Under the pieces are notes generated by a model. It did not search any database. It saw only the letters and a program-made list of their open reading frames with translations, and was not told where the DNA came from. Shown one piece after another: positions 1 to 64,000 of a stretch of DNA of 64,000 nucleotides. The stretch is taken from the NCBI GenBank assembly GCA_964017235.1, contig OZ024934.1, forward strand, positions 86,952,706 to 87,016,705, written 5' to 3'. This DNA comes from Sabellastarte sp. h YS-2021. Taxonomy: Eukaryota; Annelida; Polychaeta; Sabellida; Sabellidae. Position 1 is the first letter of the stretch; each line of letters opens with the position of its first letter. The position numbers and the translations under genes were made by a program.

Positions 1-3000
1 TCTTACCCATGCAACCATAACCTGTAACATTAACCACTAGGTCACTTGTGAACAATTGCATGCAGTAATACCAATTCCTCAAATTCCCTGATTTAAAGAT
101 GAACCTATTGAAAAAAGCACAGAATCTGGCACATTTTTTGTGCAAACTAAATTGCTCAACTAATATAAGTTTGTTATAACAGTGCATTGAATTTTAATGA
201 ATAAGCCAATCACAGATCAGTGTCTCTAATTGTTATACTGGTATATTTGGGAACAAACTGCACTCCAATTATACCCTAAATTGTGGTTATTAATTCTATA
301 TTGATGTTGTAATGCCTCTTACCTGTACATCCATCACCTGTAACATTAACCACAAGGTCCCCGTCACACACTGTGCAGATATTATATGCTGAACACTCTG
401 AGCAATTGACCATTGCATCTGCACATTCTGAAAATAACAATGAAGTTTTATTTTTTTTCTCTATGACGTAATTATCTCAATTAGCTGTACAGCACTGAAA
501 AGAAGACTTCAACATAACATTTAGTGCATTTTGTGGCCATTTAAAAAGTAAGAAAACAGAAGACGAAAGAGTTAAATCAACTTGAACAGTACTATTATTT
601 GTCTTGAGATTGTAAAATTAAACAACCCTAACATAAATCTCTGTAATAGTTAATGCATTTTGAGACTGTTCTTCAGTAATCAATTTTGTTTGAAATAATT
701 TAACTACAAGTGCAATTCCTTATTTCTAATAGTATTTCATTTTACCTATGCATCCATCACCTGTACCATTCACCACAAGGTCCCAATCACATGCTGTGCA
801 AAGGTTGTATGCTGAACATTGTGAACAATTAAGCATTGCATCTGCACATTCTGAAATGACAATGATATTTCGGTATTTTAATACAATGCAATTATATCTT
901 TCAGACTGACTGAACTTTGTACAATCACTGGTGAATTTTGCATACAAATAAAATTTAAGCATCAAGAAACAAACAGTTCAATAAACTGCACTTAAAATTA
1001 GCCTCTTTCTGGATATAAATCAAACTAGTTCCTTCGAATTGCAGGAAACATTTCTGCATTGTTCTGTATTGCATCTTACCTGTACATCCATCATTTGTAC
1101 TATTAACCACTAGGTCTCCATCACATGCTGTGCAAATATTATATGCTGAACATTCCGAGCAATTAAGAATTACATCTGCACATTCTAAAATCACAATAAA
1201 CATTGACATGCAATTACATTATTTATACATATATTGAATTTAAAACAAAGCTACAAGTTGATATATGTTTCATTTTGTTTAATGTATAATGTAGGAATTT
1301 TGAGACAAGGGATAAAAATAGCATCAGAGATGCCCATACCCCACAGCCTGGGGAAAGAGTTTTCAACACCAGGACATAGAAGTAGTAAAACAGTACAAAG
1401 ACCAGAATACTTTTAACTCAGTGTCACTTATATAAAGGTCTAAATAATGTTTAAGTAGAGAAAATAACATCTAAGAGAAAGAAAATGTATGTAAAGATAA
1501 AGTACTAAAACAAGACAATTCAATAGCAAGATGACAGCATTAATCAGTAAACTAAAAAATATGAAGCTGTAAAATTTATTAATTGGAGAATAGCTGTCAA
1601 TGGAAATAGCATAATTATGTAAAAGTGCATATAATAATTAGTTGCAGCAATCCATATATCCTTGTCATAAGAGAAAGATGTCTCAAATACGGCAGATGAA
1701 CACACTTTAGCAGATCAAAAAGGTCACACCGTGATGCACACATACATTTACATACACCCCCTAACCAATGTCCCTACCAAGTGTCAACCTTCTACACATT
1801 ATGGAATCCAAGAAATAGCCCAGACAAGATTTTTTATGTCAAGATCACTACGGCAAGGTCAAAGGTCAAATCAAGGTCACATCATGACGAGGCACACCTA
1901 CACCTCCTAACCTGTGTTCCTACCAAGTATCAACTTCCCACACCTTATGGTTTCCGAGATATAGCCCGGACAAGATTTTATAGGTCAAGGTCACTACAGC
2001 AAGGTCAAAGGTCAAATTAAGGTCAGACCATGATGTTGCACACCTACACCCCCTAACCAATGTCCCTACCAAATATCAACTTCCTACACCTTACGATTTC
2101 TGAGATATAGGCCGGAAAAGATTTTATAGGTCAAGGTCACTACGCCCAGGTCAAAGGTCAAATCAAGGTCACACCATGATGAGGCACACCTACATCCCCT
2201 AACCAATGTCCCTACAAAGTATTAACTTCCTTCACCTTACGGTTTCTAAGATACAGCCCGGACAAACTTCTTCCCGACACCCGCCCACCCGACTGCCCAC
2301 CCACCCATCCAGACACCATGGGTGAAAGCAATAACCCAACAGCCCTTAAGGGTTACAAGTGATTTACTCAAAGCCGAATCATCAAAGTAGCTATACCTCA
2401 GTTAGTTATAGAGCTAAAGCTCTGAAGATTTACCATAAAGAGAAAAAATCAAAATGTTGCTGAACAACTTATTCAACAAAACCATTGTGAGTATAACAGA
2501 AAAAAGCCATTTACTCATTTCCCGCTCTTTTAAACACAGCAAATAGCTATTACTCATTTAGCTATTAAGAAAGTGAAACATTAAATTACTTTCTATGAGT
2601 ATGGAAGCTACAAATATGTTTTAAACATTATAAGAAAGCTACTGTACCCCTTAATATTTATACATTTCTAAGCTGATTTTTTTATTATTTTGGTCAGTAT
2701 AGACTACTGGCATTAATTAATAAGTAATCCTTGTGTATGAACTTAGTTTAGATATCTTTGTTTTCTCTTGTGATAAAATTTTAAAATGTTTATCACTCAT
2801 GCAATTTTCCTATAGAATATTTTGAACTTAATTCTACTTTTTGGGGTAATTTATTTTACCTGTGCATCCATCACCTGTAGCATTAACTACAAGACCACCA
2901 TCACATGCAGTGCAAATATTATATGTTGAACATTGTGAGCAATTGGCCATTGCATCTGCACATTCTAAAATAGCAATCATGTTACTTTCCCTAAAATGCA

Positions 3001-6000
3001 ATTATGCCATTGAGACATACAGAACTGAAAACAGAAGCACAAAATTTAGTATTTGCTGCCTTATGTATGCATATATAAATTGAAAAATTAGAAAATAAAG
3101 TTAAAATAACTGGAGCTCTCATGTATGTTTGAGTTGTAAGCAATAAAACAATAAGACGTAAATGTCTGCAACTGTAGGTATATAGGAAGATCCCCTGCAT
3201 TCAGAATAAGTCTTTACTAAGTATTATTTAACCCACTTTCTTTGCATTTTTTAATTATGTTTTTGTTGTAATAAATCATACCTATGCATCCATCACCTGC
3301 ACCATTAACCACAAGGTCCCCATTACATGCAGAGCAATTATTATATGCTGAACACTGTGAGCAATTAAGCATTGCATCTGCACATTCTGAAATGATAATA
3401 AGGTAAACACATTAAAACTACTTTCAAACAACACATATGATACCCATCAGAGATAAATGTGTTACTGCTCTCAGAACAATCCTCTTACTAAGCTTGATTA
3501 GACACAGGTTTCCCAAAGTGTAGTAAGTAAGTCTGAACTTCTTTGCAATGTATCTTAAATGCGCATCCACCACCTGTACTATTAACAACAAAGTTGCCAT
3601 CACATGCTGTACAAATGTTACAAAGGTCAAATCAAACACCTACACCCCCTAACCAATGTCCCTACCAAGTATCAACTTTATACACATTACGGTTTCTGAG
3701 ATATAGCCCAGACAAGATTTTCAAACTCAAGGTCACTACGGCAAGGTCAAAGGTCAAATCAAGGTCAGACCATGACGTTGCATCCCTACACCCCCAACCA
3801 ATGTCCCTACCAAGTATCAACTTCCTTCACCCTACGATTTCTGAGATACAGCCTGGACAAACTTCTTCCTGCCACCCGCCCACCTGACCGCGTGCCTGCC
3901 CATCTGGACACCATGGGTGAAAACAATTCCCGACAGCTCTTTAGGTCTGTCGGGTAAAAACTACTAGAGCTATCAGCTGCATTGAGGTTCAAAACAACAA
4001 AACAAACAAACATGTTGATATTTTGGAACTTAATACACTCAAAATATGGTCACAACTTAGTAATATTCGATGCACTTAAAATGCAGTAAACAGATTTTAA
4101 GCTTTGTAACAATTTATGTTACCTGTACATCCATCACCTGTAGCATTAACTACAAGACCACCATCACATGCTGTGCAAATGTTATATGCTGAACATTGTG
4201 AGCAATTAAACATTGCATCTCCACATTCTGAAAGAACAATAGCTTAAGGTTATATTGGTGCTTGCAAATTTGGTTGTAAAGAAATTTTCTTTGACTTCAC
4301 TCTAAAGCTCAAATTTCTGTAGTCATTGGTGAAATTCTAGAACAGTATCAACAAGCTAAATGCAAGATTACCAAAAAAATAGTTGTCCATTGTGATTTAA
4401 TGAAGCCAAATTACCAGGAAACCTAAATTAATGAAACAAAAGTTAAACTTTTGTCTGGTGTAGTGATAAAAGAGCTCAGATTTGTGGCCAGATGAATAAT
4501 GTATCCACCAGAAAAGGACAGCTAACATTGTTTTGATGATAAATGGAATTTTTAATGAGTAAGAATTGATTAAGAACTTTTTAAGAGATCTTAGAGAATA
4601 GTCCTCAGTACCCTGAGGTTGCAAAACCTGCCCGAAATTGCTCTATCTCTTGCAGTTTTTGAGATGAATAACATTTTCCATTTCCAAAATTCAAGCAGAT
4701 GTCCGAAATGCAGAAAGGTCTTAATTTTGCAGAAGTCCTAGAGAAGAAGCCATTAGTACCCTAGGAAACCCTAACAAACCTCTAAATTGAATAATTTTGA
4801 AAATAAAAGTGACTTACTCATTGGCAAAATGTCAAAGTAGCTATTAGTCTGTTAGCATTATAGCCACAGCTCTAAAAATTTGTCATGACACAGAACATCA
4901 AAAAGTAGATAAACAACATATTTGATAAAAACCTCTAAATTGAATACTTTTGAAGTTACAAGTGACTTACTTATTAAATAACAAGCAGCTATTTCTCAGT
5001 TAGAGCTATAGCTCTAATAATTTGCAATGACACAGAGTTACAAGCAAACTTACTTTCTGTCAAAATGTCATATAGGTATTACTGAAAATATGTCAGTACA
5101 AAGATTGTGAAAAAGTAGGTGAAAAACATATTTCACAAAAATGCTCTACATTCAATAGTTTTGTAGTTACAAGTGATTTACTCAAAGCCGAATCATCAAA
5201 GTAGCTATACCTCAGTTAGTTATAGAGCTAAAGCTCTGAAGATTTACCATAAAGGGAAAAAATCAAAATGTTGCTGAACAACTTATTCAACAAAACCATT
5301 GTGAGTATAACAGAAAAAAGCCATTTACTCATTTCCCGCTCTTTTAAACACAGCAAATAGCTATTACTCATTTAGCTATTAAGAAAGTGAAACATTAAAT
5401 TACTTTCAATGAGTATGCAAGCTACAAATATGTTTTAAACATTATAAGAAAGGTACTGTACCCTTTAATATTTATACATTTCTAAGCTGATTTTTTATTA
5501 TTTTGGTCAGTATAGACTACTGGCATTAATTAATAAAAACACATGTAATCCTTGTGTATGAACTTAGTTTAGATATCTTTGTTTTCTCTTGTGATAAAAT
5601 TTTAAAATGTTTGTCACTCATGCAATTTTTCTATTGAATATTTTGAACTTAATTCTACATTTTTGTGGTAATTTATTTTACCTGTGCATCCATCACCTGT
5701 AGCATTAACTACAAGACCACCATCACATGCAGTGCAAGTATTATATGTTGAACATTGTGAGCAATTGGCCATTGCATCTGCACATTCTAAAATAGCAATT
5801 ATGTTACTTTCCCTAAAATGCAATTATGCCATTGAGACATACAGAACTGAAAACAGAAGCACAAAATTTAGTATTTGCTGCCTTATGTATGCACATATAA
5901 ACTGAAAAATTAGAAAATAAAGTTAAAATAACTGGAGCTCTCATGTATGTTTGAGTTGTAAGCAATAAAACAATAAGACATAAATGTCTGCAACTGTAGG

Positions 6001-9000
6001 TATATAGGAAGATCCCCTGCATTCAGAATAAGTCTTTACTAAGTATTATTTAACCCACTTTCTTTGCATTTTTAATTATGTTTTTGTTGTAATAAATCAT
6101 ACCTATGCATCCATCACCTGCACCAGTAACCACAAGGTCCCCATTACATGCAGAGCAATTATTATATGCTGAACACTGTGAGCAATTAAGTATTGCATCT
6201 GCACATTCTGAAATGATAATAAGGTAAACACATTAAAACTACTTTCAAAAATCTTCTTACTAAGCTGGATTAGCACAGGTTTCACAAAGTGTAGTAAGTA
6301 AGTCTGAACTTCTTTGCAATGTATCTTAAATGTGTATCCACCACCTGTACTATTAACAACAAAGTTGCCATCACATGCTGTACAAATGTTATAAGGTGAA
6401 CATTGTGAACAATTAGGCATTGTATCTGCACATTGCAGAAACAAACCGTTAAGCAACAATTTGAGGTTTTAGTTGTGAAGTCTCTGAGATAAATGTCTGC
6501 AGTGTAGATTATGTTAGGGCTCGAATAATTCAGAATAAACCCCTTATTAAAGATCATTTATCCCAGTTCTCTGAACTATAATAATGCTTAACTTTGTTGT
6601 AATGTATCTTACCTGTGCATCCATCCCCTACTTCATTAACAACAAGGTCCCCGTCACATTCTGTACAAATATTGTATGCCAGACATTGTGAGCAGTTAAG
6701 CATTGCATCTGCACAACCTGAAGAAACAATGAAATTGAGCAACATGACATCAGTAAAATTTGTGTGAACATAAAAATAAGACGTGGATCAAAGATTAAAG
6801 TCTGAGATTGAATGCAACATATATTTTGTACTTTTTATAGCGCTTAATCTCTGTCAAAGCAAACGCTAAGGCACAACATCAGAAACCAATTCAGTAATCA
6901 TTATTCCATAGACATAGTCAAGTTGATACCACTGAGACACTAGATAATTTATGTGCTAAGCAGGGAATGCTCTTTTGAAGAGATAAACTTTTTTGCGCTT
7001 TCCTGAAGCAGGCAAGACTTGTGGCAGAGCGAATATCATTAGGTAAATGATTCCAAACTGTGGGTTTGCATCAAATGCAAAGCTATGGCCGAATAGTTTT
7101 GTGGATTTATGTACTAATCGGTAGAATTGATAAACCTCCAGGAACCTTTCATCTGGACAGTTGTATCTTGTCTTATATCTTCCACAATGAATAGACAGAA
7201 CAAAGGTTATGTCCAAGCGATTAAATGACAAAGTTGTTAGCTACTAGGCCATTCACCTTCTGATATATAGACAAAGACATAATGACAGCTATTATATTTA
7301 TTTATTCATTTGGATTTTAATGTCGCTTTCAACACATTGTATAGGTCATATCACAACAGGCAGTTTTATGGGCAGAGGAAACCAGTACATATAGTTGATC
7401 AAGGCTCTGTACTGTAAACTGCCAACCAACGGCTTCCCACTTGAGGTTGGGCCGGGAAGCGAACCCCGATCTCAGAGGTGGGAGGCGAGATTGTTACCAC
7501 CCTGCCACCATGGTCCTCTACAGCTATTATGTACATTTAGACATCTTCCTATAAATTATAGTGAACAACTGCAAATTATTGCGGTAAGACATCTTACCTG
7601 TGCATCCATCACCTGTACCATTAATTACAAGATCCCCATTACATGCAGAGCAATTATTATATGCTGAACATTCTGAACAATTAAGCATTGCATCTGCACA
7701 TTCTGAAATAACAATGAGGTTATGTTATTTTCTATGTATTTAGACATACAGAGCAATTAAGCATTGTGTCTTCACATTCTGTAACAAGAAAAAGCTATAT
7801 TTTTCTTTATAATAAAATTACATCCTTACGAGGATAGAAGAGGATAGAACTGACTACAACAAATAATGACATAAAATTTGGTACACTTTGTATGTAACAT
7901 TTAAGACTTTTAAAATTGTTATTTGTCTTTTTAAGGCCAAGCTATAAAACAACCAGATCTGCCATGTATATTGGATTTGCAAACCAAAAGGAAGGCAAAT
8001 ATTAATGTCTATAATTGTTGATATATATTTAACCCATAAAATGAATTATCCCTTTACAATGACAATATAATCTCTATTTAAAATCATTACCCAACTTTGC
8101 AGAAATTTTGAATCTGCATATGGAAATCCCCGAAAAATGTTAATAAGTCTGATGGTATTTTACTTGCCATTGTCTTCACCTTATTTGGTAAAATTCGATC
8201 ACAGAAATGTATGATTGTTGCAAATGTCCACCAACTATTGATAATGTCTTGAAACTGGGAATTTCAATAGCTCTAATAAACACAGGGATCACATTTGGCA
8301 GTTCCATTGTTCTTTTGTGTACACTTTATTAATTAGTTTTCAGTCTGATTATTTATTGCAGCATAATGTCAAATTTCAAACTTCAAAAATCAAAGACATT
8401 TCAAGACATTGAAAGAAGTGGAGCTGTGTGTGGCAATCTGTGATTCTTGAAAGGTCATGTTTACTTGGAGTGCAAAGAATAGGTATGGTTTGGAGAGTGT
8501 ACCCAAAGAATCATGAATCAATGATAACTCTACTTGCCAATGGGATTGAAATCGGAGAACAGAGAGTGGGTGTTTTCAGCAACAACCCAGTGAGAGCCAA
8601 ATTGGTCCCTGGATAAACTGAAGAAAATGTAATGAAATTACCATAAAAGACTTGCCTATTTCAAAAGGAAACAAGGGTTTTGAAAAGTTCTTAATGACAC
8701 AAGGGATAAAATTAAGGTCACCAGTTGAATATGCAAAGGCTAGAATGAATTAACCAAATGGTTAAATGATGATCGAACAGTTTCTGTGGACAGCTTTAGT
8801 GATCCATTGCCAAAAGTTACCTGGATTGGGGACTGTAAAGTACGCATCTTTCACAGAGGGCAACCAAAAAGAGTGATCAAGTGCATACATTGCTTACAGG
8901 AAGAACACTTCAGATCACAGTGCACAAATGAGCAAGTTTGTGTTGTGTACAAGATGGATAGCCATAGGCCAGGAGACTCTAAATGTTTTGGTACTGCCAA

Positions 9001-12000
9001 GCAACCACACAGGACAGTTACTGTATTTTCAGGCAAAGAAAACCCTCTAAGCAACTTCTTTCCCTGTGAGCTTAGAGTTTTGGGGGATAATCCATAAATC
9101 AGCTAGACATGCTTATCAGTATGCAAAAGCACAGCAAGCAGGAAAGAATAAAATAGCTGAATTCTACAAGCAAACTCCACTTCAGGCAGATAGAAGCCAA
9201 ATCCCTGCCATACAACCCAAACTGGACAAACAGGAAAGAGAGTGTGATGTTAGAAATTCTGTCAGAAAAGATGAAGAGCTCATGAATGTAGACAATGTTC
9301 TAGCTGAAGGTGTGCCAGGAGATATGTACTGGTCAACAGGACTTACAAAAGAACAATCATTACTGGTAAAAAAGAGCAGCTGGCCAGGAAAGCTACTGAC
9401 TGAAATAAGAGAAAGTCACAAGAAAAAGTTGAAACAGAATAAACATTCAAACCTGACACAGCAAAGTGAGGAAAGTGACTCAGAATGAAAAGTATTTTGC
9501 CTGCTATGATAGAGTGAATTTTAGAATGCCTTATTATTTTGTACTAGTATTTAATTCTATTACTGTTTTTGTAAAACTGTGTAAATATGACAATGTCTCA
9601 AGAATTTAAAATACTGTCATACAACTGCCATGGGTTAAATGATTATGCTAAGAGAAGAAAGTTGTTTTCTTGGTTTGAAAGTCAAACATTAGATATTATA
9701 ATGTTACAAGAAACATTCTGTACTGACAAACTAGAGCCATATATGAGAGCAAGCTGGAAAGGTAAAGTTAAACTATCTTTGACTGATTCCTCTCATAGTA
9801 GAGGGGTGGCTATACTGTTTCATAAAAAATTTGCCGGAATTATACTTGATTCTTATTCTTTGAAAGATGGACTTATCATTGCAAATGTTGAGCTTGCTGG
9901 AGAAATGTTATCTCTGGTATCTTTGTATGCTCCTAATAATGAATCTGACAAAATAATCTTCTTCTAAAGTTAGTGATAAAATTGATAAAAACAGACTGTA
10001 ATAATTTATTTAATTTGTCATACAATGGATGGATTCCGACAGACTTAAAATGAATAGCTCAAAACTGAATTTATCCTTTTTGGTCATCCAAAGCAATTGA
10101 AAAACTGGTCTTCAAACTATTTAAAGGTGTCTGGTAAAGATCTAAGTTTAAGTGTTGATATAAGATATCTGTGAGTCTACTTAGACAGTCAACTTAGCTT
10201 TAAACAACACATTACCCACAAGTGCAAAGTAGTTTGCTAAACATTCACAGATTCAGGAACATCAGATCTGCTCTCACAAAAGAAGCCACTCATACCCTTG
10301 TTTTAGGTTTGGTTACAACACATCTGGATTTTTGCAACAGTGTACTGTTTGGCCTACCAAAAAATTTAAATCAAGAAATTGCAAAGAGTTCAAAATATAG
10401 CTGCCAAATTAGTCCTCAACAGAACAAAATATGAAAGTTCAACAGAATTCAGAAAGTAGCTGCACTGGCTTCCAATTGCTGCCAGGATTGAGTTCAAGAT
10501 AATTGTGCTAGTCTACACATGCCTACACGGAAATGCTTCAGAATATCTGCAACAAATCCCGACTCCTAAACCAGTGCTCAGAGAAGGACTCAGATCCTCT
10601 ACTTTTACAAACAATCTTTATGTACCAAAAACAAGTCGACACACATTTGCATCAAGATCTTTCAGTGTGAGCCACCCATCATTGTGGAATGAGCTACCCT
10701 ACAACATAAAGGAATGTACAAATCTGAAAATTTCCAGACCTATCTCTTTAAGAAATATTATAGATAAGCTTCCATGTAAATGTGCATTTGAAACAGGATT
10801 GTAAAAATGCACAATATCAAATGCAATATGTTATGTTTTTATGTTATGTTACAATTTAAATAATTTAATTGTCGGTGGGGATTTCAATACTTGCCTAAGG
10901 GTTATTGACAGGTTACCAGTAGCTGCTAAAAAAGAGTGTAGCACTGGATCACTCAAAAACTTGTTACAATCTTGTAACTTAATGGATGGCTGGAATACTA
11001 AAAACCCATCTAATCTAGGATTTACGTACTTTGATAAAAAAAATGTCACAGTAGACTTGACTATTTTATGATAGGTAAAAATTCATCATTTTAATTTAAA
11101 AATATACAAATTACCCAAAAAGTACAAGATTTAAATGTACTTGATCATAGTGCTGTAAAAGTAACATTTTCATTGACAACACATCAGAAAGGAAAGGGTT
11201 ACTGGAAATTAAATAACAGTGTATTAAATTTATTTAATTTGGGTTTTACGTTGCTTTCAACACTGTACAGAGTATATAAGTGGTATCTATGAGACAATAA
11301 ATTCCACAATGAATACTTACCTGAAATTAGATTCACACCAACTCTTATGGGAAATTATAAAGGTTAATATTAAAGAATTTAGTATACACTACTGCAAAGC
11401 AAAAGCTAAAATATTGCTAGATAACTGTAATGATATGCAATTAGAATTAGATACTAATAATAATGATATTTCTCATTATCTGATTCAAAACACCTGATGC
11501 TGATAGAAATACACTCCACTCATTATATTTAAGAAAGGAAGAATTAGAAATTATTTTAAATAAAAGATATGGTGATAAAGCTAAGGGATATTGCATCAGG
11601 TCAAAGGCCATATGGATTAAAGAATGAGAGGTAGGATCCAGATATTTCTTGGGGTTAAAATGAACCAAGAAGAAACCTTAATGATAAAGATAGGAAGCTT
11701 TGTGATAATACAATTTCAAAAACTGAACTTCATGAAGCAGTTGAAAGTCTTAAATCTAATAAATCACCTGGTATTGACGGTCTAACTCCTGAATATTATA
11801 AAAAATTATGGCCAAACTTAGAAAAAGCTTATGTGAATATGTTGTAGGAATCATTTGTTAAAGGCATCTTGCCAATCTCAACAGGTAAAGCTGTTTTAGC
11901 ATTAATTCACAAGAAAGGGGAAAGGGAAAAACCTACTGACTAATTATAGACCAATAAGCTTTAACAATTATGATTATCTAATCTAATCCAATCTACTGCT

Positions 12001-15000
12001 TTGCAGGTGCAATATCTTCCCCACAAAGGGGAACTCAGTGCGCTAATTTAACAAAAATCATTATCATAAGGAGAGTCGGGGGGCATTCAAGGTCAGTAAT
12101 CCGGATTTGTGGGTGTGACCAAGGGGGAAGGAAACTAAGTTTGGAAACTGGAATTAAAGAGGTGGGTTTTGAGGTGTTTCCTGAAAGATGCGGCAGAGGG
12201 GCTATTTCTTATTTGGAATGTCAAAGAGTTCCAAAGAACCAGGGAATAGTGACTGAAAGAATTGGAAAAATGTTTGATTGATTTATGAACCTTACAGTCG
12301 AAAGTGTGGGTGTGAAGGAACTTGAGTTTAAGGGTGCTTTGCCTTGTATTCCTGGAAGAGGTGTAGTGATGAATTAATTATCCTATATTTGACAGTACGC
12401 CAGTGGAGTTTTTTCAGTTGAGGGGTAATGTGAGAGTATTTAGAGGAACAGGTGACAACCCTACAGAGTGAGTTTTAGACTAACTGCAATCTTCTTAAAT
12501 CAAAATTTTTAAGTGATAACAATAGGCAATTGCAGTAGTCCAATCTGTTGCTCACCAAAGCATTTGCTAAAATAACTGATGTATTAAGGTCTAGAAGGGG
12601 ACCAATACTATTCGTACTCTGCATTGAATACATGTCCAAAGAAATTACTAAAAGTTCCAATATTTCTGGTATAAAGTTACATCAGTTGGAATCCCATATT
12701 ACCTTTTTTGCTGATGATGCAACACTTACGTTGTCAGATGAACATTCAGTGTCTGAAGCTATTTTTATTTTAAACAAATCCTCTTCAGTTTCTGGTCTAA
12801 AGCTAAACATTGCAAAGTTGTCTCCAAAAATTGATAGCACTATTTGCAAACACATGCAACAAAAATTATTTCTTAATGTTAACTTCTACCATAGAAAAGT
12901 TCTAATTAATCCATATTTAATTAAATCAAGAGATATTTATCACCTCTTTCTCAAAAAGAAAAGTGTGCGACCTTACTCTAAAAAAAAGTGGGCAAGAATT
13001 TTAAACATATCATTAAGCCACAATGAATGGTCAAATATTTACTGTAATAATTTTTATCCTATCAATATAAAAGACTGTGTGAGTTTAAATATAAAATTCT
13101 ATTAGATATCTTACCTTGTGGGTATATTGTTGGTAAATGGAATTCCATGGTTTCAAGCATTTGCAAATATTGTAATATAAAAGAAAGCTTAACTCATATG
13201 TTGTATGAATGCAACAGGATAAAACCAATCTGGGTGACATTCAGTAATTGCCTCAGCATGAACATAATGTTAAGTCATGTTATTCTGGGAATTAGAACAG
13301 GAGACTATGTAAGCTTGAATAAACATTTATGTATAGCAATTGTTGCATATTCAATTTTTTGTGTTTGGTGTAAGGCATCATTTGACAATATTCATTGCAA
13401 TACATGTGACATAAAGATTGAACTAAGGAAAAAAATTAATGTTCTATAAGGAAGTGTATCAACTTGTAGATTATAAATGCCAAAGTCAAATCTTAGAAAA
13501 TATAATTAACTGTATGCTTTATCATTTAAATTAAAGGTAATTTGTTTTCTTTTCAAAGTAAATATAATATGAAAATGTGTATTCAATATTTAAATTAAAT
13601 ATAAATACCAATTTTGAAATTGTATTGTTAAAGTTTATATTGCAGTGGTGCATATCATTTAAAACAATACAAATTGTTAGTGTTGTTGAATAAACTTAAA
13701 GATCCGAAGTCATGAGTAATTACTAAACGATTGCAAAAGACTACCTAATGGGAAATAAAATTATGTTATTAGCATCAAACTTATGCTGTGTATGATGTTC
13801 ATAGTTAAAATAATATGAACACAAAACATTGAATGAAGATGCATATGTATTGTATTGTATATAATATTAGGTGTATTATGTATCTTTGTTTCCTCAATGC
13901 TTGCGGCTCTAGATAAATGTCAAAATGTATTGTTGAAGCATTAAAAAATGTCTGTCCACTAATATTTTGTGTAAAACTGGCTGGTCGGCCTTCTCTTACA
14001 CCTGAGGCTGTCCCCACTGCAGATGGGAGTTTTATGGCTGCCCAGCCAGATGTAAAAATATTTTTGTCTTTCATACATTATATTGATAGTTGTTGTATTT
14101 GTCTGAAAATGAAAACCATGAAAAGTTTCATACTGTGTATGAATGACACCGTAAGGGGAGACTGATGGTGGGTTTACTACCCTCGCCAACCCAGTTCCTG
14201 ATGCACTGTGTTATAAAATGGTAAATAAATTGATTTGTGAAAAAAAACTATTGATAGACAGTTTTACATTTTGACTGCCAATTTCAGTCGCGTGGCAAGT
14301 TATGACACCAGGCAGTACTGTGCTCATAATAAGACCCATGCTTAGTATATGTTAATTCAATTCCTCTGAATTCTTTAAAGACACAATTCTGCATTTTGTG
14401 TATACATTGTATCCATTACCTGTACCATAAACCACAAGGTTCCCATAACTTGCTGTGAAAACATTGTAATTTATTTATTTATTTGGGGTTTAATGTTGCT
14501 TTCAACACTGTATAGGTCATATCACGACGGGTAGTTTTATGGGCAGAGGAAACCAAGGTTCTGTACTGTAAACTGCCGACCATTGGTAAGAAACTGCCGT
14601 ATTTCTCGCACAGGGCAGGGCTTGAACCTCCAAACTCAGAGACGTGAGTCAAGTGTGTTACCACTGCACCACTGTGGCCCCCTGTGTAAATGTTGCATGC
14701 TGGACATTGAAGCAATTAAACACTACTTTTTTTGCATTCTTCTCTAAGTGTCATTATGCCCAGTTAAATGAAGTGTGGTACATAATTCTATATTTTGTGG
14801 TAATGCATCTTTACCTGTACATCCATCACCTGTAGCATTAACCACAAGGTCCCCATCACATACTGTGCAAATATTAAATGCTGAACATTCTGAGCAATTA
14901 ACCATTGCATCTGCACATTCTGAAATAAGAATGACGTTTTATTTATTCTCTATGATAAAATTACCCCATTTAGCTGCACAGCACTGAAAGACAACAAGAC

Positions 15001-18000
15001 TGCAAGATAATATTTAGTGCATTTCTGGGAATTTAAAATGCAGAAGACGAAATAAATAAAACAACTTGAACTATTATTTGCCTCAAGGTTGCAAAATTAA
15101 ACAGCCATTGTAATAGTTATTACATTTTGAGACTGTTCTTCAATAATTAACTTTGTTTAAAAGCTTTTAACTGTAACTGCACTGAACAATTCCTCATTTC
15201 TATTGTATTTCATCTTACCTGTGCATCCATCACCTGTACCATTCACCACAAGGTCCCCATCACATGCTGTGCAAAGGTTATATGCTGAACATTCTGAACA
15301 ATTTGACATTTCTACGTGACACTCTACAACAGCGATGCATTAGTGACAATTCTTAAAACAAGATTATAGATGTACAAATTGAAAAACAACACACACAACC
15401 TGATCATTTTTGTGGTAAACTTCTTTGCATTTCTAGTTTTAAAAATAGTATCAGAGATGCTGCTACTCCATAGCCTGGAGAACAAGCATTTAACAACACG
15501 AATTATAGAAAAGATGAAACTGTATAAAGGCGAGGAGTTTTTCACAATAGGCAGTATAAGTTATATAAAAGTGCAAAAGATTATAACATATAAGAGAGAA
15601 AAAAATTAATGTAAGGACAAAATATCAAACCAGCAATTCAATAGCCATGTGAGAGTATTAATTAGTAAACTCATATGTATGAAACTGCAAAATGTTTTAA
15701 TTGAATCATTGTTGTATATCACAGGAGACAGTATCGTAAAAGTACATATAATAATCAGTTAAAGAAATCCATATATCTTTGTGATATGAGAAATATGTCT
15801 CAAATATGACAGCATAAAACATTTTCACAAAGACGAATTCAAATGTTAGCCAAGGGACGCCATGATGTTGTACATGTACACCCAGCAACCAATGTCTTAT
15901 ATTTTCTGAGATTCAGCCTAGACAAAACCTTATAGGTCAAGATCTTAATGACAATGTCAAAGGTTAAATCAAGGTACCCCTGTGATGTTGCAAACCTACA
16001 TGGCCAACCAGTGAGCCTACCAAGTATCAGCTTCCTACATCTTGCTGTTTCTGATGTATAGCCTGCACAGAATTGTAATGGCCAAGGTCACTATGGCAAG
16101 TTCAAAGGTCAAAGCAAGGTCACACCATAATGTGTCACACCTACAAACCTTAATCAATGTCATTATAAGGTATACAATTCCTGCAACATACAGTTTCCCA
16201 GTTATAGAGCAGACAAGATTTTAAAAGGCAATGTCAGTACAGCAAGGTCAAAGCTCAAGTCAAGGTCACAGCATGACGTTGTAAACCAACACCACCAACC
16301 ATTATGACTATTAAGTATTCACTTCCTACACCTTACGGTTTCCAAAATGTAGTTTAAACAAGATTTTAAAATTCAGGGTCATTATGGCAAGGCAAATCAA
16401 GGGAACACCATGCTGATACACACCAACACACCCTAACCAATGTCCATACCAAGATAAAGACCAAACACCTTGTGGTTTCCAAGATATAGTAGAGACAAGT
16501 TATTAATCTGAAGGTCACTACATAAAGGTCATATCAAGGTCACACCATGATGTTGCACACCTACACCCCAACCAATGTCTCTACCAAGAATCAACTTCCT
16601 ACACCTTATAACTTCTGAGATACAGCCTGAGATTTTATTTCTGGTGTCAACTGCTCATCTGCCCACCAGTGCCCGACGACCCACCCAGCCAGATGCAACT
16701 GATAAAAATAATACCAGCACAGGCTGTGGGGTAAAAATGAAATCACGTTGTGTACTAAAGGATGGCCATAAAGCTGTATACGAATTTTAATCAATACAAG
16801 CAAACATTGACCAACATTTACAAGTGTTTATGCCTATTACCATAAACAACACCTATGATAAGCACTTTGCTATGTATCATTTGACCTGCTTCCCCTTGAT
16901 TGTAACAAAACAACTCTTCATTTTGGAGTTAATGCCTCTTACCTGTGCATCCATCACCTGTAGCATTAACCACCAGCTCACCATCACATGCTGTACAAAC
17001 ATTATATGCTGAACATTGAGAACAATTGAGCATTTCTTCCTTACATTCTGAAATAGCAGTGAGGTTATGTTCCGTCATCAAAGCACAATTATACAGATGA
17101 AAAAAAATATAGAAATTTTATCATTTATTTTGCAACAACACGGGCATCTCAAGTGAAATAATAAAATAATGTACAAACATGTTGGCTATAAATTTGTATT
17201 TAGAGCAATTATACCTTGATATAAGTAATTGCTGATATATTTTTTCAATAACTGATACAGAATAAGCACCTAACCATTACACCCCACTTTAATGAAATGC
17301 ATAACTCAATCCTATATTTTGAGGTATTAAATCTTACCTGTACATCCATCACCTGTAGCATTTACCACAAGGTTCCCATCACAGGCTGTGCAAACATTAT
17401 ATGCTGAACATTGTGAACAATTAAGCATTACATCTGCACATTCTGAAATGAAAATCAGGTTATTTTATTTCCCTTACAGTGTAACGGTCTTTGTATAGAT
17501 TGAACTGACACATCTGAGATTGGAGTTTGATTCCAGGCCCCACCTCCAGTGGGAAAGCTGGTAGTTCCTTGCCATTGGCCAGTACAGAACCTTGACCAAC
17601 TGTATGTACTAGTTTCTTCTGCCCTTCCAACTACACGTCAAAACAAAAATGATAAGGTACTAAGCGTGACTTAAAACACTAAATAAACAAATAAACATGC
17701 CAAACTAACAATAAATGTACTCACAAACTTTCAGTGTATTTTGTAAAGATGCAGAAGACAAACAGTTAAAACTCAAGTTTCTTGTGCATTCAGTTTGTTA
17801 TTTTACAGTAGACATCTGTGTCTGTGATTGTGGATATGTTACGGGCAATCTGTGTAACCAGATATTACTTAATCACTGAACATTTCACTTATTTCGTGAA
17901 ATGCCTGAAGTATTTAGGCATTTTGCGAAATGCCTAGGCATTTCCTGTAATGACTGAAATATAAGTTTCAGTGTTACACAGATTGCCTAAACAGGTGTTT

Positions 18001-21000
18001 GAGATTTCAGGCAATCTGTGTAATCATCTTTTTCAAGTATCTTTTTGATAGAATATGATTATTTCTTGCTGTATGCAATTCAAGATGTAGTTTTAACTAA
18101 GTAACAATTAAGGAAGATATATTTTGACATATTTCATACATTTTTGCATAAGTGAGTAAATAAACAGTTTTACTACATAATCATTAATAATGATACATTT
18201 CATACTTATTCTAATTTTACTTGTAAGAAGGGTACTATGTTTACAATATGTGGGCTGGGGCTTCTTTAATTATATCAAATACTTAAACTTTGAGATTTCA
18301 AGCCGTCTGTGAGACCATCTTTTAAAAGTTTTATTGATAGGATGTGTTATTTCTTGCTGATAGAAGCAATTCAAGTTGTAGTTTTAACTGAATGGCAGTT
18401 AATTAAGGTATATTTTTCTATCTCTCATACTTTTAAATAAATGAGCATTTTTGCAGTGTGATCAGTAATAGTCATACATTCCATACCTCTTTTGTCTTTT
18501 CATTTAGTTGCAAGAAGGGCAGAATGTTCAACTGTTTTTATTTTTATTTCAAAAGAATATGTTTTCTGGTCTTGTTAGGTGTGTGTGTTTGGGGGGGACT
18601 TTATTAATTATATGAAACAAATACTGTAAAACTTTTATGTTAATCCTGTTAGATGAAATAAGCTTAACTGCAATTAGGACTCCCAAACCTTTTTAGCATA
18701 CATTCACTCACCTGAGCTAGTTTCACATAAATATTTTGCACAAATGTCCCCAATGAATGGTACTAGCAGCTTTGATGTATGGCATAATATTTTATGTGAA
18801 AACATCAAAGGTGCAAGACCCTGAAGAAGGATTTTTAGTTACATCAGTAATATTTTAGTTACAGCAATATTTTAGCTTTAAATAACTGATATAATTCCTT
18901 GGAAAGACAGATTACTAATATATTACTCAGTAAAACTTTTGAAGAGAAATTTAAAACTGACCTATTCAAGAAACATTAAGCTGATAAGAAAGTTTTGATA
19001 CCAAGGAACAGTATACTCCAAGTCAGAAAACAAAGAATTAAAACAATCAGTGTTCCCATGCACATATAATGACATGTAAACAGTAAAACATTCGGACTTA
19101 AATTACTGTAGTTATATGTTACAATCTTATTATTTTATTTTATTGTAGTGGCAAGTATTATACAATTTATAGAGGGGCCACGGTGGCAGAGTGGTAACAC
19201 TCTCGCCTCCCACCTCTGAGGCCGGGGTTCGATCCCCGTCAAGGCCCTATGTGGGAAAGCTGGTAGTTGCTTGCCGTTGGTCGGCAGTTTACAGTACAGA
19301 ACCTTAGCAAACTCTATGTACTGGTTTCCTCTGCCCTTCCAACTACCCATCGTGATGTGACCTGTACAGTGTTGAAAGCGACGTAAAACCCCAAATAAAT
19401 AAAAATAAATAAATAAATATACAATTTATAGTTACTAACAATAAACACAAGAAAGTATGAGTCATTTTAAGTTTAATGATATTTTAGGTATTGACAATAC
19501 ATTACACAAAATATAATCTAAAGAATATCGGTCAAATTTAATCTACATATATTAAATTTTAAAATTAAAAGTAAATAACTGAATCCCATAAAAAGTTCTG
19601 TTATCAAAAAAACTTTTTAAAGACATTCTATAGATTCTAATAGGTATGTCATTTCATTGATCATAAATGTAATAATTATTTCATCAGGTTATAAATATTG
19701 ATTAATAGGCACATAACTATTAATATCTGGAAGAAATTTTTCAAGCTCATTTTATACGCACGACAATAACATAGAAAATGACATCTATCTTCAATCAGTT
19801 GATCAGAACAAAGTAAACAAATTCTTTATTTCAGAGGTTTCTCTATAATACGTTCCTGCTTCTACTTGTAATGGTAACATACCTGTTCTTACTTGTAAAA
19901 GAAGGGACCTTTGGGATCTAGTTGATTTAAATAAAAAAATCTTCTACATTAATATCTTGTTTATAGTTTGTGTAGTTTAGTGTACATTTTGTGTTCAGTT
20001 CTTTACAATTGTAACAATGCTGCAGGCTGTTGGTAATGCCTCTTACCTGTACATCCATCAGCTGTAGCATTAACTACTAGACCACCATCACACGCAGTGC
20101 AAGTATCATATGCTGCACATAGCGAGCAATTAGGCATTGTCTCTGCACATTCTGAAATAAGAACAATGTTTGACCATGTATTATTGGGTGCATTTTGTAT
20201 AAATATAAAATCTGAGAATGTAGAAGACATTTAAAGAATTATAGATCTTATGTCCATTTAAACTTGCAATTACACATGAATGGCTGTAATTTTACATACA
20301 CTTTGAGACTAAATGCACACAAAATATGCAAATTACTAAGTTCCAGTTACCACGGTGTCTGCGTATTGAACTAAACATTTTGAAACATTTTATAGCATTA
20401 CATCCTACATTGACATTTTTATGCACTGAAAGAAACCTCTTAGCTTTTATTATCAGGTTTTATGGTGTTATATCTTACCTATGCATCCATCACCTGTAGC
20501 ATTGACCACAAGGTTTGCATCACAAGAAGTACAAACATTATATGCTGAACATGCGACACAGTTAGGCATTGCATCCTCACATGCTAAAATGTTAGTGAGG
20601 TTATGTTATTTCTTTGTCATCCATAATCCTATATCTGCATTGTAAATCAACTGCTCTATTTCCATTACAAAGTATTTCAGGGCAGTTTGTTTTCTATATA
20701 ATTTTTTTAATGTATGTTTAAGATATTTACAAAGTACAAGTCACGGTGAAAAAATATATATTGACAAACAATATCAAAGAAACAAATACACTAAATTATG
20801 TGATCACTTCATAAATATTAAACAAAAAAATAAAATGTATTTATCTACGAAGGTTAATTTTTCATCTTTCAAATCACAAATATTCACCATTTAACTAAGT
20901 GGACATAAAACCAAACTTGTATCTTTATCCATCTTTTGATGATACTCACATAAGCATTGGAGTTTGTCTTGGCTAAGAACAGCTTCCCCCTCACAGGAAA

Positions 21001-24000
21001 GACATTCATTTTGAATAATTGAAGGGTCTTCAGATAACTCACATGAACTGCACAGGTCTATCTCACTGCAAGCTTGAGAAAAGATTAAAACGTTTTATTA
21101 TAGGAAAAAAGGGTAATAATGTAATGCTTTTCAATAAAATATGAATTGAAATAATTATATTCGGCATTATTCAAAATAATAAGCGGGGGTTACAATGATT
21201 ATTATTTCAGTTTTTTTAAATAACTTTGAGAATGAAAGAGCATACACTTCATTCCTTATAATGTAAACACTCCCGTACATTGTCGGACTCTCTGAGAAGT
21301 CTAAGTTAATTGTAGACTTTAAGCAGTTATGCGCATTCATAATAGTTGAGCTTTCTACCAGGCTTACTTGTGGCAAGTGTCCATATTGCAGGGTTTGGAC
21401 ACGGCCCACGAGTGTACCTCAATCCTGTGTTCACGCATCCTTTTGCCCCCACATTGAAATGAAGCTCTGTGGAGTCGTCTTCTGCTAAGTACACTGGGAG
21501 ACCTTGTGACAATACATCATAAATGGGCTGGTATAAGACAGTGTCCGGGTTGACAAGAACAAATGGAGTGCTCTCCGTTGGATTAACTTCCCATCCGCTT
21601 CCTTTAATGTACACATATTCTATGCTACTTGATGTGACGACAGAAAGCAACATCCGACCTTCAAAACAAAAATTAAGAGGAACATGTAATAAAGATACAA
21701 CTAGTGTATGTTATGTAGTAGTTAAGATTAAGTTTGTTAAGAATGCAACTTGTACTGATAGTTTGTACAAGTTATGACTTTCTGGCTAGATCCATTTGAT
21801 TAAAAATAAATTGGCTGCTTTTATGTGATCGTGATGAATACAATTTTATAAAAGCTTGGTTTTTAATTTTAAGACTTTTAAGATAAAAGCATACAAGTAA
21901 GAATGTCAACACACAGAGTGGAGGTGTGGATATTTAATTATACCATAAATAAATTTTTTATTGATATTCTATTTAGATCAAACTTTCATTAATATAGAAC
22001 ATATTGTAAATTAAAAATATACATATTATCACACAAATATTACCCAATATACAATTTTAAATGACCCATACGATAATGATAATTGTAAGTCTAGCCTTAA
22101 CAAACTATAATATTTTACAAAGAAAAAATAATAATAAAGTCTGTAATTTCCGATTGGGAAAGATGATAATAGTGAGCTTTATTCCCAGGTCGTGAGTATA
22201 TGTGTTTTACAGAAGATCAATTTCTGGTGGAATTAGTTGTTCTCATAAACTCTGCATAAAATAATCAAAACCTTTCAGATTGCATTATAATCAGACAGTA
22301 TCAGATTGCCCACCACATAATTATGAAGGTTTACCAACAGGATGTCACAAATACAGATAGCAAAATGAGACTCAAGTCACATAGAACAAAACCATAACGT
22401 GGCTACTCAGTTGAATTAAATTATTTTACATTTATTTACAAGGTACTGGAAACAAACATACGTGAAGGTACTTCCGTTTCAGGTGAAATTCGTATAGTGC
22501 CACACATATTCAGGTTTGCAGTGAGTGTCAAGTCCTGGCTGAGACATTCCGACCCAGCTTCATTGTAGAGATGCACATCTGGCCCTGGAAAGACAATTTA
22601 AAAAGTTACTCATGGAACAATTGTGTGTGGTCAGTGAAAACATATCTGGAAAGTTTTTAAGTCTGAATCTTATGTTTCTCCCATGCATAATTCCGGATGG
22701 CAAACTGATGAAAGATTTTGAAACTTGATCAACAGCAACAACATCTGAGGGTTTCAAAGAACTCAGAAATCATTTTCACTTTGACCAAACCCATGTCAGT
22801 GAGTGTCAAAACTCACACATGAAATTATGGGGAAAAAACTATTTCACCCACCACTTTATGCACAAGTTGCACCTGTGCAATCGATTGAAAACCTAATCAA
22901 TCAAAGCAGCTCACCCGTCGAATGAAAGGGGAGCTGCTTCGACTGATGTGTTCAAAATACAAAACAAACAAATTTGAAAAAAAAAACACATTATTTTTGT
23001 TCTGGATAAACAAAGCTGAAAGGGGTTTTGGTCTACTAGCGAGAGCCGCAAAGCCATCATAGACACCAGAAGTACACTGAGGCAGGTTAATTGAAGTACT
23101 AATGCAGCCCATTGCTGCTTAACTTCAGTGATAAGAGACGTAGTCATCACACTATGCCACAATTCATGAAAGTCCGGAGACAAAAAAAAAGAAAAAAAAT
23201 CTCTAGAAGTACGAGCCTCGCTAGAGCTCATGCTTAAAAAAATTGGTCAACAAAAGTTAAGGCTTCCAACATGATCCTGACAACCATGATTCATAAAGAC
23301 TGGTCGTAACAGCAAGCGCTGATCATTCTTAGAAAATAATCGATTACCGCTAGTTTTCACTTTTGGCAAAATTACAAGGCCTAAGTTTTATAGGAAGATA
23401 AGTCAAATCATGAGAAGAATGGACCAAGATATACTTATAACACCCTAATGGTCAGTTTTCACTGTATTGTCACCAAAAGGTCTTAAGTGATCAATTAGAA
23501 AGGAATGCTCATTTATACATGTTTAAAACATAGGACGAGAATCTACAATCGCCTAAATATACTCGCTGACTTTAACCAGCGAACAGATGTGCCATAAACC
23601 AATAAAGTTATGCTTGGGAAGGCATTTTTAAGGAGGTCATGTGACAAACTTATTCTGGTGGAACAGGGGTGTAAGGCTATGGTCACACAGATCCTTGCTG
23701 TCTTAACAACTCGTATTTGAATTGTAGTCCACGAGTTGCCCGGTAAATGGATCTTGTATGTTGGTAATGCACGTTTAAAAATGAGCTGCACTGCATAGCT
23801 ATTCCTCTTGACCCCACTCTCCTTCACCCCTCACCCCTCTGTCTTCATCCAATTCGTGAGAGGACATAGCAGGTTTTTCAAACATTTTTATTTCAATCAG
23901 GTGCGTACTAAAATAGTTATTTGTGTTGATACAAACATGTCCTGCCCAAATACATATCTCAATAGGGCCCTTGTCTATGCTGTCCTTCCGCGCGAAACAC

Positions 24001-27000
24001 GTTGCATGTGAATATCATCCTAAACATCACCACTAGAATTAGGAAAACAGCTTGCAACATACATTTTTAAAAGTGCTTATGGAATTTAAAATGTTAATGA
24101 TCAGCTCTATAGGTACCATGTGTTATGCTATAAGTACATGTTAAGGTGGAACAATTCTGTGCTGGATATCATCTGGCACTGGCAACTACCTAATTATGAC
24201 TATGGCTGAAATCAGTACCCCCAATCTTACAGATAAGATTGTCTACAATTTACTTGTATGTTGATACATAAGTAACAGGTTTTTTTTACAATCCATTTAT
24301 GGACTGTTAATAACTTTACATACACAAATGACGATCTCACTTAATGAATTCAAATCTAAATAATGACTGCAAAATTTAATTCATAGTTGTTGGTATATAT
24401 TTCCCAACGTTAGATGTATTGAGATAGTCTTAAGATTGGCTGACATGTCACAGGTAGCCTAACTTAATCTCTCCTGTTTGGCTTCCCATCTTAATAATGA
24501 CGAAATCTTAATGATGCAGGAATATTGGCATGTCACCTTAATATTGACAAGATCTGACCGATCTTCTTTGTTTTCTAAAAGGCATCAAGAAGTCAGAAAA
24601 TCTTGAGTTATATATAAACAGAAGGTGCTTGGTTTGGTTGATCCTGCCTCTTTTTCTGAAAACCTTTTGAAAATATATCCTTTAGGCTTGTGAAAATAAT
24701 GCTACAGATAACTAAAAAACTTACCCCAAGTTGTGACGATGTTTTGTTGTCCTCTGTTCTTACAACTGGCTCTTTGTGTTCCAAGTGTCTGAAAAAAATC
24801 CACAAACTTGAATGAACTTTAACAGTTATACCTAGGAGTGAGGCGTGCCGTATCATTGGAACCAGGGGCAGTATTTGCATAAATATATAACAAAAAACGA
24901 ACCATTCCAAGACATATAAGCCAAAAAACACAAACTTTCTGATTTTACGATTTGAGTTTGACTTGTAAGGAGGACTTGGGTGTAAATCTGACTGGCCTTC
25001 TAGATCCCCTGCATATGGTTTCCAATTACCAACTGATACCTTCTAAATTCTAAAATTCTAAAAGCGATAATAAAGGAGATAGTTTGACCCATAAGGGGGA
25101 CAATGTTTAAATCTAACTGGATTTCTAGACACCTTGCATATGGTTTCCTACTACCTCTTAATACATTTGAAAGGTCTAAAAGCAATAATGAAGGAGATAT
25201 AAGCCAAAGACACAAGATCTGTGATGTTATAACCCCAGTTTGACCAATGGGGGGACAGGGTAAAAATTAGACACTTTCCGTATGGTTTTCTATTACCTTA
25301 CAACACATTTTAAGGACCTAAATGCAACAGATAAGGAGATAATAGTCACGTTCTATTGAATTTAAGGGTTTTTTATTTGTATATGGTTTTTAAAGGCTCA
25401 TAAATCACTTAATTTTGGTCTAATCACTTTCAAAATGTAATCAACCAGATATGATGATTTTATCCTATGGCAACAAGTAGTTTATGCTGAGAAGCTATGG
25501 CGAGCAAGGGTACCCCCAAAATATTATTTTTGATAATGTGACCTTGACAAAAGTTAAATACTTTACCATGCGTAAATATTATTTAAGAACCTAATATGGT
25601 TAGAAGGTGCCAACTAATAAGGGAGATCTTCAAAGAAGACCATAATCCCGATGGGACGGGAATGAAAAATCTGACCCCAAAACGAATAAGCGCCCTTTCA
25701 AAGAATGCTTGTGTAAATTATGTGTAGAATTAAAGTAGATGAATATGACTGAATTTCATGTTTACCACGGTTATTTGTCTGCGTTAACATGCATATTATT
25801 AGGTCTACCCGTTGTTGTTTTTTTGTTGTTGTTATTGTTTTTTAATAGTTTTTGTCCCACATCACAATAAACTGGACACATTTTTTTTTTTTTTTTTTTT
25901 TTTGGGGGGGGGGGGTGCAGGATGCAACATATTGCTCCCACTGAAAGGCGTACAGGAATATAAAATATGGCAAGGGGAGGTTGCCATATTTGGTATGTTA
26001 TTGCTAAATAGCATAACCCATTACACAGTAATGTAGAAGCGTTAATCAGTTTATGGGTCTAATTTTGGTGAATTTTTTTACTCTGAACCTGAATATCCCA
26101 CAAGTGACAATTCTGAGGACCTGTCCCAATATGACCCTGGCTGTTGAACGGGACGTAAAACCCCAACTTTGACTTTGAACCTGAATAACACAAAGAGTAT
26201 TTCATATATTTTAAATGTTAATACCTCAAATAATAGGTGTGTTATCCTTTTATTACTGTGCCAAATATTCATCCCCTAATATTTATGCAAATATTAAAAA
26301 TACTACGTTTTCTATCTCTAATTGACCAAAACCCTTGAATCAGTTTTTGGGTCTATTTTGAGAAAAAGGTAAACACTGACTGAATACTTCAACTATATGA
26401 AGTGTACCATATATGGCATTATTATATGTGGTCAGTAATCAAATAATGAGGCTGTTTTACCAATTTCAAATGTGAAGTAGTGTCTCTGCATGTTTATATT
26501 TCTAGAATATGAAGTGTTTTTGGTGGAAGTAATGATCAGTTCATGGGTCTAATTTTGGTATCTTTTTAGTTCAAAACTTAATAACACATCCAGTATTTCA
26601 TTTGTTTTCATGGTGATAGTTCAGATGTTATCCCTTTATCATTGTACCAGATATCATTTTCTAAATATTTGTAGAAATATTAAACACATTGTCTTTTTGT
26701 TTCTTTTTGCTGAAAACCCTGTGATCAGTGTATGGGTCTATTTTGGAAGAAAATGTTATACTTGACTTATCACTTCAGAGATTTACATATGTACTGTTAT
26801 CTGTGGTCACTTAGGACTGACCAAATCATGATTTCAAATTATCCAAATGCAGGTATTGTTTTTCCCATGGCAACTAGCTGTGTTGACATGTGAATGGATG
26901 GGTGGGCAGGTGGGCAGGGGCAAATATCTTGTCTGGCCTGTATCTCAGAATCTGTTAGAGTTACCAAGGATGTTGACACTTGATAGGGGTATAGGTTATG

Positions 27001-30000
27001 GGTTATAAATGTGCAATGTCATACTGTGACCTTAGTCTGACCTTTGACCTTGACTCTGTCAAAATGTTTTCTACAGAAACATTTCAAACATATTTCTCTC
27101 ATGACAATGATATATAGATTACTGCAACTGATTTATTACCTCCACCAAGGAAGTATCATTTTTATAACGGGGGCCATGGAGGCACAGTGGTAACACACTC
27201 GTCTCCCACCTCTGAGATCAGAGTTCTAATCCTGGCCGGACTTCAAGCACGTAAGTGGCTTGCCCTTGGCCAGCAGTTTACAGTACAGAAGCTTGACCAA
27301 TTATATGTACTTGTTTCCTCTTCCCTTCCAACTACCCGTCGTGATATGACCAATGTTACAGTGTTGAAAGCGACGTAAAACACCCAAATAAATATTTTTA
27401 TAACTGTCTGCTTGCCTCTTTGTTTCCTTGTTGTTAGCAGGATATTGTAAATACTACTAGTTGGATCTTCCTGAAAAGAAATCAGAATATGTGTCCACCT
27501 TAGATCCTGTTAAACTTTTAGAGTGATCTGGATTATCATCCGGATACAAAAAAAAATAACTTAGATTTATCTATTTACTTATTATTACATGCACTCTCCC
27601 AAGTACTCTGGTTATAGGTAATTCTACCTAACCGTTATTTCCATTGACAACAATACTTCAATTAATAAATTTTAAAGCTTCACAACTTTTAGTTTACCAA
27701 TTAATGATTTGATATTGCCTTGTTTTGATACTTTGCATACATTTTATCCCTCTTACTTATTTGTCTTGCACATTACTATAGCTTACAATGCAAGTTCTCT
27801 ATGTAATGTTGACCAATGCTATTTCCCCAGACTGTTAAACTTTATTAAAAGTGATGAACAGAAAAATAAAAATGTTCTAATAAAACACCCAAACATAAAT
27901 ATATGTTTATATTTGTAATTATACAGCCAACACACAAATTTTTTTATAATTGAAGTACTTGAAGACACACCACTACACAAAATACTTGCCAAAATAGGCT
28001 CAAAATTTGGTCAGTGTCCTTGTGTTACAGTCTATATATAGTGAACTTGAAACAGCTGGGGGTTCAGTCAAGTGTGACATTTTTTTTCCAAATAGACCCA
28101 AAAACTGATTCAAGGGTTTTGGTCAATTAGAGACAGAAAAAGTAATATTTTTAATATTTGCATAAATATTGGGGAATTAATATTTGGCATAGTAATAAAC
28201 GGATAACACACCTATTATTTGAGGTATTAACATTGAAAATATATGAAATACTCTTTGTGTTATTCAGGTTCCAAGTAAACAATTAACCAAAATTAGACCC
28301 ATAAACTGATTCATGCTTCTACCCCTGTAAAAAGTTGAAGTATCCCTTGACTTTTTTATATTTAACATATGTCTTACATTGACAAATCATTCATGTATTA
28401 GATCTGCTTGCTTATTCCTTTGATGTAGATTTGTGAAGCACCACGTGAGTAATCTTTGGATTGGATATTCACATGTTATAAGGTAATTACATAAAATACG
28501 TTTGATCATAACAAAGATCAAACTTGATAGGATGACGTCTATCTGAATATTATTGTACCTCATTTCTATATCAATGATTTATATTTTAAATAATGTCCAA
28601 ATTATACCAATAATTATTTCTCAAGAATGGGGCCATACCAAATAAGACTAGTAGAGAACGTTATAACAGATAATTATGAATTGTTGTTGGGATTTTGATA
28701 TGCAGATTCCAAATGTTATCCTAATTTGTGCATTGATGTTCATTAATTTGCTTTTTTCTTGATAAAGTTTATTATTACTAGTGTTTGAGTCAATGCACAT
28801 TTAATAAACAAAAATCCGCACAATAATACAAAGGATATTGTGATATCTACTTTAATATGTACAAAGTTGTGGTCATGAGAGGATCTCATGAGCACATCTT
28901 GTTATATGGTTGTTACTAGAAGATCTCGTTAGCATGCAAACTTGCTCCAAGTCTTTGCATTTGTATCCATCAGTAACCTGAACAGTTAAGTTTAAATTGG
29001 AAACTTACAGGAGTTCATTATACCACAAGCATTCAGGATTAAGGGGTATAGTCTCAGAAAAAAACTTATGTCAGGGCTGTGGTTCTCCAAAAGTCATGCA
29101 GTACCCATATATTACACAGAAACAAAAGGACTTGGTGAAAGTCTGGTTAGCATGACTTAATTATTATGCAGTGATCACCGAAAGATGTGGTGACAGCCAC
29201 TTATTTGGGATAACCAAATAATGTGGGATTTACTAGTTGTTGTTTTTTTTGTTGCAACCACGAGATGATGTGGTGAAGACAAGATGAAGTGGTGATCGCA
29301 AATCATGTGGTGCTCATGACTTATCTTGTTGTGATCACCAGATGATATAATTATTGCCATATTTTCTTGTGCTCACCACATTTGTTTCACCTCGGTCGTT
29401 TCCCAACGGCCAAATTATTTATTTGGCCTTTTCAAAACCTTACATGAACCTGATTAATGAAGTGCTGCTAAAACCTTTAATACATGTACTTATTATTATT
29501 ATTACCTCCGCCAAGGAGATTATGTTTTCATGTGAGTTTGTTTGTTTGCTTGTTTGTGTGTTTGTCAACAAGATAACTCAAAAACTTATGGAGGGTTTCG
29601 ATGAAATTTTCAGGATATGTCTGCAAAGGTAAAAGGAAGAAATGATTAAATTTTGGAGTGATCCAGATCACTATCTGGATCTTCTGGATCCAAGAAATGT
29701 AATTTTTAAAAACAGATCGTCTCAAAACGTTATAGATGGATTTTGATGAAATTTTCAGGAAATGTCCTAAATGGGATAAGGAACAAGTGATTCGATTTTG
29801 GGAATGATCTGGATCACTGTCTGGATCATCTGGATCCAGGCTGTCAGATAATTTTAGGATGGATTTTGATGATATTTTTAGGATATGTTAGAAATGGTAA
29901 AAGGAAGAAGTGGTAAAAGGAAGAAATGATTCAATTTTGCGAGTGATCCGGATCACTATCTGGATCTTCTGGATCCAAGAAATGTAATTTTTAAAGATAA

Positions 30001-33000
30001 AAACTTATGGATGGATTTTGCTGAAATTTTCAGGATAAGTCCTAAATGGGACAAGGAACAAGGGATTAGATTTTGGGAGTGATCTGGATCACTGTCTGGA
30101 TCATCTGGATCCAGGCTTTTTTTAAAGGCGGTTATAGCTAGATAATTTTAGGGTGGATTTTGATGATAGTCCAGGAGTTGAACTCCCTTGGCGGAGGTCT
30201 GCGCTCTCTGAGTGCGGATGTGTTTGTTCATTTCTGAAAAATATTTGTAAAATACTTGATGACTTTATATTAACCGTCCACCACTTAGTGAAGTATAAAT
30301 TATGCTGATTTAACGTACATTTAAAGTATTGCACTGGCAATGCAGGAGCCGCGGTGGAGCCTCCAACCTCTAAGGTCGACTGTTCAAACCCTGGACAATA
30401 ATGAGTAAAATTGGTAGTTGCTTGCTGTTGGTCGGCAGTTTACAGTACAGAACCTTCACCAACTGTATGTACTGGTTTCCTCTGCCATTATAACTACCAG
30501 TTGTGATATGACCTGTACAGTATTATAAGTGACGTTAAAACCCAAATAAATAAATGAACTGGCAATGCACTCCTATCTAATACTTCTAAGGAATAACTGG
30601 GGCCACGGTGGCAGAGTGGTAACACTCTCGCCTCCCACCTCTGAGATTGAAGCTTGAATCCCGGCCCGACCTCAAGTTGGAAAGCTGGTAGTTGCTTGCC
30701 GTCGGTCGGCAGTTTACAGTACAGAACCCTGACCAACTGTATGTACTGGTTTCCTCTGCCCTTCCAACTACCCATCGTGATATGACCTATACAGTGTTGA
30801 AAGCGATGTAAAACCCCAAATAAATATATCTATATAAGGAATAACCCCTTCTTTAGACCAAGACATGCATGTTCTGGTGTGTGTGTGTGTGTGTGTGGCT
30901 TGTTCAGTTATTCATGTATTACAGTGACATGCCTCATAAAACTATTATATTAACTTATATTCAATGATAAATAGTTTTCTAGTTTGGCTTTGATGTCAAC
31001 TTAAGCCTCCTGCATCCCCCAGTTATAAAATAAATTCAGCACAATCATTATTGACAAAAAACACACAATAGCATTCAAATTAATTTCATCCTGAGAGTAA
31101 AATACTCAAATTAATTTGTTTAATGAGAGACGTTTGAAATTTTGTCAAAATACTTGTTAAATGATATGAGGTTTCAGTATCTTGATAAAATTTGACATAA
31201 TTTCGGAGCTGAGGTTTTATAGAAATAGATTATGACTATTCATAATGCACTTGATTGCAAAGTTTATCTTTAAGCAGTTTTCATTTGATGTCTGGTCTTC
31301 TAAAGTATCAAGTGAATCAAACTAAAGTAGGTATCTGATACCAAAGTGGTGAAAAAAAATATTAATTTTGGATTTCTTTCAAAGGTTGCCTCCAGGGGCG
31401 AAATTCATATGACTTTCTCAAAGCACATACATTACTGTGTCATTAATGTCATTGAAATAAGTGAGGTGTATAAAGTAGGTAATTCAGTTTGGGCATTAGA
31501 ATGAGATATAAGATTTTGGTAAAACATATTGAGCCAGCCCAGACACATACATTAATATGTCTATTAGACATTATGTTTTGAATCAATACGTGTATCTATA
31601 CTTGTGGACATGTATAAGGTTTAAGAGTTTAATATCTAGAATATCCAAATTCATAAGAAAGTGTGACTCGGATCCGAGTGCTTTGGTCAGAAATTTCTTT
31701 GTTAATTGAATGGGTGTTTTTTCAATAAGGGTGCCTAGTACTATGTTTTCATCATACAGCTAATATACCTGAAGATGCTACAAAATGAAGGAGATAATGA
31801 ATGTAAACTTTAGCCAATCAGGGGACTGTAAATGTAAAAACCCCTCAACTTTAAAGATAACATAGACTTTGTCATACAGTATTAGTTATGTAAACACTCA
31901 GTTCTTTACATCCAACTAAATATATAGTCATCATTATTGTATAAAACAACATTATGGAAGTGATGCACGACTTGCCTAAATTTTACAATGATTGGGGCAT
32001 TTCGATTAGCATTTGTGATCTGGGGGGGCAGTCTCAAAACACAATGCAGTGACTACTGTCAGTGTAACGACTACTCAAAGAATGCTACTGAGTTCTTTAG
32101 TAAAAGTCTTGTTGCATTGTCATTAAGTATTAGTTTGTTATTTTACGCATGCTTCCATTGACAGGCCCCAGAGACACTGGTATAAAAATTGTGATTTGGA
32201 ATCAATTTTAACTGTGATTAGTTTTATTGTTTTAGTGGTGTTGATATTTAAAAAGGCCAAAAAGAACACTTGAAAACTATATAAAACAGGATGGACAGTA
32301 AAAGTCAGATTTTTAGTGTGGGTTCATGTAAGATTCAGTATTATAATTCATAATTATCAAATCCCCTACTCTGCTCAGTGTGTTATATTTAATCAGGTGT
32401 CTGTACATCACTGTCCAACAAACATGACTCAAGTTACAAGTGTTGTGTGATGTTGCATGTGGGTTTTCCACTATTCCATTAAAGTTATATGGTCATTAAA
32501 ATGTGGCCAATATGATATAGACTACAGTTCACGTGAAAGAGATTCCAGAGATCTCTGGTCACGTAATATAACTTTAAGGAAATCAATTACATCTCTAAAT
32601 TTGTCCAGAACCTAGGTCATGTGAACACCTATTCCCCTGACATCCCAGGGGCTGTAACAGCGACTCACTTCTGACATTCGAACCCCCTGACCCCCCCCCC
32701 CCCCCCCCCCCCCCCTGGATCCGCTAGTGTTATTGGTATTTTAGAATAAGCAAGACTAAGCATAAGTTAAATTTTAATAACCAAATCAATTACAAAGTAG
32801 TCAACACAGGGAAAAGAGAAGACAGAGACACAGAAAACAACAAAACGACAACAACCAAACAACAAACAGCCACCACTTGACATGTGATAATCATCTGTCA
32901 TATTTCAGTCACTAAATCTATTTTTTTATTGTGACAAAGCTATTAAAACATGTACACGTTCAACAGAAAAATGTATTTTTGTGTATAATTTTCACAACCT

Positions 33001-36000
33001 GCCCTGATAAACAATATCTGAACTATTTTGGGTACAAACACACTAGATGTGTGTAAACCATGTATACAATACAATATCACTTCTCATATGGCTCATCAGT
33101 GACATAAACCACCAGTTTACACTTCAGTAAGTGAAATGAAGACAGGTAATCAACTTAGTGAGCCGTCACTTCGGTTTTTCATATTTAAAATTATATTGAA
33201 GTGATGTATATTTCTGCCATTCAGGATGCTCTATATCACACATTCTCCCAAAGAGAGTTGATATTACAGGCATGGCCTTCACCCTCGTCATGATTATAGC
33301 TAAGTTGTTTGGTAAACACTTACATTTGTCACTGTCATACTGGGTTGCCAAGAGTGGCAACATTTCCATAATGACCAAAATGGCCAAAGCACTCCCTACT
33401 TCCCACTGCTTTTAGAACATTTGGAATAAAATGAACTGTATTTCTGTTCCATTGATTGGTTTGAATTTAACACTCCTTACAAAATAGTGTATGTCTGATA
33501 TCACCACAGGTAGGTCTGCGGGATGTAGGAACAAAAGGCATACCAGTTGGTCAACATTCTGCACTGAAAACTATTAGGTACCTGTACCACCTTCCCATTT
33601 TCAAACTAGGGCTAAGATTCAAAATCCCCATTGTGAGAGGTGTCAGACTAGTGTCACTATGCTCCCACTTTTGAGTAAGGACCCTCCCCCCTCCACTTTG
33701 ATGAGCAGACATAATTTGTGTTATATTTTACTGTTTATCCGTTTTTGCTGTTTTAATATTTATTTTTGTTTTGCATTATGTAACACCCCACCCCCAGTAA
33801 GTGTTTATTTCCCAAACTTTAAAACCACGAGGCCACAAAGACCCCTTCTGAGTGGTCAACAACATGTGAAGTGTTTACACCATCATGTCTTTGTATTGTG
33901 TATGGGTTCTCTGGTCTCTGTGTCATAGAGACACGAATATGTAATGACAGATGGTGTCCTTTTATTTCTTATCTTTATTTGAAGATATTTATGGATATTT
34001 ATTACTGTGCAAACTTTTTGGCAAATTATGTTGTTCAGTTTGTTTATGTCTTGTTTGTTTATATACAGCATAACTTAAAAATTACTGCACGTTATAAAAT
34101 TCTCGGAGAACATTAAAACTGTTACTAGGAAGAACTGATTAAAATTTGGACATGATCAGGTCAATTTCCTTGATTCTGGAACGATTTTTTTTGCCGAAAT
34201 ATAATCTGCGTTAGCATCCATAAGCAAAATGACATTATTCAGTTAATTCCCTGTATACCAGTGGTTCTCAAACAGACTCGGTAAGACACACTTTGCAAAA
34301 CTTTTGCCAAGTATGCTCTCGGCTCACCTTCCAGTGCTCTTATTTATTTACCAATTTATTACAACTTGAGCAACTTTGTGGTTGTTTATGTGCAATAACG
34401 CGGATTGTCATGAATTCAGTGGCACAAGTTATAAATTAATTTTGATCATTTAACTTTTTATATCGAGTTTCAATGGGCGATAACACATTTTTTACTCGAC
34501 TTCAGCTCCCAAAATTGGCTCAAAATGTGGAACCATACTGGTAAATTACCAGTAGCTTGTATTGTATGTTTTATACCTGGTAATGCACAAGAGTTGTAGA
34601 AGACAACTAAATGTTATTTCCTTTTGATTACACATTTTTTCGTATGTGACCAACCCATGTGTTTGTTTCTGTGCAAACTGGCTTGTAAAACATCAAATGA
34701 AAAGTGGATCAGAAAAGTAAAACTTCCTCAATTAGATGTTTAGATATGTATAAAAAATATATCATTCGTAGAGATGAATAGGATAATATTACTACTACAT
34801 AGTTGTAAAATATTGTCATTTTTTGTGATATATATCTTTTGTGGGAAAGTTGGTAGTTACTTGGCGATGCCCCAATGGCATTAGGACAGAAGTTTGACCA
34901 ACAGTATGCACTAATTTCCTCCATCCCTTCAACTACCCCGTCATGATATGACATATACAAGGTGTTGAATTACTTATAATTTGATAATTGGCCGCAGGTA
35001 ACAGTGTAAAACTATAAATGGTTGAGGATTTCAGTCACAGTTTTCTTTATAACAGAGAGCCATAAACTGATCATAGGGCTTTTAGCAATTAGAGACAGAA
35101 AAGGGAGTAATTTAAATAGTTTTATAAATTTTAGGGAAGTAATATCAGGCTCTATGAGAAAGAGATAACACACCTATTTATTTAAGCTATTTAAAAATAT
35201 ATATTTATATTATATACTGGATTAGTTATTGATTTTCAAAGTCAAAATTTACCAAAATGAGACCCATAAACTCGTCGACTCCTCAAATATGAATCCCGAC
35301 TTATTGCAACTTGTGGATACTACTAAAACACGAAACACATCGAGTCACAAATGAGCCCCGAATTGTTTAATATTTTGCACTCGCATGGAGGGTTAGTGCA
35401 GAACCGTGTGCACTAGGTGTTAATAGATAATTGTCTGAGATTTTATGATGAATTCCACTTGAAAATCATGCCTCACATATCATGAGCTATTTGGGGATAA
35501 TTTCAATGATAGATACTCGTCTGTAAGCTCCCAGTGTCATGGTATGGTGCACATATATGGTGCAAAAGTTCAAAAGGTTAAAATGAGTACTTCACCACAA
35601 TGACCAAATGAGGTCATTATGACAGACTAATGAAACTAGTTGTAAGAAGAAATCCTTAGTAGAAATGTTTTTATAGTCATGTATGAACACCACTTTCGTA
35701 TATAATTACCATACGATTTATGCTTACTGTCTTTGCCAATAATAGGTAATTTGTGAGATCGATATTTCTTCCCTTATGAATAATTGTATGTCTTAATGTT
35801 TACCACTGACATTGGAGACATGAAAAATGATATAACTAGAAAGCACACGTAGAGCACAGGCCTCCACCAGCGGTGGAAAACATGTTAGTGTGAACATATA
35901 TGGTATTGTATATGGCAAATTCTCATTAATAATGACAAATAAAACATCACCCATTTCCGTAAACCAAGAATGAAAAAAAAATCAATTTTACTTTCAAATG

Positions 36001-38662
36001 AGCAATGACGAAATATGGGGTTGCTTAAAGCTATCTAGGAGAGATACATTTGATGATTTGTATGCTAAAGAATGTTCAGATGTCCTTTGAAAATCTACTG
36101 GTTGGGCTCTTCCATCTATCATATCAAAGCTTAATTGTTAAAACCCAGTGCACTCTTTTATCAAACTTTTTAATTCTGGTGGAGGCTGGGTATTTGCAAT
36201 TCTAAATTATGGAGAAGCAATACTGAATCGGGATAACAAAAAACTGAGCTGTGCAGGAAAAAGCAATTAGATATTTTTAGGAGGGCATAAGAAGGCCCCT
36301 ATTTAAGGCCTGTATGCTGATATGGGATGGCTTAATATAAAGTACCATTATTGCCCAAGAAGCTTAAGTTTTTGGAATCGCTTGATTGAAACGGACAAGT
36401 GTCAGTTAGCAAAAAAGATCTTAGTGATTGGCCTTTGTAATATCTACAATGCACACTGGTCAGGTTCTGTCTTGCTGATATGTGACAGTCAGAGCAGGTC
36501 ACAGTAACTAGTGATAGTTTTGATCTTAATGTTATGAAGGAAAAATTTGCTTGATCTTATGTATTCTGATTGGTGTGAGAAAATCCCAAGTAAACCTAAA
36601 CTTCGAAATTGTGTATTTATTTATTTGGAGTTTTACGTCGCTTTCAACACTGTACAGGTCATAGCACGACGGGTAGTTGGAAGGGCAGAGGAAACCAGTA
36701 CATACAGTTCGTCAAGGTTCTGTACTGTAGACTGCCAACCAATGGCAAGCAACTACCAGATTTCCCACTTGAGGCTGTGCTGGGAACCGAACCCCTGACC
36801 CAGAAGTGGGAGGTGAGAGTGTTACCACTCTGCCACCATGGCCCCCGAAATTCTGTGTAAAGACCAAACAATTGAAACTGCAAATTATCTCAAACTCTTA
36901 TTGTTAGGTTACAAAGGTCAGATCTTGTTCAAATAAATTAGGCATTCCTCCATAAATAAGTGTTGAAGTTGGTAGTTTTTATAGAATCATTGTTGAGAAT
37001 AGGCTGTGTACAATGTGCAATACAGGTAGCATTGATGAACTCCATTTAATTTGTGAAATTTATAAAATTGACCGCTAATTGTTCTTAAAAATTTTTGAAA
37101 AAAAATTACAACATGGTCAATTGTCTTCTGAAGAATGATGTATTTGTATAATACAGAAATGTTCCTAATACCCCATTTACAATACAGGCAGTATTCCCTG
37201 TGGTGGGCTGTGTTTGGTAAAACATCCCCGTCTTTGGATCACCGTCCAATGTCTGTTTCAAAACTAGCAAATGTTTGAAATTTTTGCCTCTGATTTTCAT
37301 ACTGTGGGCATACGCAGAGAAATGTGAACATGCACAGATGGCTCTCTTGCTACGCTAACTGAAAGTACAGTCCAAGGTGTATATAAGGGTGTGACTTGGT
37401 TGTCCTTTGGTGTAACACAGCGGCATAAGGTGAGTGCGGGTAAATGGATGTTTCATCACTGTGTCACAAGGTTCCATATGAACATCGGAGGGTTGTTGAA
37501 GGGGCAGTTTGCCCAATGTCTTTAACTGTGGGTTATACCGCCTGTATTCTGAGTGATATACCAAATCTCAGAAGGTATGTGGTGTCCTGTGGAGGCAGTT
37601 CCGCCACAGAGTAAAACCTCTAACCATACGATGTACCGCCTGTACTGTGAATGGGACATAAAGTGTTACAGTTTTATTATTGGAGGTCTTTGGAATTAGA
37701 GAACAATGTTGTTAGATTGAGAGTAAAGCATTCCACTGGAAGTTTGTACACTCAAATGGTTTTAAAGTAACACACTAGCCTATCAACATCTTAGATTTAT
37801 TTGTTGTTTTACGTAGCGTTCAACAGCCAGGGTGATATTGCAACAGGTAGTTTACAGGTGGAGGAAACCAGTGCACACTGTACTGTAAAACACCGGGCAT
37901 CGGAAAGTAACTACCAACTTTCCAACATAAAGGGCCCGCCCGAGATTCAAACCGACGGCCTCAGAGGTTGGAGGCGAGAACTCTGACCGCTACAACCACC
38001 GAGTCCCCCACTCTAGCCTATCAAGAGGCAGGGTGTAAAATCTTGATGTGTATTGCAAATGAAGGTTTGTGTTGTATTTGTATATATGTAACTGTAACAA
38101 ATAAAAGAAAGAAAGAAAAACTAGCATTGCTTTCTTCATTAATAAATACTATGTTCAGAATAGGGTTTTAAATTGATGGAAAATTATTCAGGGTTAATTT
38201 CATGAAACTATGTGTGAAACATGCTAATTTAGCTAACGTGAGAACCCTTTTTTCCAAATGTCTGATTCTATTACCTTTTTTTTTACAAAAGTACTCAAAT
38301 ATTGCATTATTCTAAATACTTAAATAATCTTTTCAGCCTTAATAATTTTTCTCATTGTTTTAATAACTCATTGGAAAACATTGGTTTCATTTTCAGACAC
38401 TACAAAATATCTTATTCTCCTTTCGTGCCAGAACATTCTATTGAACCTTTAATAATAATAATAATAATAGCTACACACCATTCATTCCAGCAATAAAATT
38501 AAGAATATTTGCTTATAAACTTATAAATATTTACTTATAAACTATTTCATCTTATTTTCATCTCTCTGTTTTGTTTGTTTATTTATTTCATCTAGATATA
38601 AATAAAACATTACTCACCAGTATTACTATCAGCCTACAGAGAAGTGAACTGCTGAAAGTCAT
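1..38662 (-). CDS. Split gene for a secreted or surface protein built from tandem 35-residue six-cysteine modules (3' end outside window)
   Basis: I do not recognise this gene. Seen: a possible ATG exon, three unique exons, one 123-bp module exon and 16 intact 105-bp module exons, all on the minus strand, with GT-AG introns whose phases agree (0 after exon 1, then 1 throughout). The visible product is about 775 residues and ends only because the window ends. Each module has six cysteines (C-x6-C-x2-C-x5-C-x2-C-x12-C) and usually an N-x-T sequon before the last cysteine, as expected of a disulfide-bonded extracellular domain. The spacing resembles furin-like or growth-factor-receptor cysteine-rich repeats, but that is resemblance, not a family assignment. 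No membrane anchor is visible, so whether it is secreted or membrane-bound is unknown. Intron 1 is 13.8 kb; another intron of about 7.1 kb holds the nested LINE. Confidence 0.72.
7..66 (-). pseudogene. Decayed module exon at the left edge
   Basis: The donor-side half of a module is recognisable (donor gtaaga, sequon region, LVV region). The middle, about 35-40 bp with three cysteines, is missing, and the acceptor side is degraded. It cannot encode a full module. Confidence 0.6.
323..427 (-). CDS. Module 17 exon (105 bp), last intact one in the window
   Basis: Phase 1-1 exon, CADAMVNCSECSAYNIC, CTVCDGDLVV, sequon NVT. Donor gtaaga, acceptor ttcag. It ends in an open phase-1 donor, so at least one more exon must lie further left. 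Confidence 0.83.
746..850 (-). CDS. Module 16 exon (105 bp)
   Basis: Phase 1-1 exon, CADAMLNCSQCSAYNLC, CTACDWDLVV, sequon NGT. Donor gtaaaa, acceptor ttcag. Partner of module 6 in the large duplication; both have YNLC and NGT. Confidence 0.83.
1080..1184 (-). CDS. Module 15 exon (105 bp)
   Basis: Phase 1-1 exon, CADVILNCSECSAYNIC, sequon NST followed by NDGC. Donor gtaaga, acceptor ttttag. No counterpart remains at the matching place in the other copy of the large duplication (about 15325-15400), so it was gained here or lost there. Confidence 0.82.
1735..2350 (+). repeat. Interspersed element with about four 146-bp tandem units and a C-rich end cassette
   Basis: The word CACTACGGCAAGGTC and its variants start at 1846, 1992 and 2138, a period of 146 bp. 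Each unit has GAGATATAGCC, an AAGGTCAAAGGTCAA run and CCTAACCAATGTCCC. The array ends in a cassette rich in CCCACC followed by ACCATGGGTGAAA. The design recalls bivalve pearl-type or Helentron elements with central repeats of similar length; that link is inference. Confidence 0.75.
2860..2964 (-). CDS. Module 14 exon (105 bp)
   Basis: Phase 1-1 exon in duplicated block copy 1. CADAMANCSQCSTYNIC, sequon NAT. Donor gtaaaa, acceptor ttttag. Confidence 0.83.
3282..3386 (-). CDS. Module 13 exon (105 bp)
   Basis: Phase 1-1 exon in duplicated block copy 1. CADAMLNCSQCSAYNNC, CSACNGDLVV; NGA replaces the N-x-T sequon. Donor gtatga, acceptor ttcag. Confidence 0.83.
   Translation of the reverse strand, partial: NVQMQCLIAHSVQHIIIALHVMGTLWLMVQVMDA
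3559..3621 (-). pseudogene. Truncated module exon cut off by a tandem-repeat element
   Basis: Matches the last about 63 bp of the decayed exon at 6330-6434, including the lost donor (GT changed to TT). It stops abruptly at 3621, where a 146-bp-unit repeat element begins. The cysteine-rich first part is gone. Confidence 0.75.
3622..3958 (+). repeat. 146-bp-unit element, about two units plus end cassette
   Basis: Same unit and same C-rich end cassette (ACCATGGGTGAAA) as 1735-2350. Its left end is fused directly to a truncated module exon. Confidence 0.75.
4123..4227 (-). CDS. Module 12 exon (105 bp)
   Basis: Phase 1-1 exon, CGDAMFNCSQCSAYNIC, sequon NAT, donor gtaaca, acceptor ttcag. It lies between the two copies of the 1.2-1.3 kb duplicated block. 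Confidence 0.83.
4791..5165. repeat. Intronic tandem repeats, two to three units of about 150-200 bp
   Basis: Repeated words are TCTAAATTGAATA, AAGTGACTTACT, AGCTATAGCTCTAA and AACAACATATTT. A single unit also begins both duplicated blocks (2352 and 5167), so the block boundary lies in this repeat, a likely site of unequal exchange. Confidence 0.6.
5682..5786 (-). CDS. Module 11 exon (105 bp)
   Basis: Phase 1-1 exon in duplicated block copy 2; CADAMANCSQCSTYNTC, sequon NAT. It differs from its partner, module 14 (2860-2964), by only one residue (YNTC against YNIC). Acceptor ttttag, donor gtaaaa. Confidence 0.83.
6103..6207 (-). CDS. Module 10 exon (105 bp)
   Basis: Phase 1-1 exon in duplicated block copy 2. 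CADAILNCSQCSAYNNC, CSACNGDLVV, then TGA in place of the sequon. Donor gtatga, acceptor ttcag. Near-identical partner: module 13 at 3282-3386. Confidence 0.83.
   Translation of the reverse strand, partial: NVQMQYLIAHSVQHIIIALHVMGTLWLLVQVMDA
6330..6434 (-). pseudogene. Full-length but unspliceable module exon
   Basis: Exactly 105 bp and still open, but the donor GT is TT, the acceptor AG is GC, and the sixth cysteine codon is Tyr (GGGYTF). It starts CADTMPNCSQCSPYNIC. It is probably skipped by the spliceosome. The copy in the other duplicated block shares the donor loss, so that damage came before the duplication. Confidence 0.75.
6613..6717 (-). CDS. Module 9 exon (105 bp)
   Basis: Phase 1-1 exon, acceptor cttcag, donor gtaaga. 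The first codon is Gly rather than Glu; CADAMLNCSQCLAYNIC and CTECDGDLVV follow. The N-x-T sequon is replaced by NEV, so this module lacks the usual glycosylation site. Confidence 0.82.
7296..7518 (-). mobile_element. tRNA-derived SINE (family 1)
   Basis: Family 1 plan: tRNA-like head (GGTGGCAGAGTGGTAAC as A box, GGTTCGAATCC-like B box), CTCGCCTCCCACCTCTGAG, middle with CAGTTTACAGTACAGAACC, tail GTTGAAAGCGACGTAAAACC and AAATAAATAAA. This copy is diverged and reversed, in the intron next to module 8. Confidence 0.85.
7598..7702 (-). CDS. Module 8 exon (105 bp)
   Basis: Phase 1-1 exon, six cysteines. It belongs to the YNNCSACNGDLV subfamily with modules 10 and 13, here with the sequon NGT kept. 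Donor gtaaga, acceptor ttcag. A partial module relic lies just upstream at 7748-7780. Confidence 0.83.
7748..7780 (-). pseudogene. Relic of the first third of a module exon
   Basis: About 33 bp matching the acceptor-proximal part of the modules (cysteine 1, ADAM-like and NCS region), 46 bp upstream of module 8. No further module sequence. Confidence 0.5.
8380..9488 (+). pseudogene. LINE ORF1 remnant: RRM-like part, CCHC zinc knuckle and NADAR domain
   Basis: Broken by stops near 8614 and 8750 and a frameshift in a G run near 9084. Joined across frames by eye it shows an N-terminal part (WRVYPKNHESM), a VTIKDLPIS motif, PLPKVTWIGDCKVRIFHRGQ, and a zinc knuckle C-x2-C-x4-H-x4-C (CIHCLQEEHFRSQC), then a second, degenerate knuckle with Tyr for one Cys. 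The NADAR (YbiA-like) region follows: FSGKENPLSNFFPCELRV, KSARHAYQYAKAQQAG and, after the shift, LAEGVPGDMYWSTGL. The last part is lysine-rich and acidic. ORF1 proteins bind the element's RNA; NADAR domains in other proteins remove ADP-ribose from guanosine in nucleic acids. Activity of this copy is lost. Confidence 0.8.
9587..9966 (+). pseudogene. LINE ORF2 endonuclease, first part
   Basis: Open for 126 codons: FKILSYNCHGLNDYAKR, IIMLQETFC and RGVAILFHKKF are typical of the APE-type endonuclease of L1/Tx1-like LINEs (Asn of SYNCHGLN, Glu of QET). It stops where another LINE fragment is inserted. ORF1 of the same element ends 99 bp upstream. Confidence 0.85.
10015..10850 (+). mobile_element. 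Inserted CR1/L2-like LINE 3' fragment (sense)
   Basis: Reverse transcriptase C-terminal landmarks in shifted frames: LKMNSSKTEFILFG, THLDFCNSVLFGLP, LVYTCLHGNASEYLQ, TFASRSFSVSHPSLWNELP. It ends in a short ATGTTATGTT repeat like the tails of CR1/L2 elements. It divides the endonuclease of the host LINE. Confidence 0.75.
10841..11225 (+). pseudogene. LINE ORF2 endonuclease, second part
   Basis: Resumes with NLIVGGDFNTCLRVIDRL (the GGDFN motif) and GFTYFDKKNVTVDLTIL, as expected after the motifs at 9587-9966. Stops and shifts follow. Confidence 0.75.
11228..11275 (-). mobile_element. SINE tail fragment inside the LINE
   Basis: The tail words TTTTACGTTGCTTTCAACAC and a TTTATTTAATTTGGG run match the complete SINEs; only about 48 bp remains. 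Confidence 0.55.
11309..11965 (+). pseudogene. LINE ORF2 linker and first RT motifs
   Basis: Decayed frames with KTELHEAVESLKSNKSPG-IDGL (RT motif 1), then ALIHKKGE and a frameshifted NYRPI motif. Several stops. Confidence 0.7.
11966..12592 (-). mobile_element. Inserted CR1/L2-like LINE 3' fragment (antisense)
   Basis: On the minus strand: LNTSVILANALVSNRLDYCN, then, in shifted frames, motifs matching LWNSLP and FRKHLKTHLFN of the LINE C-terminus. It ends in a GATTGGATTAGATTA tail near 11966. It interrupts the host reverse transcriptase. Confidence 0.75.
12593..13449 (+). pseudogene. LINE ORF2 RT core and C-terminal region
   Basis: GPILFVLCIEYMSKEI, then ITFFADDATL (the catalytic F-A-D-D box) and SVSGLKLNIAK. 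After a break at 13105 comes a cysteine-rich C-terminus (ICKYCNIKESLTHMLYECNR) typical of L1/Tx1-like ORF2. The 3' end is somewhere before 13.7 kb. Confidence 0.8.
13450..14400. other. Intron, probable LINE 3' flank and unidentified repeat
   Basis: AT-rich. The stretch at 13970-14240 has a defined GC-richer block ending in GTAAATAAATTGATTTGTG before an A run, which looks like a retroelement 3' end, but I could not match it to anything else here. Confidence 0.35.
14404..14740 (-). pseudogene. Module exon split by a SINE insertion
   Basis: Donor-side module sequence at about 14404-14467 and acceptor-side sequence at about 14683-14740 are separated by a minus-strand SINE at 14468-14682. The SINE is flanked by a diverged 15-bp duplication of exon sequence (TGTGAAAACATTGTA and TGTGTAAATGTTGCA, 11 of 15 alike). 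Several cysteines are lost. Confidence 0.75.
14468..14682 (-). mobile_element. Family 1 SINE inside a module exon
   Basis: Nearly complete with a short internal gap. It splits the decayed exon at 14404-14740. Confidence 0.85.
14815..14919 (-). CDS. Module 7 exon (105 bp)
   Basis: Phase 1-1 exon, six cysteines, CADAMVNCSECSAFNIC and CTVCDGDLVV, sequon NAT. The CTVC and MVNC residues are shared only with module 17, agreeing with the segmental duplication. A decayed, SINE-split copy follows at 14404-14740, then a 7.1-kb intron holding the nested LINE. Confidence 0.83.
15219..15323 (-). CDS. Module 6 exon (105 bp)
   Basis: Phase 1-1 exon, six cysteines, start CHVEMSNCSECSAYNLC, sequon NGT. Acceptor gttgtag, donor gtaaga. 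With module 7 and both flanks it is a diverged duplicate of the module 16-17 block at 300-850. Confidence 0.82.
15862..16735 (+). repeat. 146-bp-unit element, about five diverged units plus end cassette
   Basis: Unit landmarks at about 16089, 16234, 16380 and 16516. More diverged than the arrays near 2 kb and 3.7 kb; ends in the same kind of C-rich cassette (CCCACCAGTGCCCGACG). Confidence 0.7.
16943..17047 (-). CDS. Module 5 exon (105 bp)
   Basis: Phase 1-1 exon, six cysteines, start CKEEMLNCSQCSAYNVC, which changes the usual ADAM to KEEM; DGELVV and sequon NAT follow. Splice sites gtaaga and ttcag. Its 3' intron contains a 146-bp-unit tandem array. Confidence 0.82.
17338..17442 (-). CDS. 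Module 4 exon (105 bp)
   Basis: Phase 1-1 exon, all six cysteines, CADVMLNCSQCSAYNVC start, sequon NAT. Donor gtaaga, acceptor ttcag. A diverged SINE (about 17476-17697) lies just upstream of its acceptor in the intron. Confidence 0.83.
17476..17697 (+). mobile_element. Family 1 SINE, diverged, head damaged
   Basis: Middle and tail clear (GGGAAAGCTGGTAGTTCC, ACAGAACCTTGACCAACTG); the start of the head is hard to place. Confidence 0.7.
17838..18540. repeat. Foldback block followed by a diverged tandem duplication
   Basis: Outer arms GGGCAATCTGTGTAAC (near 17842) and GTTACACAGATTGCC (near 17973) are inverted. Inside is AGGCATTT-TGCG-AAATGCCT at 17916-17935. Then two diverged direct copies of about 250-290 bp start at GAGATTTCAGGC (about 18000) and GAGATTTCAAGC (about 18292), with GTTTTAACT and GTAAGAAGGG-like words in register. 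No ORF. Confidence 0.65.
19173..19427 (+). mobile_element. Complete family 1 SINE with 14-bp target-site duplication
   Basis: The best-preserved copy in the window. TATACAATTTATAG occurs at 19159-19172 and again at 19428-19441. A box, B box (GGTTCGATCCC) and an A-rich AAATAAAT tail are intact, so this is probably a recent insertion. Confidence 0.92.
20047..20151 (-). CDS. Module 3 exon (105 bp)
   Basis: Phase 1-1 exon with the full six-cysteine plan. Distinctive residues are CAETMPNCSLCAAYDTC and the sequon NAT followed by ADGC. Donor gtaaga, acceptor ttcag. An intron of about 2.6 kb follows, carrying a complete SINE and a palindromic/tandem repeat block. Confidence 0.82.
20479..20583 (-). 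CDS. Module 2 exon (105 bp)
   Basis: Phase 1-1 exon, acceptor ttttag, donor gtaaga. Begins CEDAMPNCVACSAYNVC; has CTSCDANLVV and the sequon NAT. The split first codon gives Ala or Ser depending on the preceding exon, where most modules have Glu. It is more diverged from the consensus than the later modules, fitting an older copy next to module 1. Confidence 0.8.
   Translation of the reverse strand, partial: HVRMQCLTVSHVQHIMFVLLVMQTLWSMLQVMDA
20950..21072 (-). CDS. Module 1: divergent 41-residue six-cysteine module
   Basis: A 123-bp phase 1-1 exon, acceptor tctcaag, donor gtgagt. Cysteine spacing is C-x5-C-x2-C-x12-C-x2-C-x12-C: the same six-cysteine plan as the repeats, but with a longer loop between cysteines 3 and 4 (12 residues instead of 5). 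The last spacing of 12 is conserved. Cysteine-rich start is CSEIDLCSSCELSEDPS. It lacks the N-x-T sequon. It looks like the founder or boundary module of the array. Confidence 0.75.
21368..21658 (-). CDS. Exon 4 of the module-array gene (unique N-terminal domain)
   Basis: A 291-bp phase 1-1 exon, the longest in the gene: acceptor ttttgaag, donor gtaagc. It encodes about 97 residues including MLLSVVTSSSIEYVYIKGSG and ending TRGPCPNPAIWTLAT. Alternating hydrophobic residues suggest beta strands; the two cysteines near the end may pair with those of exons 2 and 3. With exons 2-3 it forms a unique N-terminal region of about 150 residues in front of the repeats. No family recognised. Confidence 0.7.
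22462..22584 (-). CDS. Exon 3 of the module-array gene (N-terminal region)
   Basis: A 123-bp phase 1-1 exon, acceptor tctttccag, donor gtatgt. It encodes GPDVHLYNEAGSECLSQDLT and continues through NLNMCGTIRISPETEVPS, with two cysteines. It is not similar to the repeated modules. No family recognised. Confidence 0.65.
22585..24724. other. Intron between exons 3 and 2
   Basis: 2.1 kb with no exon, known repeat or usable ORF that I can support. Confidence 0.5.
24725..24788 (-). CDS. Exon 2 of the module-array gene (start of mature N-terminal region)
   Basis: A 64-bp exon with a good acceptor (an uninterrupted T run ending in cag at 24789-24791) and a perfect donor gtaag (24720-24724). Read in phase 0 it gives TLGTQRASCKNRGQQNIVTTW and ends in phase 1, which fits the next exon exactly. 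The first cysteine of the mature protein lies here. Other frames are also open over this short length, so the call rests on splice sites and phase agreement at both ends. Confidence 0.6.
24961..25345. repeat. Three diverged tandem units of about 125-145 bp
   Basis: Units share TCTAGA followed by CCTTGCATATGGTTTCC (or CCGTATGGTTTTC), TCTAAAAGCAATAATGAAGG and GGAGATA words; starts near 24961, 25086 and 25230. Confidence 0.6.
25880..25917. repeat. T run followed directly by a G run
   Basis: About 25 T then 12 G. A second T-then-G run is at 51611-51657. Lengths may be imprecise in any assembly. Confidence 0.8.
26045..26400 (+). repeat. Interspersed repeat R26, copy 1
   Basis: Contains ATCAGTTTATGGGTCTAATT, GGTGTGTTATCC and AATCAGTTTTTGGGTCTATT. 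Copies: 26525-26755 (same strand), 28075-28325 and 35040-35275 (reversed). It carries the truncated SINE at 26096-26175. Confidence 0.75.
26096..26175 (+). mobile_element. 5'-truncated SINE tail of a second family, with 12-bp target-site duplication
   Basis: The 80-bp insert ends GGGACGTAAAACCCCAACTT and is flanked by TGAACCTGAATA at 26084-26095 and 26176-26187. It interrupts the repeat at 26045-26400. Confidence 0.75.
26525..26755 (+). repeat. Interspersed repeat R26, copy 2
   Basis: Same landmark words as 26045-26400 but more diverged; together they form a tandem pair with about 480-bp spacing. Confidence 0.65.
26880..27080 (-). repeat. Single inverted copy of the 146-bp-unit element
   Basis: Reverse complement of one unit plus the end cassette: GGATGGGTGGGCAGG, then GTCTGGCCTGTATCTCAG, then CTGACCTTTGACCTTGA. 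It lies inside intron 1 and shows the family is interspersed rather than only locally tandem. Confidence 0.7.
27135..27560 (+). repeat. ACCTCCGCCAAGG-family repeat, split by a SINE
   Basis: Left end TTACCTCCACCAAGGAAG, then, after the SINE, TTTGTTTCCTTGTTG and GTGATCTGGATTATC. The right end is not present. Confidence 0.6.
27169..27393 (+). mobile_element. Family 1 SINE with 11-bp target-site duplication
   Basis: ATTTTTATAAC at 27158-27168 and 27394-27404. It is inserted in an older ACCTCCGCCAAGG-family repeat. Confidence 0.88.
28075..28325 (-). repeat. Interspersed repeat R26, inverted copy 3
   Basis: Reverse complement of 26045-26400 without the SINE insert. It is the closest relative of copy 1; the pair forms inverted arms about 2 kb apart. 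Confidence 0.75.
29504..30198 (+). mobile_element. Transposon-like repeat with perfect 13-bp terminal inverted repeats and internal tandem units
   Basis: ACCTCCGCCAAGG at 29504-29516 and CCTTGGCGGAGGT at 30186-30198. The inside has repeated units with GGATCACTATCTGGATCTTC and GATTTTGATGAAATTTTCAGG. It has no coding capacity, so it is non-autonomous. Related copies lie at 27135-27560 and 54778-55640. Confidence 0.75.
30345..30557 (+). mobile_element. Family 1 SINE, head shortened, 12-bp target-site duplication
   Basis: ACTGGCAATGCA at 30333-30344 and 30558-30569. About 20 bp is missing within the A-box region, so it could not be transcribed as a SINE now. Confidence 0.87.
30598..30834 (+). 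mobile_element. Family 1 SINE with 11-bp target-site duplication
   Basis: TAAGGAATAAC at 30587-30597 and 30835-30845. It lies only about 30 bp from the previous SINE, in the same orientation. Confidence 0.9.
30879..30898. repeat. GT microsatellite
   Basis: About ten GT units. Confidence 0.9.
30999..32679. other. Intron 1 sequence without recognisable features
   Basis: AT-rich, no exon or repeat that I can support. Confidence 0.4.
32680..32729. repeat. C run and hAT-like terminal sequence
   Basis: About 24 C followed by TGGATCCGCTAGTG, which resembles the widely seen hAT-type end CAGTGGCGGATCCAG plus a G run, read in reverse. The other end was not found. Confidence 0.45.
32730..34839. other. 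Intron 1 sequence, nothing supported
   Basis: Short ORFs near 33166-33387 (minus) and 33659-34116 (plus) show no motif. A stretch near 34130-34175 weakly resembles the ACCTCCGCCAAGG-family interior. Confidence 0.35.
34840..34968 (+). mobile_element. Old family 1 SINE fragment (middle and tail)
   Basis: GGGAAAGTTGGTAGTTACTT and TTCAACTACCCCGTCATGAT remain; the tRNA-like head is absent. Confidence 0.6.
35040..35275 (-). repeat. Interspersed repeat R26, copy 4
   Basis: AGAGCCATAAACTGATCATAG to GAGACCCATAAACTC (both ends shown in short words), with GATAACACACCTATT inside. Confidence 0.65.
35990..37085 (+). pseudogene. LINE ORF2 3' remnant (L1/Tx1-like)
   Basis: Decayed frames contain FWNRLIETDKCQLAKKILV, then after the SINE a region ending in a cysteine-rich tail (CVQCAI-like). 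It is interrupted at 36613-36845 by a SINE and has many stops. Confidence 0.55.
36613..36845 (-). mobile_element. Family 1 SINE inserted in a LINE remnant
   Basis: Flanked by CGAAATTGTG and CGAAATTCTGTG (imperfect target-site duplication). LINE sequence continues on both sides. Confidence 0.88.
37086..37774. other. Unassigned sequence
   Basis: Two related words, TACCGCCTGTATTCTGAGTG (about 37537) and TACCGCCTGTACTGTGAATG (about 37630), hint at a small repeat. No gene seen. Confidence 0.35.
37787..38012 (-). mobile_element. Family 1-related SINE variant with target-site duplication
   Basis: CTAGCCTATCAA on both sides (37775-37786 and 38013-38024). The head is a different tRNA-like variant (GTGGTTGTAGCGGTCAGAG), suggesting a subfamily. 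Confidence 0.82.
38449..38469. repeat. AAT microsatellite
   Basis: Seven AAT units. Confidence 0.85.
38618..38662 (-). CDS. Predicted first coding exon, signal-peptide-like, of the module-array gene
   Basis: Fifteen codons from an ATG at 38660-38662 (context AAAC-ATG-A) to a strong donor, gtgagt, at 38612-38617. The peptide MTFSSSLLCRLIVIL joins in phase 0 to TLGTQRASCKNRG of the next exon. Together they give a polar start, a hydrophobic stretch and a small-residue site (TQRA before SC) suited to signal peptidase. The arginine inside the hydrophobic stretch makes it a weak example. The evidence is frame, donor quality and hydrophobicity; the exon is 13.8 kb from the next one, so a nearer alternative start exon is possible. 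No clear TATA box was seen upstream. Confidence 0.5.
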
Positions 38663-39250
38663 GTTTATATCACATGCAATTATTCTTCTTTGTAACAATA
38701 ATACAGGCAGATATTAATGTTCACAGTATCCAGGAGTTATAATTTAAACTTATTATTGCATGTCTGTCACTGCCCCCAACACCCTAATCAAAATGTGCTC
38801 GTGATGTCCTGTCCAAATGATTTGACCCCAAATAGCTCAGTTCGTGCAAAACAGGCCAGAAATGTGTGTCAAATGAGTTTGTTATGTCCATAAGGGGGCA
38901 TAGCCTTATAAGGGGATGTCCTGTCTGCAAGGCTATTCAATTCCTATAGCTTATATAAATGACAAACAAGGGATATTCAGCCAAGTATGAGATTTACTCA
39001 AATATCATAAAAACAACATTATCATGGAAATAGATGTCTTAAAAGGGTGACCATTTAAAAGGAGGAATAAGGAAGGATGAAAAGTTGTCAGTGAATGGCT
39101 TATGTAATATTTTTAGAGTTATGAAATGAATTATCTCCATGTCCATTAGTATTTATTAAAGGCTTAATTTCCTAATTGATTCTTCTCTATAAATAAATAT
39201 TATATATTTAACAATAATTACCATTATAAGATTTTATGCAGTAAAATACT
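38663..39250. other. 5' flank of the module-array gene
   Basis: Upstream of the predicted ATG. No clear TATA box or initiator was recognised; a non-coding first exon could lie further right. Confidence 0.3.
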
Positions 39251-39254
39251 AGCC

Positions 39255-39376
39255 TTAAACTTTAAGTAATTTAAGACCACTTTAGTTGATGTAAAGACTA
39301 CTTAAACTGTTAAGGTCACCTTATATATTGATTATATAAGGTAAATCTAGTTGCCTTTAGTTAAGTTGGTCTTTAT
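39255..39376. repeat. Imperfect foldback sequence
   Basis: TTTAAGACCACTTTAG-like left arm and TTAAGTTGGTCTTTA right arm around a perfect CCTTATATA-TTGAT-TATATAAGG hairpin. Shares the TTAAGGTCACC word with 42862-42895. Confidence 0.55.
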
Positions 39377-39617
39377 TTTGTCAATATCTTTTATTCAGCT
39401 ATCAGTATACTACAACTGTAAACACATTCTAGTAACTGGTGTAATAAACATATACGTAGCCCTATTCTCATTTTAGCACTCCAACATAACGACAAGAAAG
39501 ATCTTACAAAAAAACGTTGGGACAGCAACTGTGTCAACAAGCCACCTATGAGTTTCTTTTCTGTGAATATTGTTAAAAACACCAGTAATATGGCCTAGAA
39601 ACTTTTGTTAGTGTTAG

Positions 39618-39876
39618 TTTATCTGTTGATTTATAATTCGTTTTAAATCTCTTATTATTTGTTTTACGTCGCTTTCAACACTGTACAGGACATATCACGA
39701 CGGGTAGTTTTGTGGGCAGTGGAAACCAGTACATACAGCTGGTCAAGGTTCTGTACTGTAAACAGCCGATCATCGGTAAGCAACGGCCAACATTCCCACA
39801 TAGGGTCTGGGGGTTTGAACCTCCGCCTTCATAGGTGGGAGGCGAGTGTGTTACCAATGCATCACTGTGGTCCCCA
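39618..39876 (-). mobile_element. Family 1 SINE with 13-bp target-site duplication
   Basis: TTGTTAGTGTTAG at 39605-39617 and 39877-39889. The 3' tail is followed by a short unmatched stretch up to the left duplication. Confidence 0.88.
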
Positions 39877-39889
39877 TTGTTAGTGTTAG

Positions 39890-41605
39890 AGATGGCAGAA
39901 TGAAAGAAACACAGTCATCTTTTCCAGAAAATTACAAACTGAAAACAGCTAATAATGACTTAACTATCGAGAGAGAACCCTTAAAAGTTACCACCTTATG
40001 TGCACCGAGTAAGCAGCTGAACAACAGATTTTACCAAAATGTGCTGAGTACACAGTCGTTTTGTAGTTGTAAGCGATTTACTTAAATAGTTACCAGTGCT
40101 GTTATAGACTTTGCTATGGAGCTAGGTTGACAAAAGGAGAAAAAAAATGGAGGATGTAACGAACTTAACAAAAAGTTATTTAAATAAAAAGACCCCACAA
40201 CCCTTTCTTTTAGAGATATCTGTACCAGATATACCCATGTACACTCACACACAGAGATTATCTCACATCTTGGGGTTGGCTGGCTGTAAAACGGCATACT
40301 TGCTAGTTCCCATACTTGTTTTTTTTTTTAATTATTTTTGAAAATCTATTATTTAACAATTTAAGGACAAGGCATAAGACGCAACACATTGCAGAAAGAA
40401 ATTAACAATTTTATCAAAAAAAAACCAAGAGCATGCATACTTCTGAAAATGCATGTATGATCCAGTCAGTGATCTGGTTCACTCTCCTAATTTAATGGGA
40501 TCAAAGTTGGACCAAGGCCCATCTTCTCAAATTTGTTTTATGAAGATCCTAAAAGTAGTATTTGCGAAATCCACCTAACAAACAAATACACAGACAACGG
40601 GACAAATAAATGGTTATGAATTTAAAAATTGGATGTCCCAAACACACCTGTTAAAATCAGTACCTTTTTCTGTGTATAACAGAGAACCATTATTGTCACA
40701 GAATTTCCTACTACTGTCATTTTCAGACTTATATCTTGGAGAAACAGAATACCCTGTAATTCCTATAATTAGGTAACATCATAAACGAACAGACATACTT
40801 TTAAAGAGAAATTCAGATCACTTTGCACAACGAATTTGTACCAGTCCCCATCCAGGAGATAATGGACGTAAAAACCCAACATTTTTGCAGTCATTCGCAT
40901 ATTTACTGGGAAAGTGTTGTTTTGACAAACCAAGGAAAATATAGTCTGTGTATGAGAAACCATTCATATGTTTCTTTTTCAGCGTAGGTTGGTTTCCTTG
41001 TAAAATATATACATCACAGGGTAAATATGTAATCACTATGATCTTGGACAGACACGATTACACACTTGAGTACCATACTGAAACTATTATTAGTATATGT
41101 GTGTGTGTATTAATTTGACATACTTGTGAGCATGCTGTCTAAATTAATGGATCAAACAATGACGGTATTCTCATAAAAGGAGATTTGAATTACCCGTATG
41201 TATCTTAAGATATTGTGTCTGACTGAAGAGGATTAATGAAAGATCACCCACATAGCTAAAGAAGTGGAGAGATGGACAATGCTTCACAGCATGCGAAATT
41301 CAATAGTGGGAAGAAGTTGGGGGTATTAAAAGGTTGACACAGAATCCTAATGATGAAATCTTATTGCATAAAACACACTGATGTTATCAGATTAAGTATT
41401 GTAATTCCCCGATGCACTTTATTCTTATAAATTCTGAGCCTCTGATGTCAAACATTTATATTCTGACTCTCAAGTCATTGATTTTTACCTAATGCCGCAC
41501 ATTTAGCAATTTTGAGTAATTCAGCCTCACAGTTTCATTTTCACACTGTCATGGATGAGTACATTGTGAGAAGACTCGATGATGACTCATCAAGTGCTCG
41601 TGTAA
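39890..41605. other. Sequence without supported genes
   Basis: About 40440-40620 resembles a reversed, decayed interior of the ACCTCCGCCAAGG family (ACAAACAAATACACAG). A short GT-rich run lies near 41100. Nothing else seen. Confidence 0.35.
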
Positions 41606-41757
41606 GTCAATGTTGGGGTTTTACATCCTGTTCAACAGTCAGTGTTATATTGAGCAAATCATTACCATTGCCACTTGTGGGACTCGAACCTACAGAGGTG
41701 ACAGCCTATGATAAGATGCCCAACTTGCTAAACTACTGGGCCACCGAGGACCTCTTA
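41606..41757 (-). mobile_element. Second-family tRNA-derived SINE
   Basis: On the minus strand: head GGTCCTCGGTGGCCCAGTAG, B box GGTTCGAGTCC, tail GTTGAACAGGATGTAAAACC. A related older fragment lies at 47160-47280. Confidence 0.75.
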
Positions 41758-41777
41758 AAGACTTGTGAGCAAGTCTA

Positions 41778-43641
41778 TATATATGTTGTATTGAATGTAG
41801 ATAACCATTGAATGTATAAATTCAATGGGTTAATCACTGAATGTGATGACAGTTTAAAGCCTATTGTGTACCTTGATTACTTAGTAATCTGCCATCACGT
41901 TACTAGTCCGAGTTTTAAGGTTTGAGAGACAGTGGGGCTGTAATGCTCAGTCCCTTAGGGTAACCTCTGGAATTTTTAAATAGGGCTGTGCACGTGCAGG
42001 TAGCAGCAGTGAATCAGGGCTTCATGCCTGGCTAAGAGTTTAAATTTCTATAAAAGGGGGGCTTCCGATGGTAAAATCTTAATGTAGCTTTATATAACTT
42101 GGCTTGCTCAGTCACAATGTTCTCAGAAGAATGAAGTAAAGGTATAACGTCATTCAAACGTGGCTTATGTAACATTTTAACATGCAACTTAACAACTTGC
42201 ATCAGTCAGTATTTGGACATGTAGCAGTAATAACACACTTCATATGTAAATAGTTATTCCAAGGCGAGTTTTAATTATAGTAATGTGAAGTGCTTAGCAT
42301 GTATTTATGCAGGAATATCTTCAGAAGTTCTAATTTTAGTAACATGAATTACTTAACATGTAACTCCCAACGAAGGAACATTGCTTAACTTGTATATGTA
42401 ACTAGGTATAACTGTAGGTCACTGCCATATATTACTGTCAATAGATTATAATTGAAACTGTGACAACCTGTAATGTTGTAAGGATTGTTTGGCAGTCACT
42501 GTGGAAATAGTGTGTAGAATCTTACAAAGTAACTAGATTCTTATTCTCATAGTATTGTTTTAGTAACTATTGTCTAGTCAAAATTTTTATTTGTATTGTA
42601 TTTTATTGGTCAATGTTTTTACCTTGCTAATATCAATGTATATCGGTGTCATTGTCACACCCTCATTATAAAGTGTCATGATAATGTGTGTATTGTATGC
42701 AATAATGGCTGGTGTAATTTCTTTATTTCATTTGAAATCACCATGTCTTCAATTCAAATATTTACTTAAATTAGTGCTTTACTGGCATAAGGTCACTTAC
42801 ATTATGTACTATTATACATTTTCTTCAAATCTTTTAGGTTGTTTTAACCTCCTTTGGTTAAGGTCACCTCAAACTGTCATTAGTTTAAGGTGACCCTATG
42901 CCTGTATTGTATGGATGCAAGTTGTAATGAATTGTAATCATTGTAATGGATTGTATATATGCAGTAGAAACATATATATACATTATTAAAGAATAAAAAA
43001 TTTTATATTCGCAATGCTTGTTAACCTTTGACCTTTGGGTCATTAGTTGTCCAACTCAACATGGACCTTTGGGTCAGTTGTCCAACTTCTGGTAATCCAG
43101 GAACTGTAATAAGTTCTACTTTAATCCAGAAACATTTAAACATTTTGCCTCTCAATCAGAGAATGAAAGGGAAACAGTTCAAGACTGAGTAGTAATTTTA
43201 TAGTCTTTAAGTGAATGATTCTAAAATGTGACATCAATTATTCATCTACTTAAGTGTGGAATTTGGGATTTAATTGTAATCAGCCTTATAATAACACCCC
43301 TATAATGTCAGAGAGGTTCCTTTGGACAATATAATTAGAAAACAGATTAGATAAACATTTTTTTAGAAAACAAACAGTGTTTGTTATAAGACATAACTGT
43401 GTGACTGCCTACAGATAATAAACTTATTGCAAACGTTTATTTTTACAATGATAACAACAAATGTGATATTATTAAGAAAATGGCAAAAATAAGCAACATT
43501 TTGTGCAGGATCAATTGCTTATTTCATTTGTTAAGTTCATATACACATTCAATGACTTTGACTGTTGAATGTACACATTCCACAGTTATACTATTGAATG
43601 TACACATTCAATGGTTATCTACATTCAATACAACATATATA
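41778..43641. mobile_element. 1.86-kb segment with 37-bp inverted terminal repeats
   Basis: The left arm from about 41778 (TATATATGTTGTATTGAATG then TAGATAACCATTGAATGT) recurs exactly, inverted, ending about 43641; similarity extends inward at lower identity. The interior has no transposase-like ORF, so a non-autonomous DNA transposon is the likeliest reading. No clear target-site duplication. Confidence 0.6.
42862..42895. repeat. Short palindrome
   Basis: GGTCACCTCAAACT and AGTTTAAGGTGACC pair at 13 of 14 positions around a 6-nt loop. Confidence 0.7.
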
Positions 43642-44149
43642 CTTTGATTAAAAAGATGAAGCTGTCGTGTGTTTTCTCTTTTTCACTTTCTATGATGGCT
43701 TCAAATCAATTGATAGAGCAGAAAAAAATTCAGTATGTCGTGCTCGTGTAATGTTGTGCTTTACAATCTCCGCCTGTAGGTGTTGTTGATTTCTTTTGAC
43801 ATTTATACTATAAATTGATGCAGGTTGAATCTTTAATTTTTCCTTTATGACAAAAAACGATAACCACAGATGGGTAAGGGAAGCAAACTTTACATAATAA
43901 ATTGGCACCCGCCTCAACTTGGTACAAAATAAGGTAAACAAATAATTCAATATCTAGCCAATCAGGATCACCGATACAAACATGTTCCTGTGTAACTTGT
44001 ATATTGACTGGTGATACTGCAACATTAGTGCTGCTGCTCCCCCGTCGTAAACAAAATACATTAAACAACACTTTTTTGTTATAAGGTGGTTTTCTTAGGA
44101 TTAAAATATACAGTGACACATGTTTAAGTCATAAATGCATTTCAACCAC

Positions 44150-44216
44150 AGAAAAAATAACCATCGGGTATTGGCAATCAATTGCCAACTTCCCTGCTTT
44201 AGGTGAATACCAGGAA
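44150..44216 (-). mobile_element. Fragment of a third SINE-like repeat (reversed)
   Basis: Reverse complement of 44727-44783: CCTGGTATTCACCT, GGAAGTTGGCA and TTGATT words in order. Confidence 0.6.
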
Positions 44217-44299
44217 AGTTTTCTGGATTCTGTTTTGTGTCGAGTTGAGGTATTTACCATGTTACATCTGAGAGCAGTGAAGGTGACAAAGCTACAACC

Positions 44300-44790
44300 T
44301 ATATGCTGGTTACACAGTGGTACAGTATCAAACACAGTCCCCACCTGTCACCTAGGATGTGTGGGTTTAAATCCTGGGGCCAGTTTCACAAAGCCTCCTT
44401 TGGAAAGGATCTCCTTCAGGAAAGGAAGGTATTTTTTTCCTTTGGGAAGACCACTTAAAAAGCCTACTTTAAGTCTCCTTTTCAGAGGTCTTCCTTAAAA
44501 ACTTAAGGAGTGAGCAAATGTTCTTAAAGTTATTACACATTCCTTGGAGGACACGTCCTTAAAGTTAAGGTAGGACCTTAGCTTCCTTGGAATTTAAGGA
44601 AGTTTTCAAGATCTCCTTTAAGGAAGGAGGCTTTGTGAAACTGCGATTTTTAAAGGAGGGAGAAATTCAAGGAAATCCTTGAATTTAAGGTGACCTTTAT
44701 CTTAAGGTGGCTTCGTGAAACTGACCCCTGGTATTCACCTGAAGTAAGGAAGTTGGCAGTTGATTCCCAATATCTTACGGGTTTTTGGGG
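44300..44790 (+). mobile_element. Third SINE-like repeat, split by a palindromic MITE
   Basis: A tRNA-like head at 44308-44377 (CTGGTTACACAGTGGTACAG, GGTTTAAATCCTGG) continues after the MITE as GGTATTCACCTGAAGTAAGG. Confidence 0.55.
44378..44726. mobile_element. Palindromic MITE with CCTGG target duplication (1)
   Basis: Termini GGCCAGTTTCACAAAG and CTTCGTGAAACTGACC are inverted. CCTGG is on both sides (44373-44377 and 44727-44731). The interior is made of AAGGA/TCCTT words that can fold on themselves. No ORF. Confidence 0.78.
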
Positions 44791-44929
44791 TTGCAAAAAG
44801 CTTGACTAACTATTATGTACTGATGCAACAACTACACCAGGGCGTGTATTAAATCAACATTCTTATTCTTAGAATTATATTTTTCTTAATATAGAGATAT
44901 TTTCTCAGTAAAATAATTCTACACGGTTT

Positions 44930-45800
44930 CTGCAAATGCATGCAATATCTTCACGTCCGTTCATCACGTTTTTACAAAAACTTTAATATCTCATTCATTC
45001 ATAAAAATATCTTCACCAAATTTGCAGGGAATGTTTATGGCTATAAAACCCTATCTGTGCAAAATTTTAGCCTCATTTTGAATAACAAAATGGCTGCTAT
45101 GGCTAATTCATGGTCAGTTCTAAAACCTAAATTGCCTATCACATGTTTAATGTCAAATGGGGTTATACTATTAAAAAGGCCTAATATCTAACCTAGTATT
45201 GCTCCTAGAGGTTCGGAATCTGAAAACACCTTGTAGGATGTCATGGCCTGTGAATCTTTTCCAGGAGTTGAATTTGAGCTTTGACCCCTGCTTCAAGGTT
45301 AAATGGGGTCATCGCACTAAAACGTCCTTATTCCTCCCTTATGATTGGTGCTATGGCTTCAGAAAAGTCCTGGCCTGCAAATGTTTTGCCTGAAAACAAT
45401 ATTGGCCTTATTTTGAAAAACAAAATGGCCGCCATAGCCAATTATTTCAAAATCATTAAGATGCTCTAAAACTTGAAATATTGCAGCTACTTTCATCAAA
45501 TTTGCATAAAAGGTTATATGGCTAGGAAAGTTAGCCTGATAGTAATTTGCTCTAGTTTCGAAAACAAAACGGTCATCATATCACATGTTTAATGTCAAAT
45601 GGGAGTATCCTATAAAAAAGGCCTTATATCTCCCTTATCATTGTTACTAGGGGTTTCAAATGTGAAAACAACTTATAGGATATTATGGCCTGAGACTCTT
45701 TTCCAATTGCTGACTTTACTACAAAGGCCTTTTATCTCCTTAGTTCTAAATTATTACTGATCCTAAGGCGGGAGATGATCACTGCGGCAGTAGCCTTGTT
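44930..45800 (+). repeat. AAAATGGCCGCC-rich interspersed repeat, copy 1
   Basis: Matches 49715-50815: GTTTTTACAAAAACTTTAAT, ATATCTTCACCAAATTTGCA, several TTGAAAAACAAAATGGCCGC words, TAAAAAGGCCTTATATCTCC, ending GGCGGGAGATGATCACTGC. Contains internal tandem similarity. No coding ORF. Confidence 0.75.
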
Positions 45801-46345
45801 CTTCCTGTTTTATACCAGCTATTGCATTCCATTTGTTAATATTAACTTTTGAAGTCAGAAAACTTTAAAAAATCATTCTTGAGTTTATTTATCCTAGGTT
45901 GGGCTACTATGCTTTAGCCCATCTTAAGATCAGTAGAACATCTGTAGAACATCTCTCGTGCCCAGTCAAAATCTGGTCACGAAATATGTTCCTTGGCAAC
46001 AAGGCAAACTAAAATATACATGTGTTTTCCCTAGGCCTTTTTTCGGCCTGCCACCTAATGCACTCATGACAGAGATTGAAATCTTTGTGAGGGGGTGTAC
46101 AATTCCTTGTGCAGCTCTTGTTCAGCAAAAACAAACATTCAAGAATGTTGTAAAGATTAAAGGGCCAGTTACACCAAACCAAAAGAATCCAACACGATGC
46201 ATTTAGATACGCCTACTCTTCAAACTTAATATGAAATGAAAAATCGGTCTAATGAGGTATGAGTTGTAAAACCATGCATAACCCCACGCTAGGAGTGTGT
46301 TATTGCGATTCTAACGTGACATTTTCATATATTTCACATTCCTGG

Positions 46346-47009
46346 GCCCGTATTCACAAATATTCTTATTCTTAGAATTAGTCTTATTCTTAGAATTTTT
46401 CTTAGAATCATCGTTTTTCTTAGGAAAATTCTAAGGATAAGAATTTTCCTATTCACAAAGATTCTTCTTCTTAGAATTATACTTATTCTTAGAATTATTC
46501 TAAGAATGTTTTTTATTCTTAGAATTTTTCTAAGAATAAGAATTTGCTATTCACAAAACTCTTATTCTTAGAATTTTCTAAGAATTTTATTTAAATCTAA
46601 GAATGACATATAACATGCTTAACTTAAGAAAAATAGCTGTTTTGATGATTATAGTGCAGCAACTGATTGCAAATCGACATTCAGAACAGAGTGTTACATA
46701 TTAGTTGTCAATTGTGTGTACTGTAACGAAATGCCACCTCTTATTTTATTTTTAAAAAATCCAGTTTCCTGTTCACATAGGCCAAGATCTGTATTCTTAG
46801 AATTTTTCTTAGAATTACACTTAGTCTAAGAAAAATTCTAAGAATTGCATACATTTCCTTTTACTCTATATTCTTAGAATTATTCTTAGCTAAGAATTGT
46901 TTTGTGAATAGGATTTTATTCTAAGAATAAGAAAATTCTTAGCATAGAATTTTTCTTAGACTTAAGTGTAATTCTAAGAAAAATTCTGAGAATCTTTGTG
47001 AATACAGAC
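46346..47009. mobile_element. Palindromic MITE with CCTGG target duplication (2)
   Basis: Termini GCCCGTATTCACAAA and TTTGTGAATACAGAC are inverted. CCTGG is on both sides (46341-46345 and 47010-47014). The interior is packed with TTCTTAGAATT and TTCTAAGAA words. No ORF; the sequence could fold into a long hairpin. Confidence 0.8.
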
Positions 47010-47159
47010 CCTGGTCTTCTTAATATTTTTATGAAGATTTGTAGGGCGAAATAAGGGATATTCTGTTCCTTTTATATGCGAAGAAAGGCAGTCATGGTAG
47101 AAACTGACAAAGGTGACAAAGAAACTGACAAAAGAGGATTCTTGTCAAGTTCATGTTTT

Positions 47160-47280
47160 TATATCAACAGCCAGGGTCATACTTCAAGAGGCCCTTATAG
47201 CATTGCTATTTGTGAAAGTCAGAGATGACAGCCTGTGATTAGATGCTAAAACTTGAGAGCCACTAAGCTAGTGAGGACCT
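47160..47280 (-). mobile_element. Old second-family SINE fragment
   Basis: Shares the GATGACAGCCTGTGATTAGATG stretch (as two shorter words) and the GAGGACCT head end with 41606-41757. Confidence 0.5.
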
Positions 47281-47569
47281 CAAAATATGACTCAAGGGTT
47301 TATATTCTTAAACATTTCATCAGATAGATGGTAGCTTCATAACAAAAGAATCAAGTCAATTCTCCAGGGTGTGATTAAACGGATTACATATTGCTTAATA
47401 GCACAGTTAAAAGAGACGTAAAGGCTCCACCTGTGCTTAATTTGATTAAACACCTCCATTAATTAATATCCCCTAAGTAATATTTGAAAAAACAAGGAAA
47501 TGAAGATTGGTTAACAGATAATATAGAATTATAAAAATGGAATTAACTCTGGTTATCTATTGTTCCAAG

Positions 47570-47788
47570 GGGGCCACCGTGGTGCAGTGGTAACACACTT
47601 GTCCTCCGCGTCTGAGGTCAGTGGTTAAAACCCCGGACACTAGGTGGGAAAGATGATAGTTTCTTACTGATGGTCGGCAGTTTACAGTACAAAACCTTGA
47701 TCAACTGTATGTACTGGTTTTCTCTTCCTATCATGATATGATGGCTACAGTGTTGAAAGCAATATTTAAAACCAAACAAATAAACATA
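47570..47788 (+). mobile_element. Family 1 SINE with imperfect target-site duplication
   Basis: TATTGTTCCAAG at 47558-47569 and TATTGTTCAAG at 47789-47799. Head variant GTGGTGCAGTGGTAAC. Confidence 0.86.
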
Positions 47789-47799
47789 TATTGTTCAAG

Positions 47800-48805
47800 C
47801 AATAGAAAAAAATAAATTTAAATAGCAAATTCTTCAGCATTTCTAGATCTGGTTGGTCTCAGAATATTTGAAACTTACACAGTTGTGTACAAGATACGCT
47901 TTGCATTGTAACCACTTTTAAAGCAAAATAATTAAATGTATATACAAGTAAACAAGGTTCAAATTTGTTTTGGTCTTTTGATCTACATGTGCGAACTGGA
48001 AACCAATCGGTAACACAAGTAGTGAACTAGAGTAGTGAACAATTCACAAAAATCCAAGTGATCTTGTGGTCGAAATAAAATATGAAACTGAATAACTCAG
48101 AATAAAGATGAACAACTGTCAATTTGTAATGCGTTTACAATTTTTTTAAGAAGTAATTTGTTCCTTTTATGAATGTGTTAGACAGTAACATACAGTTTTA
48201 AAATATAAATATTTGCACCTAATTTTTTACCTATTTTTAACACTAAAATACTGCAGGGATTGGCTGTCTGTGTGACCAATGTTCATTTGTAAATGATTCC
48301 CTCTCTGTGTTAAAATGTATGAAGATTTAAATATGTGAGATTTGAGAACAAATACACCAAAGACCATAATGATCAAGAGCAAATAGATTGAAAAGTGTCA
48401 ACAATTGGGCAAATTTGAAAAAAAGGTTTCAAAAAGCACATTACACCTTTTTGAACCGCACAGATGTAATGACCATTGGGGATTTCAATACACTATGAAT
48501 ATTAATTACAATATACGTAGCACTTGAATCGCATATCTCTGGGCTCTTTAGAAATGAATATTTATAGGAAGACCAAAAAATGTATAATATGCTGTGTTTC
48601 CACGGGGCACTGAATTGTAAATGTGACTTAGATGTCTATTTAATTGTTAAACTTGAATTATTTGTCACATTTTATTATGCATTCAGGTTTTTCTCTTTAT
48701 CCATGGGTGTGTATTTTAAATATTTTTATGCCTCAGTTTATGTCTTATATTGACATAAAGCTAAGCTTTACAAATGCTAACTCTACCCCCCAAAAATAAA
48801 CCGAC
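47800..48805. other. Sequence without supported features
   Basis: AT-rich; no ORF, repeat or palindrome that I can support. Confidence 0.35.
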
Positions 48806-48925
48806 GCTCTGGGCTGCCCAGATTTATTTTATTTTAAGTCAAATATACAAGTGATTAAGTCGTATATACGAGTTATTATATGGTATATTCGACTTGATAT
48901 AAAATAAATTTTGACAGCCCAGAGC
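48806..48925. mobile_element. 120-bp hairpin MITE-like palindrome
   Basis: GCTCTGGGCTGCCCAGATTT and its near reverse complement AAATTTTGACAGCCCAGAGC form the ends; arms of about 45 bp surround GTCGTATATACGAG. Probably a tiny non-autonomous transposon. Confidence 0.7.
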
Positions 48926-49200
48926 TTCCATATGATACTGACCCATGTTTCCAATATTTTAATTTTTATCTAACCACTAGTAAATGTCTTCTGGTTTATT
49001 TCTCTTTGAAAGTACTAACAGTAAAAATCAAAGTGGTTTCTGTTCTCTCCCCAAAATAGCACAAGCTTGAATGCAAAATCTTTTATGCTTGTTACGTGCC
49101 ATGACAGGGATTTCTTTGAATTAAATAAACTTTCAGTCTAGAGACAGATCCAGCTTTGAATAAAGGTCAGGAGGTCACGTGTCGGTGATACAGTAAAGAA

Positions 49201-49253
49201 TGCCCCCCCCCCCTGTAAAAATGCCCCCCCCCCCCCCGACCCACTAGTGCAGT
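49201..49253. repeat. Two C runs and a CCACTAGTG end
   Basis: Two runs of about 13 and 16 C separated by TGTAAAAATG, then GACCCACTAGTGC. It resembles the element end at 32680-32729. Confidence 0.6.
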
Positions 49254-49714
49254 CTTTCATAATACATGTCTAGGAAGAATGTACAAAAGATACTGGCCCA
49301 AGAAAATTACCAACAATGATCTTCACCAGAAAACATCAGAAACTCCTATGCAAGCAGAAGTGTATGAAAGAATGTAGAGATTGATGGGACATGTTCTAAG
49401 AGCCAGGAAGCATCACATAGGCAGCACTAGGGTTGACACCAGAAGGAAAGCGTAAACGAGGGGACCAAAAGAAATATTTAGGCACATAATAGAAAAGGAA
49501 TTTCAAAGAGAAACTCTATGTGGAAAAAAGCAGAGAAAATAGCTAAATACTAAGACCAGTCCAAAAGTTTTGTCTTATGTGATTCAGATTACGAAGAGGA
49601 TAGGTGGGGTAAATTTCAAGAATGATTTTTAAGGTACGATAACAACCTCACGCAGATTAGTTTTTTACTGAAAATTCTGGGAATTTACTAAGGCCTACGT
49701 TTTACAATTGTTGA

Positions 49715-50815
49715 ATAATTATCTCCCGCTGCGGCCGAAGGCCGTGGTTGGGAGATTATAAAACGCCTTCTCTACGTCTGTCTGTCCGTCTGTGCATCTG
49801 TGTGTCCGTCCGTTCGTCACGTTTTTGCATAAACCTTAATATCTCATTCATTTATAAAGATATCTTCACCAAATTTGCAGGGAATGTTTATGGCTATGAA
49901 AACCTGTATCTGAAAAATTTTAGCCTCATTTTGAAAAATAAAATGGCCGCCATAGCTAATTGTTTGAAAGTCATAAAGGTGCTCTAAATCTTGAAAGATT
50001 CCAGCTAGCTTCATAAAATTTTCACAAAAGCTATATGGCTAGAAAAGCTAGCCTGATAGTAATTTTGGCCTAGTTCAAAAAACAAAATGGCCGCCATATC
50101 ACATGTTTAATGTCAAACAGGTTATCCTATTAAAAAGGCCTTATATCTACCCAAATATTTCTCCAAGAGGTTCGGAATGTGAAAACAACTTGTAGGAAGT
50201 CACAGCTAGGGAATCTTTTCCAGCTGTTGAATTTGACCTTTGACTCCTGCTTCAAGGTTAAATGAGGTCGTCACACTAAAACATCCTTATTTCTCCCTTA
50301 TTATTGGTGCTATGGCTTCAGAATATAAAGACAGACCATCAAAAGTCCTGGCCTTCAAATGTTTTGTCTGAGAAAAATTTAGGACTTATTTTGAAAAACA
50401 AAATGGCCGCCATAGCCAATTATTTAAAAATCATTAAGATGCTCTAAAACTTGAAATATTGCAGCTAGGTTCATCAAATATGCGCAAAATATATATGGCA
50501 AGAAAAGTTAGCCTGATAGTAATTTAGCCTACTTTCAAAAGCAAAATGGCCGTCATATCACATGTTAAATGGGATTAACCTATTAAAAAGGCCTTATATC
50601 TCCCTTATCATTGCTACTAGGGGCTCAAAATGTGAAAAAAAACTTATACAAAGTCAAGGCCTGAGACTATTTTCCAATTGCTGGCTTTTACCTTTGACCC
50701 CTTCTTCAATGTCAAGTGGGGTTATATCTTACTACAAAGGCCTTATATCTCCTTTAGTTCTCCATTATTACTAATTCTAAGGCGGGAGATAACCGCTGCG
50801 GCAGTGGCCTTGTTA
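49715..50815 (+). repeat. AAAATGGCCGCC-rich interspersed repeat, copy 2 (more complete)
   Basis: Begins TATCTCCCGCTGCGGCCG and ends GGCGGGAGATAACCGCTGC, followed by GGCAGTGGCCTTGTT. Short TCTGTCTGTCCGTC runs near the start. Two to three internal units each pair an AAAATGGCCGCCATA word with a GCCTTATATCTCC word. Confidence 0.78.
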
Positions 50816-51610
50816 TATATGTAATGGTTTTATACATGTAAATAAATATAATTAACTGTATATAATATATATCATTACATATAGTTAAATATGATTGTTG
50901 TAAAACCTGTTAATGTATTAAGTAAAGTAGTACTGGGGTGGGACAAAACGGGCCGCACATAGTTTGGTTTCTGAGAGAGATGGTTTTCGATTCTATTGCA
51001 AGATAATGGAAAGATAATACAGTTTCTACTTGAAATCAGATCCCTAAATTAATCAATCAACACACATCTTACAAATCATACTTTTGCATGAACACTCCCG
51101 ATTGTAGAAATGTTGAATTTTATGTTGAATTTAATGTCTACATTATTTCTGTGCTGAGTTGAGACTTGTACAAATTTATCAAACCAATCAACAATTTTCT
51201 TGTCTAAACAATGAGTGTTTCATGTCTATGTGAATTTATTGTCTTGAACCTCGTCGTGAATAGAAAGGTTGTGAAAAATGGATATTAATGTTTACATGTT
51301 GTTTTAAAGTTATCCTAGTCTAAATCGTAATTTTAAATCCACTCAACGATAATTTAAACTTGATATTTACTGTAAAGCTAATCAAGTCATAGTATGAACA
51401 TGCATTTCAAGTAGCAATTGTATGGAGACTCAAAAGAAACATCATGCTATTCACTAAACAGGTTGTTCACTGTCTTACAAATTGTTCTCTTTACGTCACC
51501 ATCAGACCAGCAAGACTGAGTACAGATTGAGCAGATTGAGAATAACATTAAGTGTACAGTACGAATCACACAGAAATATGCAATTTTTTATGTTACATTA
51601 CCCTACGTCT

Positions 51611-51624
51611 TTTTTTTTTTTTTT

Positions 51625-51655
<31 letters not shown>

Positions 51656-51657
51656 GG
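51611..51657. repeat. T run followed by a long G run
   Basis: About 24 T then about 23 G. The G run could form a quadruplex on this strand. Confidence 0.85.
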
Positions 51658-53425
51658 TATTGATAGAAATTTTAAAGGATAGTCAGTTTTCAATATTAAA
51701 TAGAATGGACTAGTTTATTAACTTTATCAGAGGATAGATTTCTACTGAAATAAAATATTTGATTTATTTTGATTCTTTGGCAATGCATTATAAAGAATCA
51801 TGATTTTGGGGGGATGAGCGTTCTGACAAAGTAAAAAGAGGTATTTGTAATAAATGATTTCCTGCCATTGATAGAATCTAACAAGGTACCAGACTGTACC
51901 CACATTAGGAAATGTATCTTCAAGGTATTTTAAGTATGTCGGATGTTTTCTCACCTTCTTACAGTGGTTACGTAAAAACCGTGCGCATTTTTGATTGACA
52001 GGTACACTGCCTGCTGAGTTTGTCTCTCAAGAAAGGTTTGTTTTGCCAATTGCTCTCCTCTCTGAGAAAAATTCGGGGGAGGAAAAAAAATCTCAGATTT
52101 GAGGTGAAAAAACTCGATAACTTTCATGAATCTAAAGTTTGTTTGTGCATTTTAAAATTTCCTTCATATAAATTTATATTTTTGAATAGATTCCATGTAT
52201 GAATAATAAAATTATCTGAGTTGTGTTTTCATCTATATTTTAGTTATTAACGAACAAGGTCAGTGGCTCCAAATCTTGTATGGATTTCTTACTAGAGATT
52301 TATTTGTTGATTTAAGGGTTAGTCATTAAATACATAGCATTTTCTAGATCTATTTAATGTTATTGGTGAATATACAATTTCTTATTATAGAAGTTAATCT
52401 ATTTTAACATCTTGGTCCAGTTTATGTAAAGTCTTTTAAGCTGACTTCACTTTACATATTTCATATTCAAAAGGTATACTGTGTTGAATATACAAAGCGA
52501 ACAAAATAGAAGCCCAACAAACCTATGCAAGATTTAACCAAATCTCTACATACACATGTGGCTGGCTTTTAAAAATCTGTAACATTTCGTGTCTATTCAC
52601 TCAGAAAAAAAATCAGTTCAGTAAAAATATAGATTCACACATATGTTTGAACAAATAAAACGTTGACATAAATTATTTAAACACACAATACACAGATATC
52701 TATCTGTATATGTTCCCACATTTTGAAAATTACACCCCATTGGCTAAACAGTGAGCAAACAGGTTCAGCCTGGCGGCTAGTAATGATGACATACTGAAGT
52801 AGTCTGCTATAAAAACCTCCCTGCATTCAAATTGCTTTTGACTGTGTTGAATCAATCATCACTGCCGGTCAGATCGAGGGCCTTATGAAAGTCAATGAAC
52901 TGATCTTTTTTCTCCAGTTCTTGTTGGACATTGATGAGTGTCACTGGTTTTTTTCTCAGTCATCGTGGATGTTTTTGTGGAGCTAATATAAAAGCACAAT
53001 TTCAATTAAAAGCTTATTTTAATACACGTTTGCTACTGTGTAAATGTGATGTTGTAAAAATTGCCGTCTAGTTACCAGTCTAAGCATTAAACTCAGAAAA
53101 TGGAGACATGAAAAGGTCTGTGTACAAAGAATTGAAAAGGGTGGATATGTTTTCCAAGACATGCAATCTGTACCAAGAAAAATTCAGTGACTTATATGAG
53201 TCACATAAATTGTTGACAGATTAAATTTCAGTTCGTGTAAATGTTTACAGAATGACTATTTAGGTAAATAGTCTGCAGGATAAAATGTCCTGATGTTGCA
53301 TCAATGCCACAACCTTTATCAGTTGTCTGGACATTAGCTGTAAGCAATCTTCAAATTGGTAGTGGTAATAACTATTATCATTCTTTCTGTTTGAGTAATA
53401 ATACCGTTGAACCGTCAGCAAGGGT
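51658..53425. other. Sequence without supported genes
   Basis: No exon or known repeat recognised. Confidence 0.35.
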
Positions 53426-53429
53426 CCAT

Positions 53430-53555
53430 GCTTAACTGGACAAGAGCTCAGTGGTCAGAATTTACTATGCATGTCTTCATAGAGGTATTGGGCTGTCAGA
53501 ATGTGTCATGCTTATCTGGACATAAGCTGAATTGGTAGAATTTATCATACATCTG
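53430..53555. repeat. Two tandem units of about 78 bp
   Basis: CATGCTTAACTGGACAAGAGC at 53430 (as shorter words) and CATGCTTATCTGGACATAAG at 53508, each followed by GAATTTA and a CAT end. Confidence 0.6.
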
Positions 53556-53989
53556 TCTAGCTGTGAGATGTGAGAGAGAATCGCCCATATTTGCTGAGAG
53601 TGTAAGTTGATATAGTCCCACAGTACACCCTGGATCAGACTGGGACCAACTCGGGACTCTATTGATTTACGCACTCCATGTGGGATGTCAGCTTTTGCAT
53701 ACAGAGAAGACAAGAAAATACCGACAACGGTCATGAATCAGAAATGTAATTTTTCATATTACTGTTAACTGAATGCATTGTATGGTAAAATAAATTTGTG
53801 AGATGAATCAGGTTGCAATAACATAAAAAAGTATCGGTTCAAAACATTTCTTCATAAATATTTTCAACGTATAGAAATATAGCTGGAAAGGAAATGCTTG
53901 CAAGGAGTCCATAAATATTTCTGTCTCATTGTAAAATATTTAAATGGGTATCTAAAATAAGCAAATTTATTTAGCAGTAACTTTATATT

Positions 53990-54159
53990 GGTTATATTGT
54001 GACGGGTAGTTGGAAAGGTGGAGGAAACCAGCGCATACAGTTGGTTAAGCTTTTGTACTGTAAACTAACAACCATCAGTAAGCATCTGAGGTCAGGCCAG
54101 AAACTAAAACTCCAATCTCAGATCTAGAGTTTGTTACAACTGTAACACCGAGGACCCTA
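53990..54159 (-). mobile_element. Old, shortened family 1 SINE
   Basis: GACGGGTAGTTGGAAAGG and TTGTACTGTAAACT remain; head degraded, tail mostly gone. Confidence 0.65.
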
Positions 54160-54335
54160 TACAAAATAAGTACTCCTGTGAAATTTTGGAAGCTAAAATG
54201 TGTTATACTCTGAGAATGTCTCGTTAAATATATGCTTACATCTATTCTATTAAGACCCGAAACACCATCAATGATATTAGCTGAAACTATGCTACCCCCT
54301 ATGCTGATGATGTCACAATTGACTGCAGGTTATGA

Positions 54336-54364
54336 TGACGTCAATGCAGTCAGTGTTGACGTCA
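54336..54364. promoter_or_regulatory. Two perfect TGACGTCA palindromes 21 bp apart
   Basis: TGACGTCA at 54336-54343 and 54357-54364 is the consensus CRE bound by CREB/ATF proteins. Spacing of 21 bp puts both on the same face of the helix. No gene start is evident nearby, so function is unproven. Confidence 0.35.
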
Positions 54365-54777
54365 TCCATGTTAGGGGGGCTTCTAACAATATTTTCAGGC
54401 CTTAAATCCGATAGAAAATAAGATACATGTATAATTATTAATGCAATTAATTTTGCTAAAATTCCACTTTCATCATTTTATATATCGTAGATAAAGGCAT
54501 GTAGTTTGGAGAAATCCATTATGGTTTGATGTGGCCATGTGGTATGGAAAATGACGGTATCAAAGAATAGCATATTTAGATGGATGATTGAATCTTTCTC
54601 AAAATTCAGATGACCATGTAAGCGAAGTTTTAATTTTTTCTCTCGGTTATTTATAATTAAAAATTATGAATTATTCCTGGAACAATTCATTTAACAATTA
54701 CAACATTTATAGACATCATAGAATTAAGAATAAAAGCAATCAAAAATTCCAAGAATAAGTAAAATTGCTAAGACTAG

Positions 54778-55640
54778 AAAGCAGAGTGCAGACCTCTGCT
54801 AAGGAAGTTGAGCATCTCCATGTTTTAATTCCACCCAAATACTCTATTTTAAAAGTTTTTAATCTTTATTATTGGATAGCATCCTAATTTTATTTTAAGC
54901 TCCATTATTGGATAGCATCACAGTGATAATCTCAATCAAAACACAAAATCCTTGATAATGAGACCTTTGAAAATTCAAAACAAGAGCTCTCCGATGACAG
55001 CTGAGTGCAAAATGTTTGCAAAGTATATTACCCGATCATGGCTAAACTTAGATCAGTTCTTCCTTGTAACAGTGTTGATGCTCCCTAAAAATTTTACAAC
55101 CATTCCTGCAGTAGTTTTGGAGTTATGCTGCAACAGAATGAGCAGTATACTTTGCAAAAACTTTATGAAGTAGCAAGTGCACTTGGAGGGGAGCTGAGTG
55201 CAGACTTTGCACAATTTTGTGCATGATTGGAGTAGGCCATTAATTTGCTCCATTGATTTCTATTGTAATGTAACCAAGAAATTGCTCCAGAATATCAAGA
55301 ATATTGACCCAATCATGGCCAAATTTGAATCAGTTCTTGCTTGTAACAGTTCTGATGCTCCCTAATTTTGAAGTTATGCTATTAACAACAAAAAAACACT
55401 TATAGATAAGCAAACAGATTGAGTAACATACTTTGTAAAAATTTTGCAAAATAATAAATTATTTTGTATCCACAATATGACTCTCGTCTTTCCCCATATT
55501 TATTCACTTTGTCCTTTGGTCAGGCCCTACCCACATAAAAATTTCATTGGTATGCATTCATTAGTTTTGGAGTATTCCCAAACACAGATGGACAAACAAA
55601 CAGACACACCAAAAAACATAACCTCTTGGTGCGTGTAACA
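54778..55640 (-). repeat. Probable reversed relative of the ACCTCCGCCAAGG family
   Basis: Starts GCAGAGTGCAGACCTCTGC, the reverse of the family's right end. It has two tandem units with GATCAGTTCTTCCTTGTAAC and GAATCAGTTCTTGCTTGTAA, and ends GGACAAACAAACAGAC then CCTCTTGGTGCGTG. The ends are decayed. Confidence 0.55.
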
Positions 55641-55732
55641 AAGGGATGTTAGTGACTGCTCATCCAGTAAAGCTGGAACCAATACATTATTTGGAAGGTT
55701 TAGGATTTATAAAATTTATTCCCACCTCTATG

Positions 55733-55965
55733 GTGGGGCCATGATGATGCAGTGGAAACACTTGCCTCCCACCTCTGAGGTTGGCAGTTCAAACCTGTAG
55801 CCTATATGTGGGAAAGTTGGTAATTGCTCACCTATGGTCGGCAGTTTACAGTGGAGAACCTTGACCAGCTGTATGTACTGGTTTCCTCTGCCCACAAAAC
55901 TACCCATCGTGATATGACCTGTACAGTGTAAAAAGCAATGTAAAACGCAAAATAAATAAATAAAC
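55733..55965 (+). mobile_element. Family 1 SINE
   Basis: Complete length with AAATAAATAAATAAA tail. The head has lost the A-box consensus (GATGATGCAGTGGAAAC). No clear target-site duplication seen. Confidence 0.85.
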
Positions 55966-56980
55966 CCATTACTACGATACTAGGTTTCTATCCAGCTTCT
56001 GATAACAGGCGAGAAACACTTATGGTCTACCCTGATGTGAGCTAAACTACTGAAGGAAGACACATAACCCCACTTTTACAGTCATCTCTGAGCATAGATC
56101 CATACATATAGTCCTGGTGAAAGACTCTAAGACAGTCTATCTGGGATACATAAGACATGTGATATATTTACCTTAGGTTCCGATGCTATAAAACCTTGCA
56201 TGTGCTTAATTTTAAGTAAGAATTCATGGTTGGCTTGATTTAAAGAAGAACTTCAAAAACTCGTTTTGTACAAATACTGGACTTTTATGCACATGGGCCC
56301 ATTACAGTAATAAATTGCTGATTATTAACTTTTTTAAACAGAAAATATGTCAGTGAATCAAGGCACGTGAAATGACCAAATGAAAAATTATACTAATCAC
56401 GGGTCTGAACAACAGACTACTTTTCACATTTGATCTCTTGTCCTGAAATTTGTCTGAAATTCCTCGTAAGTGTAACAATAAGAAAGCTGTTGAGTCTTAC
56501 TTTGCCGATGCTTGCGAAATTTTGCTATGAAATGATATAAAATGATAAACTTTAAAAGGTCAGAATGGTTAAGACTTTAAATAAAAAACCCAGTCTTTCA
56601 AACTTTATAAACTGTAGCTGAAGTGATCAGGTAAACTGAAAGAAAGCATTTTGCCTTTCTCGTATACAGTATGCATAAATAAATCTGTGATAAAACTAAA
56701 TCTTTTTTGTGAGGTTTTCCATGAAACTGAATTAAACATGTATTCCTCAATAAGTTGCTGGATTTGAAATTTTAAAAATCTGTGATTAGTATATCTGATA
56801 AGTTTTCTCTTTTTAGACTAGTTTTTTTTTAAGCACTAGTTGTTATTGTTTCCAGAACCAGAATTACAGTTTTTATTTACATTTTACAATATTTTTGAAA
56901 GACTAGCATGTCATTACTTGGTCTATTCAATTGGGTTTGTAAGTGTATTGTTTTTATCCTTCCTAGTATAATGAAGACAT
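55966..56980. other. Sequence without supported features
   Basis: AT-rich, no exon or repeat recognised. Confidence 0.35.
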
Positions 56981-56992
56981 AAGAATCCATGC

Positions 56993-57221
56993 TTTATTTA
57001 TTTGGGGTTTTATGTCGCTTTCAACACTGTACAGGTCATATCACGACGGGTAGTTGGAAGGGCAGAGGAACCCAGTACCTAGAGTTCGTTAGGATTCTGT
57101 ACTGTAAACTGCCCACCATCGGCAAGCAACTACCAGCTTTCCCACTCGAGGTAGTGCTGGGAGTCGAACCCCAGCCTCAGAGGTGGGAGGCGAGAGTGTT
57201 ACCACTCTGCCACCATGGCCC
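56993..57221 (-). mobile_element. Family 1 SINE with 12-bp target-site duplication
   Basis: AAGAATCCATGC at 56981-56992 and 57222-57233. Well preserved. Confidence 0.9.
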
Positions 57222-57233
57222 AAGAATCCATGC

Positions 57234-58165
57234 AATTATTTAAAGTCTGAGAGTTAGATCAAAACACTCGATAAATAGGCAGCTTCATTTCTTTTTGCAG
57301 AAAAAAACTGTAATGTAGCCACCCTGGAGAAATTGATAATGATGTGTGAATTAAGGTAGAACAAAAAAAAATATCAATCACTTTCATAGCCATGTGTGAT
57401 TCTCAAGAACTAAACTATGCACGGTTTTTCACACATAAAACATCTTCATATAAATATGTTTTCACGCAAAATCTGAATAATTACACTTTGTATGTGTATA
57501 TTAGAAAAACACATTTTGAACATGTGTGCGCAGACATATGTCCACAGGCAAATATATGCGTCAATAAATTGTAATCAGAATTTCAGATGGTTTTTCAAAA
57601 CCTAGATAAAAAAGGGATCTTCTGTATCAATGAATATGCAAATGGACCAGCTTTGATTGGTCAAAGGGTTAAGAGCCTTAGGCGGGACTTGTTTTAGATT
57701 GACATCTAAAAACATAAGTAAATCTGCAGCTATTTGAGACCATACTAGTCTAGTTTAATGCTCACGTTTGTACCAGATCTTCTTAAAATATGTGCACAAA
57801 TATTTGTTATTTTTGTGAAGCATCCTTCCGTATCAGGAAATAAAAGCTCATCAAACAGATAGTCTCATCTCTGTCTTTGCATCATGCTGATGTGGAAGTT
57901 AGTGTATGCAAGAGTACACAAAAAAAAATATTTATTATGTTATCTGAAATTATCCCCATTTACAAAGGAACCTGAACCTTTTGCAAGGCTATGAACATGC
58001 ATAGATATTGTATAATTTTATCTCAAGCATGTACCAAACTGTGATCACAAGAACATCTCACGATCACAAATTAATTATTTAACCATTATGGTATATTTAG
58101 CCAAATATTTATAACGAATAATATTATCAATCTTCAGGATGAGGAAATATTTTTAGGCTTTTCGA
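57234..58165. other. Sequence without supported features
   Basis: AT-rich; only short ORFs with no motif. Confidence 0.35.
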
Positions 58166-58179
58166 GTGATAATAGAAAG

Positions 58180-58830
58180 ATATATTGTGAACAATGTTTT
58201 GAAGCCCATATCAGTTGAAGGGTTCTCATTTGATACCCATGTTAAGAAGGTGTTTGGTGGTGTTTTGTATAATCTCAGTCACAGTCAGGAATACAAGCTT
58301 GTAACACTGTCGTGGACTATTGTTATACTCTATTCAGAAATTTCTCCATATCCAACATCAAGGTGTTTGGTGATGTTTTGTATAATCTCAAGACACAGTC
58401 AGGAATACAAGCTTGTAACACTGACGTGGACTACTGTTATGCTCTATTCAGAAATTTATCCATATCCAAAACCAAAAACTAACAATGTCTCCAAACTAGC
58501 CAGGCTAGAATGACAAAGAAAATTGTAACAGCTGTAAATTTTCTGGAATCTGACCTGTTCTTAATGACCTACACTAGGTGACTATTGAACTATAGTCCAT
58601 TTTTAAAACTCTCACACTTCTGTACACTGTCTTTTTTACTAAATTATTTTAACCCCTAACTTACTCAAGAATCGTGTACCTACAACTACAGACTAACAAA
58701 CCTGTCTGAAATTACCTAAAGATTCTAGTTATTTTATTCACTGCACAAATCTAGAATAGCTTTGCATTTGATTCTCCAACTTTGTTGCAATCAGCACCCT
58801 GAAGAGGTCTGAATAGTGGTTTTCTCTATC
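58180..58830 (+). pseudogene. CR1/L2-like LINE 3' remnant with an internal tandem duplication
   Basis: Frames contain GFSFDTHVKKV, a DYCYALFRNLSISK match to the LINE LDYCNALF region, and TKKIVTAVNFLES. A segment of about 110 bp is duplicated in tandem (about 58247-58352 and 58361-58467). Confidence 0.55.
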
Positions 58831-59012
58831 ACCTCTGTCAGGTACAATTCAACGGGACACATCTTGAGTAAAGCCTACCCTCTAAAGCCCTCCTGTATCC
58901 CCAACATCTCTGGTGTTGGCCTGCTATGTCTCTGGATTCTGATCTTTTCATTTTCTTTTTAAATACTTCTAGCACCTTTCAATCTGATGTATGATGGAGA
59001 TTAAGTGCTATA

Positions 59013-59242
59013 TTTATTTATTTGGGGTTTTAAGTCACTTTCAACACTGTACAGGTCATATCATGAGGGGTAGTTGGAAGGGCAGAGGGAACCAGTACAT
59101 AAAGTTGGTCAGGGTTCTGTACTTTAAACTGACGACTGACGGTAAGCAACAACCAGCTTTCCCACTGGAGGTCGGGCTGGGAACTGAACCCTGTTCTCAG
59201 AGGTGGGAGGCGAGAGTGTTACCACTCTGCCACTGTCACCCC
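59013..59242 (-). mobile_element. Family 1 SINE with 14-bp target-site duplication
   Basis: GATTAAGTGCTATA at 58999-59012 and GATTAAGTGATATA at 59243-59256. Confidence 0.9.
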
Positions 59243-59699
59243 GATTAAGTGATATAAAAGTACATATTACAATAACACCAGGTAATGAGTGTTGTGATTG
59301 TAAATTTCCACTCTCATCAGCAATAGCCAACAGAACAAAACTTCAACAGCTTAAAATTGTATTTATTTAAGTACAAACATTCATTGTTCAAAGTATTTTG
59401 TCAATATTAGTTTTACACAAATGATTGACAAATCAAATTGATATTTGTGAGAACTGAAAAAACTCTTTTATTTAACATTACGTTTTTCATCATACTCATG
59501 TGTAACCAAATACTACACAAATACCTAACATTGTAGGTTATATAAGAAGATACAAGTCACAATTTCAACTGCTCATTAATATAAGGTGCATACATATTTG
59601 ATTTCCTATTTGAAAACTATTTGAAAACTTGATCAATTAGTTATTTTTAAAATCAAACACTCAAAGTTATTCTCACCTCTTTAATTAAGCAAATCAATT

Positions 59700-59716
59700 A
59701 AACACACACACACAGT
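59700..59716. repeat. CA microsatellite
   Basis: About seven CA units. Confidence 0.8.
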
Positions 59717-59740
59717 CTTTGGGCAAGTTAGGATTACCTG

Positions 59741-60444
59741 ATTACTTGAAGAAACTTAATAGAATGTCCTTATTACTCCCTTTAAAGATTGAGACTTTCG
59801 GGGGCAGTGTCCAGGCATTGGCCCAGTCAGTCCTACTCCAACCTTAAAGGCTGGGTTGGGTACCAGACCAGGGGTTGCTATGTTGGGGTCATCAGGGGTC
59901 TCAGCCCTTAAGGCAGGGAGGTTTTTAAATTCATTGGCTGAGGCTGCATCACCTGGCATTTCCCTCCAAAAATTTCTGGGAATGATCATTATGTGACAAG
60001 AATCTGAACAGTCAACAGGGACTTTTTGATATTCTGAGGGGCTGCAGATTCTTGAGTTATACTTACGAACTTATTTTTTACAAGTTTTAGGACATTTTAC
60101 TATTTTACTGTTTTATCTGCATGGAATGAACTAAACCTTATTGTGATTGTGAACCAGTTGGACTAATACTGTAAACTGTGATAGTGGTGCTTTGGAGAAG
60201 GCTTTCTACTGCTCTAGTTTGACAACCTCAGGCTTGGTTCCACTTGCCCGATGACTGGGCCCTTAAGGGATGGTCTAACCTTATTCTTGGCTGTATTGGC
60301 CACTTGTCATTTGGCTGAGATTCGAATTTCGAATATATAACGAACCAAGCGCTGAAAAGGTCACACAAGAGCACTGAGAGCTCTAGTTTTGTATTTTCAG
60401 TGACATTTCAAAAACAATCGTACTTTCAATAAAACAAAATAATA
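59741..60444 (+). other. Likely 5' region of the DIRS-like element
   Basis: Non-coding, GC-richer than its surroundings, leading to the gag ORF. The left terminal repeat should lie here, but DIRS ends are recognised by comparison with the right end, which is outside the window. A 78-codon minus-strand ORF at 59756-59989 has no recognised motif. Confidence 0.4.
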
Positions 60445-61530
60445 ATGGGAAAGCAAAAGAAACTGTGTTGGAAGTGTAAGGGCAGGCATCTGGCCCCCAC
60501 TGGAGCGAAGTGTGAACAGTCGGGACTTTCTGTTAATGCTGTTGGTAGTGTAGTCACAGACAGTGGTGCTGGGTCTGAGGGGGAGATGGACTCGTACGTT
60601 ATTCCCAGCACCTCCAAGGCGGCAACAGGCAGTAATGCACAGTACAAGGAAGAAGGCATACAGCATCTGATACTGGAGCAGCTACAGAGGGTCAATCAAC
60701 GACTGGACAAAGTAGAAGACAGAATGGACAAGGACCAGCGGGACAGCAAGGACAGGAGAACAGAGAAAAGACCAAAGAAGTTAAGTAGTTTTTCTAATAG
60801 ACATAAACCAAAGCAAAGTGATAGTTCTCAGACTAGTGCTGAGTCTACTGACGATGATCAGGACATTCATAGTTTGCATAGTATTAGACAATCAGGGAAA
60901 ATCCAAAGGCAGGTTGACGCCAGGATTAGAGAGTTAGAGCAACAAAGTCAAAGTTCAGGTAGTGTGGGTAAAATCAAATCAAAAAGAGGTGGAAATGTAG
61001 AGGTTGTTGTTAAACATAGAGTGGCTTGGCCACATGAGTCAATTTTGGGGGGTGTCACAAGGTCTCGAATGTCTTATGACCAATTGACAATGTCTCAGTG
61101 GGTGCAGGGGTTTTGCAAAAACATTCTGGATGAATCGGATAACAATACTAGGGAAAAAATGATACAATACATGGGGGAATTAATGGAAGACGCCACAGAC
61201 TTCTCGTGGCAGGGAGCCAAGGCAGCCCATGCGAATTTGAAAGGGAGGGGGACAAATTGGGAAGACACAGCTCGAATTGATAGGATTAGGAGGGCGCATG
61301 CTCAGAAACATACTCCTGGGGTCAGAAATTGGGCAAAAAGTGAAAAAATTCAGAAGCCATGGTACTGTAAACAATTCCAAAATGGGTCCTGCACGCATAA
61401 TAGAGATCATGAGGTCAATGGGAAGTTGCATAAGCATATTTGTTCATTCTGTCTATCACAGGGCCGATGGTTAGGCCATGCAGAAAAAGACTGCATTTTT
61501 GCTAAGAAATCCAGTACAAAAAACGAGTAG
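60445..61530 (+). CDS. DIRS-like retrotransposon gag-like ORF1
   Basis: Intact, 361 residues, ATG in the context AATAATGG. A zinc-binding cluster is at residues 8-23 (CWKCKGRHLAPTGAKC). A coiled-coil-like stretch (LILEQLQRVNQRLDKVED) lies near residues 73-90, followed by a basic region rich in Lys and Arg. A second cysteine/histidine-rich part is near the C-terminus (CKQFQNGSCTHNRDH, then CSFCLSQGRWLGHAEKDC). It would package element RNA in a cytoplasmic particle. It ends AAA-AAC-GAG-TAG, overlapping the open -1 frame of ORF2. No stops or shifts, so the element may be young. Confidence 0.85.
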   Translation: MGKQKKLCWKCKGRHLAPTGAKCEQSGLSVNAVGSVVTDSGAGSEGEMDSYVIPSTSKAATGSNAQYKEEGIQHLILEQLQRVNQRLDKVEDRMDKDQRDSKDRRTEKRPKKLSSFSNRHKPKQSDSSQTSAESTDDDQDIHSLHSIRQSGKIQRQVDARIRELEQQSQSSGSVGKIKSKRGGNVEVVVKHRVAWPHESILGGVTRSRMSYDQLTMSQWVQGFCKNILDESDNNTREKMIQYMGELMEDATDFSWQGAKAAHANLKGRGTNWEDTARIDRIRRAHAQKHTPGVRNWAKSEKIQKPWYCKQFQNGSCTHNRDHEVNGKLHKHICSFCLSQGRWLGHAEKDCIFAKKSSTKNE

Positions 61531-63968
61531 ATAGCTGTCCTTCCAAAAATACTGGGAGGGGCAGCAATACTAGCACATGTCAGTCAAAGAGTATCAGTGA
61601 TCATGGGAGAAAATGTTTGTTTCCATGTACAAGTGTCAAAGGTAGCGTTAGTCAAGAGGTCAAGGTCATATCGGGACAGGAACACAGTTCGTCTGTTGTT
61701 CAGAGCTCTCGCAAGTTCTACAGTAAAAAATACACACCTTCAGAGGTGGAAAGTTTACTGGTTCGTCCTCTCTATCAGTCCTTTCGAACATTCAATACAA
61801 ACATCTCCACCAAAATAGGTGCAAAAGCATTCAACAACTCAAGTGTCAGAAAAGGCAATAGTATTGCAAGAAGTAGGGTGTTCTGGAACAATGGTCACGC
61901 CCAAATAGCTAAAAATAAGGACCAGGGCCCAGAAACACTGGGTATGAGTCTCGAGGCCATAAAAGGTACCAATGTAGAAGGGGTAATCAATGTGGCCAGT
62001 AATGAGGACACCAATGAAAACACAGAATCAAATCAAGGGGTGGTAGATCAGAATCACGGTGAGCACAATAGAACGCAGTCTGAGGTTGCCACCAGGGGGG
62101 GTTGTGTCCCTGCTAGTGAGATTTGCAGTACAAAGTCCTCAGTTGACACAAGAAACCACACATATGACAAGTTTGCCAATTCCATAATATATGATCAACA
62201 TCAGCCTGAAAAACCAGTTCAATGTGACGCTTATGACCTATGGCGTCATCAGTCAAAAGTTAACTTTGGATATATACCCCTATCTGACCCCGTCATGCCC
62301 AATAATACAGACATATCCACAAAAGTTATTGCAGACCCAATTGAGCTTCATAAGGAAGTCAAAAAACACAATCTCCCCAACTACCTGGGGGCGCGTATCC
62401 CTGTAAGATCTCAATTGAATATCAGTCACTGGGAATCAATGCTGAGTGAATATTGGGACAAGCAGTTATTAGAATGCATCAGATTTGGTTTTCCCTTAGG
62501 CTTCAATAGACTGTGTCCCCTCAGACATGATATTGGAAACCACAAATCGGCTATGGAATTTCCAGAGCATGTAGACAAGTACATAGAGGAGGAACAAAAA
62601 TTTGGGGCCATCATAGGGCCATTTGAGGAAGCCCCCATACCAAATTTGCACTACTCCCCATTCATGACCAGACATAAGCCGAACTCAGAGACTAGGAGAG
62701 TAATTTTGGACCTAAGTTGGCCAAGGGGGGAATCAGTGAATGCTGGCATCGAAAAAAATGGCTATGCAGGCAGTGATTTCAAACTGACCTTCCCAACAAT
62801 TGACGAACTTACGCAAGAACTCACCAAAATTGGCAGAGGTGCACATATTTTCAAAGTAGATGTAAGCAGGGCTTTCAGACACCTGTGCGTCAATCCCAGG
62901 GATTATGACCTGTTAGGCGTTACGTGGGGCGCAACGTTCATCGACACCAGAATTCCGTTTGGGAGTCGCCATGGCAGCCAAAATTTTCAGAGGGTCAGCG
63001 ACGCAGTGCGTTACGTCATGCGTCAACGTGACGTAAATGTCATAAACTATATTGATGATTTTCTGGGATATGGTACGCCCAGCGTCGCGCGTCAATCTTA
63101 TGACGCATTACTTGACGTTATGTCATGTCTCGGTCTCACGGTCAGCCAGAAAAAGTTGGTCGCACCAACCACAAGGGCTGTATGTCTTGGCATACTCATT
63201 GATACCGAACAAGGTACCGTAGCGATTCCGCCTGAAAAACTGGAGAATATCAAATCTATGGTCAAAGAATGGAAGGGCAAGCAGCATTGCACGATGCGCC
63301 AATTACAGTCGTTACTGGGCACACTACTGTACGTCCACAAATGCGTTAAGCCTGCAAGGTATTTCCTCAACAGGATGCTGGGGACATTACGCAACGTCAG
63401 CAACCCAGCAAGGGTTAACCTCAATGATGATTTTCAGAGAGACCTAGCCTGGTTTGACAAGTTCTTACCTCAATACAACGGTGTCTCCATGTATGCACAT
63501 AGGAAAACTGACTCTATCTTAGAGCTAGACGCATGTCTAACAGGCCTGGGGGGGCGTTGCGACAACCTGGTATACCACCTCCCAATAATGAAGGGTTTTG
63601 CAAATTTAGACATCGTCCACTTGGAAATGGTGAATATTGTCATGGCCTTGCGTTTGTTTGCTCGTCTGTGGTCTGGAAGCAGGGTACTGGTCAGGTGCGA
63701 CAACGACGCCGTCGTTAAAGTCCTCAATGCTGGCAAAGCCAGAGATCCCTTCTTAGGTGCATGTGCACGCAACATCTGGTACACAGCTGCCCTTGCAGAT
63801 GTAGATCTGCAGTACACACATGTATTGGGAAAAAATAACACAGTAGCAGACTTGCTGTCCAGATGGCAATATACTGAACAAAATACTATGCAATTGAGAA
63901 AGTTTATACAAAACCCAGTCTGGTTGCCAGTTGATATTAGTATGATAGATGTTGACTATACATTGTAA
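61506..63968 (+). CDS. DIRS-like reverse transcriptase / RNase H ORF2
   Basis: Open from 61506 to TAA at 63966-63968 and in the -1 frame relative to ORF1. It has no early ATG, so it is probably made by frameshift from ORF1. Counting residue 1 at 61617: about 210 linker residues with low complexity; RT with RRVILDLSWPRG, KVDVSRAFRHL (Asp415) and NYIDDFLGYG (Asp480, Asp481); then RNase H with ELDACLTGLG (Asp638), HLEMVN (Glu670), VRCDNDAVV (Asp695) and NTVADLLSRW (Asp745), a full D-E-D-D set. The spelling of these boxes is of the DIRS/Ngaro type rather than Gypsy or Copia, and no protease or integrase is present. The tyrosine recombinase expected after it lies beyond the window. Confidence 0.88.
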   Translation, partial: EIQYKKRVDSCPSKNTGRGSNTSTCQSKSISDHGRKCLFPCTSVKGSVSQEVKVISGQEHSSSVVQSSRKFYSKKYTPSEVESLLVRPLYQSFRTFNTNISTKIGAKAFNNSSVRKGNSIARSRVFWNNGHAQIAKNKDQGPETLGMSLEAIKGTNVEGVINVASNEDTNENTESNQGVVDQNHGEHNRTQSEVATRGGCVPASEICSTKSSVDTRNHTYDKFANSIIYDQHQPEKPVQCDAYDLWRHQSKVNFGYIPLSDPVMPNNTDISTKVIADPIELHKEVKKHNLPNYLGARIPVRSQLNISHWESMLSEYWDKQLLECIRFGFPLGFNRLCPLRHDIGNHKSAMEFPEHVDKYIEEEQKFGAIIGPFEEAPIPNLHYSPFMTRHKPNSETRRVILDLSWPRGESVNAGIEKNGYAGSDFKLTFPTIDELTQELTKIGRGAHIFKVDVSRAFRHLCVNPRDYDLLGVTWGATFIDTRIPFGSRHGSQNFQRVSDAVRYVMRQRDVNVINYIDDFLGYGTPSVARQSYDALLDVMSCLGLTVSQKKLVAPTTRAVCLGILIDTEQGTVAIPPEKLENIKSMVKEWKGKQHCTMRQLQSLLGTLLYVHKCVKPARYFLNRMLGTLRNVSNPARVNLNDDFQRDLAWFDKFLPQYNGVSMYAHRKTDSILELDACLTGLGGRCDNLVYHLPIMKGFANLDIVHLEMVNIVMALRLFARLWSGSRVLVRCDNDAVVKVLNAGKARDPFLGACARNIWYTAALADVDLQYTHVLGKNNTVADLLSRWQYTEQNTMQLRKFIQNPVWLPVDISMIDVDYTL
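61518..61565 (+). promoter_or_regulatory. Predicted -1 programmed ribosomal frameshift cassette
   Basis: Slippery heptamer A-AAA-AAC at 61518-61524, in register with ORF1 codons AAA AAC. A 9-nt spacer containing the ORF1 stop TAG follows. Then comes a hairpin: arm GCTGTCCTTCC (61534-61544), loop of 10 nt, arm GGAGGGGCAGC (61555-61565), giving 11 continuous pairs with two G-U. Loop bases ATACT (61549-61553) could pair with AGTAT at 61590-61594 to make a pseudoknot. After the slip, the -1 frame reads straight into RT. Confidence 0.75.
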
Positions 63969-64000
63969 CAGCCAGGGCTTCAGATACTATACTTTGTATT

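Follow-up and report, generated by a model that had tools for sequence, protein, structure and literature searches.

The window, the 64,000-nucleotide stretch of DNA analysed here, covers the upstream portion of a locus that probably encodes one or more extracellular mosaic glycoproteins. The predicted product would consist of a stalk of furin-like (FU) repeats, followed by Sushi and ephrin-receptor-like domains. The evidence comes from an array of equal-length symmetric exons in the window, from the exons into which this array runs in adjoining sequence of the same genome, and from profile comparisons of the encoded module.

Inside the window the array comprises 16 intact 105-bp exons on the minus strand, all phase 1-1 and each encoding one six-cysteine module. 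They were identified by cysteine pattern and splice sites and lie at 20479-20583 (module 1), 20047-20151 (2), 17338-17442 (3), 16943-17047 (4), 15219-15323 (5), 14815-14919 (6), 7598-7702 (7), 6613-6717 (8), 6103-6207 (9), 5682-5786 (10), 4123-4227 (11), 3282-3386 (12), 2860-2964 (13), 1080-1184 (14), 746-850 (15) and 323-427 (16). Nineteen copies could be aligned; these 16 have AG and GT at their borders, phase 1-1 and no stop, and the other three are broken. The pattern C-x6-C-x2-C-x5-C-x2-C-x12-C occurs 16 times over the six frames of the window, never outside the 16 exons, and was absent from 50 mononucleotide-shuffled windows. A 123-bp phase 1-1 exon at 20950-21072 (minus strand; exon prediction and cysteine spacing) encodes a divergent six-cysteine repeat with spacing 5-2-12-2-12. 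The preliminary description, which had listed 16 such exons and this relative as an expanding array of symmetric exons with one disulfide-type module each, was thus correct on these points, and the locus proved to be larger. The constant spacing that it had reported also holds. Variation, which it had placed in residues 1 to 6 and in the loop leading to cysteine 4, is not confined to them, since the most variable residues (at least four residue types among the 16 modules) are 3, 5, 7, 11, 17, 20, 24 and 29.

Two further phase 1-1 exons were predicted upstream of the array on the minus strand, at 21368-21658 (291 bp) and at 22462-22584 (123 bp; open, bounded by AG and GT, joining in frame). Neither gave a Pfam match. 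The exon scan of the window yielded 70 candidates over both strands. In the minus-strand region beyond 22584, upstream of it and below the retroelement, the top candidate was 32669-32755. It scored 14.8, the level of two accepted exons, but it encodes a glycine run in phase 2-2 and was not accepted. The preliminary description had named 38662 as the limit of the region to be checked. That position is the ATG of a 45-bp frame (38618-38662) which closes in phase 0 at a GT; it does not connect directly to a phase 1 exon, and the limit was not confirmed.

Leftward of the window edge the array goes on, with 28 further modules of the array type and three divergent ones. The locus total, over the window and adjoining sequence, is 47 intact modules (44 counted first, then one and two more in later passes), and all 47 show the arrangement typical of class 1-1 exon shuffling, in which each symmetric phase 1-1 exon encodes a single domain. 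The array runs into Sushi and ephrin-receptor-like exons, both above their Pfam cut-offs in all three cases; the Sushi exon is phase 1-1, and in one block the ephrin-receptor-like match climbs to 40.1 bits once its two exons are joined. Three consecutive copies of this downstream block are present, with 29, 1 and 14 array modules ahead of them, and each of these three arrays carries one divergent module. The exons of the arrays join in frame. The product is therefore most likely an extracellular mosaic protein. Moreover, N-glycosylation sequons are enriched, with 70 in 45 modules against 19.7 in shuffles (maximum 35 over 1000 shuffles). Together with the downstream domains, this supports the earlier proposal of a surface or secreted protein. 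Among the exons tested, EGF, VWA and CUB domains gave nothing above cut-off, and no signal peptide reached threshold in the exons ending in phase 1, to which that scan was limited. A start exon, a membrane segment and the gene end were not found at the locus.

The same exon type is found elsewhere in the genome. On chromosomes C14 and C19, 20 of the 21 exons found are 105 bp long with spacing 6-2-5-2-12, and four control scans for this type gave none. The arrays on other chromosomes are more diverged than the window locus.

The module had been left without a named family. Judged by its profile match to R-spondins, it is a furin-like (FU) repeat. When a profile of 23 modules (five from the window locus, eight and ten from two other chromosomes, a wider family chosen by the analyst) was compared with solved structures, R-spondins were the 11 best matches (top E 4.2e-8, best single stretch 1.3e-4), in an alignment spanning the four central cysteines only. 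The 16 window modules by themselves reached R-spondin-1 only at E 5.4, a ZZ finger being ranked ahead of it. Pfam was divided, with Furin-like_2 (PF15913) matching four of the 23 modules weakly (best E 0.0028; no cut-off given for these); this family is not listed among the Pfam matches of the 16 window modules. A further link is provided by two tandem-repeat proteins from ENA contigs, P0001 and P0002, which the joined exons matched at 8.6e-7 and 5.5e-4. P0001 in turn matched R-spondin-2 at 2.1e-5, and P0002 reached an R-spondin at 0.73 only. In a database of these two sequences, the module profile matched P0002 at 1.7e-6; for P0001 there was no whole-protein match, and the best repeat scored 4.5e-5. 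Compared with the repeats of both proteins, the profile gave 94.6% probability and a score of 30.3, above all 100 column-shuffled controls (maximum 27.1). The FU cysteine pattern C-x3-6-C-x2-C-x5-C-x2-C-x10-12-C, whose spacing ranges were taken from the relatives themselves, fits all 16 window modules. Twelve repeats of the relatives passed a loose search pattern; 11 of them fit as well, and the remaining one has x4 in place of x5.

Two Pfam matches of the joined window array were rejected although above curated cut-offs: a staphylocoagulase repeat (5.5e-15, 55 bits) and a BMC domain (1.1e-7, 32.1 bits). Their best stretches cover 15 and 35 residues, weak scores accumulate over such similar copies, and taken singly the modules reached at best E 0.11 (3 of 16) and 0.025 (1 of 16), respectively. 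A protein search with the modules alone (560 aa), covering 495 candidates, had no match at E 0.001. NCBIfam on the exons, a scan of viral contigs with six peptide patterns, and Rfam and tRNA scans gave no match. The AlphaFold model that had been recommended as a check was obtained for one module. It was of poor quality (pLDDT 63.6), showed two helices and two short strands, and had no fold match among the 23 PDB chains compared; the two helices of this low-pLDDT model do not fit a beta ladder.

Could the module instead be an intracellular zinc-binding repeat of ZZ or zinc-ribbon type, holding zinc through C-x2-C-x5-C-x2-C? The Sequestosome-1 ZZ finger tops the window-only profile (E 0.041), an A2L zinc ribbon is found in 9 of the 16 window modules (best E 0.00044) and 6 of the 23 modules of the wider set (best E 0.00045), and ZZ in 4 of these 23 (0.002). 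However, the zinc matches listed use 16 to 20 of the 35 residues and omit the equally invariant cysteines 1 and 6. A2L reaches 18 bits against a cut-off of 22.9 (first module; cut-offs not shown for the others), and ZZ about 10 bits against 21.4 on the joined exons. In the wider-family profile ZZ stands at 0.10, more than six orders of magnitude behind the R-spondins, and the Sushi and ephrin-receptor-like neighbours and the sequons suggest a secretory route. We thus regard a zinc-binding repeat as highly improbable and retain the FU assignment.

The array shows both recent duplication and decay, as the preliminary description had stated. Pairwise alignment of 2352-3623 with 5166-6394 (minus strand) gave 93.5% identity; of its 1281 columns, 22 are mismatches and 61 contain gaps. 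Each segment holds two intact modules together with a portion of a broken module. Five copies in the window are decayed. Three were recognised by alignment of copies: 14405-14509 has stops and no splice sites, 6330-6434 is still open without cysteine 6 and either splice site, and 3559-3663 is decayed and truncated. The other two are remnants, namely the first 13 residues of a module at 7741-7779 and a piece at the window edge (about 8-46), all five being on the minus strand. Three more decayed copies lie leftward of the window, and transposable elements have invaded the array introns. These features would suit a decaying relic, a pseudogene or a set of unexpressed exon copies. On the other hand, all six cysteines are kept in 47 of 47 copies with frame and splice sites, although synonymous sites differ by 37% on average (45 modules), which needs long purifying selection; in each of the three blocks the exons for the downstream domains have open frames. 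A relic is therefore quite unlikely, and a functional stalk gene is preferred.

The diversifying pattern that had been proposed is not supported by selection between modules. The dN/dS ratio is 0.35 (0.20 to 0.56; 45 modules), also 0.35 in the window set, and none of the 35 codons is positively selected at p 0.05. The variation between modules is what remains after purifying selection, and not diversification. This bears on the idea that the locus generates isoforms, with alternative exon inclusion giving each transcript a different module set and hence a diversified recognition molecule. Since all exons are symmetric, any subset keeps the frame, and isoforms through exon skipping are possible from the exon structure. 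Across the 14 exons compared, similarity between introns is higher in roughly the first 18 bases behind the donor than further on, which could reflect a splicing element or shared descent. However, past about 20 to 30 bases alike columns are merely scattered, and purifying selection between modules argues against diversified recognition; we consider such an isoform generator unlikely. An idea that introns and silent sites drift alike was dropped: with the two recent pairs left out, identity at aligned intron bases is 69.0%, against 65.6% when shuffled, and 5 of 28 intron pairs have z under 3.

R-spondins carry two FU repeats, then a thrombospondin type 1 repeat, and R-spondin-1 has 10 residues before cysteine 6. 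The architecture of the present locus is different, with arrays of up to 29 similar FU copies and then Sushi. The core C-x2-C-x5-C-x2-C of R-spondin-1 FU2 is in register with the window module, whereas the first loop of the R-spondin repeat has 4 residues instead of the 6 of the window module, and 12 residues precede cysteine 6 in the window module. P0001 and P0002 are likewise made of tandem C-x2-C repeats, two of the eight fitting P0002 repeats having the exact window spacing, but they carry several far more diverged repeats per reading frame, and P0002 contains DUF4215. Sushi and ephrin-receptor-like domains also occur in animal mosaic proteins such as SVEP1 and SCUBE. Likened by description, these proteins share one or other of these extracellular modules with the window locus, and the FU exon arrays set it apart.

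Symmetric phase 1-1 exons encoding extracellular modules are known from metazoan class 1-1 exon shuffling, as covered in PMC8001218, where the word "furin" does not occur; the massive tandem multiplication inside one locus distinguishes the present array. In Tetrahymena, LRR genes contain arrays of 90-bp exons of equal length and phase, one repeat each, whose number is altered by ectopic recombination, with retrotransposons nearby; cysteine-rich GFR genes are among the seven commonest species-specific groups (PMC6564038). The same-phase equal-length exons and close retrotransposons are shared with the window, whereas the ciliate system has an LRR module, phase 2 introns and over 1,000 LRR genes in most species (PMC6564038). 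No such FU exon array was described, by title or abstract start, among the best literature matches listed. A named family with this exon structure had been considered beforehand as an outcome contrary to the preliminary reading; the family is found, but no account of such an array turned up in the literature searched.

According to PMC4926470, R-spondins are secreted and N-glycosylated, and their FU repeats consist of beta-hairpins arranged like a ladder, together with a rod module. The phase 1-1 exons of the array would be spliced together into one chain, whose FU repeats may, by analogy, stack as a stiff N-glycosylated rod. If the module resembles R-spondin FU2, its cysteines would pair 1-3, 2-4 and 5-6. 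Unequal crossing-over would alter the module number without breaking the frame, so that rod length, more than sequence, would turn over through duplication of symmetric exons. Such a rod would most likely serve as a spacer or an adhesive stalk; the recognition or adhesion role proposed for the array protein is conjectural. More tentatively, and with somewhat less than even confidence, we suggest that across the FU-array family rod length evolves fast as unequal crossing-over adds or removes blocks of one to three exons, maybe differing between individuals, while the modules themselves are kept under purifying selection.

If this is true, the family would parallel the ciliate exon arrays among animals, the evolving quantity being length instead of sequence. 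Within one genome, class 1-1 exon arrays can be seen at different stages of growth and decay: some copies are nearly identical, some form older pairs, some are dead, and the three related blocks differ widely in module number. Should module number vary among individuals, selection on stalk length would become measurable.

On the minus strand of positions 1-21072, 19 copies of the 105-bp unit were aligned, 16 of them intact and three broken. Each intact copy is flanked by AG and GT, has an open phase 1-1 frame and carries six cysteines at a single spacing. The strict cysteine pattern occurred 16 times in the six frames of the window, exclusively within these 16 exons, and was absent from 50 mononucleotide-shuffled windows. 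A profile search detected, at about 8-46 and 7741-7779, what remains of two further modules. Upstream of the array, the same strand carries three other phase 1-1 exons (20950-21072, 21368-21658 and 22462-22584); together with the 16 modules, they form a predicted 19-exon gene model encoding 739 residues without a stop, including 106 cysteines. The ~18 intron bases past the donor of each module exon were more alike than the remaining intron (consensus GTAAGATnnATTACnACA), as compared in 14 of the 16 exons, with one copy of each recent pair left out.

The window was placed at 86952706-87016705 of chromosome C8 in the 1.79-Gb genome, where the consensus module gave at least 41 matches, all on C8. 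The locus was surveyed with the module profile over 144 kb, consisting of the window and the 80 kb to its left (negative coordinates). This revealed 55 places: 44 intact exons, ten partial matches and one copy of full length that lacks a GT donor. Three of the partial matches were complete but divergent exons, giving 47 intact and eight non-intact modules for the locus. All 47 intact modules keep the six cysteines.

Downstream of the array, a divergent furin-like (FU) exon is followed by a Sushi exon (30.6 bits, cut-off 20.7) and, at a greater distance, by two exons that jointly form an ephrin-receptor-like domain. This block is present three times consecutively, at about -9437 to -14306, -15871 to -22360 and -32873 to -41170, preceded by 29, 1 and 14 array modules, respectively. 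Both the Sushi and the ephrin-receptor-like domains score above cut-off in all three blocks. When joined, the ephrin-receptor-like exon pair of the first block reached 40.1 bits (E 3.2e-10), supporting the splice between the two exons. In every block, two conserved exons sit between the Sushi and ephrin-receptor-like parts, the first at about -11923 to -11747, -19506 to -19330 and -35150 to -34971, the second at about -13219 to -13022, -20121 to -19936 and -38061 to -37861. They are 60 to 91% identical to the copies of the third block, and in the copies scanned no match to a Pfam family exceeded its cut-off. With tblastn hits considered up to E 0.05, each upstream exon of the window was found once in the 144 kb, except that the 123-bp exon weakly matched one array module. 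The locus may accordingly be a single large gene containing three blocks, or a set of tandem genes, the starts of which were not found.

A two-module query matched C8 and four other chromosomes of the same genome, C14, C1, C19 and C4. Outside C8, E values of 0.001 or lower were reached at five places (three on C14, one on C1 and one on C19), and the remaining places had values up to 1. The FU-like matches of this query lie at 85.83-85.93 Mb of C14 and 54.38-54.40 Mb of C19, two regions in which exons were read in part, at 17.92-17.94 Mb of C1 and, with E above 0.005 only, at 60.22-60.36 Mb of C4. An exon scan identified 11 exons in 20 kb of C19 and ten in 20 kb of C14; 20 of these 21 are 105 bp long with 6-2-5-2-12 spacing, and one is 99 bp long (6-2-5-2-10). 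The same scan found no exon on the opposite strands of the C14 and C19 regions or on either strand of window positions 24001-60000. The 45 C8 modules compared had a mean residue identity of 72%; the corresponding value was 44% inside C14 and likewise inside C19, and 40 to 43% for comparisons across loci. The higher identity on C8 indicates a more recent expansion or homogenisation of this array than of the others. In a module tree of the three loci, which has few columns and is poorly resolved, the last two C8 modules were placed among those of the other loci.

On the basis of profile comparisons, we call the module a furin-like repeat. Pfam matches of the modules included both Furin-like_2 and zinc fingers and did not decide between them, and a profile of the 16 window modules alone reached R-spondin-1 only at E 5.4. 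A wider profile was built from 23 hand-picked modules (five from this locus, eight of the ten from C14 and ten of the 11 from C19), near-copies being left out. With this profile, the R-spondins were the 11 best solved structures (R-spondin-1, E 4.2e-8), against 0.041 for the best non-R-spondin match and 0.10 for a ZZ finger. The best single stretch on R-spondin-1 (1.3e-4) spans the four central cysteines. Indirect evidence points the same way. The joined window exons matched two unnamed tandem-repeat proteins on ENA contigs, P0001 (E 8.6e-7) and P0002 (5.5e-4); of 1371 candidates, no other matched at E 1 or better. The exact window spacing is found in two of the 12 repeats of these proteins that fit a loose pattern, and the module profile matched their repeats better than 100 of 100 column-shuffled controls. 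P0001 itself matched R-spondin-2 at 2.1e-5, and a mixed profile (six window modules and ten of the 12 repeats) reached R-spondin-1 at 2.7e-5.

Within the C8 array, adjacent modules slightly exceed the average in DNA identity (81.7% vs 79.5%; none of 2000 permutations as high), and a distance of about 395 to 432 bp between neighbours recurs. The module pairs (6103, 5682) and (3282, 2860) belong to a ~1.28-kb block that was duplicated recently, with introns 99% identical, and the pairs (15219, 14815) and (746, 323) have an intron in common at 85%. Of the four corresponding couples, three grouped in the exon tree (bootstrap 89 to 94) and the fourth was placed with module 20047; when flanks were included, the strict limit was passed by three couples and missed by 15219 with 746. 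The remaining introns were barely more alike than shuffled ones. The longer introns contain a 146-bp minisatellite (1753-2265), dispersed repeats and, in the 7.1-kb intron that separates module 6 from module 7, a broken plus-strand LINE (about 9575-13102) with an endonuclease piece above cut-off (E 4.4e-7) and a reverse transcriptase piece below it (4.4e-6). A 137-bp minisatellite in another array intron (16328-16589) is related to the 146-bp one; a 139-bp minisatellite lies at 29580-30113.

Other repeats were observed in the window. A dispersed, SINE-like repeat of ~230 bp is present on both strands, with at least eleven copies among the matches listed (7290-7520, 14470-14690, 19174-19412, 27164-27402, 30599-30837, 36616-36845, 39655-39887, 47570-47791, 55735-55960, 56995-57224 and 59009-59242). 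By eye it has a tRNA-promoter-like stretch; a tRNA scan found no tRNA. To the eye, the minus-strand stretch 23094-23150 looks like a portion of 5S rRNA, of the kind seen in 5S-derived SINEs; it had no Rfam match. A plus-strand retroelement (60445-63968) has two long ORFs of 361 and 783 aa; the matches of the latter to reverse transcriptase and RNase H-like families were weak and did not reach cut-off, and an ENA contig of 24.8 kb carries a relative that is 95% identical.

Selection was estimated by comparing modules with each other, not species. Pooled dN/dS was 0.35 both over 120 window-module pairs (bootstrap over codons 0.21 to 0.64) and over 990 pairs of 45 modules (0.20 to 0.56), in which residues 3-8 gave 0.37 and loop residues 10-17 gave 0.59. 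Tree-based counting over the 16 window modules gave 0.40; none of the 35 codons had p under 0.05, with small power per codon (lowest, residue 29, 0.054). All three exon differences between the most recent duplicates change the residue, too few to weigh. Of the 16 window modules, 15 carry a sequon at residue 8, 13 at residue 28 and three at residue 17. These 31 sequons compare with a mean of 7.6 and a maximum of 15 in 1000 shuffles, and the 70 sequons of the 45 modules with a mean of 19.7 and a maximum of 35. The N-C-S sites among them are potential glycosylation sites. Human R-spondin 1 is described as N-glycosylated at Asn137, which aids its secretion (PMC4926470).

The elements of the C8 locus are individually known. 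Modules encoded by symmetric class 1-1 exons are reported to be the usual ones in the extracellular proteins of animals (PMC8001218). Equal exons in tandem, like those of the C8 array, are reported for Tetrahymena LRR genes, the arrays of which are altered by ectopic recombination (PMC6564038). In the literature searched, we found no description of their combination, in which a single locus has arrays of 29, 1 and 14 modules. The R-spondin FU repeat is described as three beta-hairpins arranged as a ladder, and the FU pair as having a rod module (PMC4926470). By analogy, many FU repeats in line should form a long stiff stalk.
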